Source: Bimuria novae-zelandiae CBS 107.79 | Taxonomy: Eukaryota; Ascomycota; Dothideomycetes; Pleosporales; Didymosphaeriaceae | Direction: 5' to 3' | Assembly: GCA_010015655.1 (NCBI GenBank) | Contig: ML976692.1 | Coordinates: 62,001-126,000, forward strand | DNA length: 64,000 nucleotides | Shown: positions 1-64,000 of the stretch, piece by piece | Numbering within the stretch: the first letter of the stretch is position 1 | How the letters are laid out: the number at the start of each line of letters is the position of its first letter | Position numbers and translations under genes: made by a program | The notes under the pieces: model-generated | Told to the model about the DNA's origin: nothing | The model's database searches: none | Seen by the model: only the letters and a program-made list of their open reading frames with translations

Positions 1-111
1 GGCACCCGCGTACGTACGGTCCGTGCACGTGATCCATACAGTATATAGCTCTATAGAGTAGCTTCTTAATTAAAACAACAATTATCTTAAGACTCTTGTT
101 TTAACGTTCTA
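1..111 (+). repeat. Partial 5' LTR of the copia element
   Basis: This is the 3' 111 bp of the LTR. It aligns without gaps to 7401-7511; the differences are mostly C/T or G/A, with the left copy being the more AT-rich. The start of the LTR, about 28 bp, lies outside the window. Confidence 0.85.
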
Positions 112-1784
112 GTTATAAGTCTAGTTTATACCTACTAAAGCTACTATTTATTTATAATTATTTATAATAATTCTATAATACCTATCGCATATAACTTATA
201 TAATAGCTATATATCTCTATAATAATAATAGAATCTAATCCCACTATAACACGTGTTAGAGTAATCCTTAATAAGTCTAAAGGTAAGTAGGCATAGGTTT
301 TTCTTCGAAAGAATATTACGTAGTAGCATAATCTATAGTAATATTATAACCTTAACGTCGCTATAGCTAACCTGCCTTTATTAATAGAGTCTATCGAGCC
401 TATAACACACTAATATAAAGTTATTAAAGTACTTAGTATAATATATACTAATATTAACTTTAATAATCCTAAATTTCGACGCTATTAATCTACGTATAAC
501 TAATATAAAAAGTAATATATCTGCTACATTAATTAGAAGCAGGCACTTTAAAATCTAAATATAAATATTAGTAAGATAATTACTAAGTACTATATTTCCT
601 TATTATATAATAAGGATACGCTGCACGCGTGGCTTATCTCTCTTAAAAAGTACTTTACGCTATTAATAGTAGTTTACTAACGTAACCTAATTAATAACTA
701 TAAGCGCTTATATGTCCTGCTAAAGTTACGTAATTTTAAAAACTAGCTATAATTATTAATTAGAGTTACTAATTAGTATACTAAATTTAATTTACTTAAT
801 ATTAAAAGTACACGCGTATAAGAAGATATTTTAATAATTATTAAAAATATTAACTTTAAATACGCTACTTCTAAGCTAATTAAGCTATTTAGGTATAAAA
901 ATAATAATATGTAAACAGCTATACTAAAGGACTACGTCGCTACCTATATAACGTATATTTAATAAGTCTAATCTAGTTTCTAGAAGCTTAATAGTATAGT
1001 GAGAAAACTTTAAGTGGCAAAGACGTAGAGTAATATTAAGGATAATAATAAGGCTATTATAAAAGGTTAAGCGCTAAGGAACGTATATTTCTATAATAAT
1101 AAATACTAGTATAGTTTATGCTACTACCTTAATAAGGACTTTTACTTATAATTAAGTAATTTTAAAGAAGATCCTACTATACGCTAGCGTATTAATTAAC
1201 CTTTATAAAATGAACATAGCCTACTTACGCGAATATAAAAGGTGGTTAATAAAATAAATAGGTAATTTTTAAAGACAATACTAGCTAGTATAACTATTTA
1301 ACCTAATAATAGATATCTACTAAGTAATAAAAGCTTAGCTGTTATAATAGGCTTATACAGCATAGTAAGTAAAGTCTTAGCCGCTATAGCTAATAACTAT
1401 ACTATATACCTATTAAATAAGTTAACTATTATTATTATTAATAACTATACTATAGCACTCTAACACTAATAGATTCTTGATCTATATTCTAACACTTATA
1501 TTATTAATATAACTAATTTAATAGGCTAGGAGCAAGAGCGCGTTAATAGTACTAGTATAATTATTAAAATAGGTAAGTACTACTATAAAATTAAGTCCTA
1601 AGGCAAGATAACTCTTATAATTAATATACTAATATGTATAATACGAATATTAATTACTTATATTACTTTAGTACCTAGCTTTAGTACCTAGCTTTATTAT
1701 AAGTGTTATTAGACTTAGACGCTATCGCGATAATAGTATCTACTTTAACTTAGGTTAAGATACGCTATATAATAAATATGTATC

Positions 1785-2205
1785 GGCGCTGGTCACCCAA
1801 AGGATCTGTTTAGGCGTTTCTACTCAGAGGCATATGGGAGTGAGTGGACAAGAATGTAGCCAAGAATGTATTAAGTGCCAATAGGCCTGGTACGAAAGGG
1901 TACTGAAAAGGTACTAAACTATATATAATAAATAAGGAAACTATATATCTAAGTACTTAGTAAATATTATTTTCGAGAGCTAAATGCTAAAGAGCGGAAA
2001 ATTTTATCTAATAAACCAAAAGGCTAGTCTAATAAAGAACCCTAGTAGATGGGAGGTGCAATGGGTCTAATAAGGGTCTAATATAAATTAGTATTAGAAA
2101 AACAATCTTAAAGACTAAAGCCAATCCGAATCGGATCGGTGTCGGGAAAACAGGTTAAATCGTGGACTTTGTAAGTTCGCAACTGGATGGATGCATTATA
2201 AAATA
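1785..2205. other. Weakly mutated 420-bp island inside copia
   Basis: Base composition changes abruptly: the flanks are very TA-rich, while this stretch keeps CpA and TpG and reads like unmutated DNA near both ends. It interrupts the copia frame between the protease and integrase region. I could not find convincing terminal repeats or a target-site duplication. It may be a short insertion below the length that RIP recognises, such as a solo LTR or MITE. Confidence 0.4.
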
Positions 2206-4930
2206 TAGTATTATTACTTACCTAAAGCGCTATAAGGGCTACTAGCTTATTAACATAGATTTTGTTTTGTCTAATAAAGTTATACTTACTTATAATAATA
2301 ATTTAAACTTACTTATTAGAGGTACTAAAGAAGACCTAGGAGATCTCTTTAATACTAGCTTATAATGTTTAAGGCTATCTAGGACGTAAGGTTATAAATT
2401 ATTTAACTAATAATATTTAAAGGAGTAATAGTAACAGGTCTAGCTAATTAAGACTTTTATTAAATCTATATAGAATTAAAGTTTACAGGGTAAATCTTTT
2501 ATTATATATTAGAGGACGCTATTTATCCCTTTTATTAAACTTTAATTAACTTTATCTAACTATAATAATAAGGAGAGTTTTATTATAATAGTAATAAGTA
2601 AGGTGCTTATACTATTTATTAATACTTACGTTAGCACAAAGTAGAATCCTTTTTAATAATATTAGAGACTTAGCTAGGCTACTAGTTATAGAAAACTATA
2701 TAATAAATCTAGTATTAGTATAATTATAATTAAGCTTAACTCTAAGCGCAGCATTATTAACTTTATAAAGTAACTTTTTAGTAACCTAGGTATACACTTT
2801 AAGCTACGCGCCCTAGATACTCTTACGTAAAATTAAAGTATTAAGATTACTAATAAGCTAATTATACTACAAGCCCGCGCCCTACGCCTCTAAGGTAACC
2901 TTTTAAAGGAGTTAGTAAATAAGTTAATAAAGATAGTAGTAGACTTACTTAATTAAATACTATTTAAAGTCCTTAATTAGCGCACGCTATATAAGGTTAT
3001 CTAAAATAAAAGGTCTATAATAAGCTATCTTTAACATATTAGTTATTATATATATTTTTTTAATAAATATATATTGTGTAGAGTAAGGGTAGTCTTACGC
3101 ATTCTAATTAGCCATTTTGTAGGCTATAATAGTACTAATATCTTCTAGATCTAGTTATTAATAAAGGATTAAGTTATCTGTACACAAGACGTAGTATATA
3201 ATATATTTACTTTTTATAAAGGCTAGGATAGCTATATAGATAAATTAGTAATTAAAAAGGTTATTAAGTTACTTAAAGCCCTAAAGTCGTATAAGGATGA
3301 TTAAGTCGCTATTAAGGAATTTATAATATTACGTTAGCAACGCCTTTACGACGAAGTTACCTCTACACTAATAGTAACACTAGAGCCTGCTATATAACCT
3401 ATTAAGTACCTATTAACAGGGGGTAAAGGATTTAATGCTAATATAGGACTGATCTCTTAATATTAATTACTATTTAATAACTTTATAGAGGCATTAACAC
3501 CTCTTAATTATATAGTAAACTATTTTATAAAGCGCTACTACGCTTATAACTTTTATCGTACGCTTTTATAGTAAAAGGTTACTAATTAATTACCTACTAA
3601 AATTAAAGGCTATATATTTAACTAACGTAATAATATTACTTTCTAGTATTAAAATTTAAATATTTTATAAAATAATATGGTTAATTTAAGACGCGTTTAA
3701 AAACAAACAAACTTAGGTAATTTATAGACTTATATATTTTAGCTAGGTGCTTAAAAATATCGCTAAGTACCTAAATACTTTTACTATAATAACTATTAAT
3801 AAGAATATAAAGGATAATTTATAAATTTATTAAAGCTAGCTACTGCTTGTCCTAAAGTATATTAATTAGCTGAAGATATATTTATACGGCGCTAAGTTTA
3901 TAAAGGCTACTAAGTATAAATATTAAGGAGTCTAAGGTAAAATCTACTTTTATAAAATCTTAGTAATATACTAAATTACGTAGGCTAAAAGTATTAAGGT
4001 ATTCCTACTTATACAGGTGTTTATATATAAGTTTAATAAGAATAGCTATTTTTATAAGTATAAAGCTTGACTTATCGTACGTAGAGACTTATAAAAGTAG
4101 TTTAGTAATACCTATACTACTATCTTTACTACTTATGCCTTTTAAATAGTTATTATAATTACTAATTACTTTAACTTAGAGCTAAAATAATATAGCGTAC
4201 CTAATACTTTTCTTAATTTTATATTTAATTAAAAGCTATACGCTAAGTCTCCTAGCGTATTTAAAAAAGTAAATAATATCCTTTTAGAGGTGGTTTACGC
4301 CCTCTATAGCTTAAAGGACGCCTTACTCTTATAGTATAATATATTTAGAGTAGTAGTTAAGCTACTAAAACTTAAACGCATTAAAGGCTTCTTATACTTA
4401 TATATTAATAATTAGCGTATTTTATTTATTTACGTTAATAACATAATAATAGCGTATTACTTAACAAACGCTTATCTTTATTAACACTTTAAGAATAAGT
4501 TAAAGGACTAATTTAGACTTAAGGTAATAAGAGACCTAGCCTGGTTTCTAGGCGTCTAAGCCGTCCAACATTACCAGAAAAAGAAGATCTAGCTTATTTA
4601 AGACACATATATTAATAAGATTTATAAAAAGTATAGTATATAGCTAGTGGGTAAGAAACTTAACTTTCTACTTAATGTTAACTTTCTTAATAAGTTAATT
4701 AAGGAAACTAATACTTAACGTACTAAGCTATATTAAGAGTTTATTAGCTATCTAGCGTATATTACTTACTAGATATAACTTAACGTTACTTATAGCCACG
4801 TTGTCCTTACTTACTATCTTACTAATCTGAAGTAATTATATATTATAACTATATAACGCGTCTGGCGATACTTGCTTGTAACTTAATATTATACTATTAA
4901 AGGCTTCTATAATAATAGTATTATAAAAGT

Positions 4931-5102
4931 TGTGGCGCATAGTCACAACGATCAGAGAGCTTAAAAACAAAGTCTATTAAGGAGAGAAAGCTTTATAATA
5001 ACTAGCTATTTATAAGTTTAGGGGATCGCGTACTTAGCTACTTAGCTACTTAGCTTAACTTTAGCTAGCGTAAAAAGCTTTAGTAAAGTGCCTTTTATAA
5101 TA
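4931..5102 (-). repeat. LTR (172 bp) of the gag-only element, left copy
   Basis: Pairs with 6579-6750 at equal length. It contains a short tandem run of CTTAGCTA units at about 5030-5055. It is preceded by the AAAGT duplication. Confidence 0.85.
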
Positions 5103-5639
5103 TACCCTCTAGCTTATAAAATATATTAAGATAAGATAAATAGTAACTTAAAATATAAAAGGTAGTAAACTTGTACGTAAAGCTTAAAAAGTATCTAGCT
5201 TAGATTTTTAGCTTGCTAGGTAATTAGTTTAAGTAGCTAGTTTATATATATAGTTCTAGAAAAAAGGTAAAGAAGGAAAAAAGTAACATACTTTTATTAT
5301 AAAGCTTTAATAAATATTTAAAGGTAATTATTTACTTATAACGTGACCCGCACGAGTACCTATATATATAAATAAAAAAATAGGTAGTTATAAAATTATA
5401 GCGCCTAGCTAGTAAAAACTTACTTACTTATAGGCTTACTATAATTTATACTTTAATATTCTTTAAAAAGACTAGAGGAGGGTTTACTACCTACTTTTTA
5501 TATTTAAGTTTAGTTAATAACACCTTCTACTAATTCTTTTAAATTTACCTTTTAATTTTACTAATCTCCTTACTTATAGGCTTATTATAAAGCTTATAAA
5601 AAGCTTCTCCCTAGAGCGCGTACTAAAGGCGGTTACACT

Positions 5640-6480
5640 TTATAGGCTTCTATTAATACCAGCTATTTGCTCTACATAGGCACTTGTAGCTAGTATTAGG
5701 AGTGCGCCCTCTAAGCGTAGCGTACATGCCTGTGTGCTCAGTTGTTTAGCCGAGCTGCGCGAGCCAGCGAGCGTACCCTTCTAGAGATAGAGTTGCTACT
5801 GCACCTGGTCGCGATAGGTTATTAAGCTCTCTTTAAGCCCACTTATAGTTATATCGTAATGCTAAGCGTAGAAAATCCTTTATTAGTAGCGTACCCTTTA
5901 TCTTTAGGAGATCTAGGAGTATAGCGTTAGCGTGTGCGCGGTTCCATTCGGATAGCCATTTAGTTATGTCTGTTGTTCTGCTACTCTGTGGGCGTAGGGT
6001 GACCTCTCTATATATATGTTATACCTGCTCCTTCTAATTATAATCGCTTAGATAGAAATAATTTTTAAGTTTTTTAATTAGCGCTTATAGCGTCTACTAC
6101 TTATTTAATTATAGTATTATAAGCTTTAGCCTTTATAAATTAACGATAGTATAGACCTAGTATTAGAGTATCTAAAGCTTTATTATAAGCTAATTATAAA
6201 TAGTAGACTCTAGCTTATAGCGCTTAAGCTATTATATATAAGACTTGCCCTTAGTATTTATATTTAGTAGCTCTAAAGCCTAGTTATATATATTTATCTA
6301 CTTAGAAACTATAAAATTAATATAATTTTATATTTCTTAAGTCTTTACGTGGTACCTAAGCTACGCGTACTAAAGTAAAAATAAATTATAATTTATAAAT
6401 TAATTATTTACTAAGAGCTTTATAGTAGTTATTATATAGTTTAGCTTTATTATAGGTTATAAGCGTCGAGACGTAAGCGT
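5640..6480 (-). pseudogene. gag-like ORF remnant of the 1.82-kb LTR element
   Basis: Read on the minus strand, one frame gives a gag-like stretch with a W-L-x-E-W core near 5940-5960 followed by a helix-rich block. Near 5665-5690 a C-x-C...W-Y segment resembles a degraded zinc knuckle. Stops are TAG/TAA. No pol follows. The assignment to gag rests on pattern only and is moderate. Confidence 0.45.
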
Positions 6481-6578
6481 AAAAATAATAAAAAGTAAAA
6501 AATAGTTTATTACTATAATTATTAGCTAGTATAGAGAAAGTATATTATAAAGCGTTATAAAGGTACTAGGCTTATAAC

Positions 6579-6750
6579 TATAGTGCATAGTTATAATAAT
6601 TAAGAAGTTTAAAAATAAAGTCTATTAAGGAGACGACGCTCTATAATAACTAGCTATTTATAGGTTTAGGGGATCGCGTGCTTGGCTGCTTGGCTACTTG
6701 GCTCAACCCTAGCTAGCGCAGAAAGCTCTAGCAAGGTGCCTTTTACAACA
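6579..6750 (-). repeat. LTR (172 bp) of the gag-only element, right copy
   Basis: Equal in length to the left copy, with transitions as the main differences. It ends TTTTACAACA and is followed by AAAGT. The first half is RIP-mutated and the second half is nearly original sequence. Confidence 0.85.
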
Positions 6751-7372
6751 AAAGTTATTTTTAATAATTAAAACTATTATAATCCTCCAATTTTTTGCGT
6801 ATTAAACACGTTATATATAGATAATTAAAAACCCTGCTAAAACTTATAAGGATAATATTTCTTCTTTTATAGTATAATTATTAATTAGAAGGTAACCATT
6901 AAGCGCACTATTACTAAATTTATTATTAAATTAAAATTACTTTTAATCTCTTTTACTAACTTATAGATAACAGAATAGCTTTACGTTTTTAATAGTATTT
7001 TATTTAACTTAGGCATAACGCCTACGATCTACTATAATAATTAATAAATAATAAGAATTATTAATAAAGACCTCAATTAACTATATATAAAGGTTTAATA
7101 TATTAATATCTATTAAATGTAGACCTAATAAGAGGTAGAGGCTTAGTAACTTATTATTAAATAGGTTCCTATAGATAAGAGAGCTACTAACAAGCTTACT
7201 AAAGTCCTCTTAAAGGCTAAATATTAAAAGTTTATTTAATAGCTATATTTTATTAATATCGCGTAACGCCTCTGGGGAAGTATTAATAACAATAATAATA
7301 ATTTTGTGTATCTAGTTGCCTAATTAAGCAAGATTTCAGCTTCACCTCTTAATTAACATAAAGTTGAGGGGG

Positions 7373-7511
7373 TGTGTGACAGTTTAGTATAGAAGCTTAG
7401 GGCACCCGCGTACGTGCGGCCCGTGCACGTGATCCACACAGTATATAGCTCCATAGAGTAACTTCTTAATCAAAACAACGATTGCCTCAACACTCTTTTT
7501 TCGACGTTACA
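7373..7511 (+). repeat. 3' LTR of the copia element
   Basis: About 139 bp, beginning TGTG directly after a polypurine tract (7362-7372) and ending ..TTACA. It is less RIP-mutated than the left copy. The exact first base could be 7373 or 7375, since both give a TG start. Confidence 0.75.
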
Positions 7512-8059
7512 TATAGGAACCTAGTGCAAGACAGCAACATAATGTAGCTATTATACGCAGGAGCACGACACCAGGGATTACCTGTCGAAATCTAAACAGT
7601 ACATAACAAAGAAATGCGCGCTCTGCCAAGAAGCGCACGAAGTATAGAGCCGCCAGTGCCTAGAGAGAAAGGCCAAAACCGCCAAGATAAAGATCGCATA
7701 CGACACTCAACCCTGCTGCCACCCCGTACCAGGCCCAACTAAAGGAAACACCGCAGGAGGCATGCCAGAAGCTCGCTAAAGGATAAGGACGAACTAACCT
7801 ACAGTAACCTAGGATACTCCAAATGGCAGGACCCGCTCCCTGTCGAGGAGGGGACAGAAGAGGACTAACACTAGAAACGTGATTAACCTAAGAGATAAGG
7901 AGAATTAACAAGTAGGAAAGAAAAATAGCTAAAAACCTTAAAAGATAATTATCCCCTTAAGGCAGGTATTTAAAGTTCTCGAAAATAATATATAATAGAT
8001 ATAGTGGCATAATTAATAGATAGACGTTAACGAGAACGATAAATTATAAATTATAAACT

Positions 8060-8795
8060 TATAATAAGTATACTATAGTACAACGTTTCCAAATTAAAAG
8101 ACATGGTAATAGCGTCACTACTACGCGACTCTAAAACCCACGAATACAACATCCTTACTATACAAGAACTGTGGAGGAACCCGTTCATGGCAACTGCACA
8201 CTATCTAGCTAAAAACGTGTAGCCACGTGACTTACGTCAGAGGTGGTCTGTGTAGAAGATTCCATCTAGGTGCACAGACCACTGACTTTAACATAAAGCT
8301 CTCGCCCGCTCCTTTCTTCCTCGATAGACTCTTCACTCCACTCTTTTCGCAGATAGCAATACAGCTTGTTTTCCTTATATGCCTGTCCGCCCACAAAACG
8401 TCTTCGACCTGTACTGCCCAGAGGGGACTAAGGAAGGACCGACCAGAGTGTATTTCTTCGTAAACAGACGGATAGACAGCAGCAAGATCCACTTTAAGGA
8501 ACACACACGGGACTTATACTCTATTACACTCATGCTAGAAGGAAATTAGCAACTTAGCATCTACAACGCGTATAATCCTCTACAGTACACGGCCCAGCAG
8601 AGCGTGCTATCGCATATCCGAGCATCACTAAACAAACATAACAATAACAAGCTTATATTACTTGGCGACTTCAACCTACACCATCCGCTATGGGGAGGCC
8701 CGGACGTGCAGACCATAGAAGCAGAAGCAGGGCAACTAATCACCATTATAAAGAATACGCCCTATACGCCACCCTCGCACCTAGCACGATAATAT
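8060..8795 (+). pseudogene. LINE endonuclease domain (start of ORF2)
   Basis: The frame from about 8090 shows NILTIQE (about 8150), the endonuclease E-containing block, and LLGDFNLHHPLWGG (about 8655-8697), the GDFN motif of LINE apurinic endonucleases. Short open stretches survive here because this part is less mutated than its surroundings. The frame shifts and stops, so it is inactive. Confidence 0.8.
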
Positions 8796-9947
8796 GTAAA
8801 AAGAGATAGTTACAAAGCTCTATTAACCTATTTTTCGTAATAGTAGGACTAGTTAAACGGGTTATAAAGAGCGAGGTAGATAAGGAACTTAACTATAATT
8901 TAGACTACCTACTAATAAGTATAATTCTTGACGTAGCAGTCCTAGGAGCGAATGTAATACCTAAGAAAAACTAGAAAAAACTCGATAAAGAGGCATACTC
9001 TAAAACACTAGAAGGAGCCCTTCTACCTTTTTAAAGACTAGCGATAAAGACTGCATTAGACTAATATGTTAAAGAAGTAATTATAGTAATCTAAAAAGAG
9101 AAAGTGGTCCCTTAGACACGCGTATTAAGCAAAAGTAAGGAAAGGTAAAATAAAAAGTGTAAAGAGGTCTTAGCTAAGACTAAGAGACTTAACCTGTCCC
9201 ACCAGTACCGTGCCCGTGCACCCAACGCGCGCCGTCGGCCAACGCGCGGAATTGGCCCTAGTTATTACTAGCAAACTTGGGGCCGTAGAGTTACATATAA
9301 TAGTTGTTATCACTAGATTTTCTGGTAGAGTAATCTATAGGCCTATGCGATAGAATTTGCTACCAAAATTTACGTAGTTAAAGTATTTTATAGCTATAGC
9401 TATTTACTATAGGTGCAGGTGCTAAGCACGGCTTATAAGTAACACTACTATTTTACATAGTTATAGAACCACGTTTCTACCTCTTTTTAACCCCTTATTA
9501 CTGTAAGGCCTTGCGCTTACGTTTTTATATAGTTTAAGATCTATTTTAAAAGTCGCGCTACTATTTCTTACGTGCTCTCTTAGCTTTGCGCGTATTAATA
9601 GCTTAGCGCTCTTCTACACGCTTCTTCTCTTACTCTTCCTTCTCCCTTACTACTATCTAGCGCTTCTCTTCTGTAATTTACTTCTTATACGCTATAATAG
9701 TAGCCTTTAACTTTCTTACCTCTTCTTTTTAGAACTCCTCCTTCTCTGCCTTACGCTTTACTAACCTCATCCGTGTGCGCGCTTCTCGAAAGGAGCGAGG
9801 AGTCTACATCATGTACGGTCCCTAGTACTCGTAGTGTTGTAGCAAAGCTAGAGGCTTGCCTTGCTTTTCTCGCTTCCTCTTAGTAGTAAGAGCGTCTATT
9901 AGACCTTCATTTTCGCTCCTTATAAGGGTGTTTTGGATAGCCATATA

Positions 9948-11737
9948 AGCTAGCGCATATAGTCACCGCCCACATAGGGTTGCCGCCCACCCCACCAAAA
10001 CACGACACCTGCACAAAACACGCGATATCTCTCCACAACGCTTATCAAAATGGACCCCCGCGAAGAATCTATACAATTAGCTATCAGCGATTTTAATGCT
10101 GGCGTTTATCTAAGCCTACGCGCTGTGGCAAAAGCCTACAATATCCCTCAATCTACCCTACGTGGCCAGCTAGGTGGCGCGACAAACAGCGCAGTCTGCC
10201 ATCAAAATCAGCAGCAATTAACTCCTCTACAGGAGGACTTCCTAGTAGAGTGGATCCTCGAAGAAGACGCGCGCGCCTGCCCTCCCTCCCACGCTCGCGC
10301 CTGAGAAATGGCCAATCGAATCCTGCGTATAAATGGCGACAACTAGCCTGTAGGCAAGCTCTGGATCTCACACTTTATCCGCCGACAGCCACGCATCGCC
10401 TCAGTAGTCGGCAGAAAGCTAGAGGCTCAGAGAGCTGATGCAGCGACTCCAGAGCAGGTGCGTGCCTTCCTAGAGCTCTATGAGCAGACTAGACGGCGGC
10501 TTAACGTACGGGCGGAGAATACCTATAATATGGACGAGACCGGCGTTGCCCTAGGGGTATGTACGAACACTAGAGTACTCTCTAGTAGTTAGAAAAAGAA
10601 GGCTTATATTCGCTCTCCAGAGAATCGCGAGTAGGTCTCTATAATTAAGTCTGTATTAGCAATAGGGCGGAAACTACGCTGCGCAGTCATCTTTAAGGGC
10701 CAGAGCCTACAAACAACCTGGTTCCCCTCGTCCTACGTACCTGACTGGATCTATACAACCTCAGAGAACGGATGGACGTTAAATGCGATAGGTGTTGAGT
10801 GGCTACAGCGCATATTTCTACCTAAGACAGCTATAGGTAATGGCCAGTACCGACTCCTTATTTTTAACGGCTATAGCAGCTACATTAATATTAAGTTTCT
10901 CTAGCTTTATAAATAGTATTAAGTTAAACTCTTATACCTACCTGCGCATACCTCGCATGTCTTATAGCTACTAGATCTTGCTCCTTTCTTTGTTATTAAG
11001 TCTAGTTACCGACGCTAGATCCAAGAGCTCGCATCGCTTAATAATGCCGCGCCTGTTAAGAAGGAGCGCTTTATTGCCTGCTACTATTAAGCTAGGGAGG
11101 AAGGCTTTACAAAGCGTGTAATTTAAGCTAGCTGGCAGGCTGCTGGTATCTGCCCGCTCAACATTAATCAGGTACTCAGCTCGTCGCAGCTCTCTCAGAG
11201 GCCTACTACGCCTACGCATTAGCAGCAGCCTCAGCAGCAGCCTCAGAGCTTCTTCTCTACTCCTCAAGGCCCTAGAGATCTATACTTGGCTCAGCGCGAG
11301 GTGCAGAGCTGCGAGAACCTAGGTTGCAAGACAAGACTTCTCCTGCAAAAAGCAGGTAAGGCGCTAGCAGTTGCAAATACTCGAGCTATAGGGCTTAAAT
11401 TAGAGAAAAGACGCCTTAAATAGCAGCTAGAGACTACTAGCTCTTAGCGTCCTCGAAAGCGCGTTCGAGTAGATCTAAATTAACGCTTTGCAGAGGTAGA
11501 GACTATTAGGGAGGCAATGCGCGCAGCTAAGGCCTTAGTAGCTTAGCAAAGTAGATATACTATAGAGGGAGCTGCAGAGACAGTAGTAGTAGCTATAGCA
11601 GCAGCTACTCTACAGTCTATGTGTATTACATGGCAATTATAATAGGCGTTGTTAAGAAATCGCGTGTTTTGTGCAGGTGTCGCGTTTTGGTGGGGTGGGC
11701 GGCAACCCTATGTGGGCGGTGACTATATGCGCTAGCT
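9948..11737 (+). mobile_element. pogo/Fot1 transposon C (1.79 kb), the least decayed copy
   Basis: Inverted repeats of roughly 75 bp start AGCTAGCGCATATAGTCACC at each end and are flanked by TA (9946-9947 and 11738-11739). The interior carries a transposase on the + strand that is open over long stretches. Its base composition is near normal, so it has seen little RIP. Confidence 0.85.
10050..11643 (+). pseudogene. pogo/Fot1 transposase of element C
   Basis: The ATG at 10050 opens MDPREESIQLAISDF with a Psq helix-turn-helix (AVAKAYNIPQSTLRG, residues about 27-41). The same frame continues past a TGA at about 10303 (formerly CGA). The first DDE block is intact, YNMDETG (10524-10544), but the second reads FNGYSS (about 10863-10880) where DGH is expected. 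About ten stops in all. The C-terminal part is Gln-rich. Inactive, but close to the ancestral protein. Confidence 0.8.
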
Positions 11738-11758
11738 TAGTGGAGCGATTGCCGAATA

Positions 11759-13689
11759 AGTCGGGTGGGGTAGTTTCCGACACCGGGTAGTTTTCGACAC
11801 CCCGCAAAATTTCGCCGCTGCCACCACTTGGGTTGCGAATATGCTCACAACTTTATTAAATAAATTTGTAAAAAAAAAAAAAAAAAAAAAATAGTATTTA
11901 AAGCATTTAATCACTTTCTTTATCTATGCTTAAATCACGATTAAGATATCGTTGTGTTCGTCGTTGTTCTCGCGCTAAACGTCGAACTAATAGCTGCTCC
12001 GCTTCCTCTTTAGAGCTACTTTCCTCCTCTACGATAATGACCTTTTGCAATGCATTTCTTAATTTGCGAATACGTTAAGAGGGTACCTAATTAGCCTGCG
12101 AGAGAACTTCTACAAGACTTACGAACTATTTATTTAGATTAATTATAACTTTATAGCGTTTTAGTAGATTTACTTAATTAATCTGCTTACGCAAGGAAGC
12201 AATCTCATAATTTTTTATAATAACCTCTATTAAGGTATAGTTAAATACCTTAGTAGTAAGCTAAACACATCGTCGTGTAGTTAGTAAGAAGCTCTTTTTA
12301 GAAAATAGCTTTACAACATCGCTGCCACGTTTTGGCGTCCTGATATCCTTAGTAGAAGAGGGTAGTGTTAACGGCCGTTCGCGCACCACCACCCAGCGAG
12401 AACCTAAGGGCTTCCTCACGTTCTTAGGGTACAGCCCTGTTGCTTTCTACCTAGATCGGACACACTGCTCTCGAAGGCCAATTTTACGCGCTTCTGTATA
12501 AAATTCGAGAAACTTGGCCTTCCTAAGCTTTGTTACATCTGTCTCAGCCCCATACTCGCCGACGAAGCGCCGATACGCCACCTTTAGGCTGGAGAAACAA
12601 CCAAGATCTAAAGGCTAGAGTATATGTGAAGTATGGGCAGGTATAAAGAGCAAATGCACATTATTTATATAATATATAGTTATAAATTTATCTAAGGTAT
12701 AACTGCCATGGCCGTTAACAATAAGCAATTATGTCTTAGACAGATTATTAGGCTTAGTTTAGGGCAAGAACACCTTCTCTAGCCACTTAATAGCAATATT
12801 ATTACTTATCTACCTATTTTACGAGAAAGTAATATACTAGTAAAGATATTAAGTTAAAAACTCTTTCTTAAACCACTGCTCCTAGATGCTCTTAGCCTTA
12901 AAGATAACTAAAGGTTTAAGAACGACGCCGAGCGCAGAGATACACTCTACTATAGAGGTCTACGTACAGGCATTTATTATTTTAACTAGTATAGCATTAG
13001 GGTTCTCTTGCGAGGAGCCTATAATAAGCCTATTAACTCCCTAGCCCTCTATAATACCGCCCTCGTCGGCGTTGTACCTGTGTCGGGGGGGAATCCAGGT
13101 CACGGTCTCGTACAGGTTAAATATTTGCCTAATATTTTTAGGAGTGGCCGCATTTATGCGTTCCTAGCTAGTCTAGTAGCCTAACTTTGACTTAATAGCT
13201 AGGCGGCGTCTTATAAATTAACTAGTCTACTCTTTCCCTAGGTTCTTATAGTTACCTTTTTACTTAAAGATAACTATTACGATAGCTTGCACTTGCGCGT
13301 AGGTTAGCGCGTAATTAAAGACTTCTTAACGTAGAATCTAGCGCTCTAGATACTCTTCTTAAATAACTAAAAGTTACTATGCACTATTATAGGCATGCAG
13401 GTAGGATTAGGCACTATTAAAGTGGCCGCGAAGAGTGTTGCGTGGTACCCTATATTAAGTAGTAGTAGTGGCTAAAGCGACCCTAGATTTAAGGTCTATA
13501 AGTGCGTTCTGGACATCTCCTTCTATATATCTAGCTATTCGAAGTCAGAGAATACGATGCAAAAGGAAAAATTAAAATTAATAAAGAATTAAGGTTATAA
13601 GAATTATTTTTAGTTAGCGTGCATGGTGGGTGAGCGCGATTGCAGGGCTGTCGGAAACTACTTAGTATTAGAAACTACCCTACCTAACT
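11759..13689 (-). mobile_element. pogo-type DNA transposon D (1.93 kb)
   Basis: The left end begins AGTCGGGTGGGGTAGTTTCC. The right end, read on the other strand, is the same sequence with RIP-type changes, and an internal repeat of the GTAGTTT unit is present at both ends. TA flanks both sides (11757-11758 and 13690-13691). It holds a run of about 22 A (11870-11891). Confidence 0.8.
11900..13560 (-). pseudogene. pogo transposase of element D
   Basis: The minus-strand frame shows a helix-turn-helix N-terminus (about 13380-13540) and the DDE core near 13070, reading YNADEGG followed by a V-x-R/G-L-I-I-G-S-S block and a PLVIFK segment (about 12900-12920), which match fungal pogo transposases. 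Stops are TAG/TAA; inactive. Confidence 0.75.
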
Positions 13690-15259
13690 TAATTAATGTA
13701 TCCTTCTCTATTGCACCCCTTAACGCACGCCTTGCTACTTGATCTAAAACCCTCTACTATTCTCCTTTATAGATAGTAGCGTTAGAGTCGCTATCTTTTG
13801 TAGTCTTAGAGTCGCTGTCTATAAACTTATCTAGTATAACGTTAGGGTTAAATAGGCTCACGCCCACTGCCTTAAAGGAGCTAAGTATATTTAATTTAGT
13901 AAAGCTAGCCACCTAGGCATCCTAGAATAGCGAGAAGAAGTTAGGCTTCTTTACTAGTACTAGGCCTTTGTGCTTAAAGAAGCGCTCTCCTAGCTTCTTT
14001 AAGTATGCTATACTAAGAGGCTTAAACATTACTATATTAAGCGGCTGAAGCGTGTGCGTGCTGTAAGGTAGATAGATACTTATAAGAATTTTATACTAAT
14101 AGTAATACTCTAAAAACTCTTTAGTTAGGTAACTCTTATAGCTATCCACGAGCAATAGGCGGTACTTTCTTTAAGCTTTAGATATAGTAAAGCGCTAAAA
14201 TACCTGTTATAGCTAAGTAAGGCCTAGGCCGTCGTTGCTCCAGCTACTAGGTAATACTCTAAAGAAGGCTATATGTTCTCCCACCTTTATATCCTCCACC
14301 CAGGTGCTCTGAATATTCTAAGATTTAGCCAGATATATAAGGCCTAGAGGAAGAGCAGATCTATCCGCGCATATACATGCTATAAGGCTTACCTACTTAT
14401 AATTACTATCTTATAGTATCTACCTAAAAGGTTTCTTCTTAAATTAACGCTTGCTAAAGATTCTCTTCTATCTACTAATAGCTCTAATTATAAAGCCTTT
14501 CTTATCTATATTATATATATGCGCAGGCTCTATCTTATAAAACTTAATTTTATCGCATAGCGTGTCGTAGTATAGCTTATACTTATTACTAGAGTTAGCG
14601 ATATAGCGTTACTAGTCTATAAATATAGTAAATTAAGACGTAAGCTTATTATTGTAATAATCTAGAAAGCGCGATACCTAGCTCTTAGAGACCTAATACC
14701 TAGCGATATTTAAGGCGAAATCTTAAACTATCTCTTTTATAAGTAGGAGGTGTTCTTTTATAAGCTTGTCTATATACTTTATAAGCTCTACCTCCTCCTA
14801 TAGGCTAAGGTTCTAACGCGTTACTATATCCTCTTAGTAGGAACGCGCACTAAACTTTACTTTACGCGTTAAAGTTAAGTAAATAACGCTATACTTTTAA
14901 GCTATTTTTATCTATAGGATTTTCTCTCCTAGAGGTGTACTTTTTACTTCTATAACTACTTCGTTAATGCCTGTCATTGTTGTTGTGCTGTGTTAGGATA
15001 AAAAAGTGTTATGTGGATGGTGTTCCGCGCGTTGGCTGACGGCGCGCGTTGGGTGCACGGGCACGGTAACCTGCGCACACCAGTAACCTGCGCACCCCAC
15101 CAAAACTAACACAGCTTTCTGCACGATAGCTTAACAACGTAATAGTTAAATTTTCTATAAATAGATTTATATAATAGCTATAATCTCTGTCTACACTAAG
15201 TCCTTGTGTGGCCTTGCTCATGGCAGTTGCTGCATGTAGGTGGTGCTTGTGATCGTCCT

Positions 15260-16797
15260 GCACGGTCCTCCTGCTCTACCTGCTAGCGCACCCTTTTAGC
15301 CTCTGCAGCCAGCCTTTGACCTTCCTTAGCCTGTAGAGCGCCTCTAGAGGCAATATACTATCTGCGCCTGTCCTGCCTTTATCTATAGCAATAGTTAGCT
15401 ACTTATAGCCTTTTATTCTCCTCTACTAAGATCGTTACTAAATTTATTATAAGCTAATAGCCTTTAACAAGCTGCGCGATAGCTTAGTTTATAAGGCTCT
15501 AAAACTATTACTATAGATAAGCACGTATAAGCCTAGCCTGCTGCTCGACCTGAGTAGTAGTGTGAGGCGTCCCAGCTGTCCATGCTGTCTCAGCGACTGT
15601 CTGTGGTGGTGACGGTGTCCTGACTACAGTCAGGCATGAGAGGACCCGATCTGGACAAGGAGACACCAGCCCTGCCGCTTGAAAGCCAGCCTTGATGTTC
15701 TGCTCTGTGAAGACAACCCTATGTATACATGGGTAGATTGACAGGAACTCTTCCTTGTCTACATGATAGACACCTTGTCTAGCCAGCTCAGTCACCTCAT
15801 GTCCGTACGCTGTCTTGAGAGGTGAGAAACAGCTAATATCTAGAGGCTATAAGAGGTGGCTCGTGTAGGCAGGCATATAGAGACTAATAATCCTATATAT
15901 CTTATAGTACTAATTAAACTTAGGGGTAGCGTAGCTACTATAATTATTTAAAATAAGTAACTACTAGGTGCCTACTATATAAAACTTTATATACTAATTA
16001 AAGTGCTTTAGCTAGGCAAACCTTAAGTTATTTATTATTTAGCTATTATTACTAATAGCTAGTACCTAGCTAGTAGGTAGGTTAGTATACTAGCTAGTCT
16101 AGTAGAGCTTGCTAAGTAGAATAATAAAAAGTAGTATAAACTACTTAGCTACACAGATAGCTTTAATTATTATAATATAGTCTTAATTACTAGGCTATAG
16201 ATACATAGCCCTCCCTATAGTATTTAAGCTAGTCACTACTTTAGACGTAGAGGCGACCCCTATTATAAAGCCTTTCTTATTAAAATTATTAATATCTGTG
16301 TCTAGTATACCGTATGTCTGTCGTGTCTTCTCCACAAGCTTGTACTAAGTAGAAATCTTAATAGGATCCTTATAGAGCGCACGCTGGCTATAGAAGCTTT
16401 TAAACTATTTAGTTTATAGTTTTAGCTAAGTCTTAATAAAGCGCGATACCTAGTTCTTACCTATAAGCTATAAAGTAGGGATTTAGCTACGTATAGTAAG
16501 TAGATAGTTAGCTATCTTATATATGTTAATAATATAAGGTAGAAATCTACGTTAGTTAAGGTCTAGTATCTAGTCTACTAGAGCCTGCTCCTCTGTAGGG
16601 TGTAGCTTTTGATTTGGTGATCTTGTCTCGTGTTTTGGCTAGACACCTCGAAGGCACGTCTGTAGTGTTAATTCTGGTATATTGTAGGTTGCTGCTAGCG
16701 CGCGTATAGACTTTGCTAATTTATTCTGATAGGATGCGATTGCAAGACTTATTCTACCTTCTTGCGAGGTCTGTATAGGCTGCTGCCGTTGTGGCAT
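15260..16797 (-). pseudogene. pogo/Fot1 transposase of element B
   Basis: The ATG at 16797 (minus) opens a frame with a Psq-type helix-turn-helix (SLAIASYQ...LAATYNIPE, about 16640-16760) and a CENP-B-like second helix-turn-helix. The C-terminal part stays open at 15511-15795 and holds the N-I-K-A-G-F-Q-A-A-G-L block common at the end of fungal pogo transposases. The middle, with the DDE residues, is RIP-mutated with stops. Confidence 0.7.
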
Positions 16798-16863
16798 GGC
16801 TGATTGTGTAGGACGCGTTGCGCGATTTTGGTGGGGTGCGCAGCTTACTGGTGGGACACGTTA

Positions 16864-19700
16864 AGAGAATTTATAATTAGCTTAGTATAAAGGAGATATA
16901 GAAAGCGTACTAGTTAGTAAGAAACTATAAAGCTAGGATTATTAAGAAGGCGCTGCGGAATAAGCATAAAAAATAAGTAAAAAAGGTAGTTAAGTTACTA
17001 AAAGGACTATAAAAGATAGCTAAATAGGCAAGAATAAGAGAGTTACAGTTTATAAAAGCTATACTAATAATCTAATACTTAAAAACTTAACTCGAAATTA
17101 TAGAGCTAAGTAATAAAATAAAAATATTTAAAGACATCTTTTTCCTTGCGCCCCTAAAAGTAAATCTAAAAGGCGTATAAAACGTAAAGTATAGTAGCTA
17201 AATTAAACTACTACTAATAATAATAAAAAATAGAAAACTCTATTTGCATAGCTTCCTCTTTTAAAGGCCTTAGACTTAATAAGATTATAAATAAAGCCCT
17301 TTAAGTAAAGAGACCTTAGCTTATAGCGTATATACTAAGAATCTTTAATTAAAGTATAAAGCTAGGCTATTACCTAGCCTATTTTTATAGGTTGCTTACA
17401 GCAGTGCTTTATAAACTAAGGAAAGATAACTATATAAAACTAAAAGTATACTAGCTAGTCGCGCTACTTATTACTATAGGTAAGATAATAAATACGATAA
17501 TCTCCTAGTGGCTAAACTACTTAGTAGAGATATACTAGCTACTTCTACTAACCTATATAGGAGGAAGAAAGAAACGATCCATAGAGCATACGCTCTACGC
17601 CGTGGCGAAGAAGATTTACAAAGCATGGAACTAGAAGAGAACCCATGTGGCTAGCCTCTTATTGCTTAACGTATCGGGCACTTTTAATAATGTATCCCAT
17701 GCGCGTCTACTACACAACCTGCAAAAAAGGGAGATTAATAAAAAGACTATCTAATAGATTATAAGTAGCCTTAGTAATAGTTATACGCGTATTAAGATTA
17801 ATAGAATTATATCTACGTAGTACGCAATAAGCATAAATATATTTTAAAACTCTTTATTATTACCTATCCTCTACCTGTTCTATAATGCTAACCTTATAGA
17901 TATATATAATTAAGAAGTAAACGTTCTTCTAATAGGCTACATTAACGACATAGTAGTCCTAATATGGGCAAAAACGACAGAGGAGATATGCAACATCTTA
18001 GGCAGAACTCTATAAAAGACATAGTAGTGGGCAAACACGCACGTATCCGTCTTCGCTCTAGACAGGTTCTAGCTTACACACTTTATAAGGACACGCGAGA
18101 AGATTAATACTACTTATTTAATTTAAATTATTTAGAGTAAGATTAAACTAAAGCTAACTTATAAGTATTTAGGGCTAATAATAGACTCTAAGCTTACATA
18201 AAAAGTATACTTTAAAGAAATTAGGTAAAAGGTAATAAAAATAGTACACGCGCTAAGTAACTTTAGAAATTTAAAATAAAGCGCTAGCTTTATTAATCTT
18301 AAAAAAATATATAAAGGTACTATAGTGCCCTAGATAATGTATGCCTGCTTAATATAGATAAATAAGAATAGAAAGACACATACCTATACTAAAAAGGCAC
18401 TTAATATTCTACAAAGTATCTAGGCGAGAGTAGTACGAATTATCTATAGGGCGTATAAAGCTATATTAAGAGCTATACTAGATATTAAAGTCTTCCTCTT
18501 CCCTATTAAGTAATAAATATGGAAACATAATGCTAACATAATTACTTAACTTCTGTCTAGCAGACCTATCGTAAACACCGTGGGTTTCCAGCCCACGGAT
18601 GCTGCCTAAATGACAGAACGCAAGAAGCATACAGGCTCCTGGCAGAGGATCTATAGAGAGATAAGAGATAAGTGGGGAAAGGACCTTACAACGCAGGAAC
18701 CAATTCCCCTATTCATCACACCCCCCCTGCAACAAGGACTAAAGACCTACATAGACAACAATTACGAGACAGCGAGGAAGCGACACGATAGGGAGACTGC
18801 GACGGATTAAGACCTCAGCATCTACACAGACGGAAGCGGAATCGACGACAGAATCGGTGCGGCTACAGTGTGCCCATACACACAGTAGACGCGCAGCGCC
18901 TATCTTGGATTATCCACGACGTCCACAGTATATGCAGCAGAGCTGTATGGAATCAGCCTGGCACTACAGATAGCACAAGAGTACGCAGATCGGAACGGAA
19001 GCAGACGCAACGTCGCCATCTACACAGACAACCAGGCCGCCATATGGTCTGTCACTAAGGCCAAAGGACGGACGGGAGCCTACATTTTAGAGGAGATCGC
19101 CTGCCAAATCCAGGACCTCTAGGACTAAGGACGTCTGGTACGAATTTGTTGGGTACTAGCCTACGAAGGAATCCCGGGCAACAAAGCTGTAGATATAGCT
19201 GTAAAAGAAGCTACAGGATAGAGAGAAAATGGCAAAAGAGCGCTGGCCGTAGACAAGTCTCTAAAGCTCTTTCCCCTTAAGACCACGCTAATAAGGAGAT
19301 ATAAACAGCAAGTAGAGATAGCGTAGAGTGCAAAGTGGCGGAAAGAGATAAAAGGCCAAGCTATATTTAGGAACACATTAGCTCTAACAAAAAGAATACT
19401 TAAGCTATATAAAGGCCTTAAAAAGGGGGATAGCGCTCTCCTCGTATAGCTAAGAACTAAAAAGATTAGACTAAAAGACTTTCTCTTTAGCTATAAAGTA
19501 CTAGATATAACTAGCTTACGATGTAACTATAGAGCCTTAAGGTAAATAGTAGCCTACGTTCTACTCTACTATAGGACGCACAACGACCTTTAGAACTAAA
19601 TATTTAGTAACCTCCTAAGATAATATAACCTCTAGACTATCCTTAATAAGCTATAACTAGCTACTAAAGCTATTAAATTTATAGAGTAGATATAGATTCT
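16864..19700 (+). pseudogene. LINE reverse transcriptase and RNase H remnant (ORF2, second part)
   Basis: RT motif A reads SLLLLNVSGTFNNVSHARLL (about 17640-17710), where the aspartate of the canonical LD is N. The YxDD box reads YIND (17938-17949). RNase H follows, with TDGSG (about 18815-18845), YAAELYG (about 18935) and TDNQAA (19023-19040), all catalytic positions that can be checked by eye. A C-x-C..H-x3-type zinc block is at about 19520-19590. TAA/TAG stops are frequent. Confidence 0.8.
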
Positions 19701-20031
19701 TAGGTAAGTTAGGATCACAGACGCGTAGATAAAGCCGAGCGCTAGGGGGAGACTGTAGGTATGTGGACGCGATACACGAGGTGTAGAACCTTTTTAAAGC
19801 CTAGAAAATAGTGTGCATTAGTATTAGAGCTATTATCTAAATAGGCTAGTAAGCATATTTAGATAGTAGGTGCTAGGAGGAGCTAGTCCTGTTTTGCAGG
19901 ATAAAGTAGGGCGGGATAGATTAGCAATAATCTAGGACGCGTTAGTTGTTCGCCAAGCCCACCTAACCGGGCATAGCTGCGGGGAAATCGCGGCTGGAAC
20001 CGAGCAGGAATCAATCAATCAATCAATCAAT

Positions 20032-20957
20032 CGTACACCTTACGGCGCATGTGTTATTTCACTGTCAAACAGGAGCTGTGGCGATTTGCGATAAAATATC
20101 CGCTTAGATGAACGATACGAAGTCAAAAAAAGTTTACCAGCGTTCAGCAGGGCCGTTAGCAGGATATGCAAGCCTCTTTTCGCTAGGTTTTCTTTCAAGT
20201 TCCCAACTTCCCGGCTTGTAATTAACCGCCGCCATCCACTTCGCCAGTCGCGACCTCGACCCAGGTCTTTCAATTTATTTTATACGGTTGCGGTCTCTTT
20301 TCAGCATAACCTCTTGCCATTGTGTCTCCACCTTCAACTTCTCTCTGCTATTTTTGGACTGCGACTTCAAAATGTTCCAGCTTTCCAACGGTCTAGAGCG
20401 AACGTATGCTCTTCAGAGTGACACCTGCAAGGCATGTTTCTCCGGGTGCTAGCTGCATCTGTGAAATGAAGTATTTCTTCCTTTGTGCAAGCTACGACTG
20501 ACGACCACTTAAACAGGATCTGGACCCATATCACACAGCTTACTAGCAAGGGCTGCAACATTACAAACAGGTAGCGAGCTACCTTTTAGGGTCATAGTAT
20601 ATGAACACGCGAAGAACATGATAGCGGATAAGGGAAGCTGCAGGGTCTCAAGGACAGTGCTGTGAACGACCACTCAAAGCATCGCAGGTATCATGAGATG
20701 CTCTTGGGTACACGATCTACGCCTCGTACCTGGTTGAACAAATTAAACATATAAGACCAGCGTCGCTCCCTTCCTATCTCGCCACTATACCTCTACAAAC
20801 AGCCCGCCACCTCCACTTGCACTATATTACTGCATCATTCGTCACATCAAATTATTCTGGAGAGTTATAATATTGCGCTCTTGTTCATTTCTAGCATTTC
20901 AATCCCTAGTCCAATATCTGGACCACACAAACACAGCAATCGAAGCCAACAGCAACG
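20032..20957. other. Intergenic, upstream region of the secreted-protein gene
   Basis: Normal GC content with no RIP mark, so the transposon block ends sharply at the LINE tail. Only short chance ORFs are present and I see no coding pattern. The last 200 bp should contain the promoter of the gene starting at 20958. Confidence 0.6.
20748..20755 (+). promoter_or_regulatory. Possible TATA-like box of the DUF4360 gene
   Basis: An ATATAAG element is followed by a CT-rich stretch (20762-20785), the usual look of a fungal core promoter, about 200 bp before the ATG at 20958. It is a sequence match only. Confidence 0.3.
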
Positions 20958-21816
20958 ATGAAATCATTTATCGCGCTCTCCTTGCCGCTTCTCGCGCTCT
21001 CAGCTCCGACATCCCAAGACAACACCTCCGCGCCGCCAGCCTTCGGAATCAACAAAGTCATCTCCGGCGGCTCAGGCTGTCCCCAAGGCAGCATCGACAT
21101 CAACTGGACCAACAACGGCATACTTCCCATCTGTACGTCAAACTTTCCCCACATCCCTCTATTCCCAAACCGCCCACATGCATCCTAACTCCACCATCTT
21201 TCCCCACTAGCCTACACGATCACGATCACTAATCACACATCAAACAGACTTCGGCAACGCCTTCACGGCGTCCGTCGGCCCCAGCGTAACTGCTGACCAA
21301 AGCCGCAAGAACTGCCAGATCAACATCGACATCGCCTATTCGCCTGGCTACTCGTACAGCGTGTATAGCGCTGACTACACGGGCTGGGCGGCTATTGACT
21401 CGGGCGTTACGGGCGTGGTCGCTGCGCATTATTACTTCTCCGGCGAGTCAACTGCTGTACGTCTACATTCCCTCGCACCTCAAATAACCCTCTCTGTCTT
21501 TCATCTTCTATACATTTGGTTCCCTCTTCGTCTCCTTCTTGTTCCATTCCCATCTCTCTGTCAGTAAGCAATCGCTAACATCTAACGCCAGGGCTCGACG
21601 CGCCTAGAGCTGCAAGGCCCCTACAACGGCAAGTACGTCAAGTCAGACAACGTCGCGGTGAGCGTGTGGAGTCCGTGCGGCCAGCAGTCGCTGCTGAATG
21701 TGAACGTCGAAGTGGCGCTCACGCCCCTGGGAAGTTATGCGTCGGGGCAGCTGGCGGTGAACAAGGAGACAGGTCGGTTTGCGAATCAGTTGTATATTCG
21801 GTGGAGGCAGTGTTAG
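20958..21816 (+). CDS. Secreted DUF4360-family protein (three exons, 202 aa)
   Basis: Exons 20958-21132, 21248-21456 and 21592-21816 join to 609 nt (202 residues plus TAG) with GTACGT donors and CAG acceptors. The protein begins with a signal peptide (MKSFIALSLPLLALSAPTSQ). The mature part has the DUF4360 pattern: GSGCPQGSID near residue 36, a SRKNCQINIDI block, a YSVYSADYTG segment, a YYFSG motif and a C-terminal W-R-Q-C. The cysteines probably form disulphides. DUF4360 proteins are small secreted fungal proteins of unknown function, some proposed as effectors or wall proteins. It is convergent with the ABC transporter gene, with 226 bp between stop codons. The splice model rests on frame and family conservation and is strong. 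Confidence 0.85.
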
Positions 21817-22042
21817 AGGGCGGTTTGGCTGTGATGTCCGGAGGTAGGGCGGAGAAGGTGGTATATATGTTGCGGTATTTCACTTCTGTTTGTTCGAATT
21901 TCAATTGCGCATTGGCTGTCGACGATAAGGCTGGGACGGTGTACGAGACAGGTTTCTCTTTGTTATATTCACGTGTGATTCTTCGCGGCAATGCAGGTAT
22001 ACAAGTACAGCATCACACAGTGGCAAGAACACGTTCCTATCC

Positions 22043-24602
22043 TTATACATCGCTCCTCGCCGACTCCTCACTCGACAGCTGTTCATCCACCTTCCCCTGC
22101 CAATGTTCCTCGACTTGCACGCCTTCCGCCTCGGCATAAGCTGGCGGCGCAAGTTCCTCGCCGCCATCCAACCACACCCTGGCCAGCTCCTCGTCAATAT
22201 CCTGCTTCCTCTTCTTCCACTCTTCGACCTTTGCGAGCCGCTCCCGCAGCTCAGCGAGCTCCTTCTCGACGGAGGACTTCTCGCTCTCGGTACCGATGCG
22301 CTGGAACTCCCACTCATCGCCGTGCTCGCCTTGGCCGAGGGTGAGGGTGAAGATATGGTAGCGCTTGAGGGACGCACGGGTGGAGATCGTGATGAGTGCT
22401 ATAGCACGTTAGTACAGTCTCACGCAATGCGCGATACGGGAAGAAGGGAGGTAACTTACTGATGCCTTTTGCCTTCGTGCGCTCGTACAGTAGACCCTCA
22501 ACGTCGGAAGACACGGCGCTAGTCCCTTCGTCAATAAATGCATAACGTGGCTCGTGGTAGAGCAGGCGCGCGATGCCCATCCTCTGCTTCTCGCCTCCGC
22601 TGAAGACGTCTTTCCACACCTTCTTAGTGTCCCAGCCACCTTCGCGGTCGGGAATGTAGCCTAGGCGGGCCTCCTCAAGGATTTGGCTAAGCTCAATATC
22701 CCGGCGGCCGGCATCCTTCATGTCGACTTCGGTATGTGGGTAAATGACTTGGTCACGCAGTGTGCCGGTGCTGAGGTACGGTCGCTGAGGTAGGAACATG
22801 ATGCCGTCCATGCCGATGGTGCGCGGTCTGCTTACGAGACCGCGGTAGGTGGGCCAAAGACCTGCGACTATGCGCGCAACGGCGCTTTTGCCGACGCCAT
22901 TCGGGCCTGCGATAAGGAGGTGCTCGCCAGAATGGACGATGAAGGAGAGTGACTCGATGAGGTCGTCGCCTCCCATGGGATACAATGCTGGCGCGACCAC
23001 GGGCACGTGTTCGAGACGGATGCCATCAAAGCCTTTGTGCACCGTGCCTTGTATGTCAGAAAGGGAGTAAAGTTCTGGTCTGGTGCCTGGCGGAGGGTGG
23101 TATGCGTCTGAGTGTACACGGTGCAGTGTGCTGATGAGTGTGTAAACTCGGGACGTGTAACCAGCAAGCTCAGAGAGGTCTTTGATGGAGTACATCATGC
23201 GGCCTCCTGCATCGGCAAGCGACAACATTAGCCGCTTATTGGTGATGAAATCCTTCATCCGGTTCCGTTCCCTGCCCTGTCTCTCGCCCCCCGACAGTTC
23301 TTGTGCGCTACCTAACCCACCCCATGCGGGAAGGAAAACTGGGAGTGATGTGATTAGGTAGCCGAAGGCTGACCAAGAGTACTTGAGCACAAAGTCCTCC
23401 AACATGTTGTAGCGGATCTTGAGGCTGTATATACCTTCCATCCAGTGCTTGAGATCCTTGAAACCTTTGTCAAGGAAATGCTTCTCCATCTCGTCGCCGC
23501 CATAGAAAGCGACCTCTTCCGCATTGGCGATGAGACGGGAATGTAGTGCACGGAAGTCGCCTTCTCTGCGCCCTTCCACCGCCTTTAGCTTGCCAAAAGG
23601 TGGTGACAAGCGCCTCAAGATTGTGGCGGTCAAGAAGTAGTTGCTCAATAGCCCAGTGAATGCCAGTGGACCGAGCGATTGGATGAGCTGGTAATTGAAC
23701 ACGCAAATATCGACAAACGGTTTGCCGAGCGAGGAGTACAGCGATGCCGCTGATGCGCAGAACAAGGTCAGATCTTGGGTGATGAATTGATCAGCACCCT
23801 GACCGACTCCGCCATCCAAATTCGAGAGTTTGTAGTAATTGAGGTGGTCGTTCAGGTATAGGTCGTGGATGTACCTCGTCAAGCGTGTCCGAAATGCAAT
23901 CGAGACTTTCGACTGCAGAAACTTGATCATCGCGTTCGTGTACGAAGAGAACGTCCCAACTCCCAGCCACTTTGCGATACCCCACAGAAACGCCTTTCCG
24001 TTGCCCGCTACCAAATCCCGGACAATCTCTCCATCCAGTCGCGCAACGACCAAGGAGAGGTACGTCCGTAGCATCAAGAAGACGCCATGACTTACAAGCA
24101 AGCCAGACTCTTTGCTATTCCATCGCGGTATCATGATGTTGAGCAGGCTCAGGAACTGGTGTAGGAAGGCGAGGTTCAGGCCGGGTTTGGTCTGCGGGGG
24201 AGGAGCTTGCGGGTTGCTCGCATCGGCCATGCGCGCGGCGCGAGGCGGTTGGAGGAAGAGCCGACGATGCGCATCGAACGTCGTCGGCTTCGTAGGGTGA
24301 ATGACCACCTTGGATGTTGAGTCCCGGTAGGGTACATATATGGTCCTCGAGCCATCTTTCCCTCTCAAACCCGAATTCCGCCTCAGCAACCGCCGCCCGG
24401 TTTCTCGCTCTGCGCGGCTCTTCTTGTACCATCTCCGCGCCCCATAGCCCGTGCCTATTATGGTGAGTGCGAGGGTTATTGTGGAGAGTAGCTTTGTGAG
24501 CTTCGATGCATCGCGGACGCGGGTGCGGAGGATGGCGGCATAGTGGTTGTAGAGGGCTTGTAGCGGATCATGCGATTGTCGCAGTGTCGATTGTGCGGCC
24601 AT
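22043..24602 (-). CDS. Peroxisomal ABCD-type half ABC transporter (Pxa1/Pxa2-like)
   Basis: Exon 1 is 24602-22460 and exon 2 is 22398-22043, giving 832 residues; the intron (61 nt, GTAAGT..TAG) restores the GITLITIS segment after Walker B. The N-terminal half is an ABC transporter-2 membrane domain with an N-terminal hydrophobic segment (about 40-57) and the ABCD-type EAA motif NAEEVAFYGG (360-369). The C-terminal ATPase has Walker A GPNGVGKS (566-573), signature FSGGEKQRMG (667-676) and Walker B FIDEGTSAVS (D691, E692). A long charged tail follows. The family dimerises in the peroxisome membrane and imports long-chain acyl-CoA for beta-oxidation; length fits Pxa proteins. Which of the two subunits it is cannot be told here. 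Its upstream region ends 314 bp on, where the transposon block starts. Confidence 0.9.
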
Positions 24603-24916
24603 TGTAAGCCATGAGGGTCCCCCGGTAGAGGATTATCATATCTTGGGCATTGAGACTGCCCACGTTGGTGTCTGTCATGTGCAATAACTCATGGAGTGAT
24701 GATGTCCCAGTGGCGTTAAGCCGAGGCATGTGAATGCCAAGATCATGGAGCCTCTGCTCGTTCATCAGTCGGGTAGTTTTGGTCCGCTACGTATTCTCCC
24801 GTACCCACAGAACAATCATTTGTCAAGAACTACATTCAAATATGTTTCGCGAGCTTCCGGGAAACAGCAGTCTATGACTCTACAGCGTTTATTTTCCATA
24901 TTTCCCGCTCGCCATA
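24603..24916. promoter_or_regulatory. Upstream region of the ABC transporter gene
   Basis: Unmutated sequence between the ATG of the transporter (24602) and the first base of the pogo element at 24917. It must hold at least part of the promoter. I see no specific binding site that I would name. A transposon at this distance could alter expression, but that is inference. Confidence 0.4.
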
Positions 24917-25049
24917 CCCTGCCTTGGCAGTCAGTGCGCCGCATCACTAAAACGCGCCACCCGACATGATCGCGCCGCCAACAATATAAGGCTGTAGAGA
25001 CGCTTACAATTAATATTATCGCGAGATTTTCTGGAGTTAAGGTCTCTTA

Positions 25050-26876
25050 GACCTGTAGATAATCTCTATCTAATTAGATTATAGATATCTACTTAGTGTT
25101 CTAATTGTACGGCCACTGCGCGATGATGGCGTGGATAGCGTAAATGCCGCCGTATAAACGCGTACAGGTCCTGGCGTAGATTTCTTCCTCTTTGTAACTT
25201 TATAAGTTACTTTTAAGGCTCTCTAAATTCCCTTTTTAGCAAGTTTTAGACCTTTTTAAGGTTATTATTAAGTTTTATAAGCTTATTAATAAAGGCGTTA
25301 CTTAGTAGTTTTATTAGCCTTTTTTTACATATATATTTTTAATTACCTCCTGCGTAATACGCTTCTCTTATAATAAATAAGCTTTAAGTTACTTATTTAT
25401 TATTTAGATTTTTTTTACTTACTTATTTAAAGTTCTAATTATTATTTTATAGCTTTTTATTAGCTAAGAGAGTTGCGCGCCCTTTATATATAAATAGGTA
25501 ATTAAAATATAAATCTTTTATATTACTTTTTAAGTTACTTTAAGGGCAAAGTCTTGCCCTCTATTTAATACTATTTTTTATTTTTAAGGGCCTTTTAAAG
25601 ATCTTTATTTTTATATTCTAAGAGTTGCTTTTATATAATAATTAAGTATATTATCTAGCTAAGCTTACGTAACTTATTAATTATAATATTTTTAATAGTA
25701 AAATATAAAAGTTATTTTATCTTATACTAATTTAACGCGCTAAGTATTAATATAAAATACTTTTATAATCCTTACTCTAGTAGAGTCTCCTAGTAAAATC
25801 TCTTAAAGATAAGTATTAGATCTAGTAGTAAAATACCTATATACTTAAAAGCTTTAGTAATTAATCGCGGCGTAACTAAGGTAGTCTAGGCTTTTTAGAA
25901 GAGACTAAAGAAGTTCCTTTTAGTAATTATTAATAGTCTTTAGCTTTTATAGAGATATATAGAGAGCTCGTTAAAGTAGGTAGTAAAAAGAGACTTAAAT
26001 ATATAAACTTTAAACAGCTATAGCGTATAAGTTATATAAAGGGAAAATATCGCAAGGAGGATCTTATTTTAGTTATAATAGTTAATAAAATCTATAGTAA
26101 TGTAAGATTCCTACTTATTAAAGATAAGGAGTTATTATACTTATTATAACTATTTAGCTTTCTTCCTGTTGATACGGCAATAGGCTGTTGGATCAAGACT
26201 TCGTTGCAACGATGTGGTATTGATTTGATTCTTGATTGCAGATCTATTGTGGTGGGCTGTTGTGAGAAGTATTTATCGAGCGTGGTTTGTCCCCTGCTAG
26301 CCCAATCAGGACTAGCGCAACAAACCACAGGCAAACTGCGCAACAAACCGCAGGCAAACTGCATGGCGGTGAAAGCCGTAGCAGTGTTGCGCAGGTTTGA
26401 AGCCAACACTTCCTTATATAGTAATTAAACACTTATTAAAGCTATTAAAGGCCTATCTTATTGTTTAACTAGCTAGAGGGAAATAATATAATAAAGACTA
26501 TATAGTATTAAAGATTAATTTCCTTTATCTAGCTTAATTATAGGCTTTTAGTAGTAAATTAATAGATTAATAATAAATTAATAGTAGATCTGTCGGCGTA
26601 TATACATGCGATAAGCAAGATCTACTTATAATTATTATTTTATATAAATTATTATACATAGTAAGTTTTATATAGAGGCCTATTAAAAATCCTTTTTAAG
26701 TAGCTTATAATTCTAAGAAGAAAGCCTTTCTTATTTATATTATAGTAATAATAAGGCTTTATACTGTACTTGCTATCTTTTTATATAGAAACTTAAAATA
26801 GAGCTTATATTTTGTCTCTAAATTAGTATTATAGTAGTTACTATTAAGACTAGTTATCTATTAAGATATTAAGGAG
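25050..26876 (-). pseudogene. pogo transposase of element M, C-terminal and DDE part
   Basis: The minus-strand frame reads YNINKKGFLLR (about 26715-26747), the first DDE block with D changed to N, then after the solo LTR it resumes with an ITIDFINYYN..KILLAIFSLYITYTL segment (about 26005-26115), the second catalytic region where the DGH box is lost, and a FFSLFxKAxTT block near 25890. Stops are TAA/TAG. The N-terminal part lies beyond the gypsy insertion, at 51321-51600. Confidence 0.7.
26167..26408. repeat. Solo LTR (242 bp), almost free of RIP
   Basis: The ends are TGTTG and CAACA, flanked by a 5-bp duplication CTTCC (26162-26166 and 26409-26413), splitting the transposase frame of element M. 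Inside, a 23-bp unit is repeated in tandem at about 26317-26362 (CAACAAACC...GGCAAACTG). Its composition is normal in the midst of very AT-rich DNA. No internal region remains, so it is best seen as a solo LTR left by LTR-LTR recombination. Confidence 0.8.
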
Positions 26877-26970
26877 TGTTAAGATCCCGAAGAGATAGCT
26901 AATCCCTAAGGGGCTAAGGTTGGTTCTCGGGCAGGAATACTGATAGGAGAGGAGAGGGTCGTAGTGATAG

Positions 26971-27193
26971 TGTCAGATTTGATAGTGTTCTGTCACTTTG
27001 AGATAATGCAATGATGAGAATTTGATGGATGTGATGATTGATTGATAATGTTCGTGTTCTGTGTTCCTGGAATGCAGATGTGTGCGAGGCTCTAAATAAG
27101 TGCCGCTGCAGCGCTAGCCCTATTTAGAATAGTACAAAAGAGAGAGTGCTCCAGCCTTATATCCACAACAGATAGAGGCTATATAATCGGACA
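26971..27193 (-). repeat. 3' LTR of copia 2
   Basis: 223 bp, ends TGTCAG and GGACA; nearly unmutated compared with its partner at 32042-32264. Confidence 0.9.
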
Positions 27194-27229
27194 CACCCCC
27201 TTAGCTTGGGCTTATCCTTAAGCTAGACC

Positions 27230-30200
27230 TGCGCATTATTTATCTATCCATTATTCTAACTTAAAGGCCTCTATCCTCTGCTATAGATCCTGCAGGGCAA
27301 CCTCTTAATTAGTAATCTTATCTAATATATCTTTAAGTCCTAGCCTATTTAGAAACTTGCTCCATTTATTTACTGGCAGGGCCTTTATAAGTCTATCTGC
27401 AACTATGTCCTCTGAGCGTTAATAGTCTACCTTAATTGTCCTAAGTGTGACTTCTTGTCTTAGCTAATAATTATAGATATCTACATAGCGGAGCTTAGTC
27501 TGCAGCTTTACGATTTCTTTAGTAATAAGGCAAATAGTCTATTAATTATTATAGTTAATTATAATTAGGCGATTGCTTACAGTGATCTAGAGCTCCTAGA
27601 GTAATTATAAAGTAAAAATAGCCTCCTTAGCTACTTCTAAAAGCGCTAGAAGTTTAGCCTTTATTATTAATGTAGTAACTGTATCTTGCTTGCTTGCTTT
27701 CTAGGCAATTAGGCTACTAAATAATTTAATAACGTATCCTTATAAACTCTTGCGATCGAGTGTATTATTAGTAAAGGATACGTCGCTTGCTACTTCTAGA
27801 GTATCTGCACCCCTAAGCTAAAGACCTAGTAATTTAGTATTAGTAAGATAGAGGAGAATTTAGTTAGTAGCTACTTAGTGCTCTTTGCTTAGGTTAGATA
27901 AGAATCGTAATAATCTAGAGCTTGTAAAGGCGATATCTAGTTAAGTTGTAACTATAGCATAGAGAATTAATCTAACTTTACGCTAGTATCGATTAATCTT
28001 ACCCTTGCTAGCTAGTCCTGTTCTTAGGAGTAATTTAATTAAACCTATTAGGGTATTGTGGCGAATCTTATAGTAATTAATGAGGCGCGATATTTTGTCG
28101 ACGTATAATGCTTGTGAAAGCCAGATCTTTTTATTTAAGCGGTCCCTAATGATTTTAATTCCTAGAAACTATTGCAGGTCTTTCCTGCTAGTAAGGGTGA
28201 ATTTAGTTCTTATCTCTTTAATAGCTGCTTTTACTGCAGGCTCGTGATTCTTCTGATAGGCGATGATAAGATCATCTATATAGAAGAATATAATGATGCC
28301 GTCCTTAATAAGGCAGCATGGCTCGTAGGGCACTATTTTAAAGCTAATATCACGGAGCGTTAATGTGAACTCTCTTTGCCAGAGTAGTGGAGATATGCGC
28401 AGTCTATATAGTGCTTTATGTAGTTTAAGAACTGTGCCTGCTCGCGAGTAGCCGCGAGGCATTCTTATGTAGATTTCTCTATCTAGCTTTGCATGGACAA
28501 ACGCGTTAGTAACGTTGTGTTAGATAAGCTCTAAGTTGATACGAGCTATAATCGCTATAAGCATGTAGAATAATTGTCCTGTAAGTATTATGGCGTAGGT
28601 TTCTTACGAGATAAGGTGCTACTATTAATTACCTTGCACTACCAGCCTTGCTTTACATTTCTACAATTAATAGTGTTTGTTAAATTTATAGGTATATACC
28701 CACATGTAGTCAAGGATTTGATGGCCTGCTACCTTTACTAGAGCTACTACAACCTCGCTCTAAGACTTTATTTCCTTGTGGCTCTGTAGATGGGACCGTT
28801 CTACTTTCTTCTATATATTATAAAGAGGGTGATCTTCGAGCTTGCTTTAGCATGTGGGTGGCTCTAGAAGCACACTTTAATATAGCTTCTTACCTAATAT
28901 AATTATTCGTTAAAGCTGCGCCTTATTAAGAGTCTTGCCTTTATATTTACCGCTACTACTAGCTTTAGTGTCTGCCATAAAGGCTGCGGCCCATGGGCTT
29001 GTTTGCAACTATCCTGTTTACACTATTTATAGTAGTATAGCTTAATCGTCTCCTGCAATTAGTTATGCAAGGAGTGTCACTAGTGGCGGCGTTAATAGAG
29101 GCGTTAGATATTTATACCTAGCTCTCCTGTCTTGCCTGCACTTAGGAGCCTCTTCCTCTAGCGCTTCACTAATTATCTTATTCTTAAAGAAGGACTTAGT
29201 GGCATGCTCTTATTAAGGTAAGGGAGGTAACTCTACTAATTACACCTAGGCTACTATTTTTTCTAATATGCTGTGTATAAGGTTATCTATTAGGTCTTTA
29301 GTTTTGCCTAAGAACATAGTATCCTTATTAAATATTACATCGCGAGTACTAATTGTCTTTGCTAGAGAGGGAATCTATATTCTCTAGATATTAGTTAATT
29401 TATAGCTAACAAGGTAGCTAATCTATACTTTAGGGTTAAGCCTCTAAAGCCTGCTTTTGCCGCGTTTTATGTTATTAGTTATCGTAAACGCTTTGCAGCC
29501 ATATGCTTTTAGGTAAGCTTAATTAGGCTTCTTTGGTTAGGTAACAATGCTATTCTGAAAGGCTACTATTGTAAAAAACACTTTATATGGAGATCGCTAT
29601 TAGTTAGTGTAGTTTAGCGTTTAATTATATAGGTAGACTACGGCTCGCGTGATCTTAGGCTATATTTACTATAGTAGATTAGAGTTAAGTCGCATTGCGC
29701 GCGCTTTCTCTTTAATTACACCCCTTAAGCGTTTTACTTTTTTATTTTATGCTTAAGTATCTAGTGCTAAAGGCTTAATCTTAATACCTTGCGCCGCGCA
29801 CCACTTCTTAATATTAGCTTTAATAGAGAAGATCTTATTATTAGATTTAATTACTTTTACTATAACGTTGTATTATACTTCTATAAACCATACAAAAGTG
29901 CTAAGTAATTTAATAATTAACCGTGCTGGGCGGTTATTCTTAAAGTAAAAGTCCTATACGAAGCTAGAGAATTAATTAGTAATTAGTATTTAGCTCTTCT
30001 CTCTTATTAAGCTGTCTACTTTATAGTCGTGAAAGTCTATTGCGACTCGCTCGCCAGGGCCTTTAGTTCGCTCCCTAGCTTGCCGGCGTATTTACCGTTT
30101 TAGTTTTGCTTTACTACAAGCGTTACATTTTACTATAAGGAGACCTTTAATCCTTACCTCCTTAGATTGCTGCACGAGGTGTTTAAGGGCCTAAGGGCCT

Positions 30201-32005
30201 AGATAGCCTAATTACTAGTGCTAGGTCTATGCGTTTGCCTTCTGCGGTCTTTATTTAGTGCGTGTGTTGGTCTTATAAGTGGCGTGCGCAGTATTAGTAG
30301 GAATACTACCTACTAGCCTTATTCTATATTCTAACACCTATTGTCTATATAATTCTTGGAGTTCTGCTAGCACAGTATTGTCTCTTCTCTTTAGAGTCGT
30401 TAGGTCTGCCCTTGTGTCCCACTAAAGGCCTTGCCTCCGGAGTAATTAGAATGATATAAGGTTGCAGAGCAAATTAGGGTAATAGGCTATATTATCTAGT
30501 TATATTATTCAATTGCCGCTTGCACTCTGTATATTAAGATAAACACTCTTGTATCCTTTAATTTATATTTATGTATTCCCTGCCTATATGAAGTCTCCTG
30601 GCGCCGGTGGCTGGTATAAGACAAAGCAATTAATATTGTTAAAGACATAGCAGGTTATGCCTAAATTAAGTATAGCTAAGCATCGCAATAGGTATATATT
30701 TAATTTAGTGTAGAAAGATGCGGCGTTAAAGCTTGCTAGGATTTTAGTAATCTTACGTCTATCTAGTCACTTATTATTAGCCTTAGTAATTCGAGTTAGA
30801 GTAGAAGTATGCGATAATTTAATTATAGGTACCTATAATTTAGCCCTCTTTATTATCCTTAGGCTTTCTTAAAGCGCAGGGTCATTCTCTAGCCTAAACT
30901 TAATTAGGGTAACCATGCTCGGCTTTAGCCTAAACTATTCTAGTTATTTGTTTAGGAAAGCGTAGAAGTAGTCTTATAGACTATGGCGTTGTTTACAAGT
31001 AGGGCACTTAAGGCCACTAGCTGTCGCTAGCTTATTATCTATAATCGCGGACCGCTTGGCTCTAGTACGTTAACTATTATTTTTTTGTTTACGAGGTCTA
31101 CCCTAATATTTTAATATTGCTACTTTATCTATAAGAGAGGCGTCCCTATCTGTGGCCTAGGTAGATTCACCACCGTTAGCGAGAGATGAACCTATAGTAG
31201 TAAAAGCGCCCTTTTATTTGCCCTCGATTAGGTGCTGCAGGATTATGTGGTCTTAGAAGAGTTTTATTATGTACTTCTATGAGATAGCTACATCCTTGCT
31301 TCTATATTACTAGAAGGTCGTTACCTATATAGGTGCGACATAGACAACTGCCTTTATAAAGTCTTCTTTAACTAAGTCTAGCCTTTAAAGCTTTAGGACC
31401 TAATTAGTCTCTGCTTCTGTGGCTGCATGATTGTACTTAGATAGCTATGTAGCCTATAATCTAGCTATTCTTATTAGCTTAAGGGCTTCTTAGTATCTTG
31501 CCCTTATTTGTCTGTATTTGTCTTGCAGGTCTACCCTAACTATAATTATAAGGTTATTAATCTACTACCTAATTAATTAATTTAAGAGGTAGTAGTTGTT
31601 CTAGAGATGCGCAGAAACTGTTAATTAGATAATAGTAACTACTTAGTTTAGGCTAACCTATTCCTCTTGGTATTCGCGATCTATAATCTTGTATATTTCT
31701 AGCTATCCTTTGTAATAATTACTATTGTCTTTGTATGCTTTCGCGCCTGCTGTTAATAGATGTGAGGGCATTATTAGCATATTGTTCGGATTCGCAGTTG
31801 TATACGCCGTGCTTGGCTGGTAGTTGCCTATTACAGGAGGTATCGGCATTACGGGTTTCTGTCTTAGTTCATCTATTAGCGCTAGGTTAATAATGTTCCA
31901 GACCTTTAGGAATTAGGATTTTATTTTTAGCTAGTTCAGCTACGGTGTGTAGTTCGTGTAGTTAGTCAGGATTACTGTGGGATCTCTAAGGGTCGATAGG
32001 GCCAT
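27230..32005 (-). pseudogene. copia 2 gag-pol remnant
   Basis: The gag ATG at 32005 (minus) gives MALSTLRDPTVILTNYTNY, the usual opening of fungal copia gag. The RT is open over 28169-28462 and contains the KALYRLRISPLLWQ block and an intact YIDD box (28271-28282). Elsewhere there are TAG/TAA stops, so no complete polyprotein remains. Confidence 0.85.
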
Positions 32006-32041
32006 TGTAATTAGCTTAGCAAAGGTAATAAGACTCTTAAT

Positions 32042-32264
32042 TATTAGATTTAATAGTATTCTATCACTTTAAGATAATGCAATGATAAGAATTTAATAGA
32101 TGTGATAATTAATTGATGATGTTCGTGTTCTGTGTTCCTGGAATGCAGATGTGTGCGAGGCTCTAAATAAGTGCTGCTGCAGCGCTAGCCCTATTTAAAA
32201 TAGTACAAAAGAGAGAGTGCTCCAGCCTTATATCCACAATAGATAGAGGCTATATAATCGGATA
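32042..32264 (-). repeat. 5' LTR of copia 2
   Basis: 223 bp and equal in length to the left copy; its outer 80 bp show CpA-type transitions (for example the TATTAG start for TGTCAG). Confidence 0.9.
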
Positions 32265-32588
32265 GATAGCTTGCGCTTGTCACTAGGGCGTTGGTATTAA
32301 AGGTGTGTATAGCACAATTAAATAAACAAGGTTGCTTACTTAGATCCAAACGATAGATTAATAAACAGGTTAAACACGAATACTATAAGGGTATTCGTGT
32401 GGGTTTATATACAAGGGGGGGTAAACCTTACCGTCCATCTCTCTTGTTACCGTCCCTATATTCCGATGGATGGTCGCGCCGTCTATGGATGGTGCACCTT
32501 CCACAATCTTGGCAGGATAGTATATCTTGGCTGGATAGTATGTTACGTGACTTCGGTTACGCGACCCCGCCAAGTGTCACTTCCCCTA

Positions 32589-34700
32589 ACGTGTCCGTGC
32601 ACTCAACGCCCGGATTCAGTCAACGCCCCACGGAACACAAACCACCCCAACTTTCAACGTGCCATAACGCCACCAACATAAGCTTAATTACGGCTATAAT
32701 TAAAGAAATAGAATTGCTAAGGCCTAAAGAATTATTTGCTTATACTAAAGTAGCTAGTAAGCATAGCGTTAATTAAAGTATGCTATCGCGAAGGCACTAA
32801 GTAATTTAAACGTCGCGTACTACTATAAGGTTTAACTAATAGAAACTTAGTCCCTAGCAAGAGCAAGAGCTTATTACCTATATAGAAGGGCTTACCGCGC
32901 GTTACTTGCCACCTACAAGAGACATAATACGAAATTTCGCGTTAACAATAGCTAAGGAGCTAGTAAGCGAGAGCTAGGTCACGCGCTTTATTAACTAACA
33001 CAGTATTTATCTAATTTCTTAATAGATAGCTAGTATAGACAGCAATCGCTATAACGCTAACTTAGGGAATAAATATAGCCTATATTTTAACTTCCTACGT
33101 GACAAAATAAAGGAATACGATATTAAGCCTTGTTACACGTATAATATAGATAAAAAGGGCTACTTAATTAGTATTATTAGTAGATCAAAACGGGTGTTTA
33201 GCAGATAGATATAGGAGAAGAAGGAGGTTAGAGCATCTTTCCAAGATAGGTCTCATGAATAAATTACTATCCTAGCATGTGTATACGCGGATGGAGCAGC
33301 CTTACCGCCAAGTCTTATTTATTAGGCTACTAACAAGGCTATATAATCAAGCTAGGTTAAGGATATTAAGGCAGGAAAGCATGGCGTGCATATCACCTTA
33401 TCGCCGTTAGGCTAGATAAATAACGATATTGGCCTTGCCTGGCTTAAGCAGGTGTTTAATCGCTATATAAAGGCAAAAGCTCGACAATCCTACCAGCTAC
33501 TTATCCTTAATAGCCATAGATCCTATGTTACTATAGATTTTATTAACTATTATAATTAGAATAGGATTCTCCTAGCCATCTTACCCCCTTATTTAACCTA
33601 CACCCTTTAGCCGCTTAATATAGTGCTCTTTAAGCCTCTCTTATTAGCCTACTTAGTTAAGCTTATAACCTACCTCTAAAAGAGCTAAGGCCTGCTCTTA
33701 ATTAAGAAAGGTAACTTCTTCCCCCTTTTCTAGAAAGCGTAGATAAGCTCCTTTAAGGAGGAGATAATACTTAAGTCTTTTAAAGCAACTAGTATATCAC
33801 TATTTAATCTAGAGGTTATACTTAAAAGGTTCACTAACACTACCCTAGATGAGCAGGTATCGCGAGAGAGCTCTACGTTAGCACTTAGCGGATCTGACTG
33901 GCGTAAACTGGATCGCCTTGTGCGATCTATAGTAGAGGACCAGAGTAGTAAGGACGCGCAGAAGCTTAGCCACTTACTCTACTATATCTCTATTTAAAAC
34001 AAGCTCCTTCGCTATAAAATTAACGGGCTAAAGGAGGCGCTATTAGTTAAAAAGAGGTATAAGAAGAAGGGTAAGCCTCTTAACTTTTAGTAATATTAAG
34101 AATACTATAAAGGTGCAGTTTTCTAGTCACTAAGGAAGGTTAGGGAGGCACGTATACGTTAGTCTATAAAGGAGCAAGAGGAGAAGGAGCGGAGACTTTA
34201 AAAAGCTAAGATAGCTAAGTTAAGGAAGGTAGCTAAGCTATGTAAGAAGAAGATTGCAGAGGAGAAGCGTGTGGCGCAGGAGGCAGCCAAGATAGCCAGA
34301 GAGAAGGAGAGGGCTGAGAAGGCAGCAGAGCGTGCTCGCGAAAAGGAGGCTTGTAACGCAGTAAAAGCTCTACAATCTGCCTAAAAGGGTAAGAGAAAGG
34401 CCTCTTAGCTATCTACATAGAGTAATAAGCGTTAGAAACGTGTGGTTAACGCTGTACTTACTATAGACGCCTTAGGTACCGTATTAGTAGCTCTAACTAA
34501 AACTACGCGGCGCGGCCGCAACGTTAAGCTTTTATATAAATATAAATAGTGTAGGTTAGTCGCAAGCATTAATGCAGCACTCTACTATAAAATAGTATAA
34601 TAATAGTAATTATGTTAGATATATAGCGTTATTTTAATTAAGGTGTTATAGTGTTTAGCGGGGCGTTAACTAAATCCAGGCGTTGAGTGCACGGACACGT
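32589..34700 (+). mobile_element. pogo-type DNA transposon E (2.11 kb)
   Basis: Inverted repeats of about 41 bp begin ACGTGTCCGTGCACTCAACG at both ends, with TA on each side (32587-32588 and 34701-34702). The size and the repeat resemble element A in block 1, so they are the same family. Transposase on the + strand. Confidence 0.88.
32690..34600 (+). pseudogene. pogo transposase of element E
   Basis: The first DDE block reads YNIDKKGY (33140-33163). A D/N-x-x-x-L-A-W-L-K-Q-V-F-N-R block sits at about 33420-33465, and an L-L-I-L-N-S-H-R-S segment (about 33500) stands where DGHGS is expected. A long Lys/Glu/Ala coiled-coil tail follows (about 34130-34390). Stops throughout. Confidence 0.75.
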
Positions 34701-34849
34701 TAACGTGTCCGTGCGCGTAATGCGCGGATTCGCGTGATGCGCGGGTAACACTAAAACACCCTTAACTTTAACACGCGATAACTCCACTAATATAGATCTA
34801 ATTTAAGCTATAATTAATAATATTAAATTGTTAAAGCTAGGCGAAACTT

Positions 34850-37600
34850 TCTCGTACATAAAAACTGCTACTAAATATGGTGTTGTATAGTCTACATTAA
34901 TCCAAAGGCATAGAGGAATAACGCGCCCTACATAAGTCAAGAACTCTAGCTAGCAAAAGCTCACCCTATAGCAAGAGGAGGAGCTTGTACGATATATTAA
35001 AAGACTCATAGAGAGACATATACCTCCTACTAGAGAGATAATACGGAACTTTGCCTTAATAATAGCAAAGGAGCCAGTTAGCGAGAGCTAGGTTACCTAC
35101 TTTATTAACTAACATAGCATTTATCTTATCTCGTAATAGACCGTCGGGATGGACAGCAATCGCCACAACGCTAATTTAGTAAATAAATATCGCCTCTATT
35201 TTAACCTTCTACATAGTAAGATAGATTAATATCGCATAGATCCTTGGTATATCTACAATATGGATGAAAAAGGCGTCCTAATTAGTATTGTTAGTAGATC
35301 AAAGAGAATATTTAGTAGACGAATGTGGGAGAAGAAGGAGGTTAGAGTATTACTCTAAGATGGCAATCGCGCATGGATCACGCTCCTGGCATATATCTGC
35401 GCTAATAGATTAGCTCTATTGCTAAGCCTTATCTATGAGGCTGCCAACAAGGGCATCCAATCAAGCTGGGTAGAGGATATCAAGGCAGGATATTATAAAG
35501 TCTTTATTACCTTATTATCCTCTAGCTGGACAAACAACGATATTAGACTTGCCTGGCTTAAGCAGGTGTTTAATCGCTGTATAAAAGAGAAGGCTCGACG
35601 ATTATATTAACTTTTAATCCTAGACGGCCATAGCTCCTATATTACTATAGACTTTATTAACTACTATAATTAGAATAAGATCCTGCTTGCTATTCTACCT
35701 CCTTATTTAACTTATACGCTTCAGCCACTTAACGTTACGATGTTTAAGCCTTTATTAATAGCCTTCTTAGCAGAGCTATTAAATTACCTTTATAGAAGCT
35801 AGGGCTTAGCTTCTATTACTAAAGGCGACTTCTTCCCACTATTCTAGAATGCGTGGAAGGCCTCCTTTAAGGAATTAACTATCCTTAGCTCTTTTAGAAC
35901 CACAGGCATATCGCCACCTAATCTTATACTGAATATTAACTTTTCCAGGTCACCGAAAGGTCGATATCTATCGATTTTTCGTTAAAACACGACTTAAATG
36001 CCTTCGTAAATCTGTTTTCTAGCGTCCTCTTTTAGCTACAGGCGTTGTGGCAGGCGCGCTACCCTATTTTCTCTTTTAGCTCCCTAGTAAGCTAAAATCT
36101 TTTCAAAATGGCCCGTGCGCTGCTCAGATTTTCACGTTTAGTTAAAGGCCATAACCATAGCTAAGATAAGGAGACAGTCGTAACACTCCTTGCTCTTACA
36201 AGATATAGGCACCTGCTAGGCCTAAATATAAAGGCTCTCCATGCGAAGAGCTATAGCACGATTTAATAAAGCACTAGCTCTTAATACCTATAACAACGAG
36301 AGCTGCCCGCAGCTCTCTAAAGACTAATTATTAGCGTCCCTAACCTAACACAACACGTAAATAAGGTAGCCAGCCTGGCCTTATATTATACGACTCTTAG
36401 GGATAAAGAAGAAGGACAGGCCTGGCTCTGCCTTCCTACTACACCTATCTCCTTCGATACAGGTATTGCTAAGCCTAGTACAAAGGCTCTCCTCGCGCAG
36501 AGCCACGGCTCTAATTTAATAGAGCACTAGCTCTCTATACCTATCTACTCTTTCCTTTTCTTTCTTCTCACAGCACTAAACTACCTCTAAATATATATAA
36601 GAGATTTACCCTAATGTACATACACTGCTTAGTCTCCCTAATAGGAAGGGGAGCTATAGCTTAAAATAGTAGTAATACCCGCGTAGGCAAGAAATGCTTT
36701 CTAAGGTAGTATATTAGTACTATAATTCTATAACTTAGCACGTCGTATATGCCCTTTGGGAGGCAAGATAGTAGACTTAATCCCTATTAACTAGACAAAA
36801 AATAAATACCAACCAACTAACCAAGCCACCTAATTCTAATTTTATCTTTAATAGGTTTACCTAGGATTAAGAATTAGGCGATAACTCCTTATTAGGGCTT
36901 AGTGATTATAACTAGAGAAAGATGGATAGGCTTATACAATTAGTAGTAAAGGAATAGGGTAGTTAAGATATAAAAAAGCTTTGTTAATTACTCTACTATC
37001 TATCTATTAAAAATGAGCTGCTTAAGCATGACAACGATAGGCTTAGGCAGGCGCTATCTATTAAGAAGAAGCGTAAGAAGAAAGGTAAAACTCTAGACCT
37101 TTAACAGCACTAGGAGTATTATAGTAGGGCTATCTTATAGTTACTAAGGAAAGTAAGGGAGGCACGTTATTATTAATTAATTAAAAAGCAGGAAGATAAG
37201 TAGTAGTAGCTTTAAAAAGTAAAGATAGTAGAGCTAAAAAAGGTAGCTAAGCTATATAAGGAGAAAATATAGTAGGAAAAGCGTGCTGCGCGAGAGGCAG
37301 CTAAGAAGGCAAAGGAGAAGGAGAGGGCTAAAAAAGCTACTTAGCGCGCTGCCCAGAAGTCTGCCCGCGACGCTGAAAAAGCTCTACAAGTATCCCAAAA
37401 GGGTAAGAGAAAGGCCTCTCAGCCATCTCTACAGAGCAGAAAGCGTTAAAAACGTGGTATGGATACTATAGATATTGGGGAGGCCTTAAAGGGCGCATCT
37501 ACTGCCTTGAGCAAATCTACACGCAGCGGCCGCGACGTTAAGCTTTTAGATAGATTTAAATAGTGCAAATAAATCGTAGCTATTAAATTACTACCCTACA
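34850..37600 (+). pseudogene. pogo transposase of element F
   Basis: The first DDE block YNMDEKG is intact (35254-35274). The segment 35419-35610 is open and reads LIYEAANKGIQSSWVED through LAWLKQVFNRC, typical of fungal pogo transposases, and the second catalytic block LILDGHSS (about 35615-35640) also survives. A retroposon interrupts it at 35923-36824. The Lys-rich tail is at 37180-37400. Confidence 0.75.
35923..36824 (+). mobile_element. 901-bp retroposon-like insert with 10-bp target duplication
   Basis: The transposase frame of F is interrupted between two copies of GCCACCTAAT (35913-35922 and 36825-36834). The right end has a tail of CCAA/AACC units (36809-36823), like the simple-repeat tails of non-LTR retroposons. 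No coding frame is visible. Inside is a direct repeat of about 77 bp (36214-36292 and 36468-36544), each copy with AAGGCTCTCC...GAGC. Whether it is a SINE or a LINE 3' fragment cannot be decided by eye. Confidence 0.65.
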
Positions 37601-37701
37601 AGAAAAATCTTGTAATAATATTAATCGTGGGTGGTGCTGTAGCCTTGTTTTTAATAGAGCGTTTTTAGTGTTGCCCGCGTATCACGCGAATCCGCGCATT
37701 A

Positions 37702-37988
37702 TTATCGTTTCGGAAATACCTGCTCGACCCACAGAGCCAGCCAGTCATCGTCAATCCTTCCTTTTCTTGTATTTTCTTGAACGCAAAAAACTTAAATCTT
37801 CTAAAAAATTTAAGGGGGGTACTTATAACTCTATAGAAGCCCTTTATCTACTTTTAGTATATTATTATCCAAAGTTCCTTGTGTGGTGGAGAGAAAAGCG
37901 AAAAAAAGGAGACCAGAACAGAAAATACGCGCAGTCTGATGAGAAATACGCCTTAAGTGGGTCGAGCAGGTATTTCCAGAATCACCGA
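37702..37988. mobile_element. MITE-like element G (about 287 bp)
   Basis: It splits the right inverted repeat of F between two TA dinucleotides (37700-37701 and 37989-37990). Its arms share GGAAATACCTGCTCGACCCA in inverted orientation (about 37712-37732 and 37957-37977), with less matching sequence outside. The interior is not RIP-mutated. No transposase, so it must have been moved in trans. Confidence 0.75.
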
Positions 37989-38007
37989 TACGCGCACGGA
38001 CACGTTA

Positions 38008-38022
38008 TAGTTGTTTGCGAAA
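38008..38022. repeat. Left 15-bp arm bracketing the H-K-I trio
   Basis: TAGTTGTTTGCGAAA, followed by TA and then element H. It appears inverted (one mismatch) at 44858-44872, outside element I. It lies between F and H, separated from each by TA. Confidence 0.7.
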
Positions 38023-38024
38023 TA

Positions 38025-39857
38025 ACGTAATCCACCAGTGAGCTACGTACACTAGTGAGCTGCGCACCCTACCAAAACGCGTTACAACGCGTCTACCTTT
38101 TTAACTATAGCTTAATAACGACAAGCTTAATTACTATTAAAAGAAGGTAGACTTAGTCTTACCTTTATCTTAATTAAGTTTTATCTTTATTAGTTAATTC
38201 GCGCTATAGCAGCAGCCTATAATATCCTTAAATTAACCCTTTAGTCGCGCCTCCGTGGTGTCTAAGCTAGAATTAAGATAACGTCTAATAAGCGCAAGCT
38301 ATTACCTCTTAAAGAGTAGTCTCTTATTTACTAGATTCTAGACCTTAATAGACGAGGCTTTCCACCCTATATTATTAATATGCGCCGAATGGCAGACGTC
38401 CTGCTTTAAGCTTAAGGCCAGATCCCGCCTCTATAGCCTATTAGCAAGAACTAGGTGTTACGCTTTATTAATAGCTAGGCAGAGCTTATAACTAAGTAAA
38501 ATAAGAAGCTATATACTTAGCGTATTCTTTATTAGAATCTAGTTAAGTTTAGAGCCTAGTTTAAGCTTATTAAGGACACGCGTCAGAAGTACGGCATAAT
38601 AAATAAGGATATATATAATTTTAATAAGACAGGATTTATAATAGGGGTCGCTAGCACGTCTAAGGTTGTTATAAGCTCTAATAGAGTTAGGCGAGTAATT
38701 GCTATATAGCCTGGCAATCGCGACTAGGTTATAGTAATTAAATGTATTAGCGCGTCAGGCTAGGCGCTCTCGCTATTTATTATACTATCTAGAAAGCTAC
38801 ACTAAGCTAGCTAGTATCGGCTTATTCTAGGCGATTGGAGGCTTGCAGTAAGCGATAATAGCTAGATAATTAATAAGCTTAGCCTAGAATAGCTTAAGCA
38901 CTTTAACTATTAGACTGCGTTGCGCTTAGCTAGAGCCTATCGCCTGCTTATTCTAGATAGCTATAGCAGCCATGCGACGCCTGAGTTTAATTAGTTCTAT
39001 ATAGAGAATAAGATTATTAGTCTCTATATGCTAGCTTATAGCTTATATCTGCTATAGCCACTAGATATTGCTTGCTACGCGCCGCTTAAAGCTACGTATA
39101 AACGCGAGGTGTCTAAGCTCGCGCGTAATTATATCTTTCACGTTAATAAGTAGGAATTTCTTAATATCTACACGCGTATTAGGGCTTTAGTCTTCTTAAA
39201 GTAGTTAATTAAGAGTAGCTTTTAAGTAATAGATCTTATCCTACACTATCCTAAGCGCGTCTTATTGTCGCTTATTATAGTCTAAACGCCGTCTCCCCTA
39301 AGGCAAGAAGCTAATAGTAAGAGGCGCTGGACTACTAAGACGCTTTATATAGTTACTTAGCTATAGTAGCAAGCCTAGCTACTACGTAGCTTCCTTAGTC
39401 GTTAATTGCAGAGCCCTACACGTTAGGCTCTAGGTTAGCTTATAAAAGGATATTAGATGGCAATGCACTCTACGACAATCCTTACTAAGGAAAATACTAA
39501 GCTACGTTAGGCTAATTATTGCTAAGAGAAAAAGAGGCAACAGCGACGATAGTATATTACTATAGGAGGGACTCTTATAGGCTAGGAAGGTTAAAGGCTA
39601 GCTATAGAGGCAGAAATAAGGGCGTAGGTAGATGTCTAGAGCCAGGCATCTTAGAGCTATCAGCGAGCACTACCAACGTGCTTAAAGTGCCATGTACAAG
39701 GCCACAATAAGACTTAGTGTATAAGCAATTAGGAATATTTTGTACATATATTTATATAGGTTTAATTCAGTTATTGTTTAGCTATCTATTAAAAAGGCGC
39801 ACGCGTTTGGTGGGGTGCGTAGCTCACTGGTGTACGCAGCTTACTAGTGGATTACGT
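38025..39857 (+). mobile_element. pogo-type transposon H (1,833 bp)
   Basis: Ends ACGTAATCC...GGATTACGT with an imperfect duplicated motif CACYAGTGAGCT in each inverted repeat; TA on both sides (38023-38024 and 39858-39859). It aligns base for base, with no gap in total length, to element I (43023-44855). The terminal motif ACCAGTGAGCT...CACCCCACCAAAA resembles that of element B, so the two are related. Confidence 0.88.
38150..39715 (+). pseudogene. pogo transposase of element H
   Basis: The first DDE block reads YNFNKTGFIIGVASTSK (38614-38664), with D changed to N. The second is at about 38950, reading LILDSYSSHAT with DSY for DGH. Stops are TAG/TAA. The C-terminal 39519-39710 stretch is open only in another frame. 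Confidence 0.75.
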
Positions 39858-39968
39858 TAGTGTTTCTACCTTTATTAGCATCGGCTCGCTTAAATCCTTG
39901 GTCCGCACCCACACCAAATATTACTAGTAAACCTCGACTGTATACTTATAACCCTATATATATCAATT

Positions 39969-41010
39969 ATGCGCGCTATCCTAGATAAAGCTATTCGTAG
40001 AATCGAGTCTCGACTCGCCCTAGGTTATAATATATCCTAAATCTCTCGTGATCTCCATATTTCCCGGCTAACAATTAGGAAAGTTTAATTAAACTATAAC
40101 ATCTTTAGAACAGCTAAAGCCCTAAGGACTGTAAGGCTTAGGAGGCCTCTAGCCCTTATTACTACTTATAAACAAGTTAGTAGGGATAGGTTTAGTATTA
40201 AGGTTTTAAGCTAACGTTGCCACAGGCTCTCTTTAATTTCCTTAATAATAAGCCTATAGCTTACCTTAACGAAATGCAAGACTTCCTCTACGATAAGTTT
40301 AATATATAAATATCTATATAGATAGTGTATCGCGCTCTTAAGGAGGCTTAGTAGTCTCGTAAGGTAGTATAGAAGAGAGCACAAGAGAGGAATTCTTAAT
40401 TACGTGAAATATAGAAGGCCAGATCCCTTCACTAGAGAGCAGAGCAAATCGTGTGCTTGGACGAATCTACTACTACTAAACGAACTAGGGATAGAAAGAG
40501 GGGGTTGGCACCTAAGGGAAGTAATTACAGAGTTACAGGATTAGTTACTCGTACGCGACGACGGTCTCTCTTACCTGCTATTACTATAAATAGTTATATT
40601 GCCTATATAATTATTTAGGGGAGCATTACGGCTAAGCTCTTTAAGGCGTTTCTCTAGCATTAAGTGCTCCCGTTATGTACGCCTTATCTAAGGCCGCGAT
40701 TAATCTTAGTCCTTAACAACGCCTCTTCCTATCGAACTTAGCGTGTCTAAGAGCTCTGTAAAAAAGCTAGTGTACTCTTAAAGTTTCTTCCCCCATATTC
40801 GCTCGATTTCAATCTAATTAAGGCGACTTTTAATAACCTTAAGATATAGCTCTAGCGAAACAACAAGGCGCAGTTACTATTTAACACGTTTAAAGAGTTT
40901 CTTAATTACGCCGTACGCATAAGGTGCTGTACTAACCTTTTTAGCTACTTTAAGAAGGCAGGATATAGTGTATAAGACATGTATTTAGGGTAAAGGTATA
41001 CTAGGTAGAG
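39969..41010 (+). pseudogene. Tc1-like DDE_3 transposase of element K
   Basis: The ATG at 39969 opens MRAILDKAIRRIESRLALGY and a helix-turn-helix ISRDLHISRLTIRKV (about 40047-40091). The catalytic core shows VCLDESTTTKRTRDRKRG (about 40450-40505), matching the D-E-S...N-K-R-x-x-D-R-K pattern of DDE_3 enzymes, then LVLNNASS (about 40709-40732) with N for D, and LLKFLPPYSPDFNLIKA (about 40776-40826), where the terminal catalytic acid is K. Stops are TAA/TAG. Inactivated by RIP. Confidence 0.8.
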
Positions 41011-41135
41011 TTAGCGCCTAACTTAAGATATACGTATATATATTAACACCCTCAACCTGGCTGTTTTGGCTGTAACTTAGTACTATAATTAAACTAGTAC
41101 TAAATGCTAAGCCTCTTACTCTTTACACCCTGTTT

Positions 41136-42596
41136 TTAGTCCTTTATAAGCTTCCGCATGCGAAATAATGTCTTAAGCCCTATACTAGCTCTCGCCTAAC
41201 TCTACTATATATCGTTTATTATTAGCTTCTTGTCCTTTACTATATTAAAGTCCTAGTCGCCCTTCTCTAGCTGAGCCTTAAGCTTTCGTAAAAACTTATA
41301 GTAATCCTTCTCTAATTTAGAGCGCCACTAAGTAAAGAAGCTAGTTATTATTATATCTCTTGTATTAGGAGGGCTACTAGTAAATACCGGGCTTAATGGA
41401 GCAGCCTAGGGTGGAGACAAATAGAGAGGTATTTCTCCTAACTATCTTATACGCTAGAGGTTGGAGAGCTCTCGCATGGCCATAATATTAACAAGCTGGC
41501 TAATTACTCTAGTAATGTCTCTAGCTAGGGGAGTAGCTAGCTCTTTGCCCTTAGCCTTTATTTTATTAATATAGCCTCTCTTTATTATCTTAAACACTTA
41601 ATTACTAGGTTTCTCTATAGTAGCCTCTCCTTGTTTTATGTCCTTAGCCTATAAACGTAGTGTAGGGCTATTAAGAGGGTAATAGTTCTCTACTTAATCC
41701 ACCTTATCTAGGCTGCTCTTGTGAACGTAGCAGGTAAGAGTACTGTTACTGTAATACGTATTCTTGCAATACCAACGCTCCGTAAACTCAGGGATATAGT
41801 TCCTACTTGCTACTTTCGTAGCTGCTATTTCACCAAGCATTGCAAGCTGCTAATTGGTTGCTGTACCCCCTCCCCCACCCCCAGCGATTCTCCTTAGGGT
41901 CCTACTTAGTGTACGGCCTTATAATAACTGCTATGTTTGCTCTTGAGTTTCCTCCTTAATTATCTTAAGTTCTACATTAAAATTTAACTATTTTATCCTA
42001 TATCTCTTATAGAGGCTGCGGAGTATTTATAAATAGTTACTCTACTTAATAGGGCTTTCTACCTCGTTTAAAAAGTACTCCTCTTTTCTCTAGCCCGTGG
42101 CATATACTGTTGCAACGGCAGCTTAAACTTTCCTAATATAAGGATAGAGACAATTATAGATGCGAGTACACTAAGCGTCCTATATAGAATAAGTCCTAGT
42201 ATACTTAGTAAAATACTCTAACTTTATCTAAGGGAGAATCTCCTTGCCTAATTAAGTAGTCTATTAGGAAGCAAACTCTATAGGGGGCTCTAATAGTATA
42301 TTATTATTATTATTAATTCCACCACGGTTAGATGTTTGAACTAGGTCATCCTTAAGCAGGTCCAAGAGAGACGAGTAGATTTAAATTAGAGGGAATAATA
42401 GTAGCTTAAAAGGTGGAGGAGGAGGAGGCAGAGTTAGAGCTTTCCTTTTACTTTGCTTCTTAGCTTTTCTAGTGTTTCTATTTACTATTAGCGGCGTAGA
42501 CTACTCCAGGCGCGCGGGGGGCTTGCGGGTACGCTTAGGGCAAGATATATGGGTCTCTAGCTAGTTACTAGGCCGTTTACGACCTCTGGGTGCCAT
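41136..42596 (-). pseudogene. Accessory ORF of element K, about 487 codons, unknown function
   Basis: From an ATG at 42596 (minus) one frame runs about 1.46 kb without a frameshift. Every in-frame stop I found is TAA or TAG, none TGA, as expected when RIP converts CAA, CAG or TGG codons. The deduced protein starts with an AT-hook-like basic stretch (MAPRGRKRPSN), has a proline run (PPPPPP, about residue 60), a Gly run (about residue 225-233), a Trp/Cys-containing segment (FTERWYCKN, about 255) and a Lys-rich end. I recognise no domain. It is convergent with the transposase. Confidence 0.55.
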
Positions 42597-43022
42597 ATCG
42601 CGTTTATGACTCTTGTATTAATGTAATATAGCAATTTACATATACTTTAAAGCCTTCAAAGCAAACTACATGGGTGTGTGAATGTATAGTCGCGATTACT
42701 ATAGGAATTTTTGTCTGCACTGCCTCGCCTTCCGCGCTAAGGGAACTGTGTAACCCAATCATACCCTTGTACCCCCTCACTTCCAGTTAACCTGATACTG
42801 TACCGAAACCCCTTCGCCTCCACACCACCTGGTACTCGCTCACATCCACGAGAACTGGAAGGAAGGTATATAGAACTATTACAGAACACACAGAAAATAC
42901 AGACACTAGATACCAAAGACAGAGAGTTACTTGTTCATTCCTTGCTACCTGTGAACCGACAATTTTAGTTGTGGGCGGGGCCAAGGATTCAACCGAGCGT
43001 GCTGACAAAGGTGGAAACACTA

Positions 43023-44855
43023 ACGTAATCCACTAGTGAGCTACGTACACTAGTGAGCTACGCACCCTACCAAAACGCGTTATAACGCGTCTACCTTTTT
43101 AATTATAGCTTAACAACAACAAGCTTAATTACTATTAAAAGAAGGCAGACTTAGTCTTGCCCTTATCTTAATTAAGTCTTATTCTTATTAGTTAATTCGC
43201 GCTATAGTAGCAGCCTATAATATCTTTAAATTAACTCTCTAGTCGCGCCTCCGTGGTGTCTAAGCTAGAATTAAGATAACGTCTAATAAGCGCAAGCTAT
43301 TGCCTTTTAAAGAGTAGTCTTTTATTCGCTAGATCCTAGACCTTAATAGACGAGACTTTCCACCCTATATTATTAATATGCGCCGAATAGCAAACGTCCT
43401 GCTTTAAGCTTAAGACTAGATCCTGCCTCTATAGCCTATTAGCAAGAACTAGGTGTTATGCTTTATTAATAGCTAGGTAGAGCTTATAACTAAGTAAGAT
43501 AAAAAGCTATATGCTTAGCGTGTTCTTTATTAAGATCTAGTTAAGTTTAGAGCCTAGTTTAAGCTTGTTAAGGACACGCGTTAGAAGTACGGCATAATAG
43601 ATAAGGACACATATAATTTTAATAAGATAGGATTTATGATAGGGGTCGCTAGCACGTCTAAGGTTATTACAAGCTTTAATAGAGTTAGGCGAGCAATTGC
43701 TATATAGCCTAGCAATTATAACTAGGTTATAGTAATTAAATATATTAGCGCGTTAGGCTGGGCGCTCTCGCCATTTATTATACTATCTAGAAAGCTACAC
43801 TAAGCTAGCTAGTATCGGCTTATCCTAGGCGATTAGAGGCTTACAGTAAGCGATAATAGCTAGATAACTAACAAGCTTAGCCTAGAATAGCTTAAGCACT
43901 TTAACTATTAGACTATATTACGCTTAGCTAGAGCCTATCGCCTGCTTATTCTAGATAGCTATAGCAGCTATACGACGCCTGAGTTTAATTAGTTCTATAT
44001 AGAGAATAAGATTATTAGTCTCTGTATGCTAGCTCATAGCTCACATCTACTATAGCTACTAGATATTACTTACTACACGCTGCTTAAAGCTACGTATAAA
44101 CGCGAGGTGTCTAAGCTCGCGTGTAATTATATCTTTTACGTTAATAAGCAGGAATTTCTTAATATCTACACGCGTATTAGGGCTTTAGTCTTCTTAAAGT
44201 AGTTAATTAAGAGTAGCTTTTAAGTAGTAGGTCTTGTCTTACACTATCCTAAGCGCGTCCTATTATTGCTTACTATAGTCTAAACGCCGTCTCCCCTAAG
44301 GTAAGAAGCTAATAGTAAGAGGCGCTAGACTACTCAGACGCCTTATATAGTTACTTAGCTATAGTAGTAAGCCTAGCTACTACGTAGCTTCCTTAGTCGT
44401 CAATCGCAGAGCCCTACACGTTAGGCTCTAGGTTAGCTTATAAAAGGATGTTAGATAGCGATGCACTCTGCGACAATCCTTACTAAGGAGAACACTAAGC
44501 TACGTTAGGCTAATTATCGCTAAGAGAAAAAGAGGCAACAGCGACGACAGTATATTACTATAGGAGGGACTCTCACAGGCTAGGAAGGTTAAAGGCTGGC
44601 TATAGAGGCAGAAATAAGGGCGCAGGTAGATGTCCAGAGCCAGGCATCTTAGAGCTATTAGCGAGCACTACTAACGTGCTCAAAGTGCCATGTGCAAGGC
44701 CACAATAGGACTCAGTGTATAAGTAATTAGGAATATTTTGTACATATATTTATATAGGTTTAATTTAGTTATTATTTAGCTATCTATTAAAAAGGCGCAC
44801 GCGTTTAGTGGGGTGCGCAGCTCACTGGTGTACGCAGCTCACTAGTGAATTACGT
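43023..44855 (+). mobile_element. pogo-type transposon I (1,833 bp), second copy of H
   Basis: Same orientation, same length and nearly the same sequence as H (38025-39857); sites differ by transitions, so each copy was mutated separately. TA on both sides (43021-43022 and 44856-44857). The transposase frame (equivalent to 38150-39715) has YNFNKIG at 43612-43632 and is broken by stops. Confidence 0.88.
43148..44713 (+). pseudogene. pogo transposase of element I
   Basis: Counterpart of the frame in H, shifted by 4,998 bp. The first DDE block carries N for D as in H. It has its own set of TAG/TAA stops and partly different missense changes. Confidence 0.75.
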
Positions 44856-44857
44856 TA

Positions 44858-44872
44858 TTTCGCAAACGACTA
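44858..44872. repeat. Right 15-bp arm bracketing the H-K-I trio
   Basis: TTTCGCAAACGACTA, the inverted partner of 38008-38022. It is followed by TA (44873-44874) and the last piece of the gypsy LTR. Confidence 0.7.
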
Positions 44873-45050
44873 TAAGGCCCGTTAGTCCTCCGCGTTCCAT
44901 ATATGTTCAGATCCTAACATCACCTCCCCTCTTTTAAATAGCGTCCTCGGTATCCTTGTTCCCTGCCCCCTGGCCGCAGATACAGTTATTGCAAATAAAT
45001 ACTCGCGTAAGTTACTATTTTCGTGTTCTGGTCTTAATGCCTTCCTAACC

Positions 45051-45668
45051 ATGCTAAAGGATTCTAAGCCCTATAAAGCGCGCGCGCCTCGCAAGAAGAC
45101 TTTAACCCAAGAGCAACGTAATTATATTCGCCGTGTTAAAAAGAGTAGTAGGGAGATACCTTTTTATTGCGGTCGCTACAAAAAGCTAAACATTTATTAT
45201 TTTGTGGATACTGCATCTAGTCGTTATGCTAGTTATATCGCTGCAAGGAGCGAATGCGAATTGTTTATTCCTAAAGAGGAGTGGGAGAAGGTAGAGGATA
45301 AGAAACGTAAAAAACAATTAGCGTTAGCTCGCGCTAAGGAAGAAGTGTTACGCAGTTAATAAGAACTTACTTACTATAAGCGTAAGTTATTAGAGATTAA
45401 GAGTTATAAGAGGTTATTTGCGTGTTAAGATAGGAAGTTACTAGACGCCTAGAATAAGGTGTAAGAGATAAAGAGCTCGAGTGCGAATACTCCGTTCCGA
45501 AACAATTTCTTCGCTAATCTAGGCTGGTTATAGGCTAACAATCCCCTTCCTAATCTATTAATAGATCTTCTTCTTAACGAATTTTTATTAGGTTCTCCTC
45601 TAATCGTTCCTGATTCCTTCTTGTAGTCTAACGATAGTATTGTGCTAATAATTAGCGATAGTTTCTAA
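45051..45668 (+). pseudogene. Antisense ORF of the gypsy element (unknown function)
   Basis: On the strand opposite to gag-pol, between the chromodomain and the 3' LTR, an ATG at 45051 opens 102 codons without a stop, rich in Lys, Arg and Glu (MLKDSKPYKARAPRKKTL at the start). After TAA TAA at 45357 the same frame continues for about 100 codons interrupted only by TAA/TAG until 45668, which is what RIP of CAA/CAG codons would produce. It would then have been a protein of roughly 200 residues. The end overlaps the chromodomain region of pol on the other strand. I recognise no domain; the C-terminal tail looks acidic and hydrophobic. Confidence 0.5.
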
Positions 45669-48600
45669 GGTTTACTTCTAGTTCCTATGTGTTTTCTAAG
45701 TATGGATATCTTTTTCACTTAATTAGATATGTTCGTGGCTGATTCGTGTGTCGTAGTATCTTCTTAACTTCGAATTCGGTTTCTTCCTCTGGCTGGTGAT
45801 AAAAGGTTATTTTAACTAGTGTTTTAGGGTCTGCGGGTTCGAGTTAGTCTATATAGAATACTAGGTGTATCTTTGCGTCTGGTGGTAATTCTAATTAGTA
45901 GTTAACTAGTGATACTTGTTCGATAATAAAAAATAGCCCAACCTTAATGTAATCTAGTTTCTTATGCTTTTTCTTCTAGGTTCGAAGATTTTTCGTAAGT
46001 AGATATGCTTTATCCCCCTTCTTTAGCTGAGGTGCCGTTTTTCTTTTTTGGTTTATGTAGGAAATACTTTGCTATTAAGCTTTCTCGAGGTTTTCTTAGA
46101 GTTGTGTATGTGTTTTCTTTATAGTTTCTGCCATGTTTATTGCTTCTTCTGTCCTAATTATTATAGGAAGTGTTTAATTAAAGAGATATAGATATCTTTC
46201 GTAGTTTGCATAAAATAGTGTGAATCCTGTTACTGCTAATATCTTATTGTTGTATACCAACTGTGCTATAGGTAATAAGGAAATCTAGTTATTCTTCTAG
46301 TTATTGCAGTAGATGCGTAGGTACGTTTCGATTATCTGATTCGTACGTTCTGTTTGTCCGTTGGTTTGTGGGTGATAAGCTGTCGATAGCTTTCGTTTTA
46401 TTCTAATAAGTGCTATGAGTGTTGTCTAGTAGTTCGAGGTGAAGAGCTTGTCTCTATCGCTAATAATTGTCTTGGGGATGCTATAATGTCGTATAAGTTA
46501 GTCTAGGATAAGGAATGCTAGTTCCGTTGCTATTATTGTCTTTTTACATAGTAGTAGTTCCACATACTTGGTGAATCTATATACGATTACCAGTATTACG
46601 TCGTAGCTTACTCTGTTTGTAAGGTCTTTTGACTTTGGCAATCCTATAATAAAGTCCATTGCGATATCTTCCTATGGTGTCGTGGGTATCTAGATGGCTT
46701 ACATCTCTCTATACTTAAGATATGTTACGTGTTTATTACGCTGGCATTCTGCGCACTTGCGTATATATGTTACTATTGCTTTCTTAATTCCTTTAAAGCT
46801 GTAGTTCCTCTAGATTAGTTCCATTGTCTTTTTAATTCTGGGGTGTCCGTATACAGGGTCGTCGTGGTATTATTGTATAACCTCTGTCTATTGTTCCTTG
46901 GGTACTTCTCGTGTGAGTATAAGGAGTTAATTGAGTTCTGCCGTGGGTTCTAAAGAACCGTTAGAATTTTGTTTTAGTATTATAGAGTACGTTTTAACCT
47001 TTTCTCTGTTATTATTTATTCTACTAAAAGTATCTGCTCGTCCGTTTTCCTTGCCTAGGGTATATATGATTTTGAATTTGTATTATCCTAGCGTTTCTAA
47101 CCATCTTGCTTGCCGTTAGGTTAGTTCTTTTGTAGTTGTGAAGCGTGTGAGGTTCTTGTAGTCTATAAAGATCGTAAGTTCTAAGTAACTATGTGCGTAG
47201 ATTCTCTAGTGTTTAATAGCTTTTACTATCGCGAGTAGTTCTTTGTCGTGTACTTTGTACCATAATTCTTTTAATATAAACTTGTGTGCGTAGTATATAA
47301 CTAGGTATCATTTACCGTTCTTTTCTTGCTTCGCGCATGCTCTAACCGCTAGATCGCTTACATCCGTTTTAATACGCAACGGTTTGTTATCCTAGAAGTG
47401 TATAAGGACTAGTGGCGTAATACATGCTTTTCGTAGTGTTTAGAATGCTTGTTTGTATTCTTTTGTCTAATTAAAAGGTTTGTCTTTCTTCGTAAGGTTC
47501 GTGAGTGGTAGTGTGATCCTAGAGTAGTTTGTGATAAATTATTTATTAAATCCCGTAAATTTAAGGAAGGCTTGTACTTTCTTAAGGTTAGTAGGTAATT
47601 TTTACTTTTTTACTTCCTTAATCTTTAAAGGGCTTACTTAGATACCTTTAGTATTAATAACATGTCCTAGGAACTCTAATTCTGTAACATAGAATCTATA
47701 TTTTTTAAGTTTTAATTATAGGTTAGCGCTATCTAGCGCTCGTAGTACTATTTTTACGTGTTATACATGCTCCTTCTCTTGTTCAGAGAATACTAGGATG
47801 TTGTCAAGGTAGGTAACTATAAATATATTAAGGTAGTTCCTTAGTACGTTATTAATTATTACTTAGAACGTTGCTGGTACGTTCGTGAGTCTAAAAGGCA
47901 TAACTTAGTACTTAAATAGTCTGTATCTAGTTCGAAAAGCTGTCTTCCACTCGTTACCTGCTACTATTTATATAAGGTGGTATCTGTCTCGTAGGTCGAA
48001 TTGTGTGAATATCTTGGCTCGTCCTAGCCTGTCTCGAGACTCTTGTATATTTGGTAGTGGGTATTTATTCTTAATCGTTATATTGTTTAGCCTTCTGTAG
48101 TTAATGTATAGACGTTGTGTTCTATCCTTCTTTATAATAAATATTAAAGGTGATGCTGCTGGCGATTCTGACTTACGTATCTATTACCTTTTAAGGGCTT
48201 TCTTTAGGAATTCGCGTGTTTATTGGAGTTCTTTTGCGCTCTATCTGTATAGTGGTCTAAAGGGTGGCGTTTTTCCCTCTTCGAGAATAATGCGATGATC
48301 TTGGTATGTATGCTTAGGAAGGGCGTTTGCTCCTTTCTCTTCCTAAAACAAATAACTCTATTCTTTATATTTATTAGGGATATTAAGAGGTGTGCTATTC
48401 TCTTTATGCTTGCGCTTTGTGACTTAGTAGTTCCTACTAGCGTCTGCTAAGTTAGTTTCGTGTTTATCGACTTCTAGTCGCGAGACTATGTTATTAATAG
48501 CTCTCTTATCTACTATTATGCTCTGTTAATGCGTAGGCTTTGCTTATAATGCACAATTGTAGCGCTTAAAGGATAGCTCTTTTTTTTCTTAGTTAATTAT

Positions 48601-50800
48601 AGGGTTGTGCTTCCTTAACTAGAGTAATCCTAAAATCACGTCGTGATTGGCTTCCTTAATGATATCGAGGGTAATTAATTCCTAGTGTCCATGGATCGTG
48701 AGGGTAGTTTTAACCTCGTATTTAATCGTTGCTTTGCCGGGCATCAGTTGTCTATTCGCGATATAGATAGTATAGGGTATGGCCTTCTTGCGCTTATAGA
48801 GTCCTGCTCTATTAAGGGCTTTTCTTAACACATAACTCTCCTGTGCTCCTGAGTCTAGCATGGCTTTTATCTATGTTTCTTTAAGCTATACCGGTAGCTT
48901 GATTAATGCCTAACTATTTATAGTATTTAGTTCTCTGAAGGCGTTTTCCCGCCTGAGCCTAGGTCTAAAAAAGATATCTTTTCTATAGGTGGCTTTATAG
49001 GCTTAAGGTATCCTTCCTTCTTCTTCTCCTAAGGCTGCTGCTAGGCCTCTTCTAGGAGAGCTTTACCGTCTTCTTCCTTTGTTACCATTTTAATCCTGAG
49101 GGTCGTAGTCCCTTTTGGTATGCAATTAAACCTATACTTTCCCTTTTATTCTTTATGTTTCTCGTAATCGGGGTGTAAGCATGTTTGTTATTTATTAGAT
49201 ACGCATTTTCTATTAACTAGTAGCGACATTACTTAGTTTAGCACTTAGTTAAGGTATAGAAAGTATTACGTTTCGCGCTTGTCCCAGAGGTGAATATTAT
49301 AATAGGCGATAAGGTAGTTAAACCACTCCTATCTGCATCGTTGGTATGTTTAGGGAAAGTAGCTATATTCCTTAGCTTAGTAATAAATAGTATATTAATC
49401 TTCTCCGCAGAGGGTCTATCGTATAGTCTTATACGTAGGATTGCGGTGGTCCAGGTTGTACTATAGTTTATAGTTTAGGCTTTTATTTAGGTACTTCTTC
49501 TTAGGGTCTTCGTGGGCGTAGCGGTGGTCCGCCATTTCTCGTGCTGCTTTACTAACTAGGTTAGGTTAGTAAGCATAAAAAAATGCTTCTACGTAGTCTT
49601 GTCGTTCTACCGCTGTAAACCCGAAGTCTCCTTCCCTTAGTTAGTGTTTTTCTAAGAAGTTGAAAACATTTATCGTCTTGCTAGTGACTGGTTTATTCTA
49701 GCTAGGGTAAGGCGTAGGAGATCGAGGCATTAGTTCCTTCTCCTTTCCTTTTTTGTCTAAACTTTCGTGTGCATCTTTATAGAGTTATAAGTTAGGTAAT
49801 TCTAATTGCTCCAATTCTTCGTCGTAGATGTCAATCTGTTTAATGGCGTTTATTACCTGCCATTCTTCGTCGGTGGTTTCTTTTTTATTAATAATTAGTA
49901 CGTTTAGCTGCCTAATAATCTTGTTCTTAGATCTGCAGTTCTTGGCTATGTGGCCTAGTTTGCCACATGTAAAGCATTTACGCGTCTTGGTTCCCTATCG
50001 TCGGGTTCTATCTAAGATACGTTAGTTAGGCTTTCGAAAGCCTATAGTCTTTCCTGTTCCCTTTTCTAGGTTGTTAAACTAGATATTTTTTATAGGTTAG
50101 GGTCTATAATAGTTGCGTTACTGGCGTCGAGGTGTTTTTAGTGGCGCTCTATAGACTACAGGTGCCTGTCGTCCGAAACTAGTATTCCTCGGGTTCCTAC
50201 GGAACTCTTCTTGCAAAGCAAACCACTCCCTATTAATACAAATAGTCTCTTTGTATAGTTCTTCTAAGGTCTCTATCTTTATACTATTACGCAGGAGTTC
50301 CTCGCGCATATTACGTTTAAGGCCTTATTTATATATTATCTTAAGAGATTTATTCTCCTAGTCGAGTTGCACTACGTACTTGCGGAACTTAGTTATATAT
50401 TTAGCTATAAATTAGTGTTAGCGAATTATTTAAATTGCTCGTCCAGCGATAGCTGTTTTATTAGCAATTCTAAATATTTATTAAAGGCACGTCTTAAAGT
50501 TGTTATAATCTTTAATAATGTTAATTATATTGGCGTGTTTATTAATATACTTCTTGTCCTCGTTGTCGTGGTCCATGTCTAAATACTTAACTAGGTAGGG
50601 ATAAATCTATTCTTTAGCGCTTCCTCGCATGTAGGTTATAGCAAAGATAACCTTCTTTTTGTCTTTAAGGTCTTGGTTCTAGTTAAAGAAATAGAGGTCT
50701 AGCTGCAAGAGCCATGTATCAAGGAGAGTACGATTACTATTATACAAGTTAGGTTTATGTGCCTTGTTCTTGCCATCCCCTATAGGGGTGACATGGTTAT
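45530..50800 (-). pseudogene. gypsy gag-pol remnant with chromodomain
   Basis: Reading down the minus strand: gag starts near 50800 with a block of the type LDTWLLQLDLYFF and keeps an open piece at 50118-50309; the CCHC zinc knuckle C-F-T-C-G-K-L-G-H-I-A-K-N-C is at 49939-49980; the protease motif MLDSGAQES is at about 48840-48865; RT has YLDN for YLDD at 47800-47811; the integrase zinc-binding pair C-A-E-C is at about 46745-46758; the chromodomain (FEVKKILRH...YLIKW) is at 45665-45765. Chromodomains in this clade guide integration to heterochromatin. Stops are TAA/TAG throughout. Confidence 0.88.
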
Positions 50801-50857
50801 CTGAAGCTATGGAAGAGGTAGGGGTCCTATTAGTATTTATATTAAGGGTGTTTAAGA

Positions 50858-51315
50858 TGTTAAGATCCCGAAGAGATAGCTAATCCCTAAGGGGCAAAGG
50901 TTAGTTCTTAGGCAGGAATACTAGTAGGATAAGAAAGGGTCGTAGTAATAGCTTGCGCTTGTCACTAGGGCGTTAGTATTAAAGGTGTGTATAGCATAAT
51001 TAAATCAACAAGGTTGCTTACTTAGATCTAAACAATAGATTAATAAACAGGTTAAACACGAATGCTATAAGGGTATTCGTGTGGGTTTATATATAAGGGG
51101 GGGTAAACCTTACCGTCTATCTCTCTTGTTACCGTCCCTAGATTCTGATGGATGGTCGCGCCGTCCATGGATGGTGCACCTTCTACAATCTTGGCAGGAT
51201 GGTATATCTTGGCAGGATGGTATGTCACGTGACTTCGGTTACGCGACCCCGCCGAGTGTCACTTCCACTAAGGCCCGTTGGTCCTCCGCGTTCCATACAT
51301 GTTTAGATCCTAACA
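50858..51315 (-). repeat. 5' LTR of the gypsy element (intact, 458 bp)
   Basis: Direct repeat of the three-part copy on the left. It includes a G-run with GTAAACC (about 51101-51113) and a tandem GGCAGGATGGTAT unit (about 51196-51222). It is followed by the AGGAG duplication. Confidence 0.9.
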
Positions 51316-51320
51316 AGGAG

Positions 51321-51600
51321 TTATTGTTGCGCTTAATAAAATAATTAATCTAAGATATACTAACGTCCTTTTAGGCTATTTAGGACGTGAAGGTCTATAT
51401 TATATAATATATAAAAGGTAGACTACGCTTAGTAAGCTATTTAATATACTATAAAAGCTCTTTTTTTTAAGTTAAGGATTTAGCTTTTCTTAATAGTAAC
51501 TTATAACGTATAGATAGCGCGTTTATGCTAGCGCGTTAATATAAATTATATAATACTAAAGTCTTTTATAATTTACCTATATAAAAAAGTTTCTCCTAGT
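51321..51600 (-). pseudogene. pogo transposase of element M, N-terminal part
   Basis: This is the other half of the transposase cut by the gypsy element; removing the gypsy and one copy of AGGAG joins the frame to the part at 26876. The helix-turn-helix is only faintly recognisable because of RIP. Confidence 0.5.
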
Positions 51601-51736
51601 TATCGCGATTTCATTGCTGCAATTGCGGCCTTAATTAGGTCCATATTGGTGGAAACATCGCGCGTCGAAGCTGGGGCGCTTCATTGTTGGGTGGCGCGTT
51701 TTAGTGATGCGGCGCACTGACTGCCAAGGCAGGGTA

Positions 51737-53066
51737 TCCGCTTTAGGCGGCAAATTGACGTTTCTGTTGGATAGCATCGACAGCCTTTATTCTTCTAAAC
51801 GTGTCCCATCATCTTAGTTTCTACTCATGCGGTGGTATTCCACGGTTTAAATGCCCTCGATAGTACTGCAACTCCGCTTCCAGTTGCAGTGACCAAAATA
51901 AATAGTACCACAGTGCGACACCGTCTTGCGCTTCAGACGGTGTCCGAGCCTCCAACTGATGTCCAAGGTCAATGCCAGCATTCCTCACTTTTGCATTATT
52001 GTTAATATCGTAGAAGGATGAATCGCGCGGAAGATGAAGTATCCTTCCAGGCAGTTCGGGGCACTGGTCCAGTACTTTCTACGAGGTTTGGTGTTGAGGA
52101 CAGGGAAGGTAGACACTATGAACTGCGTACGAACGACGGCACCAGGCGCAGGCGACAAAGGGGAAGGCACGGCTCTGGAGAAGGTCTGGGTGTGCCTGAG
52201 AGCACCCAGTACTGCCCAGGTGCGCTTTGTGCTTGTGACGATGCCATGCATACCTTTAAATCCAATTTCAGGGACGTCCTAGGTATCTGTTATGATTTTC
52301 AGACAGTCGATCGCCAGGTGCTTGAGGGCGACTTCCGCAATTGGGACGACGCGAAGCGCGCCTTCCTCTTGTTCAACCGACACGTCTTTGAGGCACGGCG
52401 ACCCCGCGCCTCATTCACTGTCACCACACCACGATGCGCGGACAACGGCAGGAAACCCGCTTCGATCGTCCAGCTAACTCACAGGCGATACCTGCAAATA
52501 GCATGCGGAATCAGGGCGGACTGCCATCTCAGTCCAGACAGCCAATTCGGACATCATCCACACAGCGAACGCGAAGGAGCAACCAATCGTGCCCCTTTGC
52601 CAAAAACTCGGGGTCGCTCCGACGATTCCAATCCCCAGGAGTGAGTCGCCAAACTCGAACGACAAATTACGAGAAATGACCTAGTAGTGCGCGACGCGAC
52701 TAGGGGGAAAGGGCGTGCCAAGCCTAAGGGCGGATGTCCATCAGCACTTCTTTCGAGCTTTCCCTCCCGCAGTTTTGAATACGTTTGATTCTCTGCCCTT
52801 CAGCCACGGCTACGTCGAGCTTTTCTTTTATCGTTTCCAACGACACATCAAGACGCTGCATGGTCTACCAACCACCATGAATTCCACGACGTGAAAAGAT
52901 GCCGGATCATCAGGTCATCGCTCAAATGCAGGACCTTCGCTGAAGTATTCAAAGAATATGATTAATATTGTGTGATCACTACGGAATGTCTTCCCAACGA
53001 CACGGCTATATCCACCTTTTTCTACACATAATACATCATCGATCATCAGTCGCGAGGACAGCACGT
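51737..53066. other. Intergenic between the repeat block and the nucleoside transporter gene
   Basis: Normal base composition, no RIP. One 208-codon + strand ORF (52018-52644) is listed separately with low confidence; shorter ORFs overlap it on both strands. No other coding signal, repeat or RNA gene seen. Confidence 0.5.
52018..52644 (+). CDS. Doubtful ORF, 208 codons
   Basis: MNRAEDEVSFQAVRGTG at the start; the middle (residues about 75-130) has a helix-prone segment (CYDFQTVDRQVL, DAKRAFLLFNRHVFEA). The remainder is Arg/Ser/Thr-rich like a random translation of GC-balanced DNA. No domain, no signal peptide and no clear promoter or intron were recognised. ORFs of this length can occur by chance here, and two other frames are open over parts of it. 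Confidence 0.2.
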   Translation: MNRAEDEVSFQAVRGTGPVLSTRFGVEDREGRHYELRTNDGTRRRRQRGRHGSGEGLGVPESTQYCPGALCACDDAMHTFKSNFRDVLGICYDFQTVDRQVLEGDFRNWDDAKRAFLLFNRHVFEARRPRASFTVTTPRCADNGRKPASIVQLTHRRYLQIACGIRADCHLSPDSQFGHHPHSEREGATNRAPLPKTRGRSDDSNPQE

Positions 53067-55156
53067 CTAAGAAGATGTAGTAGGAGGTGAAAAGAATTGA
53101 GCCTGCAAGAGTTAGCTTTTGGTTTATTGAATTCGAGGAAGAGGTATGCTTACCTGGTCAGTAACAACCAAACCGGCAATGCTGGCACTGGTCAAGGTCG
53201 AGATGACACCGGAAATCAAAGCGCTGACGGCAAGACGCGAAACGTCACCACTGCGGCCCGGGCTGATCTGGCTGAGCACACCAATCTGGGTACCGAGCGA
53301 GCCAATGTTACCGAAACCGCAGACGGCGTAGGTGGCGATGAGGCGGGCACGGGGCGACAAGGTAGCGTACTCGGGAAGAGTCTGCAAGTTCGAGAAGGCA
53401 ACGAACTCGTTAGCGATAACCTTGACACCGATCAAACGACCGACGAGGAGTAGTTCCCTGCTGTTGCGAGGGACGCCGAGCAAGAACGCAATCGGGTAGC
53501 AGACATAGCCAAGGATGAGCTCCAGGGTGAGGTCGTACTCGCCATCGAGGTTGATGTAGCGGCCCCACCAGGTCAGGAGACCATCGACGAGGTTCAACAG
53601 AGCAATGATGCAGAGAAGAGTGGTGATGATCATACCGGCGATCTTAAGACCTAGCCATGCACCGTTGGCAAATGCGTGCAGAGAGTTGGCAGCCTTGTGC
53701 TCCTCATCATCCGGAATGACGACGCGACCAGCAGTGAGGGTCTCCTCTTCCTCGGGATACCGGAGCTTGGATATGGCAAGAGAAGCGGGGATACTCATCA
53801 CGCAGGATGAGATAAGGGCCTGCGGGTTGATGCCCATGCCGATATAGGCGACCAAGACACTACCAGCAATGGTAGCGAAACCGGAGGTCATGACCTGGTG
53901 CAACTCGGCCTGGGTCAAGTGGGCAACGAACGGACGAATCAACATGGCAGACTCTCCCTGACCGATGAATGGCGATGCAGCGGCGACAACGGCCTCGGCA
54001 CCGGAGACACGCATGGACCAGAAGAAGAAGACGGCAAATTTGCCAATGAACCATTGGAGGACGCCCCAGTAGTACAGGAGCTGCACGAATGCGACGAAGA
54101 AGATGATGGCCGGGATGACGCTGAAGAAGAAGTAGGTCTGGGCAGCGATATTCGGGGTCGTCAAGAACGACACACCGTCTCTGGCAAACCCCAAAAGCTC
54201 ACGGGCCAGGGTTGAGATGAAGTTGAAGATATCGTAACCAGCCTGGGTTCTCAAGACGAAAAGCGCAATGATAAATTGCGTGAGCATGCCCACGATGACG
54301 GTGTGCCACACAATCTTCTTCCTGTTCCGGGATGTTGCCCAGAAACAGAAGAGGAAGACGGCCAAACCGAACAAACTGACTGCACGGTTCGTCCTGGTGT
54401 TGTCTGCACTCTCTTTGCTGGCAAAAGATCCGACAAGGATGGCAGCAACTGCGACGGCGGCACCAACATAGGTGCGCATCTTCTCCGGGATCATCTGGAC
54501 GATCGGTGTGGCGGTATGGTTCCACACAAAGTGCATCGGCCGTGAGATGATCGTGATTGGGACGTGGAGGAAGATGAGGCGGAGCATGATTGCCAGCCAG
54601 AGCAAGAACGGAATGACCCAGTTCTTATCATGTCGATGCTCTACTACACTCGCAATCCACCAACTGCAGCGCATCAGTAAGATTTTTTGAGCCACTTTCG
54701 GTAAATCCGAGCTCTTTGCAAAACGTACCCAGTAAAGAACATTCCAATAACGATATGGACGTAAAGACGATATCTGCGATAGAAACCAGAGACTTTGTGT
54801 CGCTTGGGATCGGCCTCCTCAGCGATGCCGTTGGCGTTCGAGTCCTTTTCCAAGCTGCCATGCTCGGTTTCGTAGTAGCCTCCACCAGCCTTTTCGATAT
54901 CCACATCTTTTCGCTCCGGATGACCGAGACGGTGAAGCATATCATCGTTAGGGTCCTGGGGTGGGATCACGCCCGGTTCGTTGGCAGTGGTGCCCTTTGT
55001 GTAGGTAACCTTCTCGTCGAGGTGCTCCGGATGTGAGTGCGCACCATGGTGGAGATGGTTGTGGTGATGCTCGTGTGCGACATCCAAAGCAGGGTCCGGG
55101 TTCCGAACAACGCCGGGCATAGGAGAGCTGTTGTGTTCGCGCGACACGTCGGCCAT
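53067..55156 (-). CDS. Concentrative nucleoside transporter (CNT/SLC28 family), 657 aa
   Basis: Exons 55156-54729, 54663-53154 and 53102-53067. The 65-nt intron 1 (GTACGT..CAG) joins MFFTG to WWIASVVEH; the 48-nt intron 2 (GTAAGC, branch CTAAC, TTGCAG) leaves an 11-codon last exon. A hydrophilic N-terminus of about 130 residues with a His-rich stretch (HEHHHNHLHHGAH) precedes the membrane domain. Family signatures include GQGESAML (from residue 377) in the nucleoside-binding region and VIANEFVAF (N561-E562-F563). CNT proteins import nucleosides with H+ or Na+ across the plasma membrane. The start at 55156 is preferred because the upstream open frame (to 55405) is low-complexity and not family-like. 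Confidence 0.9.
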
Positions 55157-58147
55157 AGTGTATACTGGCACAATTGGCAATTCCTCGGGTACGATTGAAG
55201 AGGGCGAGGAACTGGTGACAATTCCAAGGGTTACCAGACGGATTTTATTTGTGGTCGCACTACACGCTACCCAATTGAGCGGCGGACCACACTTCGGCCT
55301 AGACGACGCTTTGAAGTTCTGTGCGTTGTGGATCCTTGGCCGTGCAATGGCAGCTGCCTCTTCCAGGCTGGTGGAGACGCTGCGGGGCGGTCGTGATTGG
55401 TACACCGGCCTTGTCCGCCACTGGCCCTAATCCATCAAGAGGGCGCCGGCTGGCCTGGTCAGTTTCTGCTGTTTCGGAGACGCCATGCAACGCTGACCAG
55501 GTTCTTATCACAAGGACATGGGGCACCCCATTTCATTTGTCCGCACTTTTGATATGGCAGCTGGGGTAAAGAGATAAGCGCGGCGAATCTGCGCTACACG
55601 AGGCGGGGACCTCGGCTGATGTTCCATTTACGGTTCGCGTGGCGGTTGGATCTGACGTTCAATTTTGATTATCATTGTGAGCGCCGAGAAGGAGCAGCGG
55701 ATCCGAGAAGGTACGAGGAATCTTCAGCAGAAAGGATTCAGAGGGCTCACATCGCGCAGGGAACCGCGAAGTCTGTAGCAGGGCTATTTGGGCATGTTCT
55801 GCAGCGGCATCCATCGCGTCCATCACGATGCCCAGGACAATCAGCATGAGCACAGTCGTTGCCACGCCGCCCCGTCTCTGTTGCCCACCTCCCGCATGTG
55901 GAGGTTAGAGAGGAGTCGAACGTACTAGGTCTAATGCCGGCGAGGGTTTCCAAATCCTCGTGAACCGTCCTTTCCCCAAGACACCTGTCGCGTCCTAGCG
56001 CGAGTGCCACCTGGAATAGAACTTCCACCAGCATCCGATGACCAAGGCGGTGGTGCTGTAACGCGCGGTGCTGTCCTATCTCACGCGACCTTCCTACGAT
56101 TCAAGGACTAGGGGCTTATCAATATGCGGCTTCATTACCAGAAGAGTGGCTCGGGATTCGCCTGTGTGTGTGTGCAGCCCAGGCATTGGAACGCATGGCG
56201 GTTAACGGTTCTGAAGCCTACCACGGCGACTACCAACAACTATTTATCGAACTTCGCCACATTCATCCTTATCAAAGAGGCCAGCAATTACAGGCATGGC
56301 GCTGACAGATGAGCTGAGCGAGCAAATGCCAATGTAAGCGCTCATGGCATGCGTTTACTGCAAGGCACGGCATGATTGGATTGATCGTGTTGGAACGTCG
56401 ACGGCAAAGTAGATCGTGAACGATCCCCGTTCGCAAATCGCAACGTGTTCCTACGGCAGTTGGCCTGCTAACCATGTCGATTTGGCACAAGTACATACGG
56501 CTGGCAGACAAACGGACCTGGCCTTCGGAACTCGGCCATACCAGTCTATAGTGCCTAGGCAATGGTCCTGATAAGGTCCAGTTCGCCTCGCGCCGGAACA
56601 CTGCAGTAGCCTAGGCGATCTGTACAGTATGTAGGTCACCGTGGAGGTAAGGCGCGAAGCACTTTCGCGATAGTGATAATGTAGCTGTGCGATGTCGCAC
56701 GACGAACTTTCGCATTGAATCCCTTTTCCATCTCTGCCATTTCCGATCGGAAATTTAGCAGGCCGAACTCGCATCTTCATTGTACACAGATACTGACCAA
56801 CACTTCAGTCCTGGGTACATGCACTTGATTATCCACGTCGCGCAGCACCGTACTCCACGTTTGCTTACATAAATACGTTAACTTCTGTAGACGGAAAAAC
56901 TTCCATGACGCTGAAAGGACTCATGCATGGAAGCGGATTTTTGCGAGAATCCGCATACCCAGAACCGTTCGCCACGTCCAACAGCTCGCTTCCCTACGTT
57001 CACCTTTTTTCTTTTGCAAAGACAATGCTATGCCGAAAATCACGCAGAAGAAGCTTTACACGGCTGAGCGACGTACTGCAGCAAAATAATGATGCAATAT
57101 TCTTAGTCAGCCGTTTCACCCTAACGTCTTCCTATTAACGTTACCCATCGTTGTTTCCGCAGAGCTCATGCGCATGCACCACTCAAATCTGCAACTTCAG
57201 TTCCCTCATTTCCGTCAACGTCTAGCATTAAGCTGCAGAACAACTTCACGAGAGCCACTAAATATGCTCGGGCGTGGAGCAGCCCGGCAACCTGACTCAC
57301 GCCGGCTTGCAACAGGCGATCGGACAACGGCCCAATATCCATGGCATTTTCAAGTGCGATTCACAGGTCGACAATTGTTCGGGAGCTCTATCCTCTCGTT
57401 GGGTTCGAGTTGCTGGACCATGGCTATGCGGGCTTGTACTCGCGCGGTCGATGTGTTTGGCTCGGATGACGAGATTGGACCTACACCGTGTCAACATTAA
57501 CTCCACAATACGTGAATTAGGTCTACCTTACCTGTGCAGATCTGCGTAGGTAGAAGGCAGAGTCCAGGTGGCAGAACGCCGTCTGTAGTCGAAGCCGGTG
57601 TCGAGCGCTCGGCAAGTGACACAGAGTTGTACAATATTTGCTGACTCACCCGAAACTATGTGTAACCTCCGATTAAACCTATTGGATTCGACATGGGCGA
57701 AAAGTTCACGTCCTAAGACACACCATTGCGTAGCTTTGTCATTTTAACTCTTTGGAACGGGTTAAGGTCCTCTCTTACGTTCGAAAAGACACCACTACGT
57801 GCAAAGCTACCATCCTTACCTTTAAACCGGGTTATGTCGAAATTTCATGTCCCGGTGGATTGTATGCTGACGAGGAAAGTAGAGCTAAAGTATTGAGGTA
57901 GAATCCTTACTGTTGCTGCTTGTACATGTATGTCTATGCACCCTGAGAGGTGCTAGCTACGAATGCCTGCTATGGAAGTACACGCTCGTTGTATGGAGTT
58001 TGGATAGACACATGCAGGTATGGAACCATTGATTTTAATATGTAAAGCTAGTTCCAATGCAAATTACCAGGATCTATGGAGTATTGACAGAGCATGATCT
58101 GTTCAGGTCGATAACGACGATAAAAGACACCCTGAGTATTGACGGAA
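55157..58147. other. 3.0-kb stretch with no recognised gene
   Basis: The first few hundred bases must include the promoter of the nucleoside transporter, and the last ones the 3' untranslated end of the HeLo gene. ORFs of about 70-110 codons occur on both strands but look like chance (no family pattern, no splice-linked extensions I could follow). Composition is normal without RIP. A lineage-specific multi-exon gene or a non-coding transcript cannot be excluded. Confidence 0.5.
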
Positions 58148-58930
58148 TCAATTGCCTCCAAAAGCGTTGTGCATCGTTCCCTCGTTCTGCCCTAGCACCA
58201 TTCCATTGTTCGTCCCTGTCCCAGAATGATTCAGCGTATTGTGGTGCGTACTATGATGCGTGTTATGATGCGTAGACCCTGATGATAAACTCTCAAGCTT
58301 CTCAAATAGTCTGTTGTCGAAAATCTTGATTGTTTCCATGATTGATTCGGAAAGGTTTTGGGCCTTCTGGAAGATTTGGGAAGCCTCTTCTGCGCATAGT
58401 CTTGCCTCATTTTGACGAGTTAAATCGGATGAAAAACAGGAGCGCAAACTGTTAACGACGCCTTCCATCGTTTCCAGAAATTTCATAGTTTCGTCTCTTT
58501 TGTACAGCACCCACTTGGTTTTCTCTGCGAAGCTGGCTTTGCACTTCTTGTTCTGGCGGCCGAGCGTCAAATGCTTTATCGGAGCCTTTTTAGCCTCAAA
58601 CCCCGAAGAGGCAGCAGTTTTCTTATCCTTCGGAAGTCCGCTCGCATCAGTAGTGGCACTTTCAAATAGCTTGACAATATGTTTCAAAGTTTTTTCCGCG
58701 AGGTCTCGGTCCTCGTGGGGCGTAATGAGCTCGTCCCACTCGACTGAGTCAAGTCCAACGCTCTTGCCCCAGCGTGAGAGTTTCAAGCCGATAAGGTTTA
58801 ATCGAAGTTCGCAAGTCTCGTAGTCTTCACCGTAGCCGCGAGCAACACGGACGTATCGAAAACATTCCAAAGCTTGGTTGAAGAAGTCTATGGCGCCGAA
58901 CGCGAGACCGACTGTTTCTGCCGTTTTCAG
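58148..58930 (-). CDS. HeLo-domain protein with C-terminal amyloid-like motif (5' exon not resolved)
   Basis: The frame reads LKTAETVGLAFGAIDFFNQA then LECFRYVRVARGYGEDYETC and LKLSRWGKSVGL, a HeLo (prion-inhibition and propagation) domain as in HET-S. It covers most of residues 1-205 here. There is no ATG in frame at the 5' side, so a first exon lies upstream of an acceptor CAG (58931-58933); one candidate starts near 59069 on the minus strand but is not secure. The C-terminus has a His/Thr/Asn-rich linker (THHNTHHSTHHN) and then NGMVLGQNEG (58178-58207). In this family the HeLo domain is a membrane-killing effector unleashed when the C-terminal motif folds as amyloid. It is divergent from the NLR gene, the arrangement of HET-S and NWD2. 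HeLo assignment is firm; the amyloid role is inferred. Confidence 0.85.
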   Translation of the reverse strand: MKTAETVGLAFGAIDFFNQALECFRYVRVARGYGEDYETCELRLNLIGLKLSRWGKSVGLDSVEWDELITPHEDRDLAEKTLKHIVKLFESATTDASGLPKDKKTAASSGFEAKKAPIKHLTLGRQNKKCKASFAEKTKWVLYKRDETMKFLETMEGVVNSLRSCFSSDLTRQNEARLCAEEASQIFQKAQNLSESIMETIKIFDNRLFEKLESLSSGSTHHNTHHSTHHNTLNHSGTGTNNGMVLGQNEGTMHNAFGGN

Positions 58931-59307
58931 CTGATGAAACTATAATCTGCTTAGCAGAAAAGATTGAGAAATGAATACTGGGAGTTATAACTCAATGAAA
59001 TGTAGTTCTCGACCGGTGTTTTAATACCTCTGGTGAGCAAACATCGTCCCCCATTAACTTGCTGTCGCTTCCCATCTGATCATCGAGCCAATTTGTCAGT
59101 ATGGTCACACGGTAATGCATGTGTACCGTCGCAAGCAGATGAAAACACCCAAAATTGCTGCTTTTACCGGCTTCGTCACTGCACATGCCTAGAATGAAAC
59201 AAACTCAACTGGCTTAAATTGCATCCGTATCGGCAAGATCGCTGCATTCACTCCACTGTGAAATACATGATAGTTGTCTCGTCAATTTAGTTGAAGAGCG
59301 TCATAAT
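58931..59307. promoter_or_regulatory. Shared divergent upstream region of HeLo and NLR genes
   Basis: About 380 bp separate the resolved HeLo exon from the NLR ATG. It must hold the NLR promoter and the missing HeLo first exon and promoter. A short spacer with divergent starts suggests joint expression. I name no specific site. Confidence 0.45.
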
Positions 59308-62199
59308 ATGTGGAGTATCGCCAACATCTCAACGTTGGCTAACCATGGCCTGGTCGTTGGACAGAATCGTGGATGCATCAATTACACGAACGTTCAACCA
59401 GACCAGGAAAAAGAGAAGCAAAAGGTGCTAGAGGAGAAAATACAGAAATGTTGCGATGCCATTCTCATCACCGATCCTGCGGTCGATCGTGAAATCACCA
59501 AGAGCTTGAAAGGTGAGCGTGTCGCTGGGACTTGCGAGTGGATCAGAAAGAATTCCACTTTCAAGCAATGTATTCTACCAGACTCTAAGACGCACTCACT
59601 ATGGTTGCGCGGCGGGCCAGGAATGGTAAAGACGATATTGTCGACATTTCTGACCGAAGACCTCGAACGAAGCTTTGTAGACCAGGATAAGCTACAAACT
59701 TTCTTCTTTTGCGATCACCAAGATTGTAATCGATCCTCGGCCGTCGGCATCCTTCGCGGCATAATATGGCAGATCATCAAGGCCAAGCCGTCGCTGCATG
59801 TACATGTCCTATATTGCGCCAACAATGATAAGCAAACGAAGCACTCTCTCAACTCGCGAGAAGCACTGTGGCTGATGTTCGAACGGATCCTTCGCGACGA
59901 AGAGCTTGGTGAGGTGATTTGCATCATATATGGCTTAGCCGAGTGCGACCAGGACTCTATAACATGGTTAGCCGGGAAAATCGGGCACGCAGTGCATGAG
60001 ATTCAGCCAGAATGCAAACACCCTCCCAAGTTCTTCATTGCTAGTCGTCCAGAAGTCGCGGGTCTACAGATGCTAAAGAAAATGGACCTAGCCGGTGAGG
60101 TATCGATTATCCACAACAACGTGAAAATATTCATCACCGCGAAGATTCAGAGATTGAATCTCATTCTTGGTTTCGATGATGAGCTACGGGAGAGAGTGAA
60201 AACCACTTCTCTTGAACGCAGTGAAGGCTCTTTCCTGTGGCTCGGATGCATTATCGCGGAATTAGAGCTCAAACCTACTTGCACCGAAGTTCAAGAAGCG
60301 TTGAACAAATTTCCTAAACAGCTAGATGCTCTTTACAACAGGTTTTTAAAGCAGATTAGCCACGACCATAAAGCGGATTGTCTTCGCATATTTCAATGGG
60401 TGACCAAGGCCAGGACTCCGCTTAGTCTCGCGGAGCTAGGAGAGGCGCTGCAATCGGAGCCACACCTGGGGCTCTCTAAGGAGCGATCTGTGAGAGACAG
60501 GATAGTCTGGTGTAAGTCCCTGGTCACAGTCCAAGAGAATATAGACGATTCTATACTCTCTACTGTGAGCCTCATTCACTATTCGTTTGAACAACACCTC
60601 CTTTCTCTCGTCAATAGCACGGACATATCACTACAATACTTTCGTATCATAGAAGATGAGCTGCATCTTCTCATGGCGAGACACTGCTTGGACTACTTCA
60701 AAAAGAGTCTCGGCGAGAAATTGTTCTGGGACTGTCATGACCCTGTCGACAATAGACTGCGGCCTCTGATGAAATACGCAATACTGTACTGGGGTCAACA
60801 CGCACGGTGTGCCGGCAGTCAAGCCCTCCAACTTCTCGAGTCTCATTATGAGGACATCAAAGAGGGACCACTAATATGTAAATACTGGGCTTGGTCATAC
60901 AGAAAAGCAGAAGACTCAACAACAGATATGAGAACGCTTGTGGAACGAGAGAACTCTGTGCCACACCTCATCGTCGCAGCTAAATTCGGGATCTCGCCTT
61001 GGATCCAAAAACACTTAGCTGAATTGTACGACAAGGCTGATTCTCGAAGATTTGTTCTGGATCTGAAGGAGCACGGCGGGAGGTATACTGCTTTGCACTA
61101 TGCTTGCCAAGCAGGTCATCAAGATACGGTTGAGCTTATTCTTAACTTGGGAGCCATGCTGGATGATCTTTCCGTGTTTATTGTGGTTGAAGAAGGGCAA
61201 TTTGAGTGTCTGAAAACGTCGCTTGCTCACGGCGATAATCCTAACGCTAAAAGTTTTGGTCTTTTTGCCCCGGCCGCTCTGCATGAAGCAACCGCAGGGT
61301 CGATTGACGTGGTGAACCTACTCCTCGATGCTGGAGCGAACGCAAATTTTAAAGTGGGGGGCCTTGTCCCGCCACTTCGAGTTGCGTTAGAGATGGGATC
61401 GCTGGAAGTTGTTGAAGCTCTCTTCCCGCGCATGGTCTTCAATCAACACGAGCATGAATTGGAGTACTACATATGTCTTGCAATTGAAGCACAACGTCTC
61501 GAAATCATCCGTTATCTATGCATACAGAAAAGGCGACTCGAGCCACACGCTATTCGTCAATCATTGTTTCTGCGCGAGGCTTTCAAATCTCGCTGTGACA
61601 CAACCATAGCAACAGTTCTAGACTGTCTTCAGATTGATATCGAGACCCGATTTGGATGTCAAAAAGATTGCCCGTCGAAAACCCACTCGGCTGTTGGCTA
61701 TGCTTTGCAAATGCATACCCCACAGATTTGGAGCGTCCTCGTTGATAGAGGGGCGATCTTGAAAGACGAGCATGGCAATGACGCGACAACCCAAGCATTT
61801 ATGTGTGCTGCAGTACATGGATGCACGAGGCTACTCAATCAGATCTTAGAAAAAGGGTTCAGCATCGACACAATACAAGGCCCACTTGGCCATACAGCAC
61901 TCCACTTAGCTGTCGAGGAGAAGTGTTACGTCTCCGCTGGATTCCTAGTCGCTAGAAAAGCTAACGTTAACTGCAAACTTGAGAAAGAACGTGAGGGCGA
62001 AATACCATTGATGACCGCTGCGAGTAATGGGGATGCAGACATGGTTCAATTGTTATTGGATAATGGCGCGAATCCATCCCTCAGAGATCTTCACGGTCGG
62101 ACCGCACTAAGGCATGCTATTAACAAGGGGCACAATTCCATGGTTGAAATTTGGAGGCAGCACGTTAGCAAACATGTACAGAAGCAAGCGAGTTCGTAA
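59308..62199 (+). CDS. NACHT-ankyrin NLR (STAND) protein, 963 aa
   Basis: One uninterrupted ORF. Residues 1-30 contain HGLVVGQNRG (13-22), like the motif at the end of the divergent HeLo protein. A NACHT domain follows: the P-loop region reads GGPGMVKT (102-109), then a FFFCDHQDCNR block (about 132), IIYGLAECD (206-214) at Walker B, FIASRPE near 244 and a winged-helix-like segment with TPLSLAELGEAL near 370. The C-terminus (about 589-955) has ankyrin repeats (TALHYACQAGHQDTVELIL and others), the ligand-sensing part in this class. Fungal NLRs with this layout activate a partner effector through N-terminal amyloid templating. Compared with the family, V107, Y208 and A211 replace the expected G, D and D, so nucleotide binding may be altered. 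The start is the first ATG and keeps the motif. Confidence 0.9.
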   Translation: MWSIANISTLANHGLVVGQNRGCINYTNVQPDQEKEKQKVLEEKIQKCCDAILITDPAVDREITKSLKGERVAGTCEWIRKNSTFKQCILPDSKTHSLWLRGGPGMVKTILSTFLTEDLERSFVDQDKLQTFFFCDHQDCNRSSAVGILRGIIWQIIKAKPSLHVHVLYCANNDKQTKHSLNSREALWLMFERILRDEELGEVICIIYGLAECDQDSITWLAGKIGHAVHEIQPECKHPPKFFIASRPEVAGLQMLKKMDLAGEVSIIHNNVKIFITAKIQRLNLILGFDDELRERVKTTSLERSEGSFLWLGCIIAELELKPTCTEVQEALNKFPKQLDALYNRFLKQISHDHKADCLRIFQWVTKARTPLSLAELGEALQSEPHLGLSKERSVRDRIVWCKSLVTVQENIDDSILSTVSLIHYSFEQHLLSLVNSTDISLQYFRIIEDELHLLMARHCLDYFKKSLGEKLFWDCHDPVDNRLRPLMKYAILYWGQHARCAGSQALQLLESHYEDIKEGPLICKYWAWSYRKAEDSTTDMRTLVERENSVPHLIVAAKFGISPWIQKHLAELYDKADSRRFVLDLKEHGGRYTALHYACQAGHQDTVELILNLGAMLDDLSVFIVVEEGQFECLKTSLAHGDNPNAKSFGLFAPAALHEATAGSIDVVNLLLDAGANANFKVGGLVPPLRVALEMGSLEVVEALFPRMVFNQHEHELEYYICLAIEAQRLEIIRYLCIQKRRLEPHAIRQSLFLREAFKSRCDTTIATVLDCLQIDIETRFGCQKDCPSKTHSAVGYALQMHTPQIWSVLVDRGAILKDEHGNDATTQAFMCAAVHGCTRLLNQILEKGFSIDTIQGPLGHTALHLAVEEKCYVSAGFLVARKANVNCKLEKEREGEIPLMTAASNGDADMVQLLLDNGANPSLRDLHGRTALRHAINKGHNSMVEIWRQHVSKHVQKQASS

Positions 62200-62496
62200 G
62201 GCGAAATGGTAGGCTACCATAAGACTACACGATCAACAGATCTCCTGATTCCGTTGCGTCATTTCATAATACCGGATGATCTAGGTTCGGCAAGCGTGTA
62301 GATTAGATAATTGAGAGGTTTGATCCTGCACGTGGAAGTGGTGCGATTACTTTGGTTCCGCAGCGTACCTGTGAGAAGTCTGCCTAGTTGTGAGCTGTCT
62401 CACAAACGTTCACCCGCGTTGAGCCGAGACCTCGTGTGACGCCATGTCACGCAAATCTGAAAACAGTTAAAACCAACGGCGCGGAATGACTATAAC
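62200..62496. other. Intergenic, 3' side of the NLR gene
   Basis: Unremarkable sequence; should contain the NLR 3' untranslated end. No ORF or repeat seen. Confidence 0.5.
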
Positions 62497-62774
62497 GCTT
62501 TGCAAAAGACCGTCCCGACCTACTTCCTGCGTATATATAGGCACGACTAAGTAGATTCTAGTATAGCGAGCCTCTACCATGTCGTAAAGCTATATATCTT
62601 CACAATTCCTTCATGATAAACTTTGTAAACTTAGTAGAATATAGAATCAGGCTACCTCTATACTATATAAAGTTTCTAGAAATTTCATTAAAGTAGTTGA
62701 GGAGACAAAAGGGAAATCAATAATCTATTCTCTGATTTGCTAGGCGGGTGGGTCGGAACGGTCTTTTGCAAAGC
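62497..62774. mobile_element. MITE-like inverted-repeat element (278 bp)
   Basis: The arms 62497-62520 and 62751-62774 are inverted repeats (GCTTTGCAAAAGACCG and its complement, one mismatch over 24 bp). The middle is AT-rich with TATA/CTATA runs, as if RIP-mutated, while the arms are not. No ORF. A target duplication is not clear. It ends 90 bp before the start codon of the J-domain gene, so it lies in its promoter. Confidence 0.7.
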
Positions 62775-62864
62775 ACCGATAAGCCTCTAGCGCCCGCTTT
62801 CATACAACCTGTCATTCCGAACACCAAAAGCTTCAGAACCCATGTGCCCTTTTCACCACCAACA

Positions 62865-64000
62865 ATGGCACGCACAACGAGCTTCTCTTGGGATACCTTA
62901 GGCCCCTTCATAGTCTGGCAGTTCCTCATCCCCTACGTAATAATCCTTTTCACCTTCACCCTCCCTCAACACTAACAAGTACCAAAGGCAGCAGCATGGA
63001 CGCAATCCTTCCTCTACTCCATCTTCATCCGCGCCGGCTCGTCCAAACCGCAACCCGGCACCCCGCGCTTCCTAAAACACCGGCGACAAATATTCATGGC
63101 GCTCTACCTCGCGTACTTCCTCTTCACCATCTACGAAGCCGACTTCCACCTTCAGCGCTCCCGCACGGCCTACACCTCCCTCGGCGTCCCACACAACGTC
63201 ACGGAGTCGGTGCTAAACTCCCGCTTCCGCCGACTAACCGTAAAATACCACCCTGATAAATTCTCCCCTAAAGACCGCGACTGGGCAAACGACTTCTACG
63301 TGCACCTCAAGCACGCGCGGGACATCCTGCTCGACCCGGCCAAGCGCTGGGCGTACGATCGATTTGGGGAAGATGGGCTCCGGCAATGCGTAAAGTGCGT
63401 GACGGTCGGCGAGTACACGACCAACGCGCTGGTGGTGTCCATGGGCACCTACGGCGCACTCACGCTCTTCCTACTTGCCGCGAACGCGCTGGGGTTCTTC
63501 AGAGACGGCGCATACTGGCGGTACCTTGCTATCCTCGCGGTCGCCGCGTACGATGTGCGCACCGCCATGCGGCCGGACCACCCACCCTTCCTCACGCAGT
63601 GGCTAAACCCGCTCGTTACATCCCTCAACATACGACCCGCGTACCTCCCGTTCCAGGCGACGGCGATCGTGAAGAAGGTGGCGATATCGGGCGCGCAGTT
63701 TCTGGGATTGATAATCCCGCTGTATAGAGATGAGGTGGGGGCAAAGGTGCAGCCGGTGGATGATAGCGAGGAGAGCAGGCATAAGCAGGTGGATCGGCTG
63801 CAGGCGGTGGTGGAAGCCGGGAATGCGGATGTGACGAGGATATTGGAGCTGGAGAGCACGATTTTTAAGGAGAATGAGAGGGCGAAGGGCGAGCTGAGGG
63901 AGGCGATGAAGAAGTTTATGGTGAATAATGTGGTGCACCAGGAGCCGGAGGTAAGGAATGCGATTGGGCAGCGGATAGGGAGGAGGAGGACTGGGGCGCC
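62865..64000 (+). CDS. Membrane-associated J-domain (DnaJ) protein, 3' end outside window
   Basis: Exon 1 is 62865-62936 (MARTTSFSWDTLGPFIVWQF...) and exon 2 starts at 62988; the 51-nt intron (GTAATA, branch CTAAC, AAG) removes an in-frame TAA. The acceptor could be 3 or 6 nt further on with the frame kept. The N-terminus is hydrophobic (about 12-50, membrane segments), then the J domain SRTAYTSLGVP...KYHPDKF with HPD at residues 112-114 and RWAYDRFGEDGL. Further hydrophobic segments and a charged coiled coil follow (about 300-360). The type resembles ER-membrane J proteins that help Hsp70 at the membrane. It is still open at the window end. Confidence 0.85.

Follow-up and report, generated by a model that had tools for sequence, protein, structure and literature searches.

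In the soil fungus Bimuria novae-zelandiae, a HeLo gene on the minus strand and a NACHT-ankyrin NLR gene on the plus strand lie next to each other in divergent orientation. The effector is homologous by sequence to HET-S, and the two proteins carry a specific, like motif at the ends where such motifs are expected. We read the two genes as a receptor/effector module with the HET-S/NWD2 layout, and give this reading a probability of about 0.65. All coordinates refer to the window, the whole stretch of 64,000 nucleotides of contig ML976692.1 that was analysed.

If the module works as the known families do, the ankyrin end of the NLR would sense something, and the sensing would lead the receptor molecules to cluster. 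Within the cluster, the N-terminal motif would fold into a beta-rich, amyloid nucleus. This nucleus would template the like motif in the C-terminal tail of the HeLo protein, whose HeLo helices, once freed in this way, would attack the plasma membrane of the fungus itself. Amyloid formation by either motif is thus proposed by analogy.

Several points weigh in favor of the module: the adjacent, divergent arrangement published for het-S/nwd2, the match of the motifs and their genome-unique strict core, the HeLo profile, the HET-S structures, and the NACHT and ankyrin domains. Against it count the absence of Gly from the P-loop and of Asp from Walker B, given that such NWD2 mutants are inactive, the doubtful start of the HeLo gene, the motif missing in 20 of 20 NLR relatives, no orthologous pair having come to light, and the single effector motif where HET-S has two. 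The original prediction of an adjacent, divergent pair with matching terminal motifs is confirmed by coordinates, Pfam, and shuffles, and the likeness to HET-S/NWD2 that it had drawn also holds: there too a NACHT NLR is the divergent neighbor, with motifs alike at the effector C-terminus and receptor N-terminus (PMC3321046). According to the same source, adjacency is kept in het-S/nwd2 while orientation varies.

The HeLo Effector

The main exon of the HeLo gene comprises 260 codons and a stop (58148..58930, minus strand; stop codon at 58148-58150), and this frame is matched at 99% by the public protein BU23DRAFT_600126. The HeLo domain, PF14479, occupies 58352..58909 (minus strand), that is, residues 24-209 of a 276-residue model, with an E-value of 1.2e-25 and 90.9 bits against a curated cut-off of 23.2; it also matches the solved HET-S/HET-s structures (E 1.1e-19). 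A linker rich in Ser, Thr, His, Asn, and Gly (58211..58285, minus strand) leads from the domain to the tail motif.

Where does this gene start? Its start is doubtful. In our own model an uncertain first exon is possible at 59028..59075 (minus strand), for which no homology support was found, while the public model begins in an exon further upstream. The search with the HeLo protein, among 605 candidates, returned, besides the gene itself, a single relative, P0002, the model of which has no tail; the first Met of P0002 aligns to an ACG (Thr) codon in Bimuria (58922..58924, minus strand). An AlphaFold2 model of the HeLo protein, from a two-row alignment, has a pLDDT of 34.7 and is meaningless. 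By our gene models, the stretch between the divergent genes spans 59076..59307 and may be a promoter region common to both.

The genome holds eight matches to PF14479, the window gene included, and two of the eight sit side by side at a single site. The remaining ones fall within frames of 472-666 residues, except for one 71-residue piece, and some are kinase-like by reading; none of these other HeLo genes carries the strict core of the motif.

A Like Motif in Both Proteins

The effector-side motif, NNGMVLGQNEGTMHN, lies at 58166..58210 (minus strand), and the receptor-side motif, NHGLVVGQNRGCINY, at 59341..59385 (plus strand). Matching motifs had been noted at the very end of the HeLo protein and the very start of the NLR. 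The motifs are there, but they are not strictly terminal, because nine residues follow NEG in the HeLo protein and the NLR motif occupies residues 12-26. Other ASMs lie in the same places (PMC9815663). The core, GxVxGQNxG, is identical at six of nine positions between the two proteins, and the best ungapped match spans 17 residues with 8 identities and a BLOSUM62 score of 45.

Could two short Gly/Asn-rich ends of proteins with unrelated functions look alike by chance? This is a single pair, chosen by eye, and the motif is missing from all 20 NLR relatives. However, no double shuffle out of 2000 reached the score of 45 (maximum 43), and only three of 9060 tiles, taken from translations of the window and of fetched loci, did so against the HeLo tail: the tail itself, twice, and the cognate NLR N-terminus. 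As a DNA pattern, the strict core is found at two places in the 77.4-Mb genome, both in this pair of adjacent genes and at the expected protein ends, against 0 and 0 in the reversed control and about 0.19-0.29 expected by base composition; since the pattern was built on these two genes, the count gauges its rarity elsewhere and is no independent discovery. Chance is therefore highly improbable.

When the Q of the core pattern is freed, eight genome places are found versus three in the control, and by eye the other six are at no NLR N-terminus or HeLo C-terminus. Among these six, by reading, are a frame resembling ribosomal protein L36, one that starts like a signal peptide, and one overlapping a membrane-protein-like frame. 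Another place, L043, is near the C-terminus of a 242-residue frame.

As for conservation, residues 1-110 of the NLR retrieved one relative from 49 candidates, and residues 1-400 retrieved 20 relatives from 5363, none of which has the motif (0/20). The relative P0005 is without a start Met, and the models of the nearest relatives possibly lack their first exon, so that the absence speaks against a conserved family, though not decisively.

A further reading is that the two ends dock as an ordinary short binding motif, with no amyloid folding. Its one support is the likeness of the sequences, while docking pairs are usually complementary rather than alike, and where NLR/HeLo pairs with like ends have been described, they work by amyloid templating (PMC5485727, PMC9815663); we regard it as improbable.

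Relation to Described Motif Families

Fungal amyloid-signalling motif families in print are a handful: one 2025 data set has five, plus the GDQN pair (PMC12261475). The Bimuria motif had been proposed as a possible new variant of the HET-s-related or RHIM-like families. The first assignment is not supported: the HET-s profiles PF11558 and PF17108 have no match to either terminal peptide (E up to 10, HMMER filters on), and a PF17108 scan of the genome gave three weak places, none at this locus. The HET-s motif is generally doubled in the effector tail (PMC4518210), as in HET-S with its two copies, whereas no doubled motif of this type was found in the Bimuria HeLo tail, which has one copy of the core. 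The sigma profile PF17106 matched neither peptide, in a test without a positive control here, as the whole genome holds no PF17106 candidate. By reading, the PUASM pattern FxGxGxQxxGxGxF is absent, and the effector is HeLo rather than the PNP_UDP that accompanies PUASM (PMC9815663).

The RHIM-like (PP) assignment fares somewhat better. Like HELLP/PNT1 and other PP pairs, the Bimuria pair has one short motif in which N-x-G occurs and glycines recur at every fourth residue. The motif might then be a diverged PP motif that keeps the spacing N-x-G-x3-G-x3-G-x-hydrophobic, has exchanged the central Q for V in both partners, and has Q-N after the second glycine; it would form a channel separate from that of the genome's canonical PP receptors. 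The PP profile PF17046 does match the 25-residue NLR peptide (profile positions 14-28), the HeLo tail, when fitted to Bimuria PP motifs, aligns best in the same register, and PP motifs are present elsewhere in this genome. Yet the match, at 13.1 bits, is not significant against a cut-off of 23.2, and it is seen neither with the 48-residue NLR peptide nor with the HeLo tail. When the whole genome was scanned with PF17046, this locus was not among the hits. Kinship by a home-made PP matrix is likewise not significant, its scores being equalled by 1165 of 5000 shuffles for the tail and 1872 of 5000 for the NLR peptide, and the best fit of the NLR to this matrix is in another register. The defining central Q of the PP core (G-phi-Q-phi-G / NxGxQxGxN) is missing in both partners; the HeLo protein contains no G-phi-Q-x-G, and on reading the NLR N-terminus has none either. 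The partners differ as well, because HELLP is HeLo-like while the Bimuria effector is HeLo (PF14479), and PNT1 is PP-NB-ARC-TPR (PMC12881547) while the Bimuria receptor is NACHT-ankyrin. A PP origin of this kind is doubtful.

A parallel in kind is the GDQN pair of Fusarium oxysporum Fo5176, also a single NLR/effector pair with like ends outside the older families, and with a QN step in the motif (PMC12261475). However, its pattern, NxxxGxQYxxxGxGDQNxVSxxxxQxN, is not seen by reading in Bimuria, and the Fo5176 effector is SesA. The Bimuria motif appears to fit no described family by the profiles tried, and we leave it unassigned. A search of open-licence PubMed Central papers gave no report of a GQN motif or of the present one.

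The Receptor and its Nucleotide Site

The NLR gene runs for 963 codons without intron or stop (59308..62199, plus strand), with Pfam domains and coding-like GC by codon position. Its NACHT-type domain, NPHP3_N (PF24883), lies at 59527..60048 (plus strand; E 4.1e-28, residues 74-247), and its Ank_2 matches (Pfam, E 1.8e-31) form four stretches, the best at 61900..62151 (plus strand; residues 865-948). With a NACHT-type domain and C-terminal repeats, it has the build of a STAND NLR. NWD2 ends instead in WD repeats, and some of its homologues end in ankyrin (PMC4344463).

Unlike NWD2, this receptor lacks canonical Walker A and B residues. Alignment with relatives places a Val for the Gly before Lys in the P-loop GGPGMVKT (59611..59634, plus strand), where 34 of 34 relatives keep the Gly. 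In the Walker B segment IIYGLAEC (59923..59946, plus strand), Tyr and Ala replace two Asp; the Asp at the Tyr position is kept in all 27 relatives that align there. Activation would therefore bypass the usual ATP switch or be impaired. NWD2 mutants in the P-loop, Walker B, and sensor I are reported to lose all activity (PMC4344463), and on this account the predicted "ligand-triggered cell-death module" stands as a pair layout but is weakened in its "ligand-triggered" part. Fungal NLRs with variation at GxxxxGKT/S are known (PMC4986451); in Bimuria, Walker B is altered too, and the neighboring HeLo gene carries a like motif.

Is this, then, a module in decay? A once working pair may have been disarmed through loss of the nucleotide switch in the receptor and of the normal start in the effector; as in the HET-s variant, the amyloid part might remain although killing has gone. 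The lost Gly and Asp fit this, as does the ACG at the ancestral-looking HeLo start, given that the N-terminal helix of HET-S is important in membrane attack and that HET-s is a natural killing-dead variant (PMC12881547). On the other side, the NLR frame is free of stops, both genes have coding-like GC by codon position, the public HeLo model supplies a start from its upstream exon, and P-loops of non-canonical form are found repeatedly among fungal NLRs (PMC4986451). We rejected RIP as an explanation of the Walker changes: the composite indices, for which general background thresholds were used, are negative in six 2-kb bins over 52-64 kb. We hold disarming to be a possible but unlikely history.

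Implications

The diversity of these motifs is thought to hold pathways separate. Tentatively, and with rather low confidence, the Bimuria pair may represent another family of fungal amyloid-signalling motifs, N-x-G-phi-V-phi-G-Q-N-x-G-x-[IM]-[NH], which connects an NLR with a HeLo killer and in which nucleation would proceed without a canonical nucleotide switch, from a pseudo-NACHT amyloid receptor.

A pair whose ends match each other and fall outside the profiles tried offers a two-peptide test of what templating needs in terms of sequence. If the module does not work, it would be a natural example of the disarming of a death module. Should it function although the Walker residues are missing, nucleation by an NLR would be separable from ATP-driven clustering.

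The HeLo/NLR pair and its terminal motif

The HeLo gene (58148..58930, minus strand) and the NACHT-ankyrin NLR gene (59308..62199, plus strand) are divergent neighbours, and both frames were found where the original prediction had placed them, within contig C37 of the Bimuria genome (77.4 Mb, 191 contigs). Along its full length the HeLo protein shares 99% identity with BU23DRAFT_600126 from Bimuria novae-zelandiae CBS 107.79, a fungus of the Pleosporales. It has 276 aa in the model made here and 294 aa in the public one, whose start is placed farther upstream and whose splice acceptor lies 9 nt off. By profile search it matches PF14479 (HeLo) at E 1.2e-25, one of 8 PF14479 matches in the genome, and the NLR combines an NPHP3_N (NACHT) domain with ankyrin repeats. 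In the sequence search the HeLo protein matches three solved sequences of HET-S/HET-s (“small s protein”) with an E of 0.001 or less; the strongest of these matches, at E 1.1e-19, spans residues 39-260 in the public model. The five more that appear at E up to 1 are all weak and unrelated. The pair sits in an island (52-64 kb) free of the strong RIP-like dinucleotide bias seen in the AT-rich stretches 1-20000 and 24001-52000, and the next gene downstream (63096-63998) looks, by eye, J-domain-like (YHPDKF), with hydrophobic stretches.

How strong is the likeness claimed for the two termini? The HeLo tail, GTGTNNGMVLGQNEGTMHNAFGGN, and the receptor N-terminal sequence, MWSIANISTLANHGLVVGQNRGCINYTNV, do align, at best over 17 ungapped residues with 8 identities and a score of 45, which none of 2000 double shuffles reached (maximum 43). 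Only three of 9060 translated tiles score 45 against the HeLo tail: the tail itself, twice, and the cognate NLR N-terminus, once. The strict core, GxVxGQNxG, occurs at two places in the genome, both in this pair and in no other frame, and at none in the control, against 0.19-0.29 places expected; since the pattern was derived from these two genes, this count measures rarity only.

Relation to known amyloid motifs

Membership in the HET-s-related family, suggested earlier, is not borne out: with HMMER's filters on and an E limit of 10, neither the HET-s nor the sigma profiles matched the terminal peptides. Scanning the genome, PF17106 yielded zero candidates anywhere, hence none at this locus, and PF17108 three weak places, all elsewhere. 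Descent from PP, the fungal RHIM-like motif (PF17046, described as misnamed SesB in excerpts of PMC12261475), is a rival reading. The PF17046 alignment of the 25-residue receptor peptide and the HeLo tail's best fit to the Bimuria PP motifs agree in register, with N-x-G, glycine every fourth residue and a hydrophobic residue next. However, that alignment reaches 13.1 bits against a cut-off of 23.2, the 48-residue receptor peptide and the HeLo tail give no match, and this locus is not among the places found by the PF17046 genome scan. The PP central Q is V in both partners, with Q-N after the second glycine, and the likeness to PP is not significant, as 1165/5000 shuffles of the tail and 1872/5000 of the NLR peptide do equally well; in this test the NLR peptide fits best in a register other than that of the PF17046 alignment. 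Given these profile, genome-scan and shuffle outcomes, the motif is left without a family assignment.

The motif is present in 0 of 20 NLR relatives, which counts against a conserved family, but identity to the closest three is no more than 30-39%, the 5' ends of their gene models may be incomplete, and the protein search depended on shared exact words. The excerpts seen of PMC9815663, PMC12261475, PMC5485727, PMC12881547, PMC4344463, PMC3321046, PMC4518210, PMC7885112, PMC8086366, PMC12258605 and PMC4986451 hold no description of it. There is a precedent in the GDQN motif, accepted though known from a single pair (PMC12261475).

Other motifs and gene pairs in the Bimuria genome

By contrast with this pair, PF17046 finds nine places at E up to 10, two of them above the cut-off; at five of the nine, a same-strand NACHT match follows some 260 bases downstream. 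Seven read FGxxNAGFQAG and an eighth FGDANRGFQAG, so that the PP-type N-terminal motif FG..N[AR]GFQAG.I.G is multicopy, being present at eight of the nine (loci L027, L060-L064, L066 and L067, on contigs C65, C31, C9, C23, C12, C42, C145 and C123).

A second divergent pair lies at locus L056 (C25:774604-777894), with profile matches to HeLo-like PF17111 (C25:776104-776394, minus) and NACHT (C25:777215-777616, plus), both containing stops (introns or decay). Its effector tail, EVQVSIDDVLVDGGSSAMVGVQVKSTS, and receptor N-terminal segment, QLSVNARNITASGGSQIFAGIQISGDS, both picked by eye, score 43 ungapped (0/2000 shuffles), and neither matches the Pfam amyloid-motif profiles. For another HeLo gene (C22:17263-20586, partly in locus L035), with a frame of 552 residues, a NACHT match lies on the same strand some 2.2 kb away. 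L004-L013, L017 and L018, Bimuria loci that rank with the NLRs most similar to the window NACHT, show by eye an N-terminal domain that we take to be HET-like (GWTLQELLAP) in place of the short motif of the window NLR.

State of the probable module and proposed mechanism

The ligand-and-ATP step of the module is in doubt. The NLR was aligned with 20 database relatives and 14 of 29 other fetched Bimuria NLR loci, namely those read from the N-terminal NACHT part. The glycine preceding the P-loop lysine, present in 34/34, is Val in the window NLR, and the first Walker B aspartate, present in all 27 that align there (seven stop short), is Tyr, counts that are not independent because of near-duplicates among the relatives (Fusarium, Trichoderma); the second Walker B aspartate position holds Ala. 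Four NWD2 point mutants (P-loop, Walker B, sensor I) had no activity left, according to excerpts of PMC4344463. Non-canonical P-loops occur repeatedly in fungal NLRs, according to PMC4986451, a caution against over-reading.

The normal start of the effector is likewise in doubt. Homology to HET-S and to P0002, a HeLo relative, starts beside a Thr codon, ACG (58922-58924), with which the first Met of P0002 aligns; in the unspliced frame the stretch from the previous stop to this codon is free of Met, and a search for homology to the upstream exon of the public model found none. The HET-S N-terminal helix is important for membrane targeting (excerpts of PMC12881547), so the doubtful start bears on function. 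A decayed or rewired module fits both doubts; against decay, the length of the open frame, a GC content by codon position like that of coding sequence and the lack of a RIP signal in the segment holding the pair fit genes that are still kept.

Both genes, their domains and the terminal motif common to both are established. If the pair works as HET-S/NWD2 of Podospora anserina does, the receptor would cluster, its motif would take a beta fold and template the HeLo tail, and the HeLo protein would attack the membrane.
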